Assembly: GCA_950295325.1 (NCBI GenBank)
Contig: OX485805.1
Span: forward strand, 43,672,758 to 43,736,757
Direction: 5' to 3'
Length of the DNA stretch: 64,000 bases
Origin: Polytrichum commune
Taxonomy: Eukaryota; Streptophyta; Polytrichopsida; Polytrichales; Polytrichaceae
Positions 1 through 64,000 of the stretch are shown in pieces. How positions within the stretch are numbered: the stretch's first letter is position 1; each line of letters starts with the position of its first letter. The translations under genes were made by a program, and so were the position numbers. Below the pieces are notes generated by a model that saw only the letters and a list, made by a program, of their open reading frames with translations, searched no databases and was not told the DNA's origin.

Positions 1-536
1 GCTGGATATGTTAACAAAACCGATGGGGATAATCTGAAAGGCATGGTTTACGAGATTGGAATTTTCATAATGGAGGTTCTAGGCGGAATCAAGAACCACG
101 ATATTGATACCTTAGATCAATATGCAACAAGAGCAGGTCCACAGTGGGTGCAAGGCTTCATTGACCCGAGGCTGAATACTGGTTACCATACAGGCCAAGC
201 TGGTACTCTCTTGACCCTCAGTCTAATGTGTATACATTCTAATGAGCATGCGAGGCCAACCATCTGGTCAGCTCGGGATATAATTACGTCAACTGCGGAT
301 ATGGCAACAGATCTGACTCGTTCTCAAGTCCAAGGGCAATTTTCAGCTCTTCATTTAATTTCCTCGAGTACAACGAAGCTTCTGAATACACATGTCAAGA
401 AGTGAGGGACATAACTAGCAATTTCTCAACACCCAAAGGATATGGGAAGTACCTCGGGATATTGTCAAATGGAGAGAAAGTACTGGTGGACCAGTTGCAT
501 CCTAGTTCTGCATCTCCAAAAGAGTTCATCGATCAG
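1..536 (+). pseudogene. Kinase gene copy A, 3' part of first large exon (frameshifted)
   Basis: The window opens inside the second kinase-like domain of the gene described in full at 25138 (copy B). The frame reads DNLKGMVYEIGIFIMEVLGG, then the C-lobe region and the start of the third kinase-like domain (STPKGYGKYLGILSNGEK). Compared with copies B and C there is an in-frame loss of a few codons near 135 (the KLTLD segment) and a 5-nt insertion near 350-362 that shifts the frame to a stop at 403-405. After the shift the correct frame resumes and runs to a splice donor at 536/537 (cag|gtatgc), the same junction as in B and C. The upstream part lies outside the window. The frameshift makes this copy a likely pseudogene, although later exons still look intact. 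Confidence 0.85.
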
Positions 537-843
537 GTATGCAAGTTCTTTTCAGTGTCTCACAAGGCCATTCTATGCTCTTTGAGAAACAATTGAGAGG
601 TTTTATAAGAATTTGGGAGCTAGAGTATTATCTCGACTGATGTGCCTGGTTTTAATGCTTCAATTTGTGTAGACCAGTGTTGGTTTGGTATATGCGTGAA
701 TGCATGGTATCAATAACCAACATCCATAATGGTATAGAAGAACCACCCGTGGGTGTTAGAATTGTACACCAATCAAATATTGATATTTGGTTGGTATGTA
801 AAGGTGAGAGAATATATTGAGAGCTTTGATTTCTTTGTTCTAG

Positions 844-3161
844 GTCAAGATGTACACAAAACTGTTGGGAAAAACTTGGGGTTTGGTCATGAAGCCAATT
901 GCCTTCTGCGTGGAGGAGGGTGAGCGAATACTCATATACAGGGATATGGAGACAATGTCTGCGCAAGTATATCTAGGTGAGTCACAGTAGTTTCGTAGGA
1001 ATTTGATCCTACTAGATTCAAATCTTGCAGTGATTAATATGATTGTTGCCCTTTTTGCAGTTGTATCTCGTGTATGTTGATGTTTTGAGGATAGAATTTT
1101 GGTTTTTGTCACAGGGAATAATGCAGAGGCTCCTTTAATTACAGCCAAAGAACACTTAAAAGCATTGCAGGACGAAAGAGGTAAAGAGGTTCTTAAACCA
1201 TTACCACTTAATTTCCAAAATCATTGTTCTTAGAATGCCATCCGTAGATTGTGCACATTTTAAGCAATATTATATGCATTGATTATGAGATACTTCATTC
1301 CCTTCATTCCCAAATGTTAAATAAGGATGTGGTTATGGACACGATATATAGAATCTTAGGAATGTGATCCTATCATATTCAATCTTGCCATGATTGTTAT
1401 GTTTGATTTTGCTTTCTTGCATCTGTATCTAGTGTATGTTGATGTTTTGAAGATAGAAATATGTTCTTTGGCAGAGGATGATGCAACGGTTTCCCTAATT
1501 ACAACCAAACCACACTCAATAGCATTGCAAATCGCAAGAGGTAAATTGACTTTTCAACCATCGCCACATTATTTTGCAAAAACAATCAGTCGCACAATCA
1601 TTGTTCTTAGAGTGCCACCCTTGGATTAGGTGGATATTTCAAGCACTATTCTATATTAGATACTTTGACACCTTCATCCCTAGATGTTTGATGAAGCTTG
1701 TGGTTGTGCACGAACTAGGCTTGAATTCGTTATGCAACATGGGCATCGTCCTCCACAACACAACTTTCGATAATATTCATGTGACAAGAAATGGATGTGT
1801 AATGTTTGGATTACAATTTGAGGAAGAAAACAGCTTGACGAAGTCTGAGTAAGGACATTATTTCTCATTAGCTCTGAAGTCTTGATTTTTAGATAGGCTA
1901 TGTGTGTCACCATCACGTTGTGCTTGAATAGTTAATTATTGGCCTAGTGAACCAGATTATCCTTGTGATCTACTGGTAGGATTCGTGTCACAGTTTAAAG
2001 TCCATGTATTTCATCCCCCATGATCTTGGTTATGCAGGAAACTCTCAAAGCAAATGGTAGATTTTGGTACCATACTGGGGCAGCTTGTATGCGGGCCAAA
2101 ATGGCAGTCATCTTTTGGTACACCTATGCACTTGAAGAATATGGTAATATTGTCCTTTTTAAATCATGAATTTTCTTTCATTACCCTTGTGAACTACAAG
2201 AATCAGTTGGGCTCATCACATGCTCCAAGCGTGTGACGATTGCGTCCAATATCATGACACATCCACAACTTTTCTTATCTATCTATCTATGCATTGGATT
2301 GGGATTATTTTTAATTCGTCTTTTATGGATTCAAAATTCGACTTCCATGAATACAACATATGATTCTCAAGAATCATGAGATGAATATTGCGGTTGTGAT
2401 GTTCATGGGTCATGAATTAAGTAAGGTGGAGCATCCTAAACCCATTATCCCACCCAAAACCGACATTCTAAAATCTTCCGCAATAAGTACATCTTGATTT
2501 TGAGAATATTCACTAGCTTAACATCAACCTCGCGAGTTCCCTGATGCATTTGGATCATGTACCAATAAAACTTTGAATCCTTGTAACTATTGCATACGGC
2601 ATTGGGATAAGGCATAATGTGATGCATTGGAATCCCTTTCAATTGTGAATGAGAAACATTAGGCCTTTGTCCATCTAATATAAGTAGATATACTAAGGGT
2701 TTTTTACAACAGTTTTAGCATTGTCTACTCTATGTGGCCACTTCAACAACTTTGTCAATTCACATGGAGGCATAAATGACTATGTTAATTCAACGTTCAA
2801 CGTGAATGATTTGTTATTCTACACGAAATGGTAAAGGAGGAACTGGAAGTTTAATAAGTGGAATAGGCTTAGATATTTGTGTACATAACAAGCCATGAAT
2901 ATCAAGAGTTTTGCTTTTGAATGTCTCACTTTATAGATAAAAATAAAAAACTAAAAACTAAGACGAATGTTGCAGGCAGTTCATATTGAGCAGTTTGTGG
3001 ATCCTGGGTTTCGCAAATTCAACAACTTGGCGATGTCACAACTTGCAATTTTAGCATCATTGTGCCTAGAAGAGGGGCATGCAAGATTGAGAATGGTCAA
3101 TGTCATTCAAAAGCTAGAAGGAGTGGCGAAATCATGGAGAGGTATGGAAGTTCAGGTTTGA
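844..3161 (+). pseudogene. Kinase copy A, exons 2-6 of third kinase-like domain
   Basis: Small exons predicted from conserved coding frame and GT/AG sites: exon 2 844-976 (IAFCVEEGERILIYRDMETM), exon 3 1115-1180, duplicated exon 3' 1475-1540, exon 4 1719-1848 (GIVLHNTTFDNIHVTRNG), exon 5 2038-2143 (EDFGTILGQLVCGPKWQSS), exon 6 2976-3141 (HIEQFVDPGF, then a C-lobe helix). Phases join without a break: exon 1 ends in phase 0, exons 2-3' in phase 1, exon 4 in phase 2, exon 5 in phase 0 and exon 6 in phase 1. Lengths equal those in B and C, except exon 2, which is 6 nt longer in frame. Order and motifs match a receptor-like kinase fold, but HRD reads LHN and DFG reads MFG, so it should not be catalytic. 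If exon 6 is not spliced onward it reads to a stop at 3159-3161. Confidence 0.75.
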
Positions 3162-4527
3162 GTTGTGTTTCTTACTGATAGACCTATTTCCTTGTCATTG
3201 TTCTCATCAATTTATTTTTGTGCGAATGTTTAGGAAAGGTTATCATTTTTATGAACGTCTACCACCTCAACGGTAGTTGAATTGGTTAGAATGTATAGCT
3301 TGGAATAGATGTCCAACAATGAGCCAACAACTTGAGTAGTTGGGATACATCTTTAGCTGAGATACATCTTTAGCAGGGATACATGTGACATTCAGATCTT
3401 CGCCAAATCACGCTACTGGTACCCATTGTAATTCACCCACAAATTCAAAGGTCACCAGATCAACCGGTCATCTTAGGAATTGTAGACACTGAGGGGCTTA
3501 GCGAAACTAGTTACACTTTATACTTGGGGCCGGATTGAGGGCCGGCCGGAACTCTCAAAATTTGGGCCAATAGGATCGCTCGATTTCATCAAATCGGGTC
3601 CAAGGGCTTTACACTTGGGGCCGGTCCGAACACTCACTCATCCCATGTGGTGTACTAGGTGGCACAATTTTGGCGCCAAACCATCGGGCCATAGATGAGA
3701 GTTCGGGACGAGCTTTTCCTCGGCCCGAACTCCCGATAATAAGTTAGGGTTAGTCTAATAAGGCAACACTTAGTATAAGTATGTTAGCAATAGGGTAATA
3801 ACACAACAATTAAGACACTAATCATACAATTAAGATAAAAAAAATGAAACATTTTAAGTTGTCAATCAAGAATTTGGTGTGCATTAGGCAATGGGTTAGT
3901 CCAATAACACAATAACTAGCACAAATATGGTAGCATTAGACTAATAACACAACAATTAGGGTGTTAATTACACACTTAAGATAAAAATGAAGCATTTAAT
4001 CAAGCATATGGTACAACTTAGGCTATGGGTTAGTCTAATAAGACAACAGTTGGTATAAACATGGTAGCATTAGACTAACAACACAACAATTAAGGTGTTA
4101 ATGATACACTTAAGACAAAAATGAAACATTTAAACCGTTAATCAAGAATATGGTGTGCCTCCTAAACCACACTCGTCAGTTAATCCATTGAACATGGTAG
4201 ATAAATTTATAGGAGCATTTTTACACCGGAGTAGATTCAAAGCACCCAATTTAGTCTAGTGAGACCCAATTTCAATTCATTATTCACAACCCTATAGATG
4301 TCATCCCCATAGTATTAAGTGTTGTGAAACTTAATTGTTGAGAACACTGAACCATGGTAAGTTCTATGAAACTTAACCTTCAAGACCATCGGGCCCTAGA
4401 ATCGGGCCTCACCACTTTACATGTGACAAGGTTGGGCCCCAAAAAAGCTCATAAAGTGGGGCCGGATTGAGGGCTTTATCGGGCCGGTGCTCCGGCCAGC
4501 CCCAGACCGTGTATAAAGCCGCCCTTA
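3162..4527 (+). repeat. Repeat-rich intron 6 of copy A
   Basis: Between exons 6 and 7. GC-rich blocks carrying the motif GGGGCCGGATTGAGGGC lie at about 3520-3735 and 4430-4527. Between them (about 3745-4160) is a degenerate tandem repeat of about 140 bp (core ttagtctaataaggcaaca and acttaagataaaaatgaa), roughly three units. Equivalent filler in B (31260-32700) and C (58730-60160) has nearly five units. No coding potential was recognised. Confidence 0.7.
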
Positions 4528-5039
4528 GGGGCGGTTTACACTATGAACCAAGAGCCATGACCAAGAAAATTAAATCATTTTCATGGTCACAGCTCTTGGC
4601 CAAGAGCCGTGACCATGAAAAATCAAAAATGGATTTTTGAGTGGCTTGGTCACTCTTGTAGTGTAAAGTGGATTTGGACCGGGACAACTTTGGGCTGATT
4701 TTTTAAATATTTCTATCCCAACGATCTACAGTAACGTCAAAAAAAATCGGGAAAACAAAATATTAAAAAAAATCGGCCAATGGCTGATTTTCAACCTTAC
4801 GGCTCCTTTGATTTCCGTTGAGTCGAGCATTTTGCCTCGCCTCAACGGAAAACCCGTTGGACCATGGCACATTATCCAAATGGCAGATTTTAGTAGTTTT
4901 TGGGGACCTCAAAGTTAGTGGTCATTCTTCTTTTTTCAAGGTAGTGTAAAGCCAAATGGGACCAAGAGCACTTTACTCTCCAATCACAGATTTTAGAATT
5001 TCATGGTCATGGCTCTTGGTCCATAGTGTAAACCGCCCC
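4528..5039. mobile_element. PIF/Harbinger-type (Tourist-like) MITE with TTA target duplication
   Basis: A 512-bp non-coding element with terminal inverted repeats beginning GGGGCGGTTTACACTATG and ending with the reverse complement. It is flanked by TTA at 4525-4527 and 5040-5042. Copy B has the empty site: gccgcccttagttatac near 32690 equals the two flanks with one TTA. A 3-bp TTA/TAA target and G-rich termini are the known PIF/Harbinger signature. Inner parts contain further inverted stretches around agagccatgacc. Confidence 0.9.
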
Positions 5040-5195
5040 TTAGTTATACTTTCTAGGAGTATGTACCAATGATTCTATGGTTCTAATTTGAAAAATAAGT
5101 GTTTGAGATGGTATATTATTATACAATGCTCACTAATTTGGAGCTGAAGTTGGTGGGAATTCTGATGTTAAGATAATATGTAACAGATTATGCAG

Positions 5196-5422
5196 GTACT
5201 TTGGGATTGGTAAGTTCATATGAGACTATTGCCCAGGAGTTTACTGTCCATGAGCCTAGGCCTGAATCACGTTGGCATGTGCTGGAGGCGAAGCGGGAAG
5301 GGTATCGTTTCAGGCAGGCAAGTGAAGGCATCATGTTTTATGACCTGGTGAATGTGTTTCTCCTTTGCAGTTTCCTGCCAAGGACAAAATTTGTTTTCCA
5401 GTTCTTGTGGCTCATGGGGGGA
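5196..5422 (+). pseudogene. Kinase copy A, exon 7 cut by CACTA insertion
   Basis: An intact acceptor (tgcag|gtactttggg) continues the phase-1 frame left by exon 6: GTLGLVSSYETIAQEFTVHE and on through SRWHVLEAKREGYRFRQASE. At 5422/5423 the frame meets the end of a CACTA transposon; in copy B the same exon continues into an RLCK-like segment. Copies B and C have lost the cag of this acceptor, so copy A shows the ancestral splice site even though its exon is disrupted. Confidence 0.75.
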
Positions 5423-6217
5423 CACTACTACCACATGTGTCCTGTGGCAACGGACCATGCAACTGTCACTGGTCATTGCAACTGCCACGATGCACTGCAA
5501 CTAAGATCAGGCCATGTATCATTTATGGGGAACAATTATCTTTTGAGGGAAGGGGGGGGGGATTCCATGTAGTTGCACTGGACAAATGAACATACAATTT
5601 GCTCTTCAATTAGTTGCACCCCCTGGGTTCCCATTCAAAAGTATAAATCAACCCTCAGTGTGATCATTATGTGCAAAATGAAATTCAAAGTGAAGTGGCC
5701 TCCATGAATATATTTCTACTCAACATAAGAAAAAACCCATTTCAAATTAAGATTAAGGAGTATATGAGGATGATGGACAACATGTAGGAGGAATACTTTC
5801 CTCATGTAAGTATTATGAGCATGGGTGGGGGTTAATTCATGAGATAGCGCTGAATTGAACACCATATTCTACGAATCTGGACCTCATAAGTATGCCATGA
5901 AACATCATACCGTCAAAATATTGCACTAGAAATGCCATATTTCTACGACAAAAGCGAACTCAAGGCATCCACAAAATCATGCAATACGAAATGATTAGGC
6001 TCACACCCACATAGACGTACTACTTTCACACCGGCTGATACACTAAATTCAATTTTAATTTCATTAGAGAAAAGACACCAATTTGTGTCGCGCGAAACAA
6101 GTATGTGATATCCTCTCTACATTATATCTATGCTATAAGATCTACCCTGCAATCCCCACTGCAATATGCTCACTCTTCCGAGCCATATCGCAGAGTGCAA
6201 AAAAACATCAATTGGCC

Positions 6218-9200
6218 TCACAACCAAAATTGTTCCGGCAAGCCGGGTATGTCTTCATCTCCTGCTTGTCCATCAACATCCGATGCACTCGATGACTCGC
6301 CCGAAGACCATGCTCCACCCCAAGCTGTTTCCCGACGTAGACCTCGGGCCACTCGTGCACCACCGGTCGCAACCTCGGCTACCACCTCGGGCACATGGCC
6401 TGCATCCAACTCTGCTCCCACGGCCCCCACTATATGCATGTGAGCCTCCAACTCCTTGTTCACAGGGGCTGCTCCAAGCTGAACCCCATCGCCCGGACGT
6501 TCCACACGACTACTCCGACTGTCCTTTTGGAGAACCACCTTCCACCCTGCATCAATTGCATCCTCGAAGAAAAACACTTGTCTCACTTGGTGGGGGAACG
6601 CATATGGTTGCTCAGTAGCACGTTGTCTACGGTTGAAGTTGGCGAGCCAGAAGCCATATTTGTCTCGCTTAATTGAAGCATTCCCATTCTCCTGTGGGGG
6701 AACCCAACTTCCCCTAAAAAGAATAACAGGCGTCTGATCATACGACATTCGAATGATTTCACGAAGTACTCCGACGTACGAAAGCACTGCCTCCTTCACG
6801 TTTGTATCCGCCGTACTGGTCCGTGAACCTTGCTCTGCAATTAAGGCGATGCCACTATCAAATGTAGTGTGCCCGGTATCCCCGTCACCTGCCACTACTC
6901 TAAAGTGATTCCCGTATGCTTTGCAGCTGCGGAAAGATAGAATCTGAGGAGACAGTGGAAATGCAAATGTAGTGACCTCCAATGGAAGTTCAATGCCTGC
7001 TGCCATTTCCTCCCGCACTTTGACTTGCAACCAATTCGGGAAGTTGCCTACAACAGCTAGTGCTGGAGGGTAGACCATACGAGATCGGCCTCGTCTTCGA
7101 TTCCGGGCTCGATACGCAGCCCTACCTGCCTCCATTTCCTCCCGTGTGCACAACCACTCCCTGACAAGCACAACCCTCGTGAATGATTCCCCAACCACTA
7201 ATCCGTAACCTCAGTGTCCAGGACAATCCAACATGGCACATCCGATGCCATTGCACACGTTCTATGAAATCAGCAATGCCCAAGATACCTACATACCAAT
7301 AACAACATCCACATGAGACACACTTGCATCACCAAGTTCGATGGAAATTGGACAACCTGTAATAAGACTCAGTGGCAGGGGAGTTTGTTACAACATGCAA
7401 ATGGGCAGCATTCAACTCCACGTCCGCCAAACGTCGTGCACTCCCGTAACCTTCAAGCTCCACTCCACTAATTCCAGGCTCCTCTTCTGCATCCCAAACC
7501 CTTGTTCTTGTATGTTGGAAACCCTGCAAAAACTCTGTGCACAACCCTAGTGCCTCTTCGACAATGTAACCCTCCGCCATTGACCCCTCTGGGAGAGAGC
7601 GATTCCGCACGTACTTCTTCAATACTCCCATGTACCTCTCCATGGGATACATCCACCTGCATGCAACGGGCCCACATATTGCTAGTTCGTCAACTAGATG
7701 AATGACAAGGTGTGACATTATATCCCAAAATGAAGGAGGAAACCATGCCTCCAATATGCACAGCGTCTCCGCCGCATACTCCTTCAGCCACGATATTTCC
7801 CCTGGTACAACAACCTTTGCACAAATCTTTTGGAAAAGAACACTTAGCCTTATAATTCCTGCCCGTGCTCCAGGGTGAAGTACATGTCATACAGCCACCG
7901 GCAAAATTTGTTGGGAAAGTATGTGCATGTCGTGCGACTTTAGGTTCTGGATTTTTCCCTTCACCACATGTTTACGCAAAGAACCTGAATACCCTGAGGG
8001 AACTTTTAGCTTCCCAATTCCTACCAAAAACTTCGTCCGGCTCACACGATCAAGGACATATGGTGCATGTGGTTTCAACTTCGTTCCAGTTGGGATGTCA
8101 TCCCGCTCTTGCAACCACAAACCTGGTCGGATTGACAGCTCTCGCATGTCTTCCCTCACGGCTGGAGTGTCTTTATCACCTAACATGGTCCTCAATATAT
8201 TATCCATGACATTACGCTCTATGTGCATAACGTCCAGTGTGTGTCGCACTAGAAGGTGCTGCAAACAATGTCAACACCACCACAATTCTTCTTTCAAACC
8301 AACATGCCAAACTCATAATATTAACACACTTGGGGATTCCAAACGCAAAATCCACTCATGACATCTGGCATACTTCCCCCTCACATTCCCATCAGTGCCA
8401 CTAAGAAGATAAAATCTAAACTCCCTCCAATGTAAGATGCACAACATATAACATTAGCCTTACGTTATACCAATGACCTTTGAAAATGTTGAGTTACAGG
8501 TAAATCTCCAAGTTCCATGCGGTACATCGTACCTCCCAATACGGTAAATCATATAATGCGCTCCTCCTCTTTATCCCTGTCACTCGAACAGGATCCTCTC
8601 GCATAGGCCGCGTACCATCCACCATGAACCTCTCTCTCGCATCTGCCCATTCCAAAACTTGAGCCGAAGTCACCCTTGGTGGAGCAGTCCGCCACTCAGG
8701 AACAAAGTTAAATGCCTCCCCACCGTGTCTGAAGTTATGCAACACATTCAACCACTTCCTGTGTTGACCATCATAAACTGTCTTCCGCAAATGAGTAGAA
8801 TACCTGCCACAAGTTGCTGGTCCACAATGTGGGCATGCAACATAGCCCTTTGTTGCGCACCCGCTTATCAATCCCAACCCTGGAAAGTCTGTCACAGTGT
8901 ACAAGCACACCGCGCGCATCAAAAACCTGCTAGCATTTCCCCGTGTCATTGCATCATCCACCCATACGCCTGGATTCCATAAGTCCTTCAACTCCTCGAT
9001 GACAGGAGCAAAATATACATCAAAAGTCTTTGAGCTCGGTGCATGGGTGTCGCAACCCTTGCTAAGCCCCCTTGACAATCTTGCCAATTTTCCATTTTAG
9101 CAAAGGTTACGAGCGCTAACCATTCGCATTCCGCCATGCTAATGGTGAGCTCCTCCTACCCCGGACCTTATAGTTCATAGGAGGGAACCAACCCTCCTAC

Positions 9201-12200
9201 TTTGCTTTTGGGACTCACCCCTTAATCGGTAACCATTCCTTAGATGTGGACTTCCATCCATGGAAGCCCAATCCTATGTTGATCATCGCATTGCCGGAGC
9301 AACACTACAACAACCCGAACCATACTAGGCAACTATGGCCTCACAATGAGCCAATGCCCATGGACGCCTTGCCGTTTGGCCTCGGGTGGGTGAGGCCACA
9401 CCACCTCACCCATATAAGCCTCTAGGACTCTACGCGGGGCCCCTACCCCACCGTCAACCAACCTCTTGTCTCTACCAAGAGTTGGGGCCAAGTGGACAAT
9501 TTCCCTTAGCCGCTGGGCCTAGAAGCCCCCACAGCTTCAGACCATCATAACTTCCTTGTATGATCTTTGATGCTAACACTTGACCACTCCATCTTCATCT
9601 ACGCTTCACGTAGATGCCGATGCACTCCTCACTTGCCCCATTCGGGCAAGTGGTGAGGAAGTTATACCTGTTTGAACCTTGGCAGTCCCGGGAATCACTC
9701 CCAGGCACTGCTGTACCAGGGCGCTGTCCCGGGACAGCGCCCCACTCAAATGGCCATAACTCCTAGCTCACACCTCCGATTGAGGTGTTCTTGAGCATTC
9801 TAGAATCACCACGCCATGAGCTACGCATAGCTCATGGCCTTACCCTAGTGCCTCCTAGTCTCCGTGGGTGGGAGGCGTTCCCAACGCCCGCGGCCCTCAC
9901 CCACACTAGGATCACTTGGGCCCTCTCACCAACGGCGCCACAAGTCCCGGGTGTCACTCCGGGGTCCCCCTTGTGCCCATGGTGTTTCGGGCACTCCTCA
10001 TGGAGAGGTGCGCGACAATGGGGCCCTGGAATGAGTAGCGTCAAAAGTATGAAAAATTTCTTGCACATGACCCACGGAGGTAAATTCAGAATGACAATAA
10101 GCACAGGCCAAATTGACCAGCTGCTGCTTTTGAATGAAAACGGATTTAATCCGTCAGTGCTTATGAGAAGCCTAGGATTCCTCGCCTCCCCACCAAAGTC
10201 CAGGTACATGGCATCTACATGCTTCCAAGCAGGTGCATCCGCAGGGTTTCGCATCAATCCATCTTCCGAAGGGTTCTCAGCCCACCATGTCATCATTTTT
10301 GACAAATATTCTGTTCCGTACATTCTTCTCAATCTAGGAGTTATAGGAAAGTGTCGTACCACCTTCACCGGTTTCTTGTCTTTGCCACGGCGATAAAATC
10401 TTGGAGTCAAACATTTTGGGCAACGATTCAACAATGCATAGGGACCCCTAAAAAGTATACAACCCTTCAAACATGCATGAATCACCGTGTACCCTAATCC
10501 AAGTGCTCTCAAAAGTTTTGTTGCTTGCCTTTCTGTCTTTGGAAGACAGTTTGGTTGTGGCAAGATTTCATTACTCAAGGCCCGAAGAAGCTCATCTACA
10601 CATGTATTGGGCACACCATGGGCTTTGCAGATGGTAAGGATAACAAGAAGTGCACCCAATAAGGAAACTGTGGCGCTTGCGTACAGGGGAATCCTATCTG
10701 CTTCTCCCAAACGACGCAGAAGTTCATCCTCCATCTCCATTGTAGCCTCGTCTGCATCTGCCCTTGGAAAATCCCAGGTTGTTGGCCTTGAGTCTCCTTC
10801 ACCCTCACCTCCGTTATCTTCACTATCAAAATATGTGTCATCTACCTCCTCCTCGTCGATGGATACTTCAGCATTCTCATCCGCAGGCGACCTTGAAATA
10901 TCGTCCTCGACTAAAGGTTCGGAGGCATCAACAGGAGCACTACCCGCATCGTTGCGCTTCAAAATCAGAGGATCATCACTCCTACGGAAAGCTGCAGCTA
11001 CAAGTTCAGTCATCTCAATCTGAGTGTCCAGTGCAACGGGAACTGGTTCCAAGTCGTCCGGTGGGAGACCATTTGGGCCTCCAAATTCAGCATAGTTGGC
11101 TCTCAGGGCACGCTCGTGCCACACCCACTCCTCATCGCTTGAATCCTCTGCTTCATCCTGCAATCATCCATTATTCCTTAATGCAGTCACATAATTTTCC
11201 ATGGCTATATCATGCAAAAGGAACTAAGACATCAACAAGGAATATAGGAGAATTGTATTGACCGTCATCTATCCATTGACTATGTAACTCCATGGATCTA
11301 CTGTGGGCACTTCCTTACTCCACATGAGCCGAAATTTGCAATCGTATTTCATCTTGCCATCATGGTAGCCATCATAACCCCTGATGTCATAGGGCGATAA
11401 TTTGTATGAACTTCTCGTACAAATCATGTATAGGTAACAATTGGACACATCAACCACAACTGCAAGCATGCAAAAGACACATAAAGATAGTTAGTACACC
11501 CGGGTCACTTACAAACACCACCCCAGACTTTTGGCTTCCCGGACTTTAAAATCAATCTCATTTCATTGGGATTAACTACAACGCATGCCATTCCTTCCCA
11601 CACATTTGCCTCTCGCATAGGCCATTGTGATACAACCTTGGACATAGGCACTTGGTAACTTCTGGGAGGACTTTCATTATTCTAACAGGTGGCTGCAAAG
11701 GGGCAGATGAAACAAGTACCTGGTTTTACCCACATTCCTTCCCACAAATTTGTGGACCCAAACTATCATGAAGAACGTGGACAGAAACCAACCAACAATA
11801 AATGTTCACTTGAAGCCAACAATCCTACACTTGCTTGGGATTTCATAGGAAGCCACTTTCTGCAAGGAAGTTCTCAATGGAATTTTTTTCTCCACTTGAG
11901 ACTCCAATCCAGCTGAATGTGCATGTGAGTTTAATTATTTCAATAACACCAGAATTTGTAAAGTCATCAAAGATAAGAAGTGTAAATCTCAAAAGTGATA
12001 TTTGAGTGAATGTTTGTGAACTCTTTTGCATTGCATTGGCCGTAAGAATGTCAGGAGATTCTCCAAAATTTGATGTGCAACTCGTCATTTTTTCTACCTC
12101 CAAAAAAAACTTCCACTGTTACACTCTTCACACCACCTAACACAAATACTTTATAATAAACCAATTGACAAAACATGGACGGCCAAAAACAATATTGAAT

Positions 12201-12991
12201 TTTGGAGAATCCCAACCGCACTCATCCATACAGTTAGATCTCCCTGAAAGTAAGCGGATCTCCATGAACAAAATCACAAACCGTTGAAACTGAAATCACA
12301 TGTTTTCACCCCACAATCACCAAAAGCATTTAGGGGTTAAACGCAGCATATAAGGGTTTTGAATGGTTGAACCCTTACCAACTAACATGCTCATGCAAAG
12401 AGAGAAGTATGTACTCCCCCACAGTAGCGACTCAAAGGTCTGTAAGCCATTAGGGCAGAACCTGATTCTGTATTCGGGACACCATACATAGCGATGACAA
12501 GGGTAGCACTGAAGACATCACATCAATTACTTTGGACACAACATGGGGACCAACATTGAGAATGAAGCACAACGTTCGCAAATGAATCTAGATCTGGTAT
12601 GTCATCCTAACCGGGGTCTTCAATGCTGCAAACTTGTAGAGTACCTCTATCATACCCACACCACAAAATGAAGCATAACTGACGTGACCTAGAGAGTAAA
12701 GGAAATGAACAAAGGGCACATTACCCAGAGGTTCGCCCTGCACCGAGGATGCCTCTTGAAGGTGCGCAAATGTTTTGCAACCGTCTTCCTCCTCAGTGAA
12801 ACTGTCCTGCCGCATATGCAGCAAGGACACCACATGCTTCGGGCCCCTGTCTCATCAGCCCGGTGTTCCTCTCTCCACCTCAATTTTTCATCCCGAGCGG
12901 CAACGCGGATGGGATCTGCAATGGGTAGACGCCGAGTCCCTTCCTCTTCTCCTTCCATGTTCCTAAAGTTTTGGTGCAGGGTGTAGCCCAA
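6218..12991 (-). pseudogene. TNP2-like CACTA transposase (broken)
   Basis: Minus-strand exons in order. About 12720-12991 carries a CPCCICGRT...HL zinc-binding start resembling Transpos_assoc. The segment 10018-11163 has an acidic N-terminus, then LKGCILFRGPYALLNRCPKC, PITPRLRRMYGTEYLSKMM, NPADAPAWKHVD and STDGLNPF. The segment 8533-9042 has FAPVIEELKDLWNPG and GLISGCATKGYVACPHCG. About 7330-8258 has LVRHTLDVMHIERNVMDNIL, then PPSFWDIMSHLVIHLVDELA. About 6218-7198 has a DUF4216-like stretch (YVGVLREIIRMSYDQ, DKYGFWLANFNR, FFFEDAIDAGWKVV) and an acidic tail. This is the Transposase_21, DUF4218, DUF4216 order of plant CACTA transposases. The product would be the DDE-type nuclease acting on the element ends. 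Two lesions make it non-functional: a solo LTR between the second and third segments, and an in-frame stop at 7887-7889. Some exon borders, notably 11163 to 12720, are uncertain. Confidence 0.88.
9048..10017. mobile_element. Solo LTR inserted in the TNP2-like gene
   Basis: A 970-bp block starting TGTCGCAACC and ending GTGCGCGACA (inverted ends TGTCGC/GCGACA), flanked by the 5-bp duplication ATGGG at 9043-9047 and 10018-10022. Removing the block and one ATGGG rejoins the transposase frame (LLIPGP followed by HAPSSKTFDVYF). TG...CA ends with a 5-bp duplication are the standard mark of an LTR retrotransposon; no internal region remains, so recombination left a single LTR. Its orientation is not resolved. 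Confidence 0.93.
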
Positions 12992-13814
12992 CTACCTTCC
13001 TATTCGTACAAGTGGTTCCTTAATTGAATCTCAAGAGCATCATTAAATGGCGTTCACGACAACCCTCTCATGGCGTTGAGAATGAACCTACACTCACTCC
13101 TCCCAGTTGTTGCGTCTTGCTTCTTGCCCAACACAGAATAAGGTTCGGCCGACTACAGCCTCGAAGTTAACGATGAGTTCGGTGATAGCAGCAGAGGATG
13201 GCGTGCTGAATGAGTACGAGGCCCTTCGAGCAACAAAAATCGCTCGTAACATCTCCATCATGAGAGCATTGGGCTTGGGATCTCCAAAGAGGTTCGTATT
13301 TCCACACCACAAAGGTCATCTGGTAATCAAAATCCTGGATCCGTGAAGTGTTTGGCTGCATCGAAGGCTTACAAAGCGGTCTCGTCCGATGTGTATTCCC
13401 GTTGGTGTTCTTGGTCGAGGGTTTTGGGTGGGGGGGTTCAAACCATACAATGTGTTCATACCCGCTTCTCCGAGATCCATGCCCGTTGTTGTAGAGGTAC
13501 ATAACCGGAAGTCCGAAGTCCTTACCCGGCAGAGTAGCTCTGATACCCATGAAATCATAACATAGATGTATGTGACACACGTGAGTATGTCATACACTGG
13601 CGGGTATTAAGGTACGGGCTACAAGTTAACTACTGCCCATGGTGGTGGGCGTGCCATAGTTACACCTGAGGGTGGTGGGTGTCTCCATCTCATGTTGGGG
13701 ATGTTGCCAGGTGTGCATATGGAGGGTCCATCCCCTTTTGATCCACGTGTCTGTGATGTGGCCTAATAAGCCGCCCAACATGGTTGCTATTATGATAGTA
13801 ATTATGCCTCATCA

Positions 13815-16800
13815 TTGGATGTACGTAGCAGGGAATCACGGCGATGGGAATGGAGGATGGCGGCGGGGTTGTGGAGATTTGGGATGCACGCACACACTTG
13901 CATGGTGAGGTCATGTTCTGCATGCCGCTTAGGTTGTTTGCTTTGTGAATGCAGGTTGTTGGATTGTCGTGAGGAACAACTTGGTGTAGCTGCGGAGGCA
14001 ACAACTGTGTGTTTGGGATCGGAGTTGCGGAGGAGCTCTCGAATTGCCAGCATGACCCCGAATACGTATGCAGAGGAAGGCGGGGAGGGAGAGTGGAACA
14101 CAGTTGCAGACGAGGACTTTGATCCGAACGGGGAGAATTGCGATGCTCCGGAGTCCCCTATCACGCAAGGGGGTCGAGGGTGAGGTGGGCATGGGAGGCG
14201 TGGCAGGGGCCGCAATGCAACTTCTGTGGGCCGAGGATTTCACCCCGAAGGCACCGTTGTTCAAACTGGTGGACGCGGTAGAGGGGTGGTATGTTTTCTG
14301 TCATTGTGGTGATAAAACTTCTAGGTGTTATGTGGTATAGGTTTGAACTTTTTCTAGCTTTGGGTGTTGACATGAATGTGGATGTTTGTTGGGTCATGCG
14401 AGGTAAGTTGTCCTTATTGTGGTGATGTCGTTTTTGCTGCAAGGGACGGCATTCGAAGCCACCCAGGAAGTCCACAAATTCTCCGAGTTTGGCTACCTCC
14501 CAAATGTTGGAGGGTTCGATGGGGTTGATGGGAAGCCCCTTCCCACAAATGACGCCTCAGTACAGTCACTACCAGTTTCATGGAGGGAACGGGACCGTGT
14601 TCATGATGCCACAGGGAGGGGCATCACCACATGCGCAGGTCTTGCATGGTGTCGGCACTGCTCACGGGGAAGCCGGACCCTCGAATGCTACCCATACCCA
14701 AAGCACTCCTTTCATGCAGGCGCATGCGACATACATTTCACCCCAAGGGCAACATATGGCCACGGCTGTGCATACCGAAGGAGGATATATGACTCAAGGG
14801 GGAATGACTTATCAACGGCCTTACGGTGCAGTGCAGGCTGCACCACCACATGCAGCCCAAGGTCATGGTGTCTTCAAGGTGCCTCTTACTCCTGGTAGTA
14901 GGAGTGTGCAGAGGAAGCAGGTCGAGGAAGTGGTGGATCTTGAGGTGAGCAGGAAGACTAATCACAAAGCCAGGAGAGCTCACAATAGGAATCTTCACAA
15001 GGAATTTGAGGCCCAAGTGAGATCTATTCAGGAAAGTGGGTCGGCTCCAGTGATTCGTTTGAGAACAAATTCTGATGGTGTAGTGTGCGAGCTGAAATCC
15101 AAATGGCATGCCGCGATCAAGTCATTATGTCACAGATATTTGCGCTATAGCATCCGAGAGTTTGACAAACAAGATAAAAAATTTGTGAGGTGCATTATCG
15201 ACACTATCACTAACAAAATGTTCAGATACGAGCCATATCCACTTGCGGAAGATGCGGTGAAAGACTTCTTGCAGTCCCACCTGAATGTGTCTCGCTCTAG
15301 ATTCAGGAAATATTGGTTCGATAATGGGTGCGATGATTTCATACCCCACCCGAGCATGTGTCCCGATGATTGGCGTGAATGTGCAAGGTTCTGGGAAAGT
15401 GAGGAGGGGAACGCGCTTTCCGAGTGCATGACTCATGTCCGCGCATGTGTCGGGAACAGGAAAATTTCAGATAATGGAGAGCCGTATCCTCTACTGGCAG
15501 ATGCAAGCCCGGTTTGTGTTTGCTTTTGACTTCTTTTTTTCCTGCATTGTGTGGATTGGCAGGCCCCTAACAACATTGGTCATTGATTGGCGGGGGGGTC
15601 GGGATTGTTTTGCAGAAGACCCAAATTGGGCACCCAGAAAACCATTTCGATGTTCCTCCATGCACTCCACGTGGGCGCGGTCGTGGCAGGGGGGCTTTTG
15701 CAGGCGCATCAAAGCAGGTGGAATTCGGTGTTGGTTCAACGACTATCACTGAGAAGGTAAGACGTATATGTCATCCCCTGCACAGGTTGGACTTGTCATA
15801 GTGAAGGATGATGTGGTGGTTCCTATGTGAGTCCAGAAAGTATTGCATGGCTTCATTTGGTATAGAGAAGTGTGCATGCCAAAAATTAGAGAGCGTAGTG
15901 AGAAATGTCATAACCTCAAACATGTCCGGGCATTGTTTTGATCCCATGCAGCAATTGACGGCGTATATGAGAGGGCAGTATACACTGTACGATGAATTTT
16001 CTTTTTGGAGAGGTGAATGTAGAAATGACCATACAAAGCTTCGCGAGAAGTTACTAGCGTTGCAAGAGACAGTGGAGGACTTACGACGCCTTGCGTTGAA
16101 GGAGTCTCCGGCAGCGAGCCCTACTCGCATCTTGGAAGATGGTTACTCACCAGATATTCAAAATCGTCCAACCAAACCTTCAGAGTGGTTGGCGTCCGTG
16201 CTTTGCGGCCAAGTACCAAGCTTGAGGAAGCTGCCTTGCAAGGATTTGACCGATGTTTTTTCCGACTACGATGATGTTGAAGAGACGCGGCTATTGCCAG
16301 TCAATGAAGAGAGCATCCCCGTGCAGGTGATGTCACTAGCGTCGCGTGGGCGGGGACCCAAAGGTGCTCGAGGCAACACAGTTCCTGCGAGGGATTGTGC
16401 GACCACTCCCTCTTCATCCCAAGGGAAATTGAAGAGGTCAAAGGCAGTTTGTGCGCCTTCAGGTTTGTATATTGTGCCTATATTATGTCATGTATTCATA
16501 ACGCATATGGAGTGCCGCAAACCTTGATTTTGTATGTATGTTGAGATATTTGAAGTGGTTGGGTAAGGGAAAGGTGCAGTTGACGTAGGTCAGCATTTAT
16601 TGCCATGCAGAGATGCAAACGAAGGTTGGTTCCCGAGACATTGAAGGGGGGCCATCTTGTGGGGTGCAATCAAAAGCTAAAGTGGCAGGCAAACATGGAA
16701 AAGAGAAGGTATGTTAGATGGTTTGTTACAATGGGTGCTCTGTGGATTTATTATGTGGAAATTGGCTATGCTACATGTATTTGGGATAGGGTGTCAGGTG

Positions 16801-17576
16801 AGTGCAATGTTGGTGAGTTGGGAAATCTCTTTGGGTGCATTGGTTGTTGCTCTTGAAGGCAATGCTGAGAAGCAAGGTGGGTGTGGGCTACAAGATGCCT
16901 ATTTGGGACAAATTTTTGTCTAGCAGAGCTGGGAGCGCTCCGGCTTGCCCCGCGAAGGCAGCAACAGTCGTTGTGGATTGCCCGCTCGGCGCAGGCTCTG
17001 ATTGCGAAGATGTAACTGATCAGGTATGATTTTCTAACGTTTGAGCATGATGTTAGCCTCCTCAAGCCTAAAGAGGACCAAACATGAAATTCATCATTGG
17101 ACAAAAAAAAAATTTACATTGGATGTAAGTGTAGTGCACTCAAGTAGGCACAAGTTTTTGGCATGCATGAATCGGTCAGGCTTGATTGTTGGGAGGGTTT
17201 TTTTAGCAGGAATATAACTTCCTCAATGCTATGTGCTACACCTGGCCATGTGCAGGTAACCAAATCTGTAGATTCATGTGTTGCACAGTCCGCCTATCCA
17301 AAGGGTTCTTTAGTGGAGCTATTGCATCCGCAGTACGACACGGAGATCGTGGGGAAAGGTCGGGCAGGACGACATTGCGTCCTGGAAGGGGAGGATGCCT
17401 TGAATTATCCTAAGGGAGCCCAGTTCGTGGTTGTGACAGAGTCTACAAAGGAAGATGTAATCCCATTGCTAGCTGTGACAATTGAACCTACTCCCAAAAA
17501 TTTGGAGGGCACCGTGGGATACGAGATAATGTGGCCAGTGGAATTCCTACAAATGCTCCGGAAGCCAAAGCAGTAA
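13815..17576 (+). CDS. TNPA/Ptta-like second CACTA gene, multi-exon
   Basis: Plus-strand gene divergent from the TNP2-like gene. Recognisable coding segments: 13815-14183 (acidic, EEGGEGEWNTVADEDFDPNG); 14419/14489 to about 15517 (Gln/His/Gly-rich start, basic region, then YWFDNGCDDFIPHPSMCPDD and CARFWESEEGNALSECMTHV, resembling the Ptta/En_Spm Transposase_24 domain); 15583-15758 (RGRGRGRG basic patch); about 15950-16464 (a heptad-like helix around LREKLLALQETVEDLRRLAL); 16850-17024; and 17254-17576 (SLVELLHPQYDTEIVGKGRA, ending VEFLQMLRKPKQ and a stop), similar to the C-terminal domain of TNPA-like proteins. In CACTA elements this class binds subterminal repeats and assists excision. Exon joins are my estimate; I saw no certain lesion. 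Confidence 0.7.
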
Positions 17577-18580
17577 CAAGGTGGATGGTCATTTACTAGG
17601 CACAATGACCCGTGGAGGAAACACATGGGCTTTGTAATGACCGGGCCAACTGTGTTGAATGGGATGTGGGAGGGGAATTGTAGTGATTACTGTGTATGGG
17701 ACCGAGCAGTTTCAGGAAGCCTTACATTTTGTGCCTTGTGGCAGCATTTTGATAGGGATATGTCTGGAGTACAGGTTTGATTTGTAATCGCATAGCGTGG
17801 CGCTCTTTGGTAGCAGCCTGCTTTTTTTCAATTTCTGCCATAGCCATGTTACCAATGTAGCAAAGATGAAATCTGCGTTTCCTGAAGTAAAGCAAGGATT
17901 GACTCATATGTGCTCATTGTGGAATGGTGTGACGTTTGAAATTTTTATCTGTGTGTGCATATTGCGTGATGAAATGTATGGTTGAGCACATGGATCGACA
18001 AATTTTTTTGGTGTCTTTGGGATCATTGGACTCGGACATGTTCATGACCCTATGTGCATTTTACAGGCATGAATCATGAGTGGAATTTTTTTTTGTGGGG
18101 AGCTTGCATATAACATACAATTCCAATTTAAATTGTGCAACTAGTAGTCAGTATGTAATGCTAGCTGGAAAATGCTTACTAAAGTTAGCCCGGAGTCATG
18201 TACTAGGTAGGGCCCAACTTGAAAAGATTTGATGCGTAAAACCCTACAAACGACGTTAACTTGGAAGTTCAAATGTCTCCACAATCACTATGGCAGTGCG
18301 CACCCATGTTCAAACGTCATATTAAGATTATGACTTGGTCACTATAGTTAATTAATTAGCATCCTCGATCTGTTGTTTGAGAACTCCGCAGTTGCATTGG
18401 TCATTGCATTTAATGCAGTTGCAGTGAATATGTTTCTTAATGTTATTTTTCATGTGTATGCTGTCCCTCGTCGGTCTTGCCAATTGCAACATGTCCATTG
18501 CAACTATGAGTTACATTTGTCGTACGCAACACAAAATCTAGCTATTTTGGCTGTGACGAAAACCACATATGGTGGTAGTG

Positions 18581-19286
18581 TTGGTTGCCATTGCTGTTCA
18601 TTCCGCTTAGGGAACACCTCTCCCACACTTGGAATTCACATCCATCATCATCCTCATTGGATTTGCTCTTTGAGGCCCAACAACATTGCGATTCATTTGT
18701 AATTCTCCATATGCTAGATTGGCACAACAAATAATATTGTTGACCTCTAGTGATGTCCTCCTAGACATGCTTCACTGAACCTTACTTGGGGGTTTTAATT
18801 ATTTTTTTATTAATGTCATTTTATTAAATATTTACCAATTGGATATAGCTCCTTCATGCAAGAAACAAAGAATAACTACCATTGAAGCTCACTAGGAAGT
18901 TAATGACCATCACATGCAAGCATGCATCTGATGGGTGCATGGCTGCCAAAACGAGAGATCTAGCATTGGCCTTGTGGCATTGGTCACCACCACCATGTTC
19001 TTCATTAACCAACCCACATCATGCTTAACCATGCCTCAATTAACACAGTAATCTACACTCCATAGGTAGCAAATCGTCCATATTTGCACCTATCGGTGCC
19101 GCTATTGGACTTTAATTCCACTGGTGTTTTTTTTATAGTTTTGAATCTTCCAACTTATAGGCTAGGCTACAAAGGCTAGTGGTCATGGAGTTATGACGGT
19201 GATAGGAGGTTTTACCTAAAATCTTCATCAATTTGAAACCTCTAAGAATCTAGTTTAGGCCCTTGGTAAATAGTGTATGTGACACT
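18581..19286. other. Start of tandem-unit upstream region, copy B
   Basis: From about 18588 the sequence aligns with 47527 onward (attccgcttagggaa, cccacacttggaattcacat). No open frame of note; the small frames are not conserved in codon phase with the other copy. It is the left, transposon-flanked edge of the second tandem unit. Confidence 0.6.
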
Positions 19287-19289
19287 AAG

Positions 19290-20516
19290 GGCCGGCTTAC
19301 ACTATGGACCATGAAGTCGGACCATGAAAGAAGGCCTTTTTCAATGGTCCAAATTCCATGGTCCGACTTCTTAAAATGTTAGTTTTAGAAGCCTTGGGCC
19401 CCTCACTAGGTGTAAACTGAATGTGGACCAAGAAGAACGACCATGCGTCAAAAAGTGAATGTGCTGATTGTTTTTAATACATGCTCAAAAAGGGCAGTTT
19501 TGGAAAAAAATCAAGTTTGACCATTCTCTTGGGCTACACTTGTCTTCACATCTTGTTAAATGTGTTGAAGATGTGGCGTGCAAATCTTCTCACAATAATT
19601 TTTACAAAACAATGTGTATTTTAATTTGTACATGTTCAATGTAATTTACATGTGACACGTACCTTGTGTTGTCACTACACTAAATAAGATATATAATGTT
19701 TGAGTATATTTAATGTTGTCACCATTGTACCTTGCTCAACACTAATGATCAATTCTTTGATAATTAATGTTAGAAGATTCTCTAGACGACATGTTATAAT
19801 TCTCCTTTTATCATTGTTAATTTTTTTTCATATCCTTACTAACACTAAATTAAAACATGTAACTTCCACATATTAAAATAGTTGATATTTAGTGTTTGAG
19901 TTTACATATAATGTTACTTACTTTCATAGGATTATTGATATTTAGTGTATGTGTACGTATCTAGTGTACCAATTATTAAATATCCTATTTAGTGTAGTAG
20001 AAAACTATGCAAAAAAGAACCGCAATTGTTTTCCCATTGCGAATCTTTTGACCACCCTGATTTACAGTCGCTAAACAACTACATATTTGTTTGTTTGTTT
20101 TGCGACTAATATGTTTTTTCTTTTGGGGCGTGTAATATACTGTTGGAAAGGTATTTCCAAGACCTTTCCAATGGTATATTACAAGCCCCCAAATTCCAAA
20201 CATTTTAGTTGGTAGACCAAAAAAACAAATCTGCACTCAAATTCTTGAGTTCTAGATGTCCCATATTGTTTGATGAAACATATGGTATCCTTCCTTTTCC
20301 TACCTGACCACATTTCTTGCCTCTCTCACCGCAAAACCCGTTGGACCATGTCAGTGTATTTGTTAGGCCTTATAAATTGTATTTTGGGGACAGCGACCTG
20401 CATGGTCTCTTTGCCATACTTTCTTAAACCAAATGGTCCCGGGACGAGTTCAGCAGCCAATCAACGCTCTTACAACGTCCTTTTCCTACTTCCTGGTGCA
20501 TAGTGTAAACGGGTCC
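19290..20516. mobile_element. PIF/Harbinger-like non-autonomous element, copy B
   Basis: Ends GGGCCGGCTTACACTATGG and, reversed, GGACCCGTTTACACTATGC, flanked by TAA at 19287-19289 and 20517-20519. The core TTACACTATG is shared with the 4528-5039 element. It contains an inner foldback (GAAGTCGGACCATG with its complement near 19360) and a nested element at about 19672-20001. It encodes no protein. Confidence 0.75.
19672..20001. mobile_element. Nested MITE with ACTACACTAAATA ends, copy B
   Basis: The left end ACTACACTAAATAAGATAT mirrors the right end ATATCCTATTTAGTGTAGT. About 330 bp, AT-rich and non-coding. The same family occurs at 35549, 43501, 48615 and 61489. I could not identify a target duplication, so the superfamily is open. 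Confidence 0.65.
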
Positions 20517-20564
20517 TAAATACCATAAACGGTGTAGGACTCGAAAGGCAACCTTATAGAACAG

Positions 20565-22172
20565 GGGGGACGTTAAGTTTCACCACTCAATCCCACGGCC
20601 TCTTGACTTGGACGGCCATAGTATGAACCGGCCCTTAATTGAGTGCAAGGCCTAAGTTTTTACAAGTATTCATACACATTCAAACTAATTAAGGCCGATT
20701 CAGTGCAAGTAAGTGCATTTAGCCTAATTAAACGTAATGAAGCGTAAACAAGTGTAATTAAGCACACCATTCCTCATATCTGAATTAAATCATGATTAAT
20801 TCCAGTACGTGTATTTTATAATTAATTAGGATTAATTAAATTGGTAAGCATACTTTCTGATTGAATTGGGCTTAATTAGGATTAATTATTATTAATTACA
20901 TTCAATCACACTTAATTAGTTTAAATATATATGAATACTTTATGAAAGTAGAAGGTATTAACTAAAAATATTTAAAAAAAACTAGTTGTAGTGGCATTTT
21001 AGAATCACAAAGACCCTTTCAATGGTAAGTCACAAAAATTACAACCTCAATGTTAATGAGGGTTTTGTAATACTTTTGACATCCAAGTTAATTACATGCT
21101 TTATTGACAGTTTCACTTCAAAAATGAAATCCCAATCAAAGTGCTTCATTACTCTATGAAAGTGAACATATATATTGGATTTTGAACTTTGAAGGTGAAA
21201 TGCACTCAATATGGAATGTGTTTATTAGTGGCCTTAAAAAATGCAAGGACAATGATTTTTTTAAGTCGGGCAGGACGGGCAGTAGGTTTAGAAAATCTGG
21301 ATTTCTTTCTGGGGAGCTGCCCCTGCCAGTGTCTACCTTCCCCGAAAAGCTCGTAGGGGGAGGTTTAATGTACGCCTTGACCTACTCTCTCAACTCCAAC
21401 CCGGGAAGCTGCCAGTGACTCCAAAGCTGCTGCAAAGCTGCTGCAAATCTTCAAAGTCGGTTATCTGAAGGTTCTTAGAAAGATATACACACACACACAT
21501 AAAGACGGACTCTCGATCAGTTGGGCCAAGCAGCTTATGTGGAGGTTCTTTGTGTACTGTGTCGGTAGAGGCTTTGTTGGTCGAGAATTGTTGTAATTCG
21601 GAGACAACAACAAATACTAGTAGTTGAACACGGTTGTGGAGTGGTGTTTGGTCAGTCCGTTTCTTAGAGTGGCAGTAGTCCTCCTCTTCCAAGTTATGCT
21701 TGCATTCCTATCTCATGTGTTGCTTATCTTATATAGACGATCTTGGTGTCCTCTATCGGTAGAATTTTTGTTGGTCGAGGATTGGGATTCGGAGACATCA
21801 ACAACCAGTTGAGGAAGATTGAGTGCTGCTTATCGTATGCGGAGGATCTTGTGTGTCATGTGTCGGTAGAAATTCTGTTGGTTGAGAACTGGGATTCGGG
21901 GACGACGACGACAACAACAACAACAAAAACTAGTTGTGCCAAGGTGGAGTACTGCATATCTTATGTGGAGGATCTTGGTGCCCTATGTCGGTAGAACAGT
22001 TGTTCGTTGAATATTGGGATCCGGAGACGATGACAACAACAGCAACTAGTTGAGGAAGGCTAAGTACTGCATAACTTATGTGGAGGATCTTGGTTTCCTG
22101 TACCGGTAGAACTTTTGTTGGTTAAGAAGAATCGGGATTCGGAGACATCATCAACAACTTGTTGAGCGGCCC
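20565..22172. mobile_element. 1.6-kb insertion with 9-bp target duplication, copy B only
   Basis: ATAGAACAG occurs at 20556-20564 and again at 22173-22181; copy C has a single ATAGAACAG at 49710-49718 with the same flanks on both sides, so B carries an insertion of 1608 bp. It starts GGGGGACGTTAAG and ends GAGCGGCCC, with no long inverted repeat. The right 680 bp (about 21490-22170) is a degenerate tandem repeat (see that entry). A 9-bp duplication fits a Mutator-like element, but no transposase is present, so the class is inferred. Confidence 0.8.
21490..22170 (+). repeat. Degenerate tandem repeat, about 125-130 bp unit
   Basis: About five units share the order: cttatgtggaggatcttggt, tcggtagaa, gttggt(c/t)gag, gggattcggagac, then a (gac/aac)n run and ctagttgagg. 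Units lie near 21530, 21725, 21830, 21955 and 22075. It is confined to the 1.6-kb insertion and absent from copy C. Confidence 0.75.
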
Positions 22173-22537
22173 ATAGAACAGGAACACGTGGCAGCAGCGG
22201 CCGTGGTGGCATTCTTCAAAGGCAGCCGCTGACCAACCGACAACGAGGAAGGAAAGACGACAATCCTCCGATGTTGCCACTGACGTGATTTTATGATGTT
22301 GATGGTGATTCTGAAGCGTCGAGGAAAATGGAGAGAGAGAGAGAGATCGGAGGGGACTATAAGAAGACTTGTGAAGGCCTAAGAAAATGCGGTGACGAGA
22401 GATATGGTTCGATCTCGTCTTCCTGTTGTGTTCAAGTACGAAGAGGGCGAGAAAGATGGACATACCTGGAGGTATGAGGATGCTCCGCCTTCTCCACTCT
22501 CTGATTCTCCTCCTCCGCCTATGGAGGCACCCATATG

Positions 22538-22544
22538 TATATAG
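22538..22544 (+). promoter_or_regulatory. Candidate TATA box upstream of kinase copy B
   Basis: TATATAG in the context cccatatgtatatagcagctgag, conserved exactly at 50072-50078 in copy C and followed by a GC-rich stretch. It lies about 2.6 kb before the start codon, so it would serve this gene only if the 5' leader contains introns (an acceptor-like tgcag lies just before 25077). Position and conservation are seen; the role is inferred. Confidence 0.3.
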
Positions 22545-22840
22545 CAGCTGAGATGGAAACGCAATTTCATATGGGACTCATTAGTGGCAGGCAGCAGCAG
22601 GTACTGTAGTTTAATTAAGGAGAGACTCTTTCCCAAGAGCCGGGCGAAGGCAAATGGTTCTGAGCTGGCTGCAGGAGGGGACTCACGGGAAGCAGTTGGG
22701 GAGGGCCTGGGCAGCGTGGCCTTTGGGCTTGGAACATCACTGGCACCCACGAGGCAGAGCTCGTTGGCGAGTGTTTAGCAACTTACGGGCCCTTCAACCT
22801 CCTGTCGGTAAATCCTGGCCATGGCCGGCCTGCACTAAGT

Positions 22841-23209
22841 TTGAGAATTCATACTTCGCGTAGTAGTCTTAGTCTGCGATTGCGGTCGTGGATGTGCAGC
22901 GGGAAAGGGAAGGACGATCGGGTGGAAGAAGATGGCCCTCGTATACAAATTTCTGTCAGGTTTTGCTCATCCCCGCCTGTGTCTCCTTTTGTCGGTGTAG
23001 GAAAATCTTGCTTTCGCCCGACAGAGATGCCAACCTTGGTAGGAATAGGCTATGAACTCTATAATTCGATCATGTATTCTGTTTGGCTGCACATGTTAAG
23101 AATCCTCCTTGCATCGGTGAGTGGAATCCCACAAAGGCTGATCATGGAGCTGAGCATTCAAGTTTCAGAAGCAGAGTTGAGATGCAAAAGTTATACGAGG
23201 TCTAAGTGA
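22841..23209 (+). CDS. Small conserved ORF, 122 aa, upstream of kinase B
   Basis: Reads MRIHTSRSSLSLRLRSWMCS through MPTLVGIGYELYNSIMYSVW to a basic C-terminus. Copy C keeps the same frame (124 aa at 50371-50745) with in-frame length change in a tagtag run near the start and about a dozen substitutions. Residues 81-94 (YSVWLHMLRILLAS) form a short hydrophobic helix. I do not recognise a family. It may be a short gene, part of a 5' leader of the kinase, or chance: conservation between recent duplicates is weak evidence. Confidence 0.25.
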   Translation: MRIHTSRSSLSLRLRSWMCSGKGKDDRVEEDGPRIQISVRFCSSPPVSPFVGVGKSCFRPTEMPTLVGIGYELYNSIMYSVWLHMLRILLASVSGIPQRLIMELSIQVSEAELRCKSYTRSK

Positions 23210-23501
23210 AGAGTCCTTTACATTTAGGAAAACTGGTTCGTAGCCGTTTCGTGATAGTGGATCCCCATTTCCTCGAGGCCTTTTGTAGCAACAAGTACGA
23301 GATAAGGATCACAAAGATCAAGACGTATACCAGAAATACAATGAGATTCCGCACTCTCTGGATGATCGATAGCCTGATCTCCGTGCCCTCTCTCTGTGAT
23401 AAAGTTTCATCGATCCTGTTACTTGTCTCGTGATTCAAGCTTATGTAGAAGCAGACCAAGGATTTCCATGTCTTATGCATGTTGTTGAATCTGGATATCA
23501 C
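23202..23501 (-). CDS. Small ORF with one hydrophobic segment, minus strand (uncertain)
   Basis: 99 codons on the strand opposite to the kinase; copy C keeps 81 codons (50760-51005) with near-identical sequence. It has a strong membrane-like stretch LIVFLVYVLIFVILISYLLL preceded by a charged region (IDETLSQREGTEIRLS). A plus-strand ORF overlaps it, and only one or neither can be real. No family recognised. Confidence 0.2.
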   Translation of the reverse strand: MISRFNNMHKTWKSLVCFYISLNHETSNRIDETLSQREGTEIRLSIIQRVRNLIVFLVYVLIFVILISYLLLQKASRKWGSTITKRLRTSFPKCKGLFT

Positions 23502-23509
23502 CTGTATAC

Positions 23510-25080
23510 ACTCAATGCTCTGTCATGCTAGCCGTAGGGAACTGGTTTGACAACCAACAAATCCATTTGTCATAATTTGACTATATGCACCCAGGAGTCT
23601 CTTCAGTAGGAGTACGTTTACAGAACTTCGGTTTGTAATTCGGCTCTCATTTTACTTCCCGTGCAACTTTTGTTCAGAGTGGAATTGTAGACATACCGCA
23701 TGCACATATCCATGTACCCATCCGATCATTGCGGACTTACGGTGTCATTTCTGCAGTATATGTTCCTGTTATTAAGTGATACGTCAACCTGGGCCTCATC
23801 TCTAGATTGATAATTGGTCATTGTGCTCTGCAGATCTGTGTTCCAAGCTGCAGGAACCCTTTCTGAGGGACGTCGTAAGACTTCTGGTTCTTGTGTAACA
23901 CACGGTACTATGAAGAAAAATCATGTGTAGGTAATTGAATACATTTCAGACGGTCCATGTTGTTGACATATTAATTCAGAGAACAGGAGTCCTTGTGTAA
24001 TATAGGTTGTTATATTTTCATCATTATTAAATGGCATGGAGTCTGCATCGTTTGGATTAGGAACATGTGGCACTACTGGAACTGGCCAACAAATAAGGTT
24101 GTGCATCAAATTGTGGCAAGCGATTTTACCAAAGGCGATTTCTTCTCAATGCAGGTCTCTGCAAAGATTGGCCATAGGGAAAGCTTTCAAAGATATGGAT
24201 AAAGTTGTTTAAAAGAGGTGCATGAAATGAGAAAAATAAATTGATATTAAAGTCCAGGAAGCTCAAAGGGTTATCGGACTAGAAGTACATCAAGATGGTG
24301 TATAAAGAATAATATTGTGTGGGGATGGAAATTCTTCCAAGTATATTCTTCTAGGTCAATTGTGGAAGATTTGGTCTTGTAGATATTATGCGGGATTCCA
24401 GATTATTTACGCAGTAATGAAAGGCCAGAAAGGAAGTAGAAAGACCACATTGGTATTGGTATTGTAATTGCCATCTCCTTGAAGATGTTGGCCATCTACA
24501 CGCGGACATATACACATGGACATTTACATGTGCAAGATATGCATCTCCAGAGAGAATAAGTTGTTACCACTTATCGTGAGGGAAGTGTTCTTTGTGAAGA
24601 TCTTTGTTGGGGGTCACAACGTGCATTACAATGGCAGTTCGTGGGTATTAAGTATATCAATGAAAGGGGAGAGCTGGCTACTACTCACAGTTCAACTGGT
24701 TCGTTTTCCCTAATTTCGGGTTTAAAATTCAAACTCTAGGAAATTTACCGAACTACATTTTTGGGAAATTTTCCTACTTATGTTAGAATACAATGAACAA
24801 CCGAAGCGTTTCATTGAATATCCGGTTGTCAATAAAGAAGTAAAGAGAGTGACCGAGTTGGCTCAAATTTCTCCTCGTTCACTGAAGTATATCCCTGGTG
24901 TTGCTTAACTAATTGCAGAACTCCGTTGAAGTTGAAGGGTGCTTCTGCCCATCCTCAAATAATCTTTTATATGTTATATTTCTTACTTGGTCAAGGTGTG
25001 TTTTCTGTGGTCATGTAAGTGAACTAATTTTCACCTCGAAGTAATATTCTTGTCATCTCTTGCTCTTGCGTGCAGGAACT
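23510..25080 (+). other. Upstream/leader region of kinase B
   Basis: About 1.6 kb without a convincing frame, closely matching 51010-52620 in copy C. It ends in a pyrimidine-rich stretch and gcgtgcag|gaacttcag, a plausible acceptor of a 5'-leader intron about 60 nt before the start codon. No other signal seen. Confidence 0.4.
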
Positions 25081-25121
25081 TCAGACCAGGGCGCACTGTG
25101 CACTTCCTGATTAGGCAGGAT

Positions 25122-25145
25122 ATGCTCGCTGACATCAATGGCTAA
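25122..25145 (+). promoter_or_regulatory. uORF overlapping the kinase B start codon
   Basis: ATG at 25122 reads MLADING and stops at TAA 25143-25145, overlapping the main ATG (25138) in another frame. Copy C keeps the same arrangement (52665-52688, MLADTNG). A uORF that ends just past the main start usually lowers translation from it. The transcript start is unknown, so its presence in the mRNA is inferred. Confidence 0.5.
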
Positions 25146-27849
25146 TTATTTGAGGTTTTCTGGAGCTGTCCTAGATGAAATTGAGAGTGGTTTGTCGACC
25201 AGGAGGATCATCTTGCAATTGAACGACGCACAGTGCAGTCGCCTCCTTGGAAATCTTAGGGAAACTCATGATCATTTTTACCAGAGCCTATTGTTCCCAA
25301 GACGTACACTACGTGAGAAATGTCTTCCATTTTATAAGGAGTTCTATCGCATTGTGGATCATACAGAAGCAATCGTGAAGGAGTGCAGTAAGCCAGATTG
25401 GCTGGAAGCAGCCATCATGCAAGCGGGCAACCAAGAGGTATTTAAACAGATGTCCCGGAAGCTCCATTTCTGCATCAATGGGTTTACTGAGACCGTTGAA
25501 CCTGTTCTTCACATCTGCAGTAACATTAAGTTCACTGCTCTAAGTGTAACAGTGGAGCAACATGAGAGGGATGAGGACTTCCGTCAAGATTCTTTGAAAT
25601 TTATGGAACGACTTAAGGAGGTCGTGAACCAACAGGTTTCAGAGGACACCATCCTAGATCCTAGGAAACACCAACTCGCAGAATACCTCATTGAACGTGA
25701 GAATTACGTGCCGTCCACAAACCTTGACTTGTATACATCTCTCCCACAATTCTACGTTGCAAAGCGTGAGTACCCAAGAGTTGGGGAACCCATTGGGTCA
25801 GGCGCAGCTGGATCGGTTCTGAAGGTGCGCTGGTTGGGGCTAGAATGTGCTAAAAAATACTTTGCTACTAATCCTGATGAGAGTAACTCACCACGGAAGT
25901 TGGAGCTAATGAAGGAGGTGAGCGCCCTGATGCATTTAAGCCATCCACATATTGTAAAGCTGCTCTGTGTGAGTATGGAACGTGAGGCTTCTTTTTTGAT
26001 GGAGCTCATGCCGATGAGCCTCCATAATTTCATCAAGAAACGATGGAAGGGGCAGAAATACGTCCCCTTTACATTGGCAGCTGCCACTGACATTATGTTG
26101 CAGATTGCCCTAGGTATGGAATATCTTCATGGCAAAAGAGTGGTCCATCGCGACTTGAAATCCCAGAATATCCTTGTCACCCCTTCAGCTTGTGAAGGAC
26201 TCTCTGATGAGGGCTATGGAGACATTAAGGTGACAGATTTTGGGTTGTCTAAGACACTGACTCATGAGTTAACTGAGCCTACTGGGATATTAGGAACTAC
26301 TCGTTGGATGGCACCCGAGGTGTTAAGATTGAAAGAAGGCTTGAAACCAAAACTTGACTGGAGAAAAGCCGACACTTACAGCTTTGCAATGACGTGTTCG
26401 GAGATACTCACTGGGGCTACACCTTTCTCTGAAGGTGATTGCAGAATAGATATGCTGTATGCAAGGATCACCAAGGGTGAAGAAAGACCAAAGCTGCCTT
26501 CGGCATGTCCAAAATTTCTAGCATCTTTGTTGACACAATGCTGGGATACAAATCCAGCTCTCCGTCCCAGTTTCACCGAGATCTGCAACATGCTTCAACT
26601 CCTCCAAGGTTTCCTATTCAGAGGCTCTGAACTGATCCACAGGAGCTGGTCATTAGCAGAAACTTCGAGTTTGGATCAAACGAGTGCACTCAGACGTGCA
26701 ACAGGGCCAGAGCAGGACATACTCGTTAAAGTAGGCTTATCCTCGTTGAAGCAGTCCATATTTGACACGTTCTTCAGGTCCTCCAAGATCTTCAGGTCGC
26801 AGTTGATAAGTCCCCAGTGTGATGAGGAGGTTTTGTCAACCATCCTCATGGGGAATTTCCCACAACCAGTGGGTTTACGGGGAGTACAGGTATTTGAATT
26901 TAATTCCTCTCTAATTTACGAGTCAAGGAAGGAATTGGAATTGAGGACGATGACAAAGTGTAGATATTTTGTAGAGGGGATGAAGACATTGACTGACAAT
27001 CCTCGTAACCATCTGGTGAAATTGCAATACTGGCATTACGCTTCTTTGAAACACTCAGAACATAAGAAGCTTTATGTTGTGTATGACGCTTGGTCAAGCA
27101 CTCTTTACGAGCATCTCAGTGGATTAAAGAAGACGCTCCCGTGGAATACACGGTTACATATATTAACTGGATTCATGGCATGTGTTGTGTACTTCATGGA
27201 GCTGATTGAGCTCAATGTGATTAGCTCCATTTCTCTCAGCACCAAAAGCGTCCTTCTGGACAAGAGCTACAACTTACACTTTACTGATGTAAGTCTGGTG
27301 CACGACGCTGGACATGTTAAGGCAACCAACGGGGATAATCTGAAAGGCATGGTTTACGAGATTGGAATTTTCATAATGAACGTTCTAAGTGGAATCAGGA
27401 AGGACCATATTGATACCTCAGATCAATATGCAATAGGAGAGAAACTTACCTTAGATCCACAGTGGGTGCAAGGCTTCATTGACCCGAGGCTGAATACTGG
27501 TTACCATACAGGCCAAGCTGGTACTCTCTTGACCCTCAGTCTCATGTGTACACATCCTAATGAGCATGCGAGGCCAACCATCTGGTTAGCTCGGGATATA
27601 ATTACCTCAACTGCGGATATGGCAACAAAGTTAACTCGTTCTCAAGTCCAAGAGCAATTTTCAGCTCTTGATTTCCTCGAGTGCAACGGAGCTTCTGAAT
27701 TCACATGTCAAGAGATGAGGGATATGACTAGCAATTTCTCGACGCCCAAAGGATATGGGAAGTACCTCGGGACATTGCCAAATGGAGAGAAAGTATTGGT
27801 GGACCAGTTGCATCCTAGTTCTGCATCTCCAAAAGAATTTATCGATCAG
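25138..27849 (+). CDS. Kinase gene copy B, exon 1: helical N-domain, active TKL kinase, pseudokinase
   Basis: 904 codons in one open exon. Residues 1-200 look all-helical with a conserved-looking DWLEAAI segment (87-93) and may be a HeLo/Cbl-N-like bundle (inference). Kinase 1 (about 212-495): Gly loop GSGAAGSV at 220-227, Lys240, alpha-C Glu260, HRD 337-339, DFG 367-369, APE 392-394; it should be an active Ser/Thr kinase of the TKL group. Kinase-like domain 2 (about 580-825): helical elements and YDAWSSTLYEHL, but STKSVLLDKSYNLHFTDVSL stands where HRDxKxxN and DFG belong, so it is a pseudokinase. Domain 3 begins at 854 (FTCQEMRDMTSNFSTPKGYG); its VAIK lysine is Asp889 (VLVDQLHPSS). The donor is at 27849/27850 (cag|gtacat), phase 0; without splicing it stops at 27870. 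The start was chosen at the first in-frame ATG (MANYL), shared by copy C. Signalling in immunity or stress is only a guess from family style. Confidence 0.88.
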
Positions 27850-27935
27850 GTACATTTTCTAATGAAATAATTGTGGATGGAACACAACCACCGCATTTCC
27901 TCATTTCAATAGCTCTCATATTATGGTATTTATAT

Positions 27936-28044
27936 GGTATGAAGTGACCAGGCCTGGTATGAAGTGACCAGGCCTGGTATGAAGTGACCAGGCCTGGTAT
28001 GAAGTGACCAGGCCTGGTATGAAGTGACCAGGCCTGGTATGAAG
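27936..28044 (+). repeat. 20-bp tandem repeat in intron 1 of copy B
   Basis: Five exact copies of ggtatgaagtgaccaggcct followed by a partial ggtatgaag. Copy C has one unit plus the partial (55496 onward); copy A has lost the region. Each unit contains the palindrome accaggcctggt across the join. Confidence 0.97.
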
Positions 28045-28604
28045 AGTTTGAGATTGCACTCAGGAGGTATGCAAGTTCGTTTCAGTGCCTCACAAGGCCA
28101 TTCTATGCACTTCGAGAAACAATTGAGAGGTTCGATAAGAATTTGGGAACTAGAGTATATCTCAACTGAGGTGCCTAGTTTTAATGCTTCAATTTGTGTA
28201 GACCAATGTTGGTTTGGTATATATGTGAATGCATGGTATCAATAATCAACATCCATGATGGTATGGAAGAACCACCCGTGGGTGTCAGAATTGTACACCA
28301 GTCAAATATTGATATTTGGTTGGTATGTCAAGGTGAGAATATTTGTAGAGCCGAATTACTATTTGGGTCAGTACCATTCGAAGCCATATTGATACTCGGG
28401 GATTTTTTCCTAGGTATGAAGGTTCTTGCAATGTTGATAGACCCGAATTGTATCGAAAACAAAAGTAACGTCAGCTCTCTATACCCTACTGGTCTCAAGA
28501 AATGTGAAATCCTCATCATAGATATGCAGTGGGTATGAGAAAAGGACAATATGAGACCAACACTGGTCTAGACTATATTGAGAGATTTGATTTCTTTGTT
28601 CTAG

Positions 28605-30961
28605 GTCAAGGTGTACACAAAACTGCCAACTTGGTGTTTGGTCATGAACCCAATTGGCTTCTGCGTGGAGGAGGGTGAGCGAATACTCATATACAGGGAT
28701 ATGGAGACAATGCCTGCACAAGTATATCTAGGTGAGTCACATTAGTTTCGTAGGAATTTGATCGTACCAGATTCAATTCTTTGTAGTGATTGATACAATT
28801 GTTGCCCTTTTTGCAGTTGTATCTCGTGTATGTTGATGTTTTGAGGATAGAATTATGATTTTTGGCACAGGGGTTCTTGCAAAGGCTTCTCTAATTACAA
28901 CCAAACAACACTCAAAAGCATTGCAGGACGAAAGAGGTAAAGAGGTTCCTCAACCATTACCACTTAATTTCCAAAATCATTGTTAGAAGGACAAACATTG
29001 TTCTTAGAATGCCATCCGTAGATTGTGCACATTTAGGGCAATATTATATGCATTGATTATGAGATACTTTGACACTTCATTCCCGAATGTTTAATGAAGC
29101 ATGTGGTTATAGACCTGAGGGATATGGAGACAATGCCTCGAAAAGTATATCTGGGCGAGTCACACTAGTTTCGTAGGAATCTGATCCTATCAGATTCAAT
29201 CTTGCCGTGATAGTTATGTTTGATTTTTGCAGTTGTATCTAGTGTGTGTTGATGTTTTGAAGATAGAAATATGTTCTTTGGCAGAGGATAATGCAAAGGT
29301 CTCCCTAATTACAACCAACCCACACTCGATAGCATTGCACATCGCAAAAGGTAAATTGACTTTTTAACCATCACCACTTCATTTTGCAAAATCATTCAGT
29401 TGCACAATCATTGTTCTTAGAGTACCATCCTTGGATTTTCAAGCAACATTGTATATGAGATACTTTGACACCTTCATCCCCAGATGTTTGATGAAGCATA
29501 TGGTTGTGGACGAAATAGGCTTGAATTCGTTATGCAACATGGGCATCGTCCTCCACAACACAACTTTTGATAATATTCATGTGACAAGAAATGGAGATGT
29601 AATGTTTGGATTACAATTTGAGGAAGAAAACAGCTTGACGAAGTCTGAGTAAGGACTTCATTTCTCACTAGCTCTGAAGTCTTGATTTTTAGATAGGCTA
29701 CGTGTGTCACCATCACGTTGTGCTTGTATAGTTAGTTGTTGACCTAGTGAACCTGATTATTCTTGTGATCTATTGGTAGGATTCATGTCAAACTTCAAAG
29801 TCCAGGTAATTCATCCCCCATGATCCTGATTATGCAGGAAACTCTCAAAGCAAATGGAAGATTTTGGTACCATACTGGGGCAGCTTGTATGCGGGCCAAA
29901 ATGGCAGTCATCTTTTGGTACACCTATGCACTTGAAGAATATGGTAATGTTCTCTCTTTTAAATCATGAATTTTCTTGCATTAGCCTTGTGAACTACAAG
30001 AATCAGTTGGGCTCATCACATGCTCCAAGCGGGTGATGATTGCGTCCAATGTCATGACACATCCGCAACTTTTCTTATCTATCTATCTATGCACTGGATT
30101 GGGACTATTTTTAATTCGTCTTTCATGGAATTGAAATTCGACTTCCACAAATAAAACTTATTATTCTAAAGAATCATGAGATGAATCTTGCCTTTGTGAT
30201 GTTCATGAGTGATGAATTAAATAAGGTGGAGCATGCTAAACCATTACCCCACCCAAAACCGACACCCTAAAATCTTCCACAATAAGTACATCTTGATTTT
30301 GAGAATGTTCACTAGCTTAACATCAACCTCCCGAGTCCCCTGATGCATTTGGATCATATACCAACAAAACTCTGAATCCTTTTAACTATTGCATACGGCA
30401 TTGGGATAAGGCATAATGTGATGCATTGGAATCCCTTTCAATCGTGAATGAGACACATTAGGCCTTTGTCCATCTAATATAAGTAGATATACTAAGGGTT
30501 TTATACAACGGTTTGAGCATTGTCTACTTTATGTGGCCACTTCAACAACATTGTCAATTCACATGGAGGCATAAATGACTATGTTAATTCAACGTTCAAC
30601 GTGAATGAATTTGTTATTTTACACAAAAGGCTAAAGGAGTATCTGCAAGTTAAGTTGAATAAGCTTAGATATTTGTGTACATAACAAGCCATGAATATCA
30701 AGAGTTTTTCTTTTGAATATCTCACTTTTATTATAGGTAAACATAGAAAACTAAAAACTAAGACGAATGTTGCAGGCAATTCATATTGAGCAGTTTGTGG
30801 ATCCTGGGTTTCTCAAATTCAACAACTTGGCGATGTCACAACTTGCAATTCTAGCATCGATGTGCCTAGAAGAGGGGCATGCAAGATTGAGTATGGTTGA
30901 CGTCATTCAAAAGCTAGAAGGAGTGGCGGAATCATGGAGAGGTATGGAAGTTGTGTTTTGA
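28605..30961 (+). CDS. Kinase gene copy B, exons 2-6 (third, degenerate kinase domain)
   Basis: Exon 2 28605-28731 (VMNPIGFCVEEGERILIYRD), exon 3 28871-28936 (ITTKQHSKALQDERG), duplicated exon 3' 29285-29350 (ITTNPHSIALHIAKG), exon 4 29519-29648 (GIVLHNTTFDNIHVTRNGDV), exon 5 29838-29943 (EDFGTILGQLVCGPKWQSS), exon 6 30776-30941 (HIEQFVDPGFLKF, LASMCLEEGHARLSMVDVIQ). All have GT/AG borders with matching phases. The order follows a plant receptor-like kinase from beta-3 to the C-lobe. Lys, HRD (LHN here) and DFG (MFG here) are all lost, so the domain should act as scaffold or regulator rather than enzyme. If exon 6 is read through its donor, the protein stops at 30961 after GMEVVF. Confidence 0.78.
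28697..29520 (+). repeat. Internal tandem duplication of about 420 bp containing exon 3 / 3'
   Basis: Sequence from gggatatggagacaatgcct (28696) to the tcattcccgaatgttta area repeats at 29118 onward, about 415-422 bp downstream. It includes the end of exon 2, an intron, exon 3 and the following intron. In the second unit the exon 2 donor has changed from ggtgagt to ggcgagt, so only exon 3' remains usable. The same duplication is present in A (about 950-1718) and C (about 56170-56989), so it predates the tandem array. Confidence 0.85.
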
Positions 30962-32845
30962 GTTGTGTTTCTTACAAATAGACCTATTTCCTTGTCATTT
31001 TTCTCATCAATTTATTTTTGTGCAAATGTTTAGGAAAAGGTTTGTCATTTTTATGAACGTCTACCACTTCAACAGTAGTTGAATTGGTTAGAATGTATAG
31101 CTTTGAATAGATGTCAAACATCGAGCCAACAACTTGAGTAGCTGGGATACATCTTCACCAGGGATACAGGTGCGATTCAGATCTTTGCCAAATCACGCTA
31201 CTGGTACCCATTGTATTTCACCCACAAATTCGAAGGTCACCGGATCAATCGGTCATCTTAGAAATTGTGGACACTGAGGGGCTTAGCGAACTTAGTTACA
31301 CTTTATACTTGGGGCCGGATTGAGGGCCGGCCTGAACTCTCAAAATTTGGGCCAATAGGATCGCTCGATTTCATCAAATCAGGTCCAAGGGCTTTATGTT
31401 TGGGGCCGGCCCGAACACTCACTCATCCCATGTGGCGTCCTAGGTGGGACAACTTTGGCGCCAAACCATCGGGCCGTAGATGAGAGTTCGGGACGAGCTT
31501 TTCCTCGGCCCGAACTCCCATCTAGGGCCCGATTGGGCTCCTCCGTTGGATTGAGCTCATCTTGTCCGTTAATCATTAGGGGGTAAATTCTTTTCCTCTC
31601 CTCTTCACTCCACTTCTCTTCACTCCATTCCTCTAATAGCATAATAATAAATATAAATATGATTGCATTAGACTAATAAGGCAACAATTAGGGCGTTAAT
31701 CACATACTTAAGAAAAAATGAAACATTCAAGCATTTGATCAAGCATATAGTATGATTTAAGCTATGGGTTAGTCTAATAATGCATTAATTAGCTACAATA
31801 TGATAGCATTAGGCTAATAACACAACAATTAAGGTGTTAATCACACACTTAAGATAAAAATGAAACATTTGAGCATTTAATCAAGCACATAGTATGACTT
31901 AGGCTATGGGTTAGTCTAATAAGGCAAAACTTAGTATAAGTATGTTAGCAATAGGGTAATAACACAACAATTAAGATGTTAATCATACAGTTAAAATAAA
32001 AATGAAACATTTTAAGTTGTCAATCAAGAATTTGATGTGCATTAAGCAATAGGTTAGTCCAATAACACAATAATTAGCACAAATCTAGTAGCATTAGACT
32101 AATAACACAACAATTAGGGTGCTAATTACACACTTAAGATAAAAATGAAGCATTTAATCAAGCATATAGTACAACTTAAGTTATGGGTTAGTCTAATAAG
32201 ACAACAAGTAGTATAAATATGGTAGCATTAGACTAACAACACAACAATTAAGGTGTTAATTATACACTTAAGACAAAAAAAAAAAAACATTTAAGCCGTT
32301 AATCAAGAATATGGTGTGCCTCCTTAACCACACTCGTTGGTTAATCCATTGAACATGGTAGATAAATTTATAGGAGCATTTTGACGGCGGAATAGATTCA
32401 AAGGCCCCAATTTAGTCTAGTGGGACCCAATTTCAATTCATTAATCACAACCCTATAGATGTCATCCCCATAGTATTAAGTCTCATGAAACTTAATTGTC
32501 GAGAACACCGAACATTGACCGTGGTAATTTCTATGAAACTTAAGCCTCAAGACCATCGGGCCCTAGAATCGGGCCTCACCACTTTACATGTGACAAGGTT
32601 GGGCCCCAAAAAAGTTCATAAAGTGGGGCCGGATTGAGGGCTTCATCGGGCCGGTGCTCCGGCCGGCCCCAGGCCGTGTGTAATGCCGCCCTTAGTTATA
32701 CTTTCTAGGAGTATGTACCAATGATTCTACGGTTCTAATTTGGAAAATAAGTGTTTGAGATGGTACATTATTATACAATCCTCACTAATTTGGAGCTGAA
32801 GTTGGTGGAAATTCTAATGTTAAGATAATATGTAACAGATTATGT
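30962..32845 (+). repeat. Repeat-rich intron 6 of copy B
   Basis: GC-rich GGGGCCGG blocks at about 31310-31530 and 32570-32690 flank a tandem repeat of about 140 bp (about 31650-32320, nearly five units). It lacks the Harbinger MITE found in copy A and so shows that element's empty site near 32690. No coding potential seen. Confidence 0.7.
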
Positions 32846-32848
32846 ACT

Positions 32849-33271
32849 TTGGGATTGGTAAGTTCATATGAGACTATTGCCCAGGAGTTTACTGTCCATG
32901 AGCCTAGGCCTGAATCACGTTGGCATGTGCTGGAGGCGAAGCGGGAAGGGTATCGTTTCAGGCAGGCAAGTGAAGGCATCATGTTTTATGGCCTGGTGAA
33001 TGTGTTTCGCCTTTGCAGTTTCCTGTCAAGGACAGAATTTGTTGTCCAGTTCTTGTGGCTCATGGGGGGAGACCGGGGAAATGTGCAGGTTCTTAAAATG
33101 AGACAGCTGGATCGAAATGAATCCCAAGGCTATCAAGAACCTCTTGTAGAAGACTTGCTGCAAAGTCTGTCGTATCGTAAGGATCATGAGAATTTAGTTG
33201 GATATTGTGGCCATAACAACGACCTTTACTTGTTGTACAATGTGCACTATGAGTGTTATATCCCTCCATAA
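32849..33271 (+). pseudogene. Kinase copy B, fourth kinase-like domain fragment (RLCK-VII/PBS1-like)
   Basis: The frame GLVSSYETIAQEFTVHEPRP continues to KMRQLDRNESQGYQEPLVED and HENLVGYCGHNN, then stops at 33271. The QLDRNxxQG and NLVxxxGYC spacing is characteristic of RLCK-VII (PBS1-like) kinases, where the first motif reads KQLDRN; here Lys is Arg. Coding-like remnants continue to about 34530 in shifting frames (SPKSLEKF at 33280; VIDYRDVQG and IDDYAARDLN around 34460-34530, recalling VIYRD and the region before DFG). A 0.95-kb inverted-repeat element splits the remnants. The acceptor seen in copy A has lost cag here, so this part is probably no longer spliced in. Confidence 0.6.
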
Positions 33272-33360
33272 TCTCCGAAGTCTTTAGAGAAGTTCATTAC
33301 CTTTCCTAATCTAAACTTGTTACAAGGTCTTGAATTTGCTGTCTAAGTTGCGAATCATTA

Positions 33361-34312
33361 GACTACTGTACGTTAAGGGCAGCTTCGGCACAAAATAATT
33401 CTAAAAATAGATGCCGAACTTTTTGGAATATTATTAGCATTTTTGCCGAATATAAAATTAATTATTTTTCAAAATTGCCAAAATGTAAGAATTTTTTACT
33501 TCTCACTAGAGTTTTACTTAAAGTGGAAGCATATGTGAATTTTGAAGGAGAGAAGGTGCTCATTTTGTAATCAAGCTCACTTACATTAGCCCACAAAGAA
33601 TATGGGTTAAGAAGTAGCAAGACTCTAGGTGAGGCTTTTCAAATGTGTTGTACACAAATGTTTGGAGTCCAATTGAGCATAGAAGATGAAGTTTTATAGA
33701 ATTTTGTCCAACTAACAAAAGTTGAGAAATCAATCTTTCTTCCACCTCCAACACGTTTTGTGTCAAAATAAGTCTTTATGCAAAAGATATGGACAAAACA
33801 TTGCAGCCGTGTAAAGATCAAAAAATTAAAATGCGTTCATAACAGTTTTTCGGAGCTCATTTGTGCATAGAAGATCAACTTTTTTGGAATTTTGTGGGTC
33901 TAAGAAAAGTTTAGAAATCAAGTAATCTTTCACCTCCAACAAATTTTATGTCATTTGAAGACTCTATGCAAAAGTTATGCGTGTTATAAAAATGAAGTCT
34001 AACTAGGTGCTTCACCTCAAAGTTTACATATCCCATATGCATTGTTGAACACAACTCCACTCTACTTGCATAAAGCACAGAGCATTCTCAACTCTTTACT
34101 CACATCTTACTTGTCATTCAATGCGAGAGAGATGTACAAGATATAAGCTTAAATAGAAAATTAAAAATGAATTTAAGCCGAATTTTTAAAAATTAAAATA
34201 GAATATTGCCGAAAATATGAATATACTATTTTAAGGTACTGAACCTACTTTTTGAACTTTAATTAAATATTTGGCAGCAAGGTGCCGAAGCTGCCCTTAA
34301 CGTACGGTAGTC
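33361..34312. mobile_element. Inverted-repeat element in the fourth kinase remnant, copy B
   Basis: Ends match over about 31 nt with one difference: gactactgtacgttaagggc at the left and the reverse complement of gactaccgtacgttaagggc at the right, both continuing agcttcggca. The interior is AT-rich and non-coding with ttttggaat/aaaattcc runs. No target duplication found. Copy C lacks it because of a larger deletion (B 33.16-34.67 kb). Confidence 0.75.
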
Positions 34313-35084
34313 AGGAAGTTGTGGAATGTTTCAAGAGATGCCTACCATGTGAGCTTGAGAGATGATGCGGGTTCAGCGCGAAAGAGGAGACTTTTGAATT
34401 TAAGCCTTGCAAAATGCATTGACGGCAAATGTTATTACGCATTAGTGAACTTGCAATGTAATTGATTATCGAGATGTCCAAGGATGATTCAACACAAGAT
34501 TGATGACTATGCAGCTCGTGATTTGAACTGTTGTCGTTTCATTATTCCTACGTATACTCATTCCTATAAGCCTTATAAAGCATTTCAAGAGCTCCTCTAC
34601 CTAGAGGGAGGAGACCCGGTGGGAAAGAAGGGAAGGAAGAGTTGAAGATTGTTTGAATACGGTATGTGGGTGTTATTTGGTCAATCGTTTTTGTTCTCCA
34701 TCTTCTATTGGTCATATTTTACGTCTTCAAATTTGTGTTGCAATAGCAAATGTATGATGAATCACCAAAAAAATTAGGATTTCCCTTGATTTAGTTACAT
34801 AAATTATGGGCAGTGCATGAGTTACTTCCTCGCTGAATGAGCACATAGAGGTTCCTCTAATTGTGTTGAGTATCGAGTATACTAGAGTAGTTAATACAAT
34901 TTGAAGTTGGAGTCCAATTTCTTTTAAACGTGTGTTTTATGGTGTTTGTAGGTTCTTAGATCCACATCTAACCACACATTAATCAATTATAATTGTCCAA
35001 TTAAGAAATAAAATTGGATAGCACTTGCATACCTTACTAACATGTTGAAATATTGTAAGAAACATGGTTTTCAAGTGAAACTTC

Positions 35085-35150
35085 ATATATGTATGTATGT
35101 ATGTGTGTGTGTGTGTATGTATGTGTATGTATGTGTATATGTATATGTAT
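35085..35150 (+). repeat. (TATG)n microsatellite, copy B
   Basis: Imperfect tatg/tgtg run; the orthologous run in copy C (about 61010-61085) is longer and purer, showing slippage after duplication. Confidence 0.9.
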
Positions 35151-35548
35151 ATTTTGAAGAATTCTTGCTAAAAATTGTACTTGTGAGAATTTATTCGATT
35201 AGAGCACAGAATTTTAGCATTATATTATTAGAATAAAGTCTATAGTTGGTTTTGAATAATTCAAATATGGATACCATAGTTTATGGTTCTCATTCATTGT
35301 CATAAAACAAGAAAATAATTCAAAATGTAGTCTACGAGTAGTCTATGAGACATATATGAGAAATTCGAGCTAACTTGGTCAATATCCTTACTTCTTTATT
35401 TTCAATCAGTTATTCATTGAAGTGCTATGGTTATTCTTTGTAGTATTACTCAACTTAGATTTCTTTTCTTTCAGAGTATGGTACACTTGATTTCCTAGAG
35501 TTTTGATTTTGAATTGGTGATTTGGGAAATTCAACCTGTACATTTATA

Positions 35549-35910
35549 ACTACACCAAATATGATATTTAGTGTCATGCGGCATTTTATGTCACTATGGT
35601 AAGTTTATGGATGACACTTCTTATGAATAAGTGAACAAATATTATCATGGATGATGGATGAGTTCGTCCATTGGCCAAAACTCTATCTTCTCTTGCCAGC
35701 AACTTGCGATGAAATATTGTCATGGGTGATTGAAATTTGGATGAATGATCACTTGGTAAGTGACATTAATTGCAACACTGTAAATCTATACTCCCCAAAA
35801 TCTTTTACAAGGAATGACAAATAATGTTGGGTTAACATACCTTGGTCGACAATTAGTATTGAGCAAAGAAAGAAGAATTGGTGACAATAAATATCATATT
35901 TAGTGTAGGT
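35549..35910. mobile_element. MITE of the ACTACACTAAATA family, copy B
   Basis: Left end ACTACACCAAATATGATAT, right end ATATCATATTTAGTGTAG. The interior (gtcactatggtaagttta, gatggatgagttcgtcc) matches 43501-43886 and 61489-61850. Non-coding. The right end abuts a reversed copy of the same terminus, making a long palindrome (35875-35945). Confidence 0.7.
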
Positions 35911-35987
35911 ACTACACTAAATATGATATTTACTATCACCAATTCTAGTGGTATGGTGCATGACGCTGGATATTAGAAGGCAAGCAG

Positions 35988-36354
35988 ATAGATAGAAACT
36001 CCAACCCCTTTCAAGCAAGGGGCCGGCGTGAATAAAGTGTCCGTTCGTAATGCCAATGACCCGATGCCCACTGGACAAGGGGACGTTAGGACAATACTAC
36101 TCTCCCCTTTCGAGGATGGACAATATAGTGACACACTATACAAGTTCCTAGCTAGCCACTAGTGCCTTGAAGATACCGGACATGGTATCCCCCCAAAGGG
36201 CTTTGAGGTGCCCATACAACAAGGTCCAAGGACCCCCCACCATAGTTGGGTGGACTAAGGTGGTGAGCACCACGCCGGCATGGGGAATAGAACCCACAAC
36301 CTCCTCATTGGGGGTCATGAGCCCTAACCACCAAGCCAAGGCCCGTGGTGCCTG
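35988..36354 (-). mobile_element. tRNA-derived SINE, 11-bp target duplication
   Basis: AAGGCAAGCAG at 35977-35987 and 36355-36365 flanks the insert; copy C has the empty site (aaggcaagcagggata near 61921). Read on the minus strand, the head has an A-box-like TGGCTTGGTGGTTAGGGC and a B-box-like GGGTTCTATTCC, and the tail ends in (TATC)n. It lies 5'-to-3' right to left. The tail half recurs at 63009-63167. Confidence 0.88.
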
Positions 36355-36794
36355 AAGGCAAGCAGGGATATATTGAGTGCTTTATGTACCCGTTGTTAGA
36401 GTATAAATGCCTAGTGATGTATGAGACTTATTGGTTTTTATTGATTGTTTATGTCTTGTTGTACAAAGAACACAAGGGCAGCTTATCCTATAGAGTTCAT
36501 CCCCAACATCAAGTTGCCTTGCGTGGTGCTTTTATTTATTTTGATAAAACTAAAAAATATATCAATGAAATGAAGAATGCTAATGAAAAATCTCAATTTC
36601 AATGAGATTTGTTAGTTCAGTTGAGAAAAATGAAAAAAAATTACTAAGTTTTTTTTATTGAAAATTTTCAATTTTTTTTTTTCATCCACAAATTAATCTA
36701 CAATCATGGATTAAGAGTGTTGCTTAACTTTTTACTTTGACATCTTAATTATGATTTAGTAGGTGAGTTTGTTTTTGAATAAAGAGACAGTAGC

Positions 36795-37584
36795 CTCGGG
36801 GGGTGCATTGTACTAAACATGTACGAGTATACGTGAGTGCACAGGAGGGGTATTGATTTGGACCTTGCCGTATTACGTATACATATGGTATACATGTTAT
36901 AATTTATAGTTACGTACATATATGGAAGGTCTTTAAAAAGTATACAATAATTGTACTTGTATGATATTGTTACTATACTACATATCATAAGTTTTCATAT
37001 TGGATGAAATTAGGATTAACTAGGATTAACGATTTTCGTTAGCAACCTTATAGGGTAGTATGAACCATGTACAAGGTGTCAAGCGAGGTGTCAAGGTAGT
37101 ATCGGGGAAAGAGGCAATATTAGGGTTTTGAAATGATTCGTTCAGCTCAAAATAACAAGGAGATTGGTTTATGTTGGTATCAAAAAGGGGCTAACAACAA
37201 GTGGACATATGATCTTACTGATCATTTGATGGTAAACAATAATTGCATTGGCTACAATGACATATATTGGTGAATCAAATGTTTATGAGTTACATCCGGG
37301 AGATGAAAAAGTTTTCAACGACTTTGCTGATGAAAGCTAGGATATTTTGTTATACATATTATAGGGGTTGATTATTGTTCAAAAGTACTTTTGTATACTT
37401 ATGTTAATGACTATATATGAATGGATGTTTTTTTTGTGTATACATATTGTCACTTGTATATTTATTGTTGCAATTGTATGTGTATTACTTCATTTCACAA
37501 AAAATAACTTGTATATAGGGGGTTTTTAGAGTATGCAGTGAACGCACGTGATTCTAGGTTTTAATGAAAGGTGCACCCCCCGAG
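36795..37584. mobile_element. hAT-like non-autonomous element (candidate)
   Basis: Short inverted ends CTCGGGGGGTGCA and its complement, flanked by 8-bp near-duplicates ACAGTAGC (36787-36794) and ACCGTAGC (37585-37592). An 8-bp duplication fits hAT elements. The interior is AT-rich with no transposase. One mismatch in the duplication and lack of an empty site keep this tentative. Confidence 0.5.
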
Positions 37585-37592
37585 ACCGTAGC

Positions 37593-40153
37593 ACATAACT
37601 CACAAAATTTAATAATTTTTTATAAGTATGTGGAACATTGAATCATGTTTCAAATAAGAATTGGTAATTATTTTTAATATGCAATTGGTAGACAATATGA
37701 TTTTGGGGCGGAATGATAATTACAAAGGCTAAAGCCAATTGAATTAGTGACCTTGTTACTTCCCCCAAGTAATAAATTTTGTGACAAAGATTGTTTGTGG
37801 GTTCCAAACACTTCAAGGTCCATATCTTGGAGACGAATTCACCTGCTCATCTTGACCAAGAACCTATATTTGAATGGCATGTGGCTAAGGGCTCTTGAAA
37901 TGGGCACCAAAACAACATGTCTTCAAAAATACCGGACTACGTGCTCAAAATATGATAACCATTATAGGCTCAAATAATAATCCCCTTTGTTTTTGTTTTT
38001 TTTTGATGAGGTTGTTGAATAACCCTTTAATGAGCACGAGAATCACAGTTTTGATAATGATTAAGATCTTCATGTGGGCTCTGAAAAATTATGAAGAAAG
38101 TGACTTACGGCCTTATTTGGATTTGCGAACCATCTCGTTCTAATTGCATGTTTCTTATCCTAGGAGAGGTGAGCTAGTAAAAATTTAAAAAATTTCTACA
38201 CCCATCTATCTTACATCAATTTGCTCTAGATGACAAAGGACTCTATTTGTCTTTGAAAAATGCTTGAAACCAGTATTTGCAATAACTTCTTAGGCATTTA
38301 CGGGTTATATTACTCCCGAGCCTTGCAAGTTGGGCAATAATCAAACATGACATTATCGGAACAAGGACCCTCCGAGAATGGTACTAGTCTAAATTTTTGC
38401 ACGCAAGTCCATGTTGTTCTCAGAATGAAAAGGCTTGAGGTGAAGTAATAATAAAAATGAGCTTGAGTGCCTCACTCATGTTGACTTTCAGATCAAAAAG
38501 ACTTGTTCCAATTAATGGTGCCAACGTTGACGATAGAAAGCAAGCTCCTGAAATTGGGTAGTCGACTTTCCAGAACTTTAACTGAAGTTAAACAATGATC
38601 GCAATTAATTAGCAGTTATATAGGAAGGCGGAGTTCCTGCCAATGTACGGGGAGTACCAACATTTAGTTACGAGCTAGCCGAAATTTTTTGGAGATTTCA
38701 GAATAAGTTCGAATGTGTGATTCAGATGAGGTATCGCTGTAAAATTGTCAAGGTCGGAAATCAACTGGTTCAAGGGAGAATAGGCCAACAATATGGCCGG
38801 TTGAGGCATCATAGTTCGGGATATTTACCAAGTTAATTTCTTAATTTTAGACAAGTAGCCGAAGGGACTAGGGATAGGGTAAAATTGTTACTAGGGTGAT
38901 ACTAGAGTCATCATTCATAAGGTCAGAACCATGGAGGCTAATTTATGGTTGGTTCCGTTGTCATTAGGCTGATTAGGGTTTTGAGGCTCTAAGCAGCCAG
39001 GGACCCTCTCTCACAAGTATAAGAAGAGTTTGAGCCCCTTGGGTAAAGTACCTCGCTCCTCCATTATGGTTTTTCTCTGTACCCCATTCTTGCTCTAAGC
39101 TTCCGCCTCTGCTCTTGTATTTTCAATTGATGTTTTCAAGCTCCATGTTTGGCTTCAAGCTTAGTGGGTGGTTTCCGATCTTGCACCACTTGTCAATCTC
39201 GTTCAAGGGTACATTGAATTAAGTGCTAAAATGCTAGTTTTTTTTCCATCTTTTCTTTTGGTTTTGCAATTGTGGGTAATAATAGTTATGGTGATTATGG
39301 CCATGTCTTGACAATAGATCGATTGTAGGTCGAGTGATGATGTTTGCGAATGCATGGAGGTTTGAGAAACATTTATGTTAGATTTTCATGTTGGTGGGTT
39401 GTTGAAAGTTGTGGGTGCTTATGTTGGTTTGGGGGATCAAATTCAGTTGTCGGTTGTGAGTGATTCAAGGCCCGCTGGGTTGGAACCAAAAATTTGGAAG
39501 CTATTCTTAGAAGTGCTTGGGAGGGGCTAGATGAGAACTTTGTTAATATCATTGAAGAGGCAATTCCTTTGTGGAAAAATGGAACTAAGTACCGGTTCCT
39601 ATATGCCAACCATTCGCGTTATATGTCTTTTGCAAGTGACGTTTTTGGTTCAATAACTTCAATTATGTTCCCAATTCTAAGGATGTCGATTAGTTTCAAG
39701 GTTGCATGTATTGTTGTACTAACCAACCTCTAAAACATGTATGCACCCTCTTTGGATCCATACATTTTTCAAAGGCTACATTCTTGACCCCAAAATGGTG
39801 GGGGTTTGGCAAGGTTCAACTCCTTCCAAGGATACTTAGGATTTCTTTCAACACAAATTCACTCCCTTAAAAGCATTACACCAATTTTATTTTATATAAA
39901 AAAATCCGACTTAATATACTTTACTTCGGAAATATACCGAAGTAAAATCTAGAAACTAGGAAAATTGCCGAATGGTAAAGGTACATCTCGGAATTTAAAC
40001 GAGAAAAAAAACTGGCTTTCGGTAGCTTCCAAGTGAGTGAAAAATAAATATATATATATATATCCGAACCATTTTATAAAAGGTAGGAAATGTACCGATT
40101 TTAGTATAGAACTCCCCGGACTGTGGTTCCTGCAAATTGCTTTGGAAGTCAGC
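37593..40153. other. Intergenic stretch in unit B
   Basis: About 2.5 kb, moderately AT-rich, with no frame I can tie to a family. The longest frames (about 80 codons, at 37747-37977, 37895-38143 and 39494-39733) have no conserved partner in the other units. A small (AT)n run lies near 40050. Confidence 0.5.
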
Positions 40154-40479
40154 AAGCACTAGAAGGAATGGGGGTCCTTTCTAACATACCCCTATGACAC
40201 GGAGGGCCCCCTGTGTGGGATATTTGCACACACTCGAATTTGGGGCTCAAATTTTGAGCTCCGCGACACATTTTTTACATGTGTGGGAGTTGTGTCACTT
40301 TTGTGTCATACAAAAAGTCCATGAAGGAATGTTCTATAATTAATGCGTTTTATAGATCTTCTAGCTAGATTTAGACCTAGATATAAGTCACCTACTTCAT
40401 TAATTACTAAGATAAGAGAGAGGCAATTACCGCATACAAGTGTATTTTTCATTCATCCGACATCAAAGCATTGTAATAG

Positions 40480-41010
40480 TACTTAGTAAATAATAAACAT
40501 GAAATATTTCAGGGTATATAGTAACCAATATACTATAAACAGTAAATAATAAGACCATGACATAAATATTTAATAATATACTATAAACAGACAATAATAC
40601 TAACATGCCATAAATAGTAAATAATATACAATAAAGAGTAAATAATAATAACATGCCGTAAATAGTATATATTATACTATAAACAGTAAATAATTATAAC
40701 ATGCCGTAAATAATAAACAATATACTATAATATATAAATAAATAATAAAAGACCGTAAATAGTAAATAATAAATTAGTAAATTAAATAATATACTATTAA
40801 AAATTAAAAATAGATAGTAGATCATAAATAGTATGAAGTAAATAATAAATAGTAGACTGTAAATAATAAACCATAGGTAGTAAATTATAAATAATAGACA
40901 ATAAATAGTAAATACTAGACAATAAACAATAAATAGAGGACAGTAAATAGTAGACAGTAAATAATGGACTGTAAATAGTAGACAGTAAATAGTAGAAGTA
41001 GTGAGCGAAT
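40480..41010 (-). repeat. AT-rich minisatellite (taaatagtaga motif)
   Basis: About 530 bp built almost wholly of 9-12 nt variants of taaatagta / cagtaaataata. On the minus strand it gives open frames of Tyr/Ile/Leu-rich residues, which are artefacts of the repeat. It sits inside the 1.35-kb CACTA element. Confidence 0.9.
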
Positions 41011-41063
41011 AGAGGCCCCCATATACAAAAGCTTGAAGCATTCCTCATATATCATGAGAAGTT

Positions 41064-41240
41064 GAGTGGCTTGGTGGCTAAGGCCTCCAAGTGGGAACCA
41101 TGAGGTTGCATGGTTCGAATCCCTTGGCCTTCCGCGCCCTATACTTGGATTTGTAGGTGGTTTGTAACCCCCTAGGGAAGGTGGGTTAGGTTATAAGTGG
41201 CCCTGTTAGGTCTTCAGTGGTAGACACCTACCTTACAAAA
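41064..41240 (+). mobile_element. tRNA-derived SINE
   Basis: The head has an A-box-like TGGCTTGGTGGCTAAGGC and a clear B box, GGTTCGAATCCC (41112-41123), with spacing typical of tRNA-derived promoters, followed by a tRNA-unrelated body. The head resembles the one at 36354. The 3' limit and target duplication are not resolved. It is nested in the CACTA element. Confidence 0.75.
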
Positions 41241-41784
41241 TCATTTTTAATGTGATATGCACTAATTAAACTTTACATAAATTATTCATAATAAAAAAAT
41301 TACCGCTGATCGAGGTCAAAGTCTATACTTGCTAATTAAAACCACGACACGATTCCGACATCTCATGTGTTAAAAATTAGGACTGGTCCAAGATGACACC
41401 TTCTGCACAGTGGCTGCAACTACCCACGACATGTGTCATGGTCCTTGAAAAGTGTTAATTTTGTGTTGTTTTTGTGTGTGAAAGGACCCCCTTTCCTAGT
41501 AGTGAAGTCAACATTCTATAATTTGCAATAAGCTAATCCGAAGAGTGAGATTTTAACACAATGAAATGTTGTAGATCGGTTTTCAGTTCAAAGACTGATT
41601 GATTTGGAAGTGGTTTGGAGCTCAATGTTGCTACTATGATGTGCAATGAATAATAAAAGAAAAGTAATGTCGGGGTTTGGTTTAGGAACCAACGTGAATA
41701 GGAGCCATATATTCCTCTATATTGTGTTCATGTTTGACCAAGCGTCACCGTAAGGGTACTCCCTCCCTCTCAGAAGGCGGGCTT

Positions 41785-43128
41785 CTTTAGTTTCCAAGAA
41801 AAACGCGGTACGTAACATCTAGTGGGGGGGGGGGGTCTATAGGAGGTTGTTTGTTGTCTAACTTCCTTTTGTTTAGTATTAGGTATGTGAGGTATTTAGT
41901 GGCAATTTGGTGTAGATGTTTCACAAGTATTTTGATCTCGTTTTTGGGTGTTTTGAGTTTTTCTAAGTCTTTAATTGGTTGTTCGTGAATAGCCCCTCTA
42001 ACACTTGTTGTGATGGTGATGAGAGGGTTGAATTTGCCAGCCGGCTGATCAAAGTGTTTGTATGAGTTGGTTGTATTTAACGGTTTTTTCACTGTGTGTG
42101 GTATTTGGGAATTTGTCGTGGCAATAGGTGATTTCAATGAACTGTATGACATTTGGTGAGGTTTGGTGTTAGAGGGAGGGGGCTTGGCTGTCTATGGGAG
42201 CACCTAGTGCGCATAGTATGTCCGGATTAAGTCCGGCTAGGCATGTGCATGGTATAGTGGGGCATGTGTATTAGAGTAGCCATTGTGGGACTATGTTGTC
42301 TTGTGGTCTAGAGTTTTGGTTGCTTGCATTTATGAGTGTGTAATATCTCGTGTGTTTATTTAATTGTAGCGTATGTGCGATTTGGTGGACTGCTTTATTA
42401 TGGCGTGCTATACGCAAGCCCTTTATGTGTGGCTTTGAACATGTGAAGAGTAGGTGTGGCCATGTGTCTATGGCATTTGGGGCATAGTGTACAATTTGGG
42501 TTTAGGTATAAGTTAGGCTAGAATATATTTTTATGGTGGTTACCCATATATTGGGCATATCAAAATTTTAGAGTATGTGTGATTTGGGTGTCTGTAGTCC
42601 CGGGGTTTTTCCCAAAGTGATTGGAGAGTTTGTGGTTGATTTGGTCATTGGATGTCTATTTGTCTATGTATGTGAATTTGGATTGGGCCACTCTTAGTTC
42701 TTGGTTTGTGTGTTCCTTGTTGATGTATGTTTGTAGGTTGCGTATAGCACCCGTGTGGGAACCTGTCGGGACCCCATTGAGACAGTCTAGCGTAGTATGG
42801 GCCGTATGTATCCCCGGGGTGTTGGCGGGTTTGTCTAGGAGGGCTCCACCATTTTCTAGTTGATCCGTGATTTCATTGCCTATCATGCCTGTGTGTTCTA
42901 TGAGTTTTTCAATTGTGATTTTTGTGTGTGGACCAAGTTATACGGTTGACTATAGTGGTGATGAATAATTTATCCGGGTGGGTGTGTTGGGATGATGAGT
43001 GTCGTATGTGGTTATGTATTAGGTATATAATATTAGATATATTAGATATATTAGGTATATTCTTACTATACGATCCATTCATCCAAGCAATAATAATCTC
43101 AAATAATTCTTTTTCCATGATTATATAG
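41785..43128 (-). pseudogene. LINE pol fragment (RNase H and C-terminal region), frameshifted
   Basis: Minus-strand coding remnants in several frames: IYLIHNHIRHSSSQHTHPDK (start of the RNase H region, near 43020), IGNEITDQL (42880), a zinc-knuckle-like CTLCP with TWPHLLFTCSKPHIKGLRIA and RHNKAVHQIAHTLQ (about 42500-42380), VPQWLL, then SVRGAIHEQPIKDLEKLKTP and YLILNKRKLDNKQPP (about 41960-41850). This order matches the 3' end of ORF2 in a plant non-LTR retrotransposon family with an RNase H domain. Endonuclease and RT domains are absent, so it is 5'-truncated. Several frameshifts make it inactive. Confidence 0.8.
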
Positions 43129-43500
43129 ATAGATAGTGGTTTAATAGATTTCTGACAATGATCTCCTTGTGCACAAGATTCGAGGTATGTTTTTCCATTT
43201 TCTTTTTACTTCATGTTTATGTTGAGATAGGATGACATTGGATGAAAACATTTTTATAATTGTTTTATGTACTCAAACAAATATTGGATATCGAATACCA
43301 AAATGGGTCTCTTATGGATAAAGTAAATCCATATCTACAGTATATATATATAGACACACAAACTAACTCTTATCCTATACGAATACATTTATGTATGTTA
43401 AATATAAATTAATGGATAAGATTTCCTCAATTTTGCACTCTTTGAATGAAATATGTTATTTATTCATGATAAGATTTCTTCTAGATTATGGCTCTACGGT

Positions 43501-43886
43501 TAACTATATTAAATATGATATTTAATTTCATATGGTATTTAACGTCACTGTGGTAATTTTGCGGATGACACTTCTAATGAATAAGTGAACAAATATGGTC
43601 ATGGATGATGGATGAGTTCATCCATTGGCCAAGACCTTGCCCTCTCTTATCAACAACTTGTGATGAAATATTGTCATAGGTGATTGAAATTTGGATGAAA
43701 AATCACTTGGTAAGTGACAATAATTGCAAGACTATAAATCTATAATCCTCCCACAAAATTTACAAGGAATGACAAATTACGTTGGGTTAACATTTAGTGT
43801 TGGTGACACTATACCGCTGTCCAAAATTAGTATTGAGGAAGACAATTTGAAGTGGTGCCACTAAATATCATATTTAGTGTAGTCGC
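43501..43886. mobile_element. Second MITE of the ACTACACTAAATA family in unit B
   Basis: Left end aactatattaaatatgatat, right end atatcatatttagtgtagt; the interior aligns with 35549-35910. Non-coding. No target duplication found. Confidence 0.65.
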
Positions 43887-43889
43887 CCA

Positions 43890-46870
43890 ATGTAGAATCT
43901 TTTAGCATCCACACTTGCAATGATTGAATTCAACTTGTGGTTGTGAGCCATATAGGATAACTTGCATTTTGCTATATTGTTTATATAATACAAGAAGAAG
44001 TGAAGGTTGGCAATCACGAGGTAAAAATAACTGGGAGTTATTTGCAAAATTCATAAGGTTCACATACCATCCGAAGATCTAGTGCTCCAAAAAAGGTGCA
44101 ATGCACATCAAATCTTTAATACATAACATAAGATTTTACATCTGGATCCTTTTATCTTTATATATTAATTGACATAGTCTCTTTGTGGGCTAGGTATGCC
44201 CTTAACCAATATTTCTCCCACTTGAAGGTTATCAAGTTATTTAGAGTCTTGAAATCCATGAATTTGCTCTTCGTCATTTTGAGAGGAATCACTTGAACTT
44301 TCTCTTTGCATAAAAGTCTACTAAGGTCCATTTTGGTCAACATTACATCTTTAACGAGAGGAGAAATTCTTGCTCCTTTGAATCCAACCCTTATATTTAT
44401 TGTTATTGGTTTTAGGGTTTGTAGAGGTTTAAGCTCACCCATTGAGCCAAATCCTCCTTCCTAATCTTTAGTACTTACATTGACCATTCTCCAAATGTCC
44501 GTATATATTCTAAATGTAGTCTTGAATGGGTTGAAGTAGGAGATGTTAAGGGATTGCAATCCATGTGGGGTGGGTGAGGGAAGACTCAACGTATCAATGC
44601 TAAATTTGTGTGTTTTCTTAAGAACCTTTATAGAGACATGATTTTTATGCCATAAAAAATTAGCAACAGTCTTCTAGAAATTCCAAACTTTTATTTCTTC
44701 TTATGGTATTTAATGAAGTAGTATATTTGCTTGATTTTTTCTGGTCCATATAGTCATTCACTTGCATGGCAATGCATGTTCCATTCTTGCAAAGTGTAAT
44801 GGACATTTGTCTAGGTTATCTTTTCCTTTAAAATTATAGTAATTAGGCATGGTACCACTAGCTACATTTATTGCCACACAAACTTATCTCCATCTTCTTT
44901 TCTTTTTCTTCATTTGAAACAATTGTGCCCTCTTAGTAAGAACACCATTCTCTCCATTCTTATTTGGTTGGGCACCTGTTTCATCATAATTCCATATTTA
45001 CCAAGGTTCGTAGTGATGTTTTTCATGAAATTCCTCCAAGTTTTGTTAAAGTCTAACAACAAAGTTTGGATCAAGAGTTCTCTCTCTATTCATCTTAAGA
45101 TATTCAAATACCTTGATAATCAAAATTTGGATGTCTATGGATGAACCATTTAAGACAAAACTTTCTAGGCATTTCATTTGTAAAAAAATTCAACCTAATT
45201 TGAATTATATCATCAAGTTATTTTTCTTCACTTGATAGCTATTTAGAAGGGTAGTCCAATCTCTCCATTTTTTCCATGTATCTTATGAGCTCTTCTTCTT
45301 GAGCCATAATGAAGACAATTTTAGCACTTACGTTTTTACTTTTGGTTTTCTCATAGTAGGGGCCCTTAAGACTAGTTATAGGTATCCCATATTTCTTGCA
45401 AATTTGCTTGAATTTGTATCTATTGTCGAGGGCAACTATAGTTGATTGTAAAGCATGCTTAGTTCACGAACCATTTTCTTAATTCTTCTTCAACCCTTGC
45501 TTCTTGCAGGCTCTTCCAAACTTGGAAGTTGTGGCATACCACTTGACTCTTGTACACAGGGACATAGGCCGGGGATTCGTGGCACTCATGTATTTTCATT
45601 AGTGAGAGTTCATTCATCTTTGCGGATGAGATGAACCACTTTAGACACTACCTCACATTGTCGGCTCCTTGTCTCAAGGGTTTCAAAAATATCAAGTTTT
45701 AGTAGTTCTAAATGATCCTAGTCTAATCTAATACTCAAGGCAATAATACAAAGGGGATTAGATAAAATAAAAATGCCTCATATAGAAACAAGTGGGTGCA
45801 TCATGCGTTGCCAACCTATGATTACTAGTCCGGTTATTTTTAAGAAATTAATATGGGCGGACATTAAATACCCCCTCACGAACTTTCGGGGTTGCAAATC
45901 CGGGCTAGGGCAACCCTCTAAAGAAATTTCTAAACCTAATAAAAAATTGTTGCCCATCCCGCCCAACTTCGAAAAAAAACATTGCCCTTGCATTCTTGAA
46001 GGCCGCTTGACTGCAAATCCCATATTGAGTGCACTTCACTTCAAGGTCTAAAATCCAATATATATGTGCACTTCCAATTAGTAAATAAGCAATTGACTGG
46101 GATTTCATTCCGGAAGTGAAACCATCAATGAAGCACGTAATTAACTTGGAGGTCAAGAACGTTGCAAAATCCTCATTAACATTGAGGTTATAATTTTGTG
46201 ACTTAAAACTATCTTTGTCATCCTAATGAGAGATTAGTGCAAGTGTTCATAAAAAGACCAAAATGAAACAAATGAATGTAGAATATAAAAATACAACAAT
46301 ATATATATATATATATATATAAATCAATCTTATTTTTTAGGTAATACAATATGAGCTATAAATAAATGGTATGTTATTTGGAATTAGACTTGTGGGACAA
46401 CGTTATGGATGGGGTATACTCAGAAAATCATAAGTTTCTGACTATAGCCTATCTTAAATATTGTAAGATTCTATCCTCATCAAATATTGTATTATCTTTA
46501 AAATCGCATGGTGTATATTAATTATTTTCAAATAAATGTTATATAATAATAATAATAATAATAATAATGAATTTATTTTTGAGTTCACCAATTTACCATA
46601 AGTTGATATATATTATAATGACATATTACAAATGTTCGAGCAATCACACCCGTGCAAAATAAAAGAATTATGAACAAAAAAGGTCTATGACAACACATCA
46701 TAATTATATGTTGCACACGTTGATATCTTGCGATATTTATCAAAATAACCATGCGGAATTCAAAGCCACATCATGGCCTTGGAAACTACTTATGGGAGGT
46801 TAGAAAATAGGCTTAGAGCATCCAATGCCACATCGTTGCCTCTTGCCAACTAATTGATATTTACAAAATA
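43890..46870. other. AT-rich stretch with decayed repeat remnants
   Basis: About 3 kb. 44150-44390 aligns with 63465-63690 (minus-strand KDVML with different frames afterwards, so both copies are decayed). A degenerate minus-strand frame beginning MAQEEELIRYMEKMERLDYP lies near 45308 but breaks after a few dozen codons. 45560-45600 is an inverted copy of 46995-47035 (ggccggggattcgtggcactca). Microsatellites (AT)n at about 46300 and (AAT)n at 46544-46568. No intact gene. Confidence 0.45.
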
Positions 46871-46871
46871 G

Positions 46872-47429
46872 CTAGTAGTTCACAATAGCTATGAGGGAGA
46901 AAATAGGTCTTACATGCCAACTCGGAGGCGTTTCACTAAAGTAAGCTCCATCCGAGCTTCTTGATGGACTCGTCCGATTTTTGTTACCGGACGACTTTAC
47001 TTGAGTGCCACGAATCCCCGGCCTATCCCTCATACTGCAATGAGTAACTTCATCATTGTACTGCCCAACAATCTCTTCTCCTTTGCCACTTGTATATTGT
47101 CCATGATCTAATTTGAAAGCTCTTTGATTATGCATGGCAACTACGGGTGGATCTACTTTCCTCATATGATTGGCGGCACGATTGCCTTGTTCCCAATTAC
47201 CTTTGTCCCAACCAATGCTATGAATTTTGATGTTGTCATTGGATAGCGTTGCAGTGGTCTTCTCTCTCATTCTCTTCGGAAAGTCAACTTGTAGATCCAA
47301 TTGGTGAAGTGGGATGCTCCTCCTACATCCTTTATCACCTGAGTTTGACTCATTATTATTGTTGGCATTTTGGTACCAAGAAGCAAAGGAGATCCAAGGC
47401 ATCTTGTATATAGTTGCAACATCCTTCAT
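46872..47429 (-). CDS. Hypothetical ORF, 185 aa, probably repeat-derived
   Basis: Open for 185 codons: NANNNNESNSGDKG low-complexity start, basic middle, RDRPGIRGTQVKSSGNKNRT near the C-terminus. The GIRGT segment recurs in inverted orientation at about 45560-45600, which suggests a dispersed repeat rather than a host gene. No family recognised. Confidence 0.25.
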   Translation of the reverse strand: MKDVATIYKMPWISFASWYQNANNNNESNSGDKGCRRSIPLHQLDLQVDFPKRMREKTTATLSNDNIKIHSIGWDKGNWEQGNRAANHMRKVDPPVVAMHNQRAFKLDHGQYTSGKGEEIVGQYNDEVTHCSMRDRPGIRGTQVKSSGNKNRTSPSRSSDGAYFSETPPSWHVRPIFSLIAIVNY

Positions 47430-47526
47430 ATCTTGTATATAGTCTTTGTGTGATTCGTCTAGACCATCCCATTCATGACATTGAGATTATTTTTCCTCCT
47501 TATGAATATTTTCGTCACTTTGATTT

Positions 47527-48223
47527 CCATTGTTCTTTATTCCGCTTAGGGAATACCTCTCTCACACTTGGAATTCACATCCATCATCATCCTCATTGGA
47601 TTTGCTCTTTGAGACCCAACAACGTTGCAATTCATTTGTTCTTCTCCATATGCTAGATTGGCACAACAAATGATGATGCTAACCTCTAGTGATGTCCTCC
47701 CAAACATTCTTCAGTGCACCTTACTTGGGGGTTTTAATCATATTTTCTAATATTATTTTATTAAATATTTAACAATTGGATTTAGCTACTTCATGCAAGA
47801 AACAACGAATAACTACCATTGAAGCTCACTAGGAAGTTAATGACCATCGCATGCAAGCATGCATCTGATGGATGCATGGTTGCCGAAATGAGAGATGATC
47901 TAGCATTGGCCTTGTAGCATTGGTCACCACCACCATATTCTTCATTAACCAACCCACAACATGCTCAACCATGCCTCAATTAAGACAATAATCTGCACTC
48001 CATAGGTAGCAAATCGTCCATATTTGCACCTATCAATGCCGATGTTGGACTTGAATACCCACTGTTTTTAATTTTATATTGAATCTTCGAACTTATAGGG
48101 TAGGCTACGTAGGCTGGCGGTCATGGAGTTGTGACGGTGATAGGAGGTTTTACCTAAAATCTGCATCAATTTGAGACCTCTAGGAATCTAGTTTAGGCCC
48201 TTGGTAAATAGTGTATGTGACAA
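47527..48223. other. Start of tandem unit C (matches 18588 onward)
   Basis: Homology to the copy B upstream region begins within a few bases of the point where the CACTA element ends in copy A. No gene seen. Confidence 0.6.
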
Positions 48224-48226
48224 TAA

Positions 48227-49670
48227 GGGCCGGCTTACACTATGGATCATGAAGTCAGACCATGGAAGAAGGCCTTTTTTAATGGTCCAAATTCCATGGT
48301 CCGACTTCTTAAAAACTTAGTTTTAAAAGCCTTGAGCCCCTCACTAGGTGTAAACCAAATGTGGACCAAGAAGAACGACCATGCATCAAAAAGTGAATGT
48401 GCTCAATGTTTTTTAATACATGCTCAAAAAGGGCAGTTTTGGACAAAATCCAAGTTTGACCATTCTCTTGGGCTTCACTTGTCTTCACATCTTGTTAAAT
48501 GTGTTGAAGATGTGGCGTGCAAATCTTCTCAAAATAATTTTTACAAGAAAATGTGCAATTTAATTTGTACATGTTCAATGTAATTTACATGTGACATGTA
48601 CCTTGTGTTGTCACTACACTAAATAAGATATTTAGTGTTTGAGTATATTTAATGTTGTCACCACTGTACCTTACTCAACACTAATTATCAATTCTTTGAT
48701 AATTAGTGTTAGAAGATTTGCTAGAAGACATGTTAGAATTCTCCTTTTATCATTGTTAATTTTTTTCATATCCTTACTAACACTAAATTAAAACATGTAA
48801 CTTCCACATATTAGAATAGTTGATATTTAGTGTTTAAGTTTACATATAATGTTACTTACTTTCATAGGGTTAGTGATATTTAGTGTATGCGTAAGTATCT
48901 AGTGTATCAAATACTAAATATCCTATTTAGTGTAGTAGAAAACTATGCAAAAAAGAACCGCAATCGTTTTTCCATTGCGGTTCTTTTGACCACCCTGATT
49001 TACATTCGCTAAGCAACTACAGATTTGTTTAGTTTGTTTTGCAACTATAATGTTTTTTCTTTTGGGGCGTGTAGTATACCGTTGGAAAGGTATTTTCAAG
49101 ACCTTTCCAACAATATATTACAAGCCCCCAAATTCCACACATTTCAGTTGGTAGACCAAAAAACACAATTTTGCATTCAAATTCTTGAGTTCTAGATGTC
49201 CCACCTTGTTTGATGAAACATGTGGGAGCAAGTTTAAGGGGTAGGGGCATGGAAGAAATTGAATGTCTCATGGGTTATGATATGATCTAGGCACAAAGAG
49301 GGTGGACTTGCTTCTCAATATTCATTATATCATATAGATGTTGAAAAGTGTGCTTTGCGGGTTGGAAAAAGTTGTATAATATAAAGCCCACAAAAATATT
49401 TCATTTAAAAAGTATTACAAAGGCATGTCTCTCCCATGGTATCCTTCCTTTCCCTACCATAGCACATTTCTTGCCTCTCTCACCGCAAAACCCGTTGGAC
49501 CATGTCAGTGTATTTGTTAGGCCTTATAAATTGTATTTTGAAGACAGCGACCTGCATGGTCTCTCTACCATATTTTCTTAAACCAAGTGGTCCCGGGACG
49601 AGTTCAGCAGCCAATCAGCACTCTTACAGCGACCTTTTCCTACTTCCTGGTCCATAGTGTAAACGGGTCC
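48227..49670. mobile_element. PIF/Harbinger-like non-autonomous element, copy C
   Basis: Orthologue of 19290-20516, flanked by TAA at 48224-48226 and 49671-49673, with the same ends (GGGCCGGCTTACACTATGG). It includes the nested ACTACACTAAATA MITE (about 48613-48942) and about 230 bp extra near 49230-49430 relative to B. Confidence 0.75.
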
Positions 49671-50071
49671 TAAACACCATAAACGGTGTAGGACTCGAAA
49701 GGCAGCGTTATAGAACAGGAACACGTGGCAGCAGCGGCCGTGATGGAATTCTTCAAAGGCAGCCGCGGACCAAGCCACAACGAGGAAGGAAGGACGACAA
49801 TCCTCCGATGTTGCCACTGACGTGATTTTATGATGTTGATGGTGATTCTAAAGCGTCGAGGAAAATGGAGAGAGATCGAGATCGAAGGAGACTATAAGAA
49901 GACTTGTGAAGGCCTAAGAAAACGCGGTGACGAGAGATATGGTTCGATCTCGTCTTCCTGTTGTGTTCAAGTACGAAGAGGGCGAGAAAGATGGACATAC
50001 CTGGAGGTATGAGGATGCTTGCCTTCTCCACTCTCTGATTCTCCTCCTCCGCCTATGGAGGCACCCATATG

Positions 50072-50078
50072 TATATAG
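50072..50078 (+). promoter_or_regulatory. Candidate TATA box upstream of kinase copy C
   Basis: TATATAG identical in sequence and context to 22538-22544. Confidence 0.3.
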
Positions 50079-50370
50079 CAGCTGAGATGGAAACGCAAAT
50101 TCATATGGGACTCATCAGTGGCAGGCAGCAGCAGGTACTGTAGTCGAACAAGAGACTCTTTCCCAAGAGTCGGGCGAAGGCAAATGGTTTTGAGCTGGCT
50201 GCAGGAGGGGACTCACAGGAAGCAGTTGGGGAGGGCCTGGGCACGCTGGCCTCTGGGCTTGGAACAGCGCTGGCACCCCCGAAGCAGAGCTCGTTGGCGA
50301 GTGTTTAACAACTTACGGGCCCTTCAACCTCCTGTCGGTAAATCCTGGCCATGGCTGGCCTGCACTAAGT

Positions 50371-50745
50371 TTGAGAGTTCATACTTCGCGTAGTAGTAGT
50401 AGTAGTAGTCTGCAATTGTGGTCGTGGATGTGCAGCGGGAAAGGGAAGGACGAGCGGGTGGAAGAAGATGGCCCTCGTATACAAATTTCTCTCAGGTTAT
50501 GCTCATCCCCGCCTGTGTCTCCTTTTGTCGGTGTAGGAAAATCTTGCTTTCGCCCGACAGAGATGCCAACCTTGGTAGGAATAGGCTCTGAACTCTATAA
50601 TTCGATCATGTATTCTGTTTGGCTGCAAATGTTAAGAATCCTCCTTGCATCGGTGAGTGGAATCCTGCAAAGGCTGATCGTGGAGCTGAGCATTCAAGTT
50701 TCAGAAGCGGAGTTGCGACGCAAAAGTTATAAGAGGTCTAAGTGA
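50371..50745 (+). CDS. Small conserved ORF, 124 aa, upstream of kinase C
   Basis: Counterpart of 22841-23209 with the frame kept throughout. The (tag)n run near 50390 adds serine codons in frame. Same doubt about whether it is a gene or a leader sequence. Confidence 0.25.
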   Translation: MRVHTSRSSSSSSLQLWSWMCSGKGKDERVEEDGPRIQISLRLCSSPPVSPFVGVGKSCFRPTEMPTLVGIGSELYNSIMYSVWLQMLRILLASVSGILQRLIVELSIQVSEAELRRKSYKRSK

Positions 50746-50759
50746 AGAGTCCTTTACAT

Positions 50760-51005
50760 TTAGGAAATCTGGTTCCGTAGGCGTTTCGTGATAGCGGATC
50801 CCCATTTCTTCGAGGCCTTTTGTAGCAACAAGTACGAGATAATGGTCACAAAGATCAAGACGTGTACTAGAAATACAATGAGATTCCGCACTCTCTGGAT
50901 GATCGATAGCCTGATCTCCGTGCCCTCTCTCTGTGATAGAGTTTCATCGATCCTGCTACTTGTCTCGTGATTCAAGCTTATGTAGAAAGAGACCAAGGAT
51001 TCCAT
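50760..51005 (-). CDS. Small hydrophobic-segment ORF, copy C (uncertain)
   Basis: Counterpart of 23202-23501, with LIVFLVHVLIFVTIISYLLL as the membrane-like segment. It is shorter at both ends because an A/G change and a 1-nt length difference alter the frame. Confidence 0.2.
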   Translation of the reverse strand: MESLVSFYISLNHETSSRIDETLSQREGTEIRLSIIQRVRNLIVFLVHVLIFVTIISYLLLQKASKKWGSAITKRLRNQIS

Positions 51006-52664
51006 GTCTTATGCATGTTGTTGAATCTGGATATCACCTGTATACACTCAATGCTCTGTCATGCTAGCCGTAGGGAATTGGTTTGACAACCAACAAATCC
51101 ATTTGTCATAATTTGACTTTATGCACCCAGGAGTCTCTTTAGTAGGTGTACGTTTACAGAACTTCGGTTTGTAATTCGGCTCTCATTTTACTTCCCGTGG
51201 AACTTTTGTTCAGAGTGGAATTGTAGACATACCGCATGCAAATATCCATGTGCCCATCCGATCATTGCGGACTTACGGTGTCATTTCTGCAGTATATGTT
51301 CCTGTTATTAAGTGATACGTCAACCTGGGCCTCATCTCTAGATTGATAATTGGTCATTGTGCTCTGCAGATCTGTGTTCCAGGCTGCAGGAACCCTTTCT
51401 GAGGGACGTCGTAAGACTTCTGGTTGTTGTGTAACACACCGTACTATGAAGAAAAATCATGTGTAGGTAATTGAATACCTTTCGAAAGGTCCATGTTGTT
51501 GACAAATTATTTCAGAGAACAGGAGTCCTTGTGTAATATAGGGTGTTATATTTTCATCATTATATAATGGCATGGAGTCTGCATCGTTTAATTTGGATTA
51601 GGAACATGTGGCACTACTGGAACTGGCCAACAAATAAGGTTGTGCATCAATTTGTGGACAGCGCTTTTACCAAAGGCGATTTCTTCTCAATGCAGGTCTC
51701 TGCAAAGATTGGCCATAGGGAAAGCTTTCAAAGATATGGATAAAGTTGTTTAAAAGAGGTGCATGAAATGAAAAAAAAAAATTAATATTAAAGTCCAGGA
51801 AGCTCAAAGGGTTACGGGACTAGAAGTACATCAAGATGGTGTATAAAGAATAATATTGTGTGGGGATGGAAATTCTTCCAAGTATATTCTTCTAAGTCAA
51901 TTGTGGAAGATTTTAGTCTTGTAGATATTATGCGAGATTCCATATTATTTACGAAGTAATGAAAGGCCAGAAAGGAAGTAGAAAGACCACATTGGTATTG
52001 GTATTGTAATTGCCATCTCCGAAGATGTTGGCCATCTACACGCGGACATGTACACATGGACATTTACATGGGCAAGATATGCATCTCCAGAGAGAATAAG
52101 TTGTTACCACTTATCGTGAGGGAAGTGTTCTTTGTGAAGATCTTTGTTGGGGGGTCAGAACGTGCATTACAATGGCAGTTCGTGGGTATAAGTAGATCAA
52201 TGAAAGGGGACAGCTGGCTACTACCCACAGTTCAACTGGTTCGTTTTCCCTAATTTCGGATTTAAAATTGGAACTCTAGGAAATTTACCGAACTACATTT
52301 TTGGGAAATTTTACCACTTTAAGTTAAAATACAATGAACAACCGAAGTATTTTAATGCATAAGCGGTTGACAATGAAGAAGTAAACAGAGTGACCGAGTT
52401 GGCTCAAATTTCTCCACGTTCGCTGAGGTTTATCCATGGTGTTGCTTAAACTAATTGCAGATCTCCGGTGAATGTTGAAGGGTGCTTCTGCCCATCCTCA
52501 GAGAATCTTTTAGGTGTTATCTTTCTTTCTTGGTCAAGGTGTGTTTTCTGTGGTCATGTAAGTGAACTAGATCTCACCTCGAGGTAATCTTCTTGTCATC
52601 TCTTGCTCTTGCGTGCAGGAACTTGAGACCAGGGCGCACTGTGCGCTTCCTGATTAGGCAGGAT

Positions 52665-52688
52665 ATGCTCGCTGACACCAATGGCTAA
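52665..52688 (+). promoter_or_regulatory. uORF overlapping the kinase C start codon
   Basis: MLADTNG, stop TAA at 52686-52688, overlapping the main ATG at 52681 just as in copy B. Confidence 0.45.
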
Positions 52689-55408
52689 TTATTTGGAGTT
52701 TGCTGGAGCTGTCCTAGATGAAATTGAGAGTGGTTTGTCGACCAGGAGGATCATCTTGCAATTGAACGCCGCAAAGTGCAAGCGCCTCCTTGGAAATCTT
52801 AGAAAAACTCATGATCATTTTTACCAGAGCCTATTTTTCCCAACACGTACACTACGTCAAAAATGTGTTCCATTTTATAAGGAGTTCTATCGCATTGTGG
52901 AGCATACAGAAGCAATCGTGAAGGAGTGCAGTAAGCCGGATTGGCTGCAAGCAGCCATCATGCAAGCGGGCAACCAAGAGGTATTTATACAGATGTCCCG
53001 GAAGCTCCATTTCTGCATCAATGGGTTTACTGAGACCGTTGAACCTGTTCTTTACATGTGGAGTTCTTTACATCTTTACATTCAGTTCACTGATCTAAGT
53101 GTAACAGTGGAGCAACATGAGAGGGATGACGACTTCTGTCAAGACTCTTTGAAATTTATGGAACGACTTAAGGAGGTCGTGAACCAACAGGTTTCAGAGG
53201 ACACCATTACAGATCCTTGGAAACACCAACTCGCAGAATACCTCATTGAACGTGAGAATTACATGTCATCCACAAACCTTGACTTGTATACATCCCTCCC
53301 ACAATTCTATGTTGCAAACCGTGAGTACCCAAGAGTTGGGGAACCCATTGGGTCAGGCTCAGCTGGATCGGTTCTGAAGGTGCGCTGGTTGGGGCTAGAA
53401 TGTGCTGAAAAATACTTTGCCACTAATCCTCATGAGAGTAACTCACCACGGAAGTTGGAGCTAGAGAAGGAGGTGAGGGCCCTGGTGCATTTAAACCATC
53501 CGCATATTGTAAAGCTGCTCTGTGTACGTGAGTATGGAGCGTGAGGTTTCTTTTTTGATGGAGCTCATGCCGATGAGCCTCCATAATTTCATCAAGAAAC
53601 GATGGAAGGGGCAGGAATACGTCCCCTTTACATTGGCAGCGGCCACTGACATTATGTTGCAGATTGCCCTAGGTATGGAATATCTTCATGGCAAAGGAGT
53701 GGTCCATCGCGACTTGAAATCGCAGAATATCCTTGTCACCCCTTCAGCTTGTGATGGACTCTCTGATGAGGGCTATGGAGACATTAAGGTGACAGATTTT
53801 GGGTTGTCTAAGACACTGACTCATGAGTTAACTGAGCCTACTGGGATATTAGGAACTACTCGTTGGATGGCACCCGAGGTGTTAAGATTGAAAGAAGGCT
53901 TGAAACCAAAAATTGATTGGAGAAAAGCTGACACTTACAGCTTTGCAATGACGTGTTCGGAGATACTCACTGGGGCTGTACCTTTCTCTGAAAGTGATTG
54001 CACAATAGCTATGCAGTATGAAAGGATCACCAAGGGTGGAGAAAGACCAAAGCTGCCTTTGGCATGTCCAAAATTTCTAGCATCTTTGTTGACACAATGC
54101 TGGGATACAAATCCAACTCTCCGTCCCAGTTTCACCAAGATATGCAACATGCTTCAACTCCTCCAAGGTTACCTAATCAGAGGCTCTGAACTAATCCACA
54201 GGAGCTGGTCAACAGTAGAAACTTGGAGTATGGATGAAAAGAGTGCACTCAGACCTGCAACAAGGCCAGAGCGGTACATACTCGTTAAAGTAGGCTTATC
54301 CTCGTCGAAGCAGTTGAAGTTGGACAGGTTCTTCAGGTCCCTCAAGATCTTCAGGTCGCAGTTGATAAGTCCCCAGTGTGATCAGGAGGTTTCGTCATCC
54401 ATCCTCATGGGGAATTTCCCACAACCAGTGGGTTTACGGGGAGTACAGGTATTTGAATTTAATTCCTCTCTAAACTATGAGTCATGGAGGGAATTGGAAT
54501 TGAGGACGATGACAAAGTGTAGATATTTTGTAGAGGGGATGAAGGCATTGACTGACAATCCTCGTAACCATCTGGTGAAATTGCAATACTGGCATTACGC
54601 TTCTTTGAAACACTCAGAACATAACAAGCTTTACGTTGTGTATGACGCTTGGTCAAGCACTCTTTACGAGCATCTCAGTGGATTAAAGAAGACGCTCCCG
54701 TGGAATACACGGTTACATATATTAACTGGATTCATGGCATGTGTTGTGTACTTCATTCAGCTGATTGAGCTCAATGTGATTAGCTCCATTTCTCTCAGCA
54801 CCAAAAGCGTCCGTCTGGACAAGAGCTACAACTTACACTTTACTGATGTAAGTCTGGTGCACGACGCTCGATATCTTAAGCCAACCAAGGGGGATTATCT
54901 GAAAGGCATGGTTTACAAGATTGGAATTTTCATAATGGAGGTTCTAGGTGGAATCAGGAAGGACCATATTGATACCTCAGATCAATATGCAACAGCAGAG
55001 AAACTTACCTTAGATCCACAGTGGGTGCAAGGCTTCATTGACCCGAGGCTGAATACTGGTTACCATACAGGCCAAGCTGGTACTCTCTTGACCCTCAGTC
55101 TCATGTGTACACATCCTAATGAGCATGCGAGGCCAACCATCTGGTTAGCTCGGGATATAATTACCTCAACTGCGGGTATGGCAACAAAGTTGACTCCTTC
55201 CCAAGTCCTAGTGCAACATTTAGCTCTTGATTTCCTCGAGTGCAACGGAGCTTCTGAATACACATGTCAAGAGGTGAGGGATATGACTAGCAATTTCTCG
55301 ACGCCCAAAGGATATGGGAAGTACCCCGGGACATTGCCAAATGGAGAGAAAGTATTGGTGGACCAGTTGCATCCTAGTTCTGCATCTCCAAAAGAATTTA
55401 TCGATCAG
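52681..55408 (+). pseudogene. Kinase gene copy C, exon 1, split by a 4-nt insertion
   Basis: Same product as copy B exon 1 and close to it throughout. The first frame (52681-53544) holds the N-domain and the N-lobe of kinase 1 (GSGSAGSV, CAEKYF with the aligned catalytic Lys kept, HPHIVKLLC). At about 53526 copy C reads tgtgtacgtgagtatgg where B reads tgtgtgagtatgg; the extra 4 nt end the first frame at 53542-53544. The rest is open from 53522 onward with HRDLKSQN, VTDFGLS, APE, pseudokinase 2 and the start of domain 3, to the donor at 55408/55409. Four nt cannot be an intron, so the copy is broken unless the base calls are wrong. The N-domain differs from B around residue 125 (SSLHLYIQF). 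Confidence 0.85.
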
Positions 55409-56076
55409 GTACATTTATTGATGAAATCATTGTGGATGGCACACAACCACTGCATTTCGTCATTTCAATAGCTCTCATATTATGGTATTTATATGGTATG
55501 AAGTGACCAGGCCTGGTATGAAGAACTTGAGATTGCACTCAGGAGGTATGCAAGTTCATTTCAGTGCCTCACAATATGCAGTTCGAGAAACAATTGAGAG
55601 GTTTTATAAGAATTTGGGAGCTAGAGTATTATCTCAACTGAGGTGCCTAGTTTTAATGCTTCAATTTGTGTAGACCAATGTTGGTTTGGTATATAGGTGA
55701 ATGCATGGTATCAATAATCAACATCCATGATGGTATGGACGAACCACCCGTGGGTGTCAGAATTGTACACCAGTCAAATATTGATATTTGGTTGGTATGT
55801 CAAGGTGAGAATATTTGTAGAGCCGAATTATTATTTTGGTCAGTACCATTCGAAGCCATATTGATACTCGGGAGTTTTTTCCTAGGTATGAAGGTTCTTG
55901 CAATGTCGATAGACCCAAATTGTATCGAAAACAAAAGTAACGTCAGCTCTCTATACCCTACTGGTCTCAAGAAATGTGAAATCCTTATCACAAATACGCA
56001 GTGGGTATGTGAAAAGGACGATACGAGACCAACACTGGTGTAGACTATATTGAGAGATTTGATTTCTTTGTTCTAG

Positions 56077-58432
56077 GTCAAGATGTATACAAAATTGCCA
56101 ACTTGGGGTTTGGTCATGAACGCAATTGGGTTCTGCGTGGAGGAGGGTGAGAAAATACTCATATACAGAGATTTGGAGACAATGCCTGCACAAGTATATC
56201 TAGGTGAGTCACAGTAGTTTTGTAGGAATTTGATCCTACCAGATTCAAATCTTTGCAGTGATTGATACGATTCTTGCCCTTTTTGCAGTTGTATCTCGTG
56301 TATGTTGATGTATTGAGGATAGAATTATGATTTTTGGCACAGGGGTTCTTGCAAAGGCTTCTCTAATTACAACCAGACAACACTCAAAAGCATTGCAGGA
56401 CGAAAGAGGTAAAGAGGTTTTTCAACCATTACCACTTAGTTTCCAAAGTCATTCTCAGAAGGACAAACATTGTTCTTAGAATGCCATCCGTAGATTTTGC
56501 ACATTAAGGCAATATTATATGCATTGATAATGAGATACTTTGACACTTCATTCCCGAATGTTTAATAAAGCATGTGGTTATAGACCTGAGGGATATGGAG
56601 ACAATGCCTCGAAAAGTATATCTGAGCGAGTCACACTAGTTTCGTAGGAATTTGATCCTATCAGATTCAATCTTGCCGTGATAGTTATGTTTGATTCTTG
56701 CAGTTGTATCTAGTGTGTGTTGATGTTTTGAAGATAGAAATATGTTCTTTGGCAGAGCATAATGCAAAGGTCTCCCTAATTACAACCAACCTATACTCGA
56801 TAGCATTGCATATCGCAAGAGGTAAATTGACTTTCTAACCATCACCACTTCATTTTGCAAAATCATTCAGTTGCACAATCATTGTTCTTAGAGTGCCATC
56901 CTTAGATTTTCAAGCAACATTGTATATGAGATACTTTGACACCTTCATCCCTAGATGTTTGATGAAGCATGTGGTTGTGCACGAAATAGACTTGAATTCG
57001 TTATGCAACATGGGCATCGTCCTCCACAACACAACTTTTGATAATATTCATGTGACAAGAAATGGAGATGTAATGTTTGGATTCCAATTTGAGGATGAAA
57101 ACAGCTTGACGAAGTCTGAGTAAGGACTTCATTTCTCACTAGCTCTGAAGTCTTGATTTTTAGATAGGTTATGTGTGTCACCATCACGTTGTGCTTGTAT
57201 AGTTAGTTGTTGACCTAGTGAACCTGATTATTCTTGTGATCTATTGGTAGGATTCATGTCAAACTTCAAAGTCCAGGTATTTCATCCCCCATGATCCTGA
57301 TTATGCAGGAAACTCTCAAAGCAAATGGAAGATTTTGGTACCATACTGGGGCAGCTTGTATGCGGGCCAAAATGGCAGTCATCTTTTGGTACACCTATGC
57401 ACTTGAAGAATATGGTAATGTTCTCCCTTTTAAATCATGAATTTTCTTGCATTAGCCTTGTGAACTACAAGAATCAGTTGGGCTCATCACATGCTCCAAG
57501 CGTGTGATGATTGCGTCCATTGTCATGACACATCCGCAACTTTTCTTATCTATCTATCTATGCACTGGATTGGGACTATTTTTAATTCGTCTTTCATGGA
57601 ATTGAAATTCGACTTCCACGAATAAAACTTATTATTCTAAAGAATCATGAGATGAATCTTGCCTTTGTGATGTTCATGAGTGATGAATTAAATAAGGTGG
57701 AGCATGCTAAACCATTACCCCACCCAAAACCGACACCCTAAAATCTTCCACAATAAGTACATCTTGATTTTGAGAATGTTCACTAGCTTAACATCAACCT
57801 CCCGAGTCCCCTGATGCATTTGGATCATGTACCAACAAAACTCTGAATTCCTTTAACTATTGCATACGGCATTGGGATAAGGCATAATGTGATGCATTGG
57901 AATCCCTTTCAATCGTGAATGAGACACATTAGGCCTTTGTCCATCTATTATTAGTAGATATACTAAGGGTTTTATACAACGGTTTGAGCATTGTCTACTT
58001 TATGTGGCCACTTCAACAACTTTGTCAATTCACATGGAGGCATAAATGACTATGTTACTTCAATGTTCAACGTGAATGAATTTGTTATTTTACACAAAAG
58101 GCTAAAGGAGTATCTGCAAGTTAAGTTGAATAAGCTTAGATATTTGTGTACATAACAAGCCATGAATATCAAGAGTTTTGCTTTGGAATGTCTCACTTTT
58201 ATTATAGGTAAACATAGAAAACTAAAAACTAAGACGAATGTTGCAGGCAATTCATATTGAGCAGTTTGTGGATCCTGGGTTTCTCAAATTCAACAACTTG
58301 GCGATGTCACAACTTGCAATTCTAGCATCGATGTGCCTAGAAGAGGGGCATGCAAGATTGAGTATGGTTGACGTCATTCAAAAGCTAGAAGGAGTGGCGG
58401 AATCATGGAGAGGTATGAAAGTTGTGTTTTGA
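56077..58432 (+). CDS. Kinase copy C, exons 2-6 (third, degenerate kinase domain)
   Basis: Exon 2 56077-56203, exon 3 56343-56408, exon 3' 56756-56821, exon 4 56990-57119, exon 5 57309-57414, exon 6 58247-58412; lengths 127, 66, 66, 130, 106 and 166 nt, the same as in B. Splice sites are intact. LHN replaces HRD and MFG replaces DFG, as in the other copies. These exons remain open although exon 1 is frameshifted. The unspliced end is at 58432. Confidence 0.75.
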
Positions 58433-60314
58433 GTTGTGTTTCTTACAAATAGACCTATTTCCTTGTCATTTTTCTCATCAATTTATTTTTGTGCAAATGT
58501 TTAGGAAAAGGTTTGTCATTTTTATGAACGTCTACCACTTCAACAGTAGTTGAATTGGTTAGAATGTATAGCTTTGAATAGATGTCAAACATCGAGCCAA
58601 CAACTTGAGTAGCTGGGATACATCTTCACCAGGGATACAGGTGCGATTCAGATCTTTGCCAAATCACGCTACTGGTACCCATTGTATTTCACCCACAAAT
58701 TCGAAGGTCACCGGATCAATCGGTCATCTTAGAAATTGTGGACACTGAGGGGCTTAGCGAACTTAGTTACACTTTATACTTGGGGCCGGATTGAGGGCCG
58801 GCCTGAACTCTCAAAATTTGGGCCAATAGGATCGTTCGATTTCATCAAATCGGGTCCAAGGGCTTTATACTTGGGGCCGGCCCGAACACTCACTCATCCC
58901 ATGTGGCGTCCTAGGTGGGACAACTTTGGCGCCAAACCATCGGGCCGTAGATGAGAGTTCGGGACGAGCTTTTCCTCGGCCCGAACTCCCATCTAGGGTC
59001 CGATTGCGCTCCTCCGTTGGATTGAGCTCATCTTGTCCGTTAATCATTAGGGGGTAAATTCTTTTCCTCTCCTCTTCACTCCACTTCTCTTCACTCCATT
59101 CCTCTAATAACATAATAATAAATATAAATATGATTTCATTAGACTAATAAGGCAACAATTAGGGCATTAATCACATACTTAAGAAAAAATGAAACATTCA
59201 AGCATTTGATCAAGCATATAGACTAAGTATGATTTAAGCTATGGGTTAGTCTAATAATGCATTAATTAGCTACAATATGATAGCATTAGGCTAATAACAC
59301 AACAATTAAGGTGTTAATCACACACTTAAGATAAAAATGAAACATTTGAGCATTTAATCAAGCACATAGTATGACTTAGGCTATGGGTTAGTCTAATAAG
59401 GCAAAACTTAGTATAAGTATGTTAGCAATAGGGTAATAACACAACAATTAAGATGTTAATCATACAGTTAAAATAAAAATGAAACATTTTAAGTTGTCAA
59501 TCAAGAATTTGATGTGCATTAAGCAATAGGTTAGTCCAATAACACAATAATTAGCACAAATCTAGTAGCATTAGACTAATAACACAACAATTAGGGTGCT
59601 AATTACACACTTAAGATAAAAATGAAGCATTTAATCAAGCATATGGTACAACTTAAGTTATGGGGTAGTCTAATAAGACAACAAGTAGTATAAATATGGT
59701 AGCATTAGACTAACGACACAACAATTAAGGTGTTAATTATACACTTAAGACAAAAAAAAAACATTTAAGCCGTTAATCAAGAATATGGTGTGCCTCCTTA
59801 ACCACACTCATCGGTTAACATGGTAGATATATTTATAGGAGCATTTTGACGCCGGAATAGATTCAAAGGCCCCAATTTAGTCTAGTGGGACCCAATTTCA
59901 ATTCATTAATCACAACCCTATAGATGTCATCCCCATAGTATTAAGTCTCGTGAAACTTAATTGTCGAGAACACCGAACATTGACCGTGGTAATTTCTATG
60001 AAACTTAAGCCTCAAGACCATCGGGCCCTAGAATCGGGCCTCACCACTTTACATGTGACAAGGTTGGGCCCCAAAAAAGTTCATAAAGTGGGGCCAGATT
60101 GAGGGCTTCATCGGGCCGGTGCTCCGGCCGGCCCCAGGCCGTGTATAAAGCCGCCCTATATTAGTTATACTTTCTAGGAGTAGGTACCATTGATTCTACG
60201 GTTCTAATTTGAAAAATAAGTGTTTGAGATGGTACATTATTATACAATCCTCACTAATTTGGAGCTGAAGTTGGTGGAAATTCTAATGTTAAGATAATAT
60301 GTAACAGATTATGT
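58433..60314 (+). repeat. Repeat-rich intron 6 of copy C
   Basis: Same content as copy B: GGGGCCGG blocks around 58780-59000 and 60060-60150 and nearly five units of the 140-bp tandem repeat (about 59120-59800). No Harbinger MITE; the site reads gccgccctatattagttata. Confidence 0.65.
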
Positions 60315-60317
60315 ACT

Positions 60318-60710
60318 TTGGGATTGGTAAGTTCATATGAGACTATTGCCCAGGAGTTTACTGTCCATGAGCCTAGGCCTGAATCACGTTGGCATGTGCT
60401 GGAGGCGAAGCGGGAAGGGTATCGTTTCAGGCAGGCAAGTGAAGGCATCATGTTTTATGGCCTGGTGAATGTGTTTCGCCTTTGCAGTTTCCTGTCAAGG
60501 ACAGAATTTGTTGTCCAGTTCTTGTGGCTCATGGGGGGAGACCGGGGAAATGTGCAGGTTCTTAAAATGAGACAGCTGGATCGAAATGAATCCCAAGGCT
60601 ATCAAGAACCTCTTGTAGAAGACTTGCTGCAAAGCGTTAGTTGGTCAATCGTTTTTGTTCTCCATCTTCTACTGGTTATATTTTACGTTTTCAAATTTGT
60701 GTTGCAATAG
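60318..60710 (+). pseudogene. Kinase copy C, fourth-domain fragment, truncated by deletion
   Basis: Identical in design to 32849 onward up to PLVEDLLQS, then joined directly to sequence that lies 1.5 kb further on in copy B (agttggtcaatcg). The junction deletes the GYC part, the later remnants and the 0.95-kb element. It ends with a hydrophobic tail VSWSIVFVLHLLLVIFYVFK, a by-product of the deletion. Confidence 0.65.
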
Positions 60711-61009
60711 CAAATGTATGATGAATCACTAAAAAAATTAGGATTTCCCTTGATTTAGTTACATAACTTATGGGCAGTGCATATGAGTTACTTCCTCGTT
60801 GAATGAACACATAGCTAGAGGTTCCTCTAATTGTGTTGAGTATGGAGTATACTAGAGTAGTTAATACAATTTGAAGTTGGAGTCCAATTTCTTTTAATCG
60901 TGTGTTTTATGATGTTTGTAGGTTCTTAGATCCACACCTAACCACTTGCATACCTTACTAACATGTTGAAATATTGTAAGAAACATAGTTTTCAAGTGAA
61001 ACTTCAAAA

Positions 61010-61011
61010 TA

Positions 61012-61047
<36 letters not shown>

Positions 61048-61088
61048 TGTATGTATGTATGTATGTATATGTATATGTATATAGATGT
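61010..61088 (+). repeat. (GTAT)n microsatellite, copy C
   Basis: About 80 bp of tatg/gtat repeats, the counterpart of 35085-35150. Confidence 0.9.
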
Positions 61089-61488
61089 ATATTTTAAAGA
61101 ATTCTTGCTAAAAATTGTACTTGTGAGAATTTATTCAATTTCATCATAGAATTCTAGCATTATATTATCAAAATAAAAACTATAGTTGGTTTTGATTAAT
61201 TCAAATATGGATACCATAGTTTATGGTTCTCATTCGTTGTCATAAAACAAGAAAATTATTCAAAATATAATCTATGTGTAGTCTATGAGACATATATGAA
61301 AAATTTGAGCTAACTTGGCCAATATCCTTACTTCTTTATTTTCAATCAATTTTTCATTGAAGTACTATGGTTATTCTTTGTAGTATTATTCAACTTAAAT
61401 TTCTTTTCTTTCAAAGTACGGTACACTTGATTTCCTAGAGTTTTGATTTTGAATTGGTGATTTGGGAAAATCAACTTGCACATTTATA

Positions 61489-61850
61489 ACTACACCAAAT
61501 ATGATATTTAGTGTCATGCGGCATTTTATGTCACTATGGTAAGTTTATGGGTGACACTTCTTATGAATAAGTGAACAAATATTATCATGGATGATGAATG
61601 AGTTCATCCGTTGGCCAAAACTCTATCTTCTCTTGCCAGCAACTTGTGATGAAATATTGTCATGGGTGATTGAAATTTGGATGAATGATCACTTGGTAAG
61701 TGACATTAATTGCAACACTGTAAATCTATACTCCCCAAAATCTTTTACAAGGAATGACAAATAATGTTGGGTTAACATACCTTGGTCTACAATTAGTATT
61801 GAGCAAAGAAAGAAGAATTGGTGACAGTGAATATCATATTTAGTGTAGCT
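61489..61850. mobile_element. MITE of the ACTACACTAAATA family, copy C
   Basis: Orthologue of 35549-35910, followed by the same palindromic junction (arms 61815-61848 and 61852-61885). Confidence 0.7.
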
Positions 61851-61961
61851 ACTACACTAAATATGATATTTACTGTCACCAATTAATTCTAATGGTCTGG
61901 TGCATGATGCTGGATATTATAAGGCAAGCAGGGATATTTGTAAAGGCATGGTTAAATCAAA

Positions 61962-62180
61962 GTGCTTTCGTCGAATTGCTTTGCACAATGGCGTCGATTT
62001 ATTGTCGAAAAAGAAATCAATTATCATTGTATAGGTCCAGCTGTCGACACAGTATTGGCACATAGAGAAAACAATCCTGGACATTTTGGGATAGTCTTAC
62101 GAATGGGGCCAAGACAAGTGGCACCATTTGTAAAAGATAAATCCGGCGAATTCAGCAGTGTAACTATAGATGAGGTGTAA
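61962..62180 (+). CDS. Hypothetical ORF, 72 aa
   Basis: Reads MLSSNCFAQWRRFIVEKEIN, then HFGIVLRMGPRQVAPFVKDK. The composition looks protein-like, but there is no counterpart in copy B and I recognise no family. It may be a remnant exon. Confidence 0.2.
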   Translation: MLSSNCFAQWRRFIVEKEINYHCIGPAVDTVLAHRENNPGHFGIVLRMGPRQVAPFVKDKSGEFSSVTIDEV

Positions 62181-62994
62181 AACATTAATCATGTTAATTT
62201 ACATCTATGAAAGTACCCCACTGACACCTAAAGGCATCCCCACCAAATTGGGTATACGTCAAATAAATTGTATAATATTTTATACTTTTGGGGAGCCCTC
62301 CATCTTGGGCGGGGCAGCTCATCTTGAGTTAAAGCCCACCAAAGCCTAGGCATACCCCCAGTATAATTAGGAAGCAATCAATAAGACAACGACACTTATT
62401 ATCTTACATGGGATAAAGTAGGATATCGGAGTATCGGATATTAAAGTAATCTCTTGGCGGGCCGAAGGAGTTCCGTTATATGAACCATTTATGGCGGGGG
62501 AAGGTCTTTACTATACCCGGACCGGTTCTAAACTGGGGACCGGACATTTGCATGTGGGATAAGAGCAAAGCATGACCTAGTAAATGTCATAGAATTGTCA
62601 ATTCCTAAAGAAACTTAACATTTATTAACATTATGCACATCAAGTTGAGAGAGAAACTTGTGATAAAATCCATAGCGATACTCATGATGGACTTGAGAAA
62701 TCCAAGGTCATCAATTTTGATACTTGAAAAAGGATGTGTTTAAATTACTATATTCTTCACTATAATAAGTTTAATAAGTAGGACATACACACGTTGTTTT
62801 GTTTATTTTGGGCACAAATTGATCAAATGCACATGTTGATATCAATAGTTTGTACATTTGTAGCTAGAATACTACATCTTAGTGAACATTTTTATAATCA
62901 ATAACACCACCACTTCCCAATTGTGACGGAGAATTTGCCCACATAAACTGGATGATAAAAAAATAAGGATATGTTGAGAGGCTCATTCCACATG
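62181..62994. other. Intergenic, unit C
   Basis: About 800 bp unique to this unit; GC-richer around 62280-62560 (ggggagccctccatcttggg, ggcgggggaaggtc). No gene or clear repeat boundary found. Confidence 0.4.
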
Positions 62995-63008
62995 TGTTTA
63001 CACTACAT

Positions 63009-63167
63009 TTGGTTACTGGCTACTACAGTGTCCATCCTCGGAAGGGGAGAGTAGTATTGTCCCAATTTCCCTTTGTCTTGTGGGCATCGGTTCATTGGCA
63101 TTACGAACGGACACTTTATTCACGCCGGCCCCTAGCCTTTAGGGACCGGAGTTTCTATCTATCTATC
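63009..63167 (+). mobile_element. 5'-truncated SINE with (TATC)n tail and 14-bp target duplication
   Basis: TGTTTACACTACAT at 62995-63008 and 63168-63181 flanks a 159-bp insert whose sequence is the reverse complement of 35988 to about 36125 (tgtccatcctcggaagggga, ttcacgccggcccctagcct) and ends in tatctatctatct. Only the 3' half of the SINE is present, as expected for incomplete reverse transcription. Confidence 0.88.
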
Positions 63168-63409
63168 TGTTTACACTACATGAAAAAGTATGCAACCATA
63201 CAAAACGCAATTTCAAAATACATAGATGTTTCATATGTTGGCACCCTCGACTTAATCTAATACTACTTGTAGAATTTCTAACCAATACGGTCGCGATTTC
63301 TTCGAATGATCTTTGAAGACCAACACCTAATGTTGATCATATGTTACTAGACATCAATGTAGGGATACTTTTTTTTTTTCCATGACACTCTAGGAAAGTT
63401 ACTAAATGG

Positions 63410-63700
63410 TTATGATGATGAAGATTTAGCCAATGTGGAATCACTTGAAAGAGAAGGGTTATCACCCTTTATATTTATATATTGATAGACATAATCTCTT
63501 TGTGGACTAGGTATGCCCCCAACCAATATTACACTCACTTGAACGTTATCAAGTTTTTTAGAGTCTTGAAATCCATAAACTTGCTCTTCTTCATTTTGAG
63601 AGGAATCACTTGAACTTCCTCTTTGTAGAAAAATCTTACCAGGGCCCACTTTGCCCAACATTACATCTTTAACAAGAGGATAAATTCCTGCAAATAATTC
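63410..63700 (-). repeat. Decayed repeat remnant (pair of 44150-44390)
   Basis: Minus-strand frame MLGKVGPGKIFLQRGSSSDS is open for 83 codons, but the aligned copy at 44.2 kb is read in another frame after KDVML. The two are homologous DNA without a shared frame, so no gene is claimed. Confidence 0.5.
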
Positions 63701-63767
63701 ATCTTTCTACCTACAATACCTACTAAATAAAATCTCATGTGCAATTATCTTCGAATTGCTTTACATA

Positions 63768-64000
63768 CACTAGAAGAAAACTTGTCCATATCAACCGGCC
63801 GTTGCGACTTGGCCATTGCGACTCATGCTAGGAAAATGAAAAAAAAATATCAATATGATTGTCAATTGGAGTATTTTAGTTAGTCATCATCCAAAACATC
63901 CGGGTGGACAACCACAAACATTTTTTTATGCATTTTCCTAGCATGAGTCGCAATGGCCAAGTCGCAACGGCCGGTTGATATGGACAAGTTTTCTTCTAGT
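63768..64000. mobile_element. CACTA-type foldback MITE, right end cut by the window
   Basis: The left arm 63768-63838 starts CACTAGAAGAAAACTTGTCC; the right arm 63931-64000 is its perfect reverse complement over 70 nt and lacks only the terminal G, which would lie at 64001. The centre (about 90 nt) is unpaired. The arms carry the pair GTTGCGACTTGG/CATTGCGACTC, like CACTA subterminal repeats. Target duplication cannot be tested; ata precedes the element. Confidence 0.85.

Follow-up and report, generated by a model that had tools for sequence, protein, structure and literature searches.

The window, a stretch of 64,000 nucleotides of Polytrichum commune DNA, raises the question whether one gene can join an active kinase to a row of degenerate kinase domains, and what such a protein might do. 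An earlier note had described a complete kinase and a pseudokinase in a long first exon, a third kinase domain begun in that exon and continued over five small ones, and a fourth kinase fragment downstream. All gene parts of the window given below lie on the + strand. Exon 1 (25138-27849) contains 919 open codons counted from stop to stop, 910 from the ATG at 25138 and 904 before the donor at 27849. Read past this donor, its frame stays open for 18 bases more, up to the stop at 27868-27870. Joined with exon 2 (28605-28731), exon 3b (29285-29350), exon 4 (29519-29648), exon 5 (29838-29943) and exon 6 (30776-30941) it gives a predicted protein of 1,108 amino acids; all joins are in phase and all introns are of the GT-AG type, which bears out the splice phases read previously. 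Exon 6 ends at the donor after 30941 or, if unspliced, runs to 30961, the in-frame TGA at 30959-30961 just past the donor being a possible end of translation. Exon 3a (28871-28936), an in-phase duplicate of exon 3b, was rejected as a required exon; it appears dispensable because it has decayed in three of the nine gene copies described below. In the window no tRNA was found by a tRNA search, and there was no Rfam match above the gathering score.

The first kinase domain, D1 (residues 211-490, 25768-26607), matched Pfam PF07714 with an E value of 3e-47. Lys240, HRD and DFG were kept in nine of nine copies, as was the Glu of the APE motif (SPE in one copy), so that the complete TKL kinase noticed earlier is confirmed. 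Together with the N-terminus, D1 matched AtMLKL2 in PDB and profile comparisons.

The residues in front of D1 had not been commented on in the earlier note. A sequence profile assigns residues up to ~210 to a HeLo/DUF1221-like part and a brace behind it: a helical region of residues 1-150 (25138-25587) and a brace-like region of residues 151-210 (25588-25767), the latter with approximate boundaries and delimited by PDB and profile matches. A profile built from nine related N-termini matched residues 4-220 of 6lba, which we take to be AtMLKL2, with an E value of 3.8e-5, whereas the N-terminus as a single sequence had no match in Pfam or PDB. An AlphaFold model of residues 1-500, computed with three near-identical rows, had a mean pLDDT of 35, too low to back the HeLo assignment by fold. 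The likeness to plant MLKL proteins (AtMLKL2 and 6ka4, presumably AtMLKL3) thus consists of a HeLo/DUF1221-like N-terminus, a brace and a TKL-type kinase in one chain. Plant MLKLs are known as pseudokinases, their kinase domain lacking catalytic residues. In D1, by contrast, Lys, HRD and DFG are all retained, and behind it the chain continues with a second and a third kinase domain.

Between D1 and the second domain lies a fast evolving linker (residues 491-560, 26608-26817). By its PDB matches the second domain, D2 (residues 561-835, 26818-27642), is an RLK-type pseudokinase: it resembles a lectin receptor kinase of plants (E 1.2e-6) as well as IRAK3 (E 4.5e-6), while a Pfam search gave no hit. 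It had been said to lack both HRD and DFG. The loss of HRD was confirmed, but in our reading of the alignment DFG has become DVS and so keeps its Asp; DVS is present in nine of nine copies. The third domain, D3, starts at the end of exon 1 with its N-lobe (27643-27849, donor GATCAG/GT). After joining with exons 2 to 6 it matched 2qkw (presumably Pto, E 5e-6) and SymRK (E 9e-6). Its Lys is replaced by Asp, and in exon 4 HRD has become LHN and DFG has become MFG; exon 5 encodes part of the C-lobe and exon 6 the end of the domain. The matches and the motif changes agree with the third, split kinase domain proposed before. The architecture shown by these sequence comparisons is therefore that of HeLo-like helices, a brace, the active-looking TKL kinase D1 and the RLK-type pseudokinases D2 and D3.

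Whether this unit is preserved as one gene could be judged from its relatives. The genome contains nine copies: eight form a cluster on a single contig, and the ninth is on a different contig. Besides the gene described above, the window includes two of the nine, one of them in part: copy C (52681-58412), with the same exons and a D1 broken by a 4-bp insertion, and the 3' part of copy A (1-3141, end of exon 1 to exon 6), whose D1-D3 frame is broken. The D1-D3 exons occur in the same order in all nine copies, with GT/AG splice sites kept and with equal exon length (exons 3b-6 in 9/9, exon 2 in 8/9). The D1-D3 frame is intact in five copies and broken in four. In the joined exons of the nine copies three nonsense codons were observed, whereas about 25-42 were expected under neutrality. 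Of the 20 small gaps in 3,307 bp of coding sequence 7 break the frame, compared with 36 of 39 in the 2,497 bp of introns, and exons 2-6 contain no frame-breaking gap in any copy. Selection thus acts on the frame of the joined exons in this family, and the reading first made from the window, of a single gene that combines an intact kinase with pseudokinases, here two, stands.

Tests on single domains gave mixed results, which became weaker once the broken copies were left out. These dN/dS values, derived from nine copies, replace an earlier three-copy estimate. Exons 4-6 had an omega of 0.46 (p 0.0025) with nine copies and 0.48 (p 0.048) with the intact five, and the D1-D2 linker 1.60 (p 0.0076) and 2.68 (p 0.0497), respectively. 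With nine copies D2 was near neutral (0.94), and the brace and the D3 start were also near 1. With the intact five, D1 (0.84) and whole D3 (0.67, p 0.08) no longer differed significantly from 1, and the value for the HeLo-like region fell from 1.86 to 1.40 (p 0.30). The M1a/M2a fit was rerun with indel neighbourhoods masked, since many of the fitted sites adjoined indels; HeLo plus brace then gave 0.95. Gene conversion among the copies can inflate the results of such site tests.

D1 belongs to a large family within its own genome. Among its other scored relatives, 23 of 39 have an NB-ARC domain downstream at a distance of 58-1,099 bp, a count made on all 126 rows and identical (23/39) when 38 rows were chosen by eye. 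Within 10 kb downstream of the 11 matches in the cluster (nine copies) none was found among the scored matches. In this genome relatives of D1 head proteins like the kinase-NLRs (Pkn-NLRs) that the consulted part of PMC11218826 describes from non-flowering plants. The present gene differs from these, in which NB-ARC and LRR come after the kinase, in that RLK pseudokinases follow D1 and no NB-ARC match lies in the 10 kb checked downstream.

According to passages of PMC10951266, cell death can be triggered by HeLo domains of plants, and Pm13 of Aegilops longissima, a HeLo-kinase, confers mildew resistance. Pm13 also joins a HeLo-type domain to a kinase with catalytic residues, but it is described there as a protein of 476 amino acids with a single kinase, of the DLSV receptor-kinase group. 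WTK1/Yr15 resembles our gene in the joining of an intact kinase to degenerate receptor-like kinase domains; the set of that type, as presented in an extract of PMC6170490, comprises 92 proteins, one of them from Physcomitrella, in which two kinases are the only conserved domains. The sequence, splice phases and nine-copy conservation argue here for at least two kinase domains per coding unit, and by motifs one is intact and at least one degenerate. Unlike the proteins in that extract, however, the unit has a third kinase domain and begins with a HeLo-like region. Later kinase fusion proteins do carry extra domains, as the excerpt of PMC10260399 states for Lr9 (WTK6-vWA), a tandem kinase whose second kinase was proposed to be an integrated decoy; its extra domain is a C-terminal vWA/Vwaint, as opposed to the N-terminal HeLo-like region here. 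Because D1 is of the MLKL/kinase-NLR type and is preceded by a HeLo-like region, the tandem-kinase line suspected earlier to be separate from that of cereals is supported as an architecture. The combination of HeLo, kinase and two pseudokinases was not found among the open-licence papers listed.

The copies form a kinase-fusion gene family, and we give about even chances to a protein working like a tandem-kinase immune receptor, its immune role being the inferred part. The pseudokinases D2 and D3 could serve as a bait or lid resembling receptor kinases attacked by pathogens, and would occupy the position that NB-ARC-LRR has in kinase-NLRs with the same D1 module. Contact with them or their modification would release D1, and freed D1 might signal by phosphorylation, release the HeLo-like bundle to membranes, or both, with local cell death as the outcome. 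A bolder and somewhat less probable reading is that of a new class of intracellular immune receptors, in which an MLKL-like executioner (HeLo and active TKL kinase, elsewhere the head of kinase-NLRs) carries several receptor-kinase pseudokinases in a row in place of the NLR sensor; the copies c1 and chr1 could have as many as four kinase folds per protein. If true, a single molecule of a non-flowering plant would combine a necroptosis-like effector, an NLR head and a tandem kinase. Some tandem kinases of cereals appear to depend on separate NLRs for cell killing. With candidate bait and candidate killer domains in one polypeptide, the idea of sensing pseudokinases and an executing kinase-HeLo part could be tested with a single gene, and it bears on how early land plants exchange sensor parts behind a shared N-terminal module.

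Several other explanations were weighed against the immune receptor. The least probable is that of two adjacent genes, with exon 1 (HeLo, D1, D2) ending at 27870 and the later exons a separate receptor-kinase relic. The 18 open bases beyond the donor would permit it, but D3 starts within exon 1 and runs in phase over splice sites conserved in all copies, and exons 2-6 are free of frame-breaking gaps. The deficit of nonsense codons and frameshifts in the joined exons, together with the constant exon order, makes a transcript ending at 27870 very unlikely as the whole gene. We also regard as improbable, if less so, a once-working fusion most copies of which, the window's included, are now drifting pseudogenes. 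The four broken copies, the omega values near 1 for D2, brace and D3 start and the erosion of a fourth kinase, D4, in six copies fit such decay, whereas the same deficit over nine copies and the five intact frames, one of them recently moved to another contig, speak against it. A better, though still unlikely, candidate is a signalling kinase that senses no pathogen, with D2 and D3 regulating or scaffolding D1 like the JAK pseudokinase and with a role in stress or development. The adjacency of an active-looking D1 to pseudokinases and the constraint on exons 4-6 suit this explanation; the tandem array with its gains and losses, the fast linker and the kinship of D1 to NLR heads look more like immunity genes.

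A longer protein with four kinase folds, made by splicing exon 6 into the RLCK-VII-like D4 in c1 and chr1, seems about as unlikely as the signalling kinase. The GT donor of exon 6 is kept in nine of nine copies. In c1 and chr1 an in-phase join leads into D4, whose frame is open across four exons, and in c1 D4 matched Pfam (3e-19) and has the same exon joints as the canonical RLCK-VII gene on C2; homology and joints together place this copy of D4 in RLCK-VII. On the other hand, an in-frame TGA follows exon 6 in eight of nine copies, D4 is complete and joinable in phase in three of nine, all outside the window and one with stops, and its exons diverge at the same level as its introns. The proteins of c1 and chr1 may thus include a fourth kinase domain, but as a part of the window's own gene, for which it had been suggested, D4 was rejected, only a remnant being present there. 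A value of 14% divergence for the D4 stretch was dropped, since part of it was due to copy A, whose sequence beyond base 5422 is unrelated. The remnant (32844-33245) consists of pieces of the first two exons, the first with an internal deletion; the third and fourth exons were not found in it, and the exon 7-like stretch 32789-33268 alone had no match in Pfam or PDB. The D4 remnant of the window also harbours an element (33361-34312) whose ends are inverted repeats of 31 nt.

Copy B, the main gene of the window (C3:43672758-43736757 of a 407.8 Mb genome in 64 contigs), starts on the plus strand with a 904-codon exon 1 (25138-27849), followed on the same strand by exons 2 (28605-28731), 3a (28871-28936), 3b (29285-29350), 4 (29519-29648), 5 (29838-29943) and 6 (30776-30941). 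The introns are GT-AG throughout, and the splice phases fit at every joint, with 3a or 3b included or skipped. Skipping 3a gives a protein of 1,108 aa that ends at a TGA directly 3' of exon 6. The ~3 kb preceding exon 1 (22173-25137) are shared with copy C (49710-52680), with 94.5% identity over the whole aligned block; this stretch is possibly promoter plus 5' leader.

The first kinase domain, D1 (residues 211-490), scored above the Pfam cut-off for kinases. Its closest solved relative was 6lba (E 1e-43), followed by an EGFR entry and 6ka4 (both 6e-39); 6lba and 6ka4, labeled protein kinase family protein and F22L4.1 protein in the PDB table, are presumably AtMLKL2 and AtMLKL3. When the N-terminal 211 residues were used as a single query, no credible PDB match (best E 0.45) and no Pfam match was obtained. 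A profile of nine related N-termini matched residues 4-220 of 6lba in PDB (E 3.8e-5), the next matches being unrelated (0.96, 1.2) or 6ka4 (1.6). Because the profile matches 6lba, the N-terminus is, judged by sequence, a HeLo/DUF1221-like domain plus brace. D2, the first of the two receptor-kinase-type pseudokinases, matched 17 PDB sequences at E ≤1 (best 1.2e-6), comprising 13 named plant kinases or IRAK3, two carbonic anhydrases (0.17) and two unnamed proteins whose alignments cover the stretch also matched by ScRIPK. The second, D3, when joined across its exons, matched 2qkw, which we take to be Pto (5e-6), SymRK (9e-6), FERONIA (4e-4) and BRI1 (0.01), and in Pfam PF07714 at 1e-4, slightly below the cut-off of that family. 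The 2qkw match persisted (0.002) with exons 2-6 without the exon 1 part.

Searching the genome with the exon 1 protein yielded 50 scored matches among 779 candidates, and 11 of the 50 represent nine copies of the gene. Eight (c1, A, B, C, c5, c6, c7 and c8) cluster within about 0.21 Mb of contig C3; the ninth, chr1, lies on C1 and is 95.7% identical to c1 across 10.7 kb, so this second site is a recent copy. All nine copies have exons 1, 2, 3b, 4, 5 and 6 in order, with uniform lengths of exons 3b to 6 and, in eight of nine, of exon 2 (A has 6 additional bases). The start codon and the exon 1 donor are kept in all nine (GATCAG/GT, but AATCAG/GT in chr1), and the D1-D3 frame is unbroken in five (B, c1, c5, c6 and chr1). 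When B (25138-33165) is compared with C (52681-60634), most segments as far as exon 3b differ by about 4-8% (exon 3a by 1.5%), and those from exon 4 on by 0-2.4%, a 20-nt tail excepted; the low difference in the 3' half suggests gene conversion or unequal exchange.

The reading frame is kept. The joined exons of the nine copies, read in the frame of B, contain 3 nonsense codons, against a neutral expectation of 42 from the tree or, alternatively, of about 25 from 639 variable sites (P 3e-8). Of the small gaps (shorter than 60 nt), 7 of 20 break the frame in 3,307 coding bp versus 36 of 39 in 2,497 intron bp; the seven include one artefact of the alignment, at the donor of exon 1 in A and c8. 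D2 has no nonsense codon (7.4 expected, P 6e-4); exons 2-6 have one (4.4 expected, P 0.07, alone not significant) and no frame-breaking gap in the nine copies. Exons 4-6 are constrained, with 64 of 402 sites variable versus 256 of 1,199 in the adjacent introns (p 0.021), and the linker between D1 and D2 (residues 491-560) evolves fast; variability of exons 3a and 3b, the linker and the D3 start equals or exceeds that of introns. Omega values from codon models (in-house code, fixed tree, nine copies) were as follows: 1.86 (HeLo, p 0.011), 0.88 (brace), 0.65 (D1, p 0.013), 1.60 (linker, p 0.0076), 0.94 (D2), 0.89 (D3 start), 0.76 (exons 2+3b), 0.46 (exons 4-6, p 0.0025) and 0.66 (D3 total, p 0.0097). 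Restricting the fit to the five intact copies left p below 0.05 in two regions, the linker (2.68, p 0.0497) and exons 4-6 (0.48, p 0.048), but not in HeLo (1.40, p 0.30), D1 (0.84, p 0.46) or D3 total (0.67, p 0.08), and selection claims for HeLo and D1 thus depend on tests that include broken copies. Once indel neighbourhoods were masked, omega of HeLo plus brace was 0.95. The M2a versus M1a site test on exon 1 persisted after masking (p 1.3e-5 with five copies, 1.7e-9 with nine), a type of test that gene conversion between copies can inflate; the positively selected codons in the five-copy test (531, 540 and 541) are all in the linker.

The other 39 scored exon 1 matches align at 32-38% identity from query residues ~3-64 to 490-540. 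At least 23 of them have a same-strand NB-ARC 58-1,099 bp downstream, a lower bound because 126 of 466 NB-ARC candidates were scored; among the 11 match rows of the nine copies, none has a scored NB-ARC within 10 kb downstream. At six loci the kinase and NB-ARC rows share open frame length (1,280-2,924 codons). Adjacency and shared frame lengths indicate that the HeLo-like plus TKL kinase module frequently heads kinase-NLRs in this genome, where kinase-type NLR loci are numerous. PMC11218826 describes such NLRs as enriched in non-flowering plants, and their number here points to a moss as the probable host. Outside the copies D2 had five weak matches only (27-40% identity, bar one 31-residue piece at 68%). 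At C1:11031529-11034585 (minus strand) two adjoining D1-type matches have an identical open frame length, 1,137 codons, and are possibly a further tandem kinase that combines two HeLo-kinase modules. The tandem kinases described in PMC6170490 include one from Physcomitrella, and additional conserved domains are reported there for none of the 92, whereas the present gene has a predicted HeLo-like N-terminus. Searches of open-licence papers revealed no protein in which a HeLo-kinase is followed by additional kinase domains.

Here two dead receptor-kinase copies are attached to a module with roles in immunity and cell death in other proteins. The anatomy, homology and frame selection are observed, and the functional steps are all inferred. 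The simplest mechanism would be bait-gated execution: D2 and D3 would keep D1 and the HeLo-like bundle resting, and contact with D2/D3, or their modification, by a pathogen protein whose usual targets are receptor kinases would set D1 and the bundle free. The main rival is a purely regulatory role of D2 and D3.

In c1, chr1 and c8 a complete RLCK-VII-like pseudokinase, D4, follows exon 6 in four exons and can be joined to it in phase, the joint using an acceptor a few bases further upstream because the downstream AG is changed in these copies. D4 is open in c1 and chr1; its last exon in c8 has stops. Its closest relative elsewhere, a canonical RLCK-VII gene on C2 that is 67% identical over its third exon, has identical exon joints and intact motifs. 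Divergence of D4 exons is about that of D4 introns, so these data show no selection on D4. In the stretches examined, the other six copies retain no more than parts of the first exon or of the first two. The piece in B has lost part of the first exon and contains a 0.95-kb element (33361-34312) with 31-nt inverted ends, 97% complementary, which is absent at the corresponding place in C. The piece in A is interrupted at 5423, from where the sequence begins with CACTA and continues into tnp2-type transposase genes (tnp2 Transposase_21, DUF4218 and DUF4216, 6218-11163, minus strand). A CACTA-type DNA transposon (5423 to ~16500) appears to have inserted there; a 12-base search did not find its other end. 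Between exon 6 and the D4 remnant, A, B and C carry AT-rich sequence with two to three tandem repeats (3740-4160, 31632-32321 and 59103-59795, respectively); the spacing in c1, c7, c8 and chr1 is only ~0.5 kb. The 3'-terminal 226 bases of exon 1, the D3 start, recur after D4 with about 90% identity (L009:8582-8807), and the same second occurrence is seen after D4 of chr1 (L015, minus strand).
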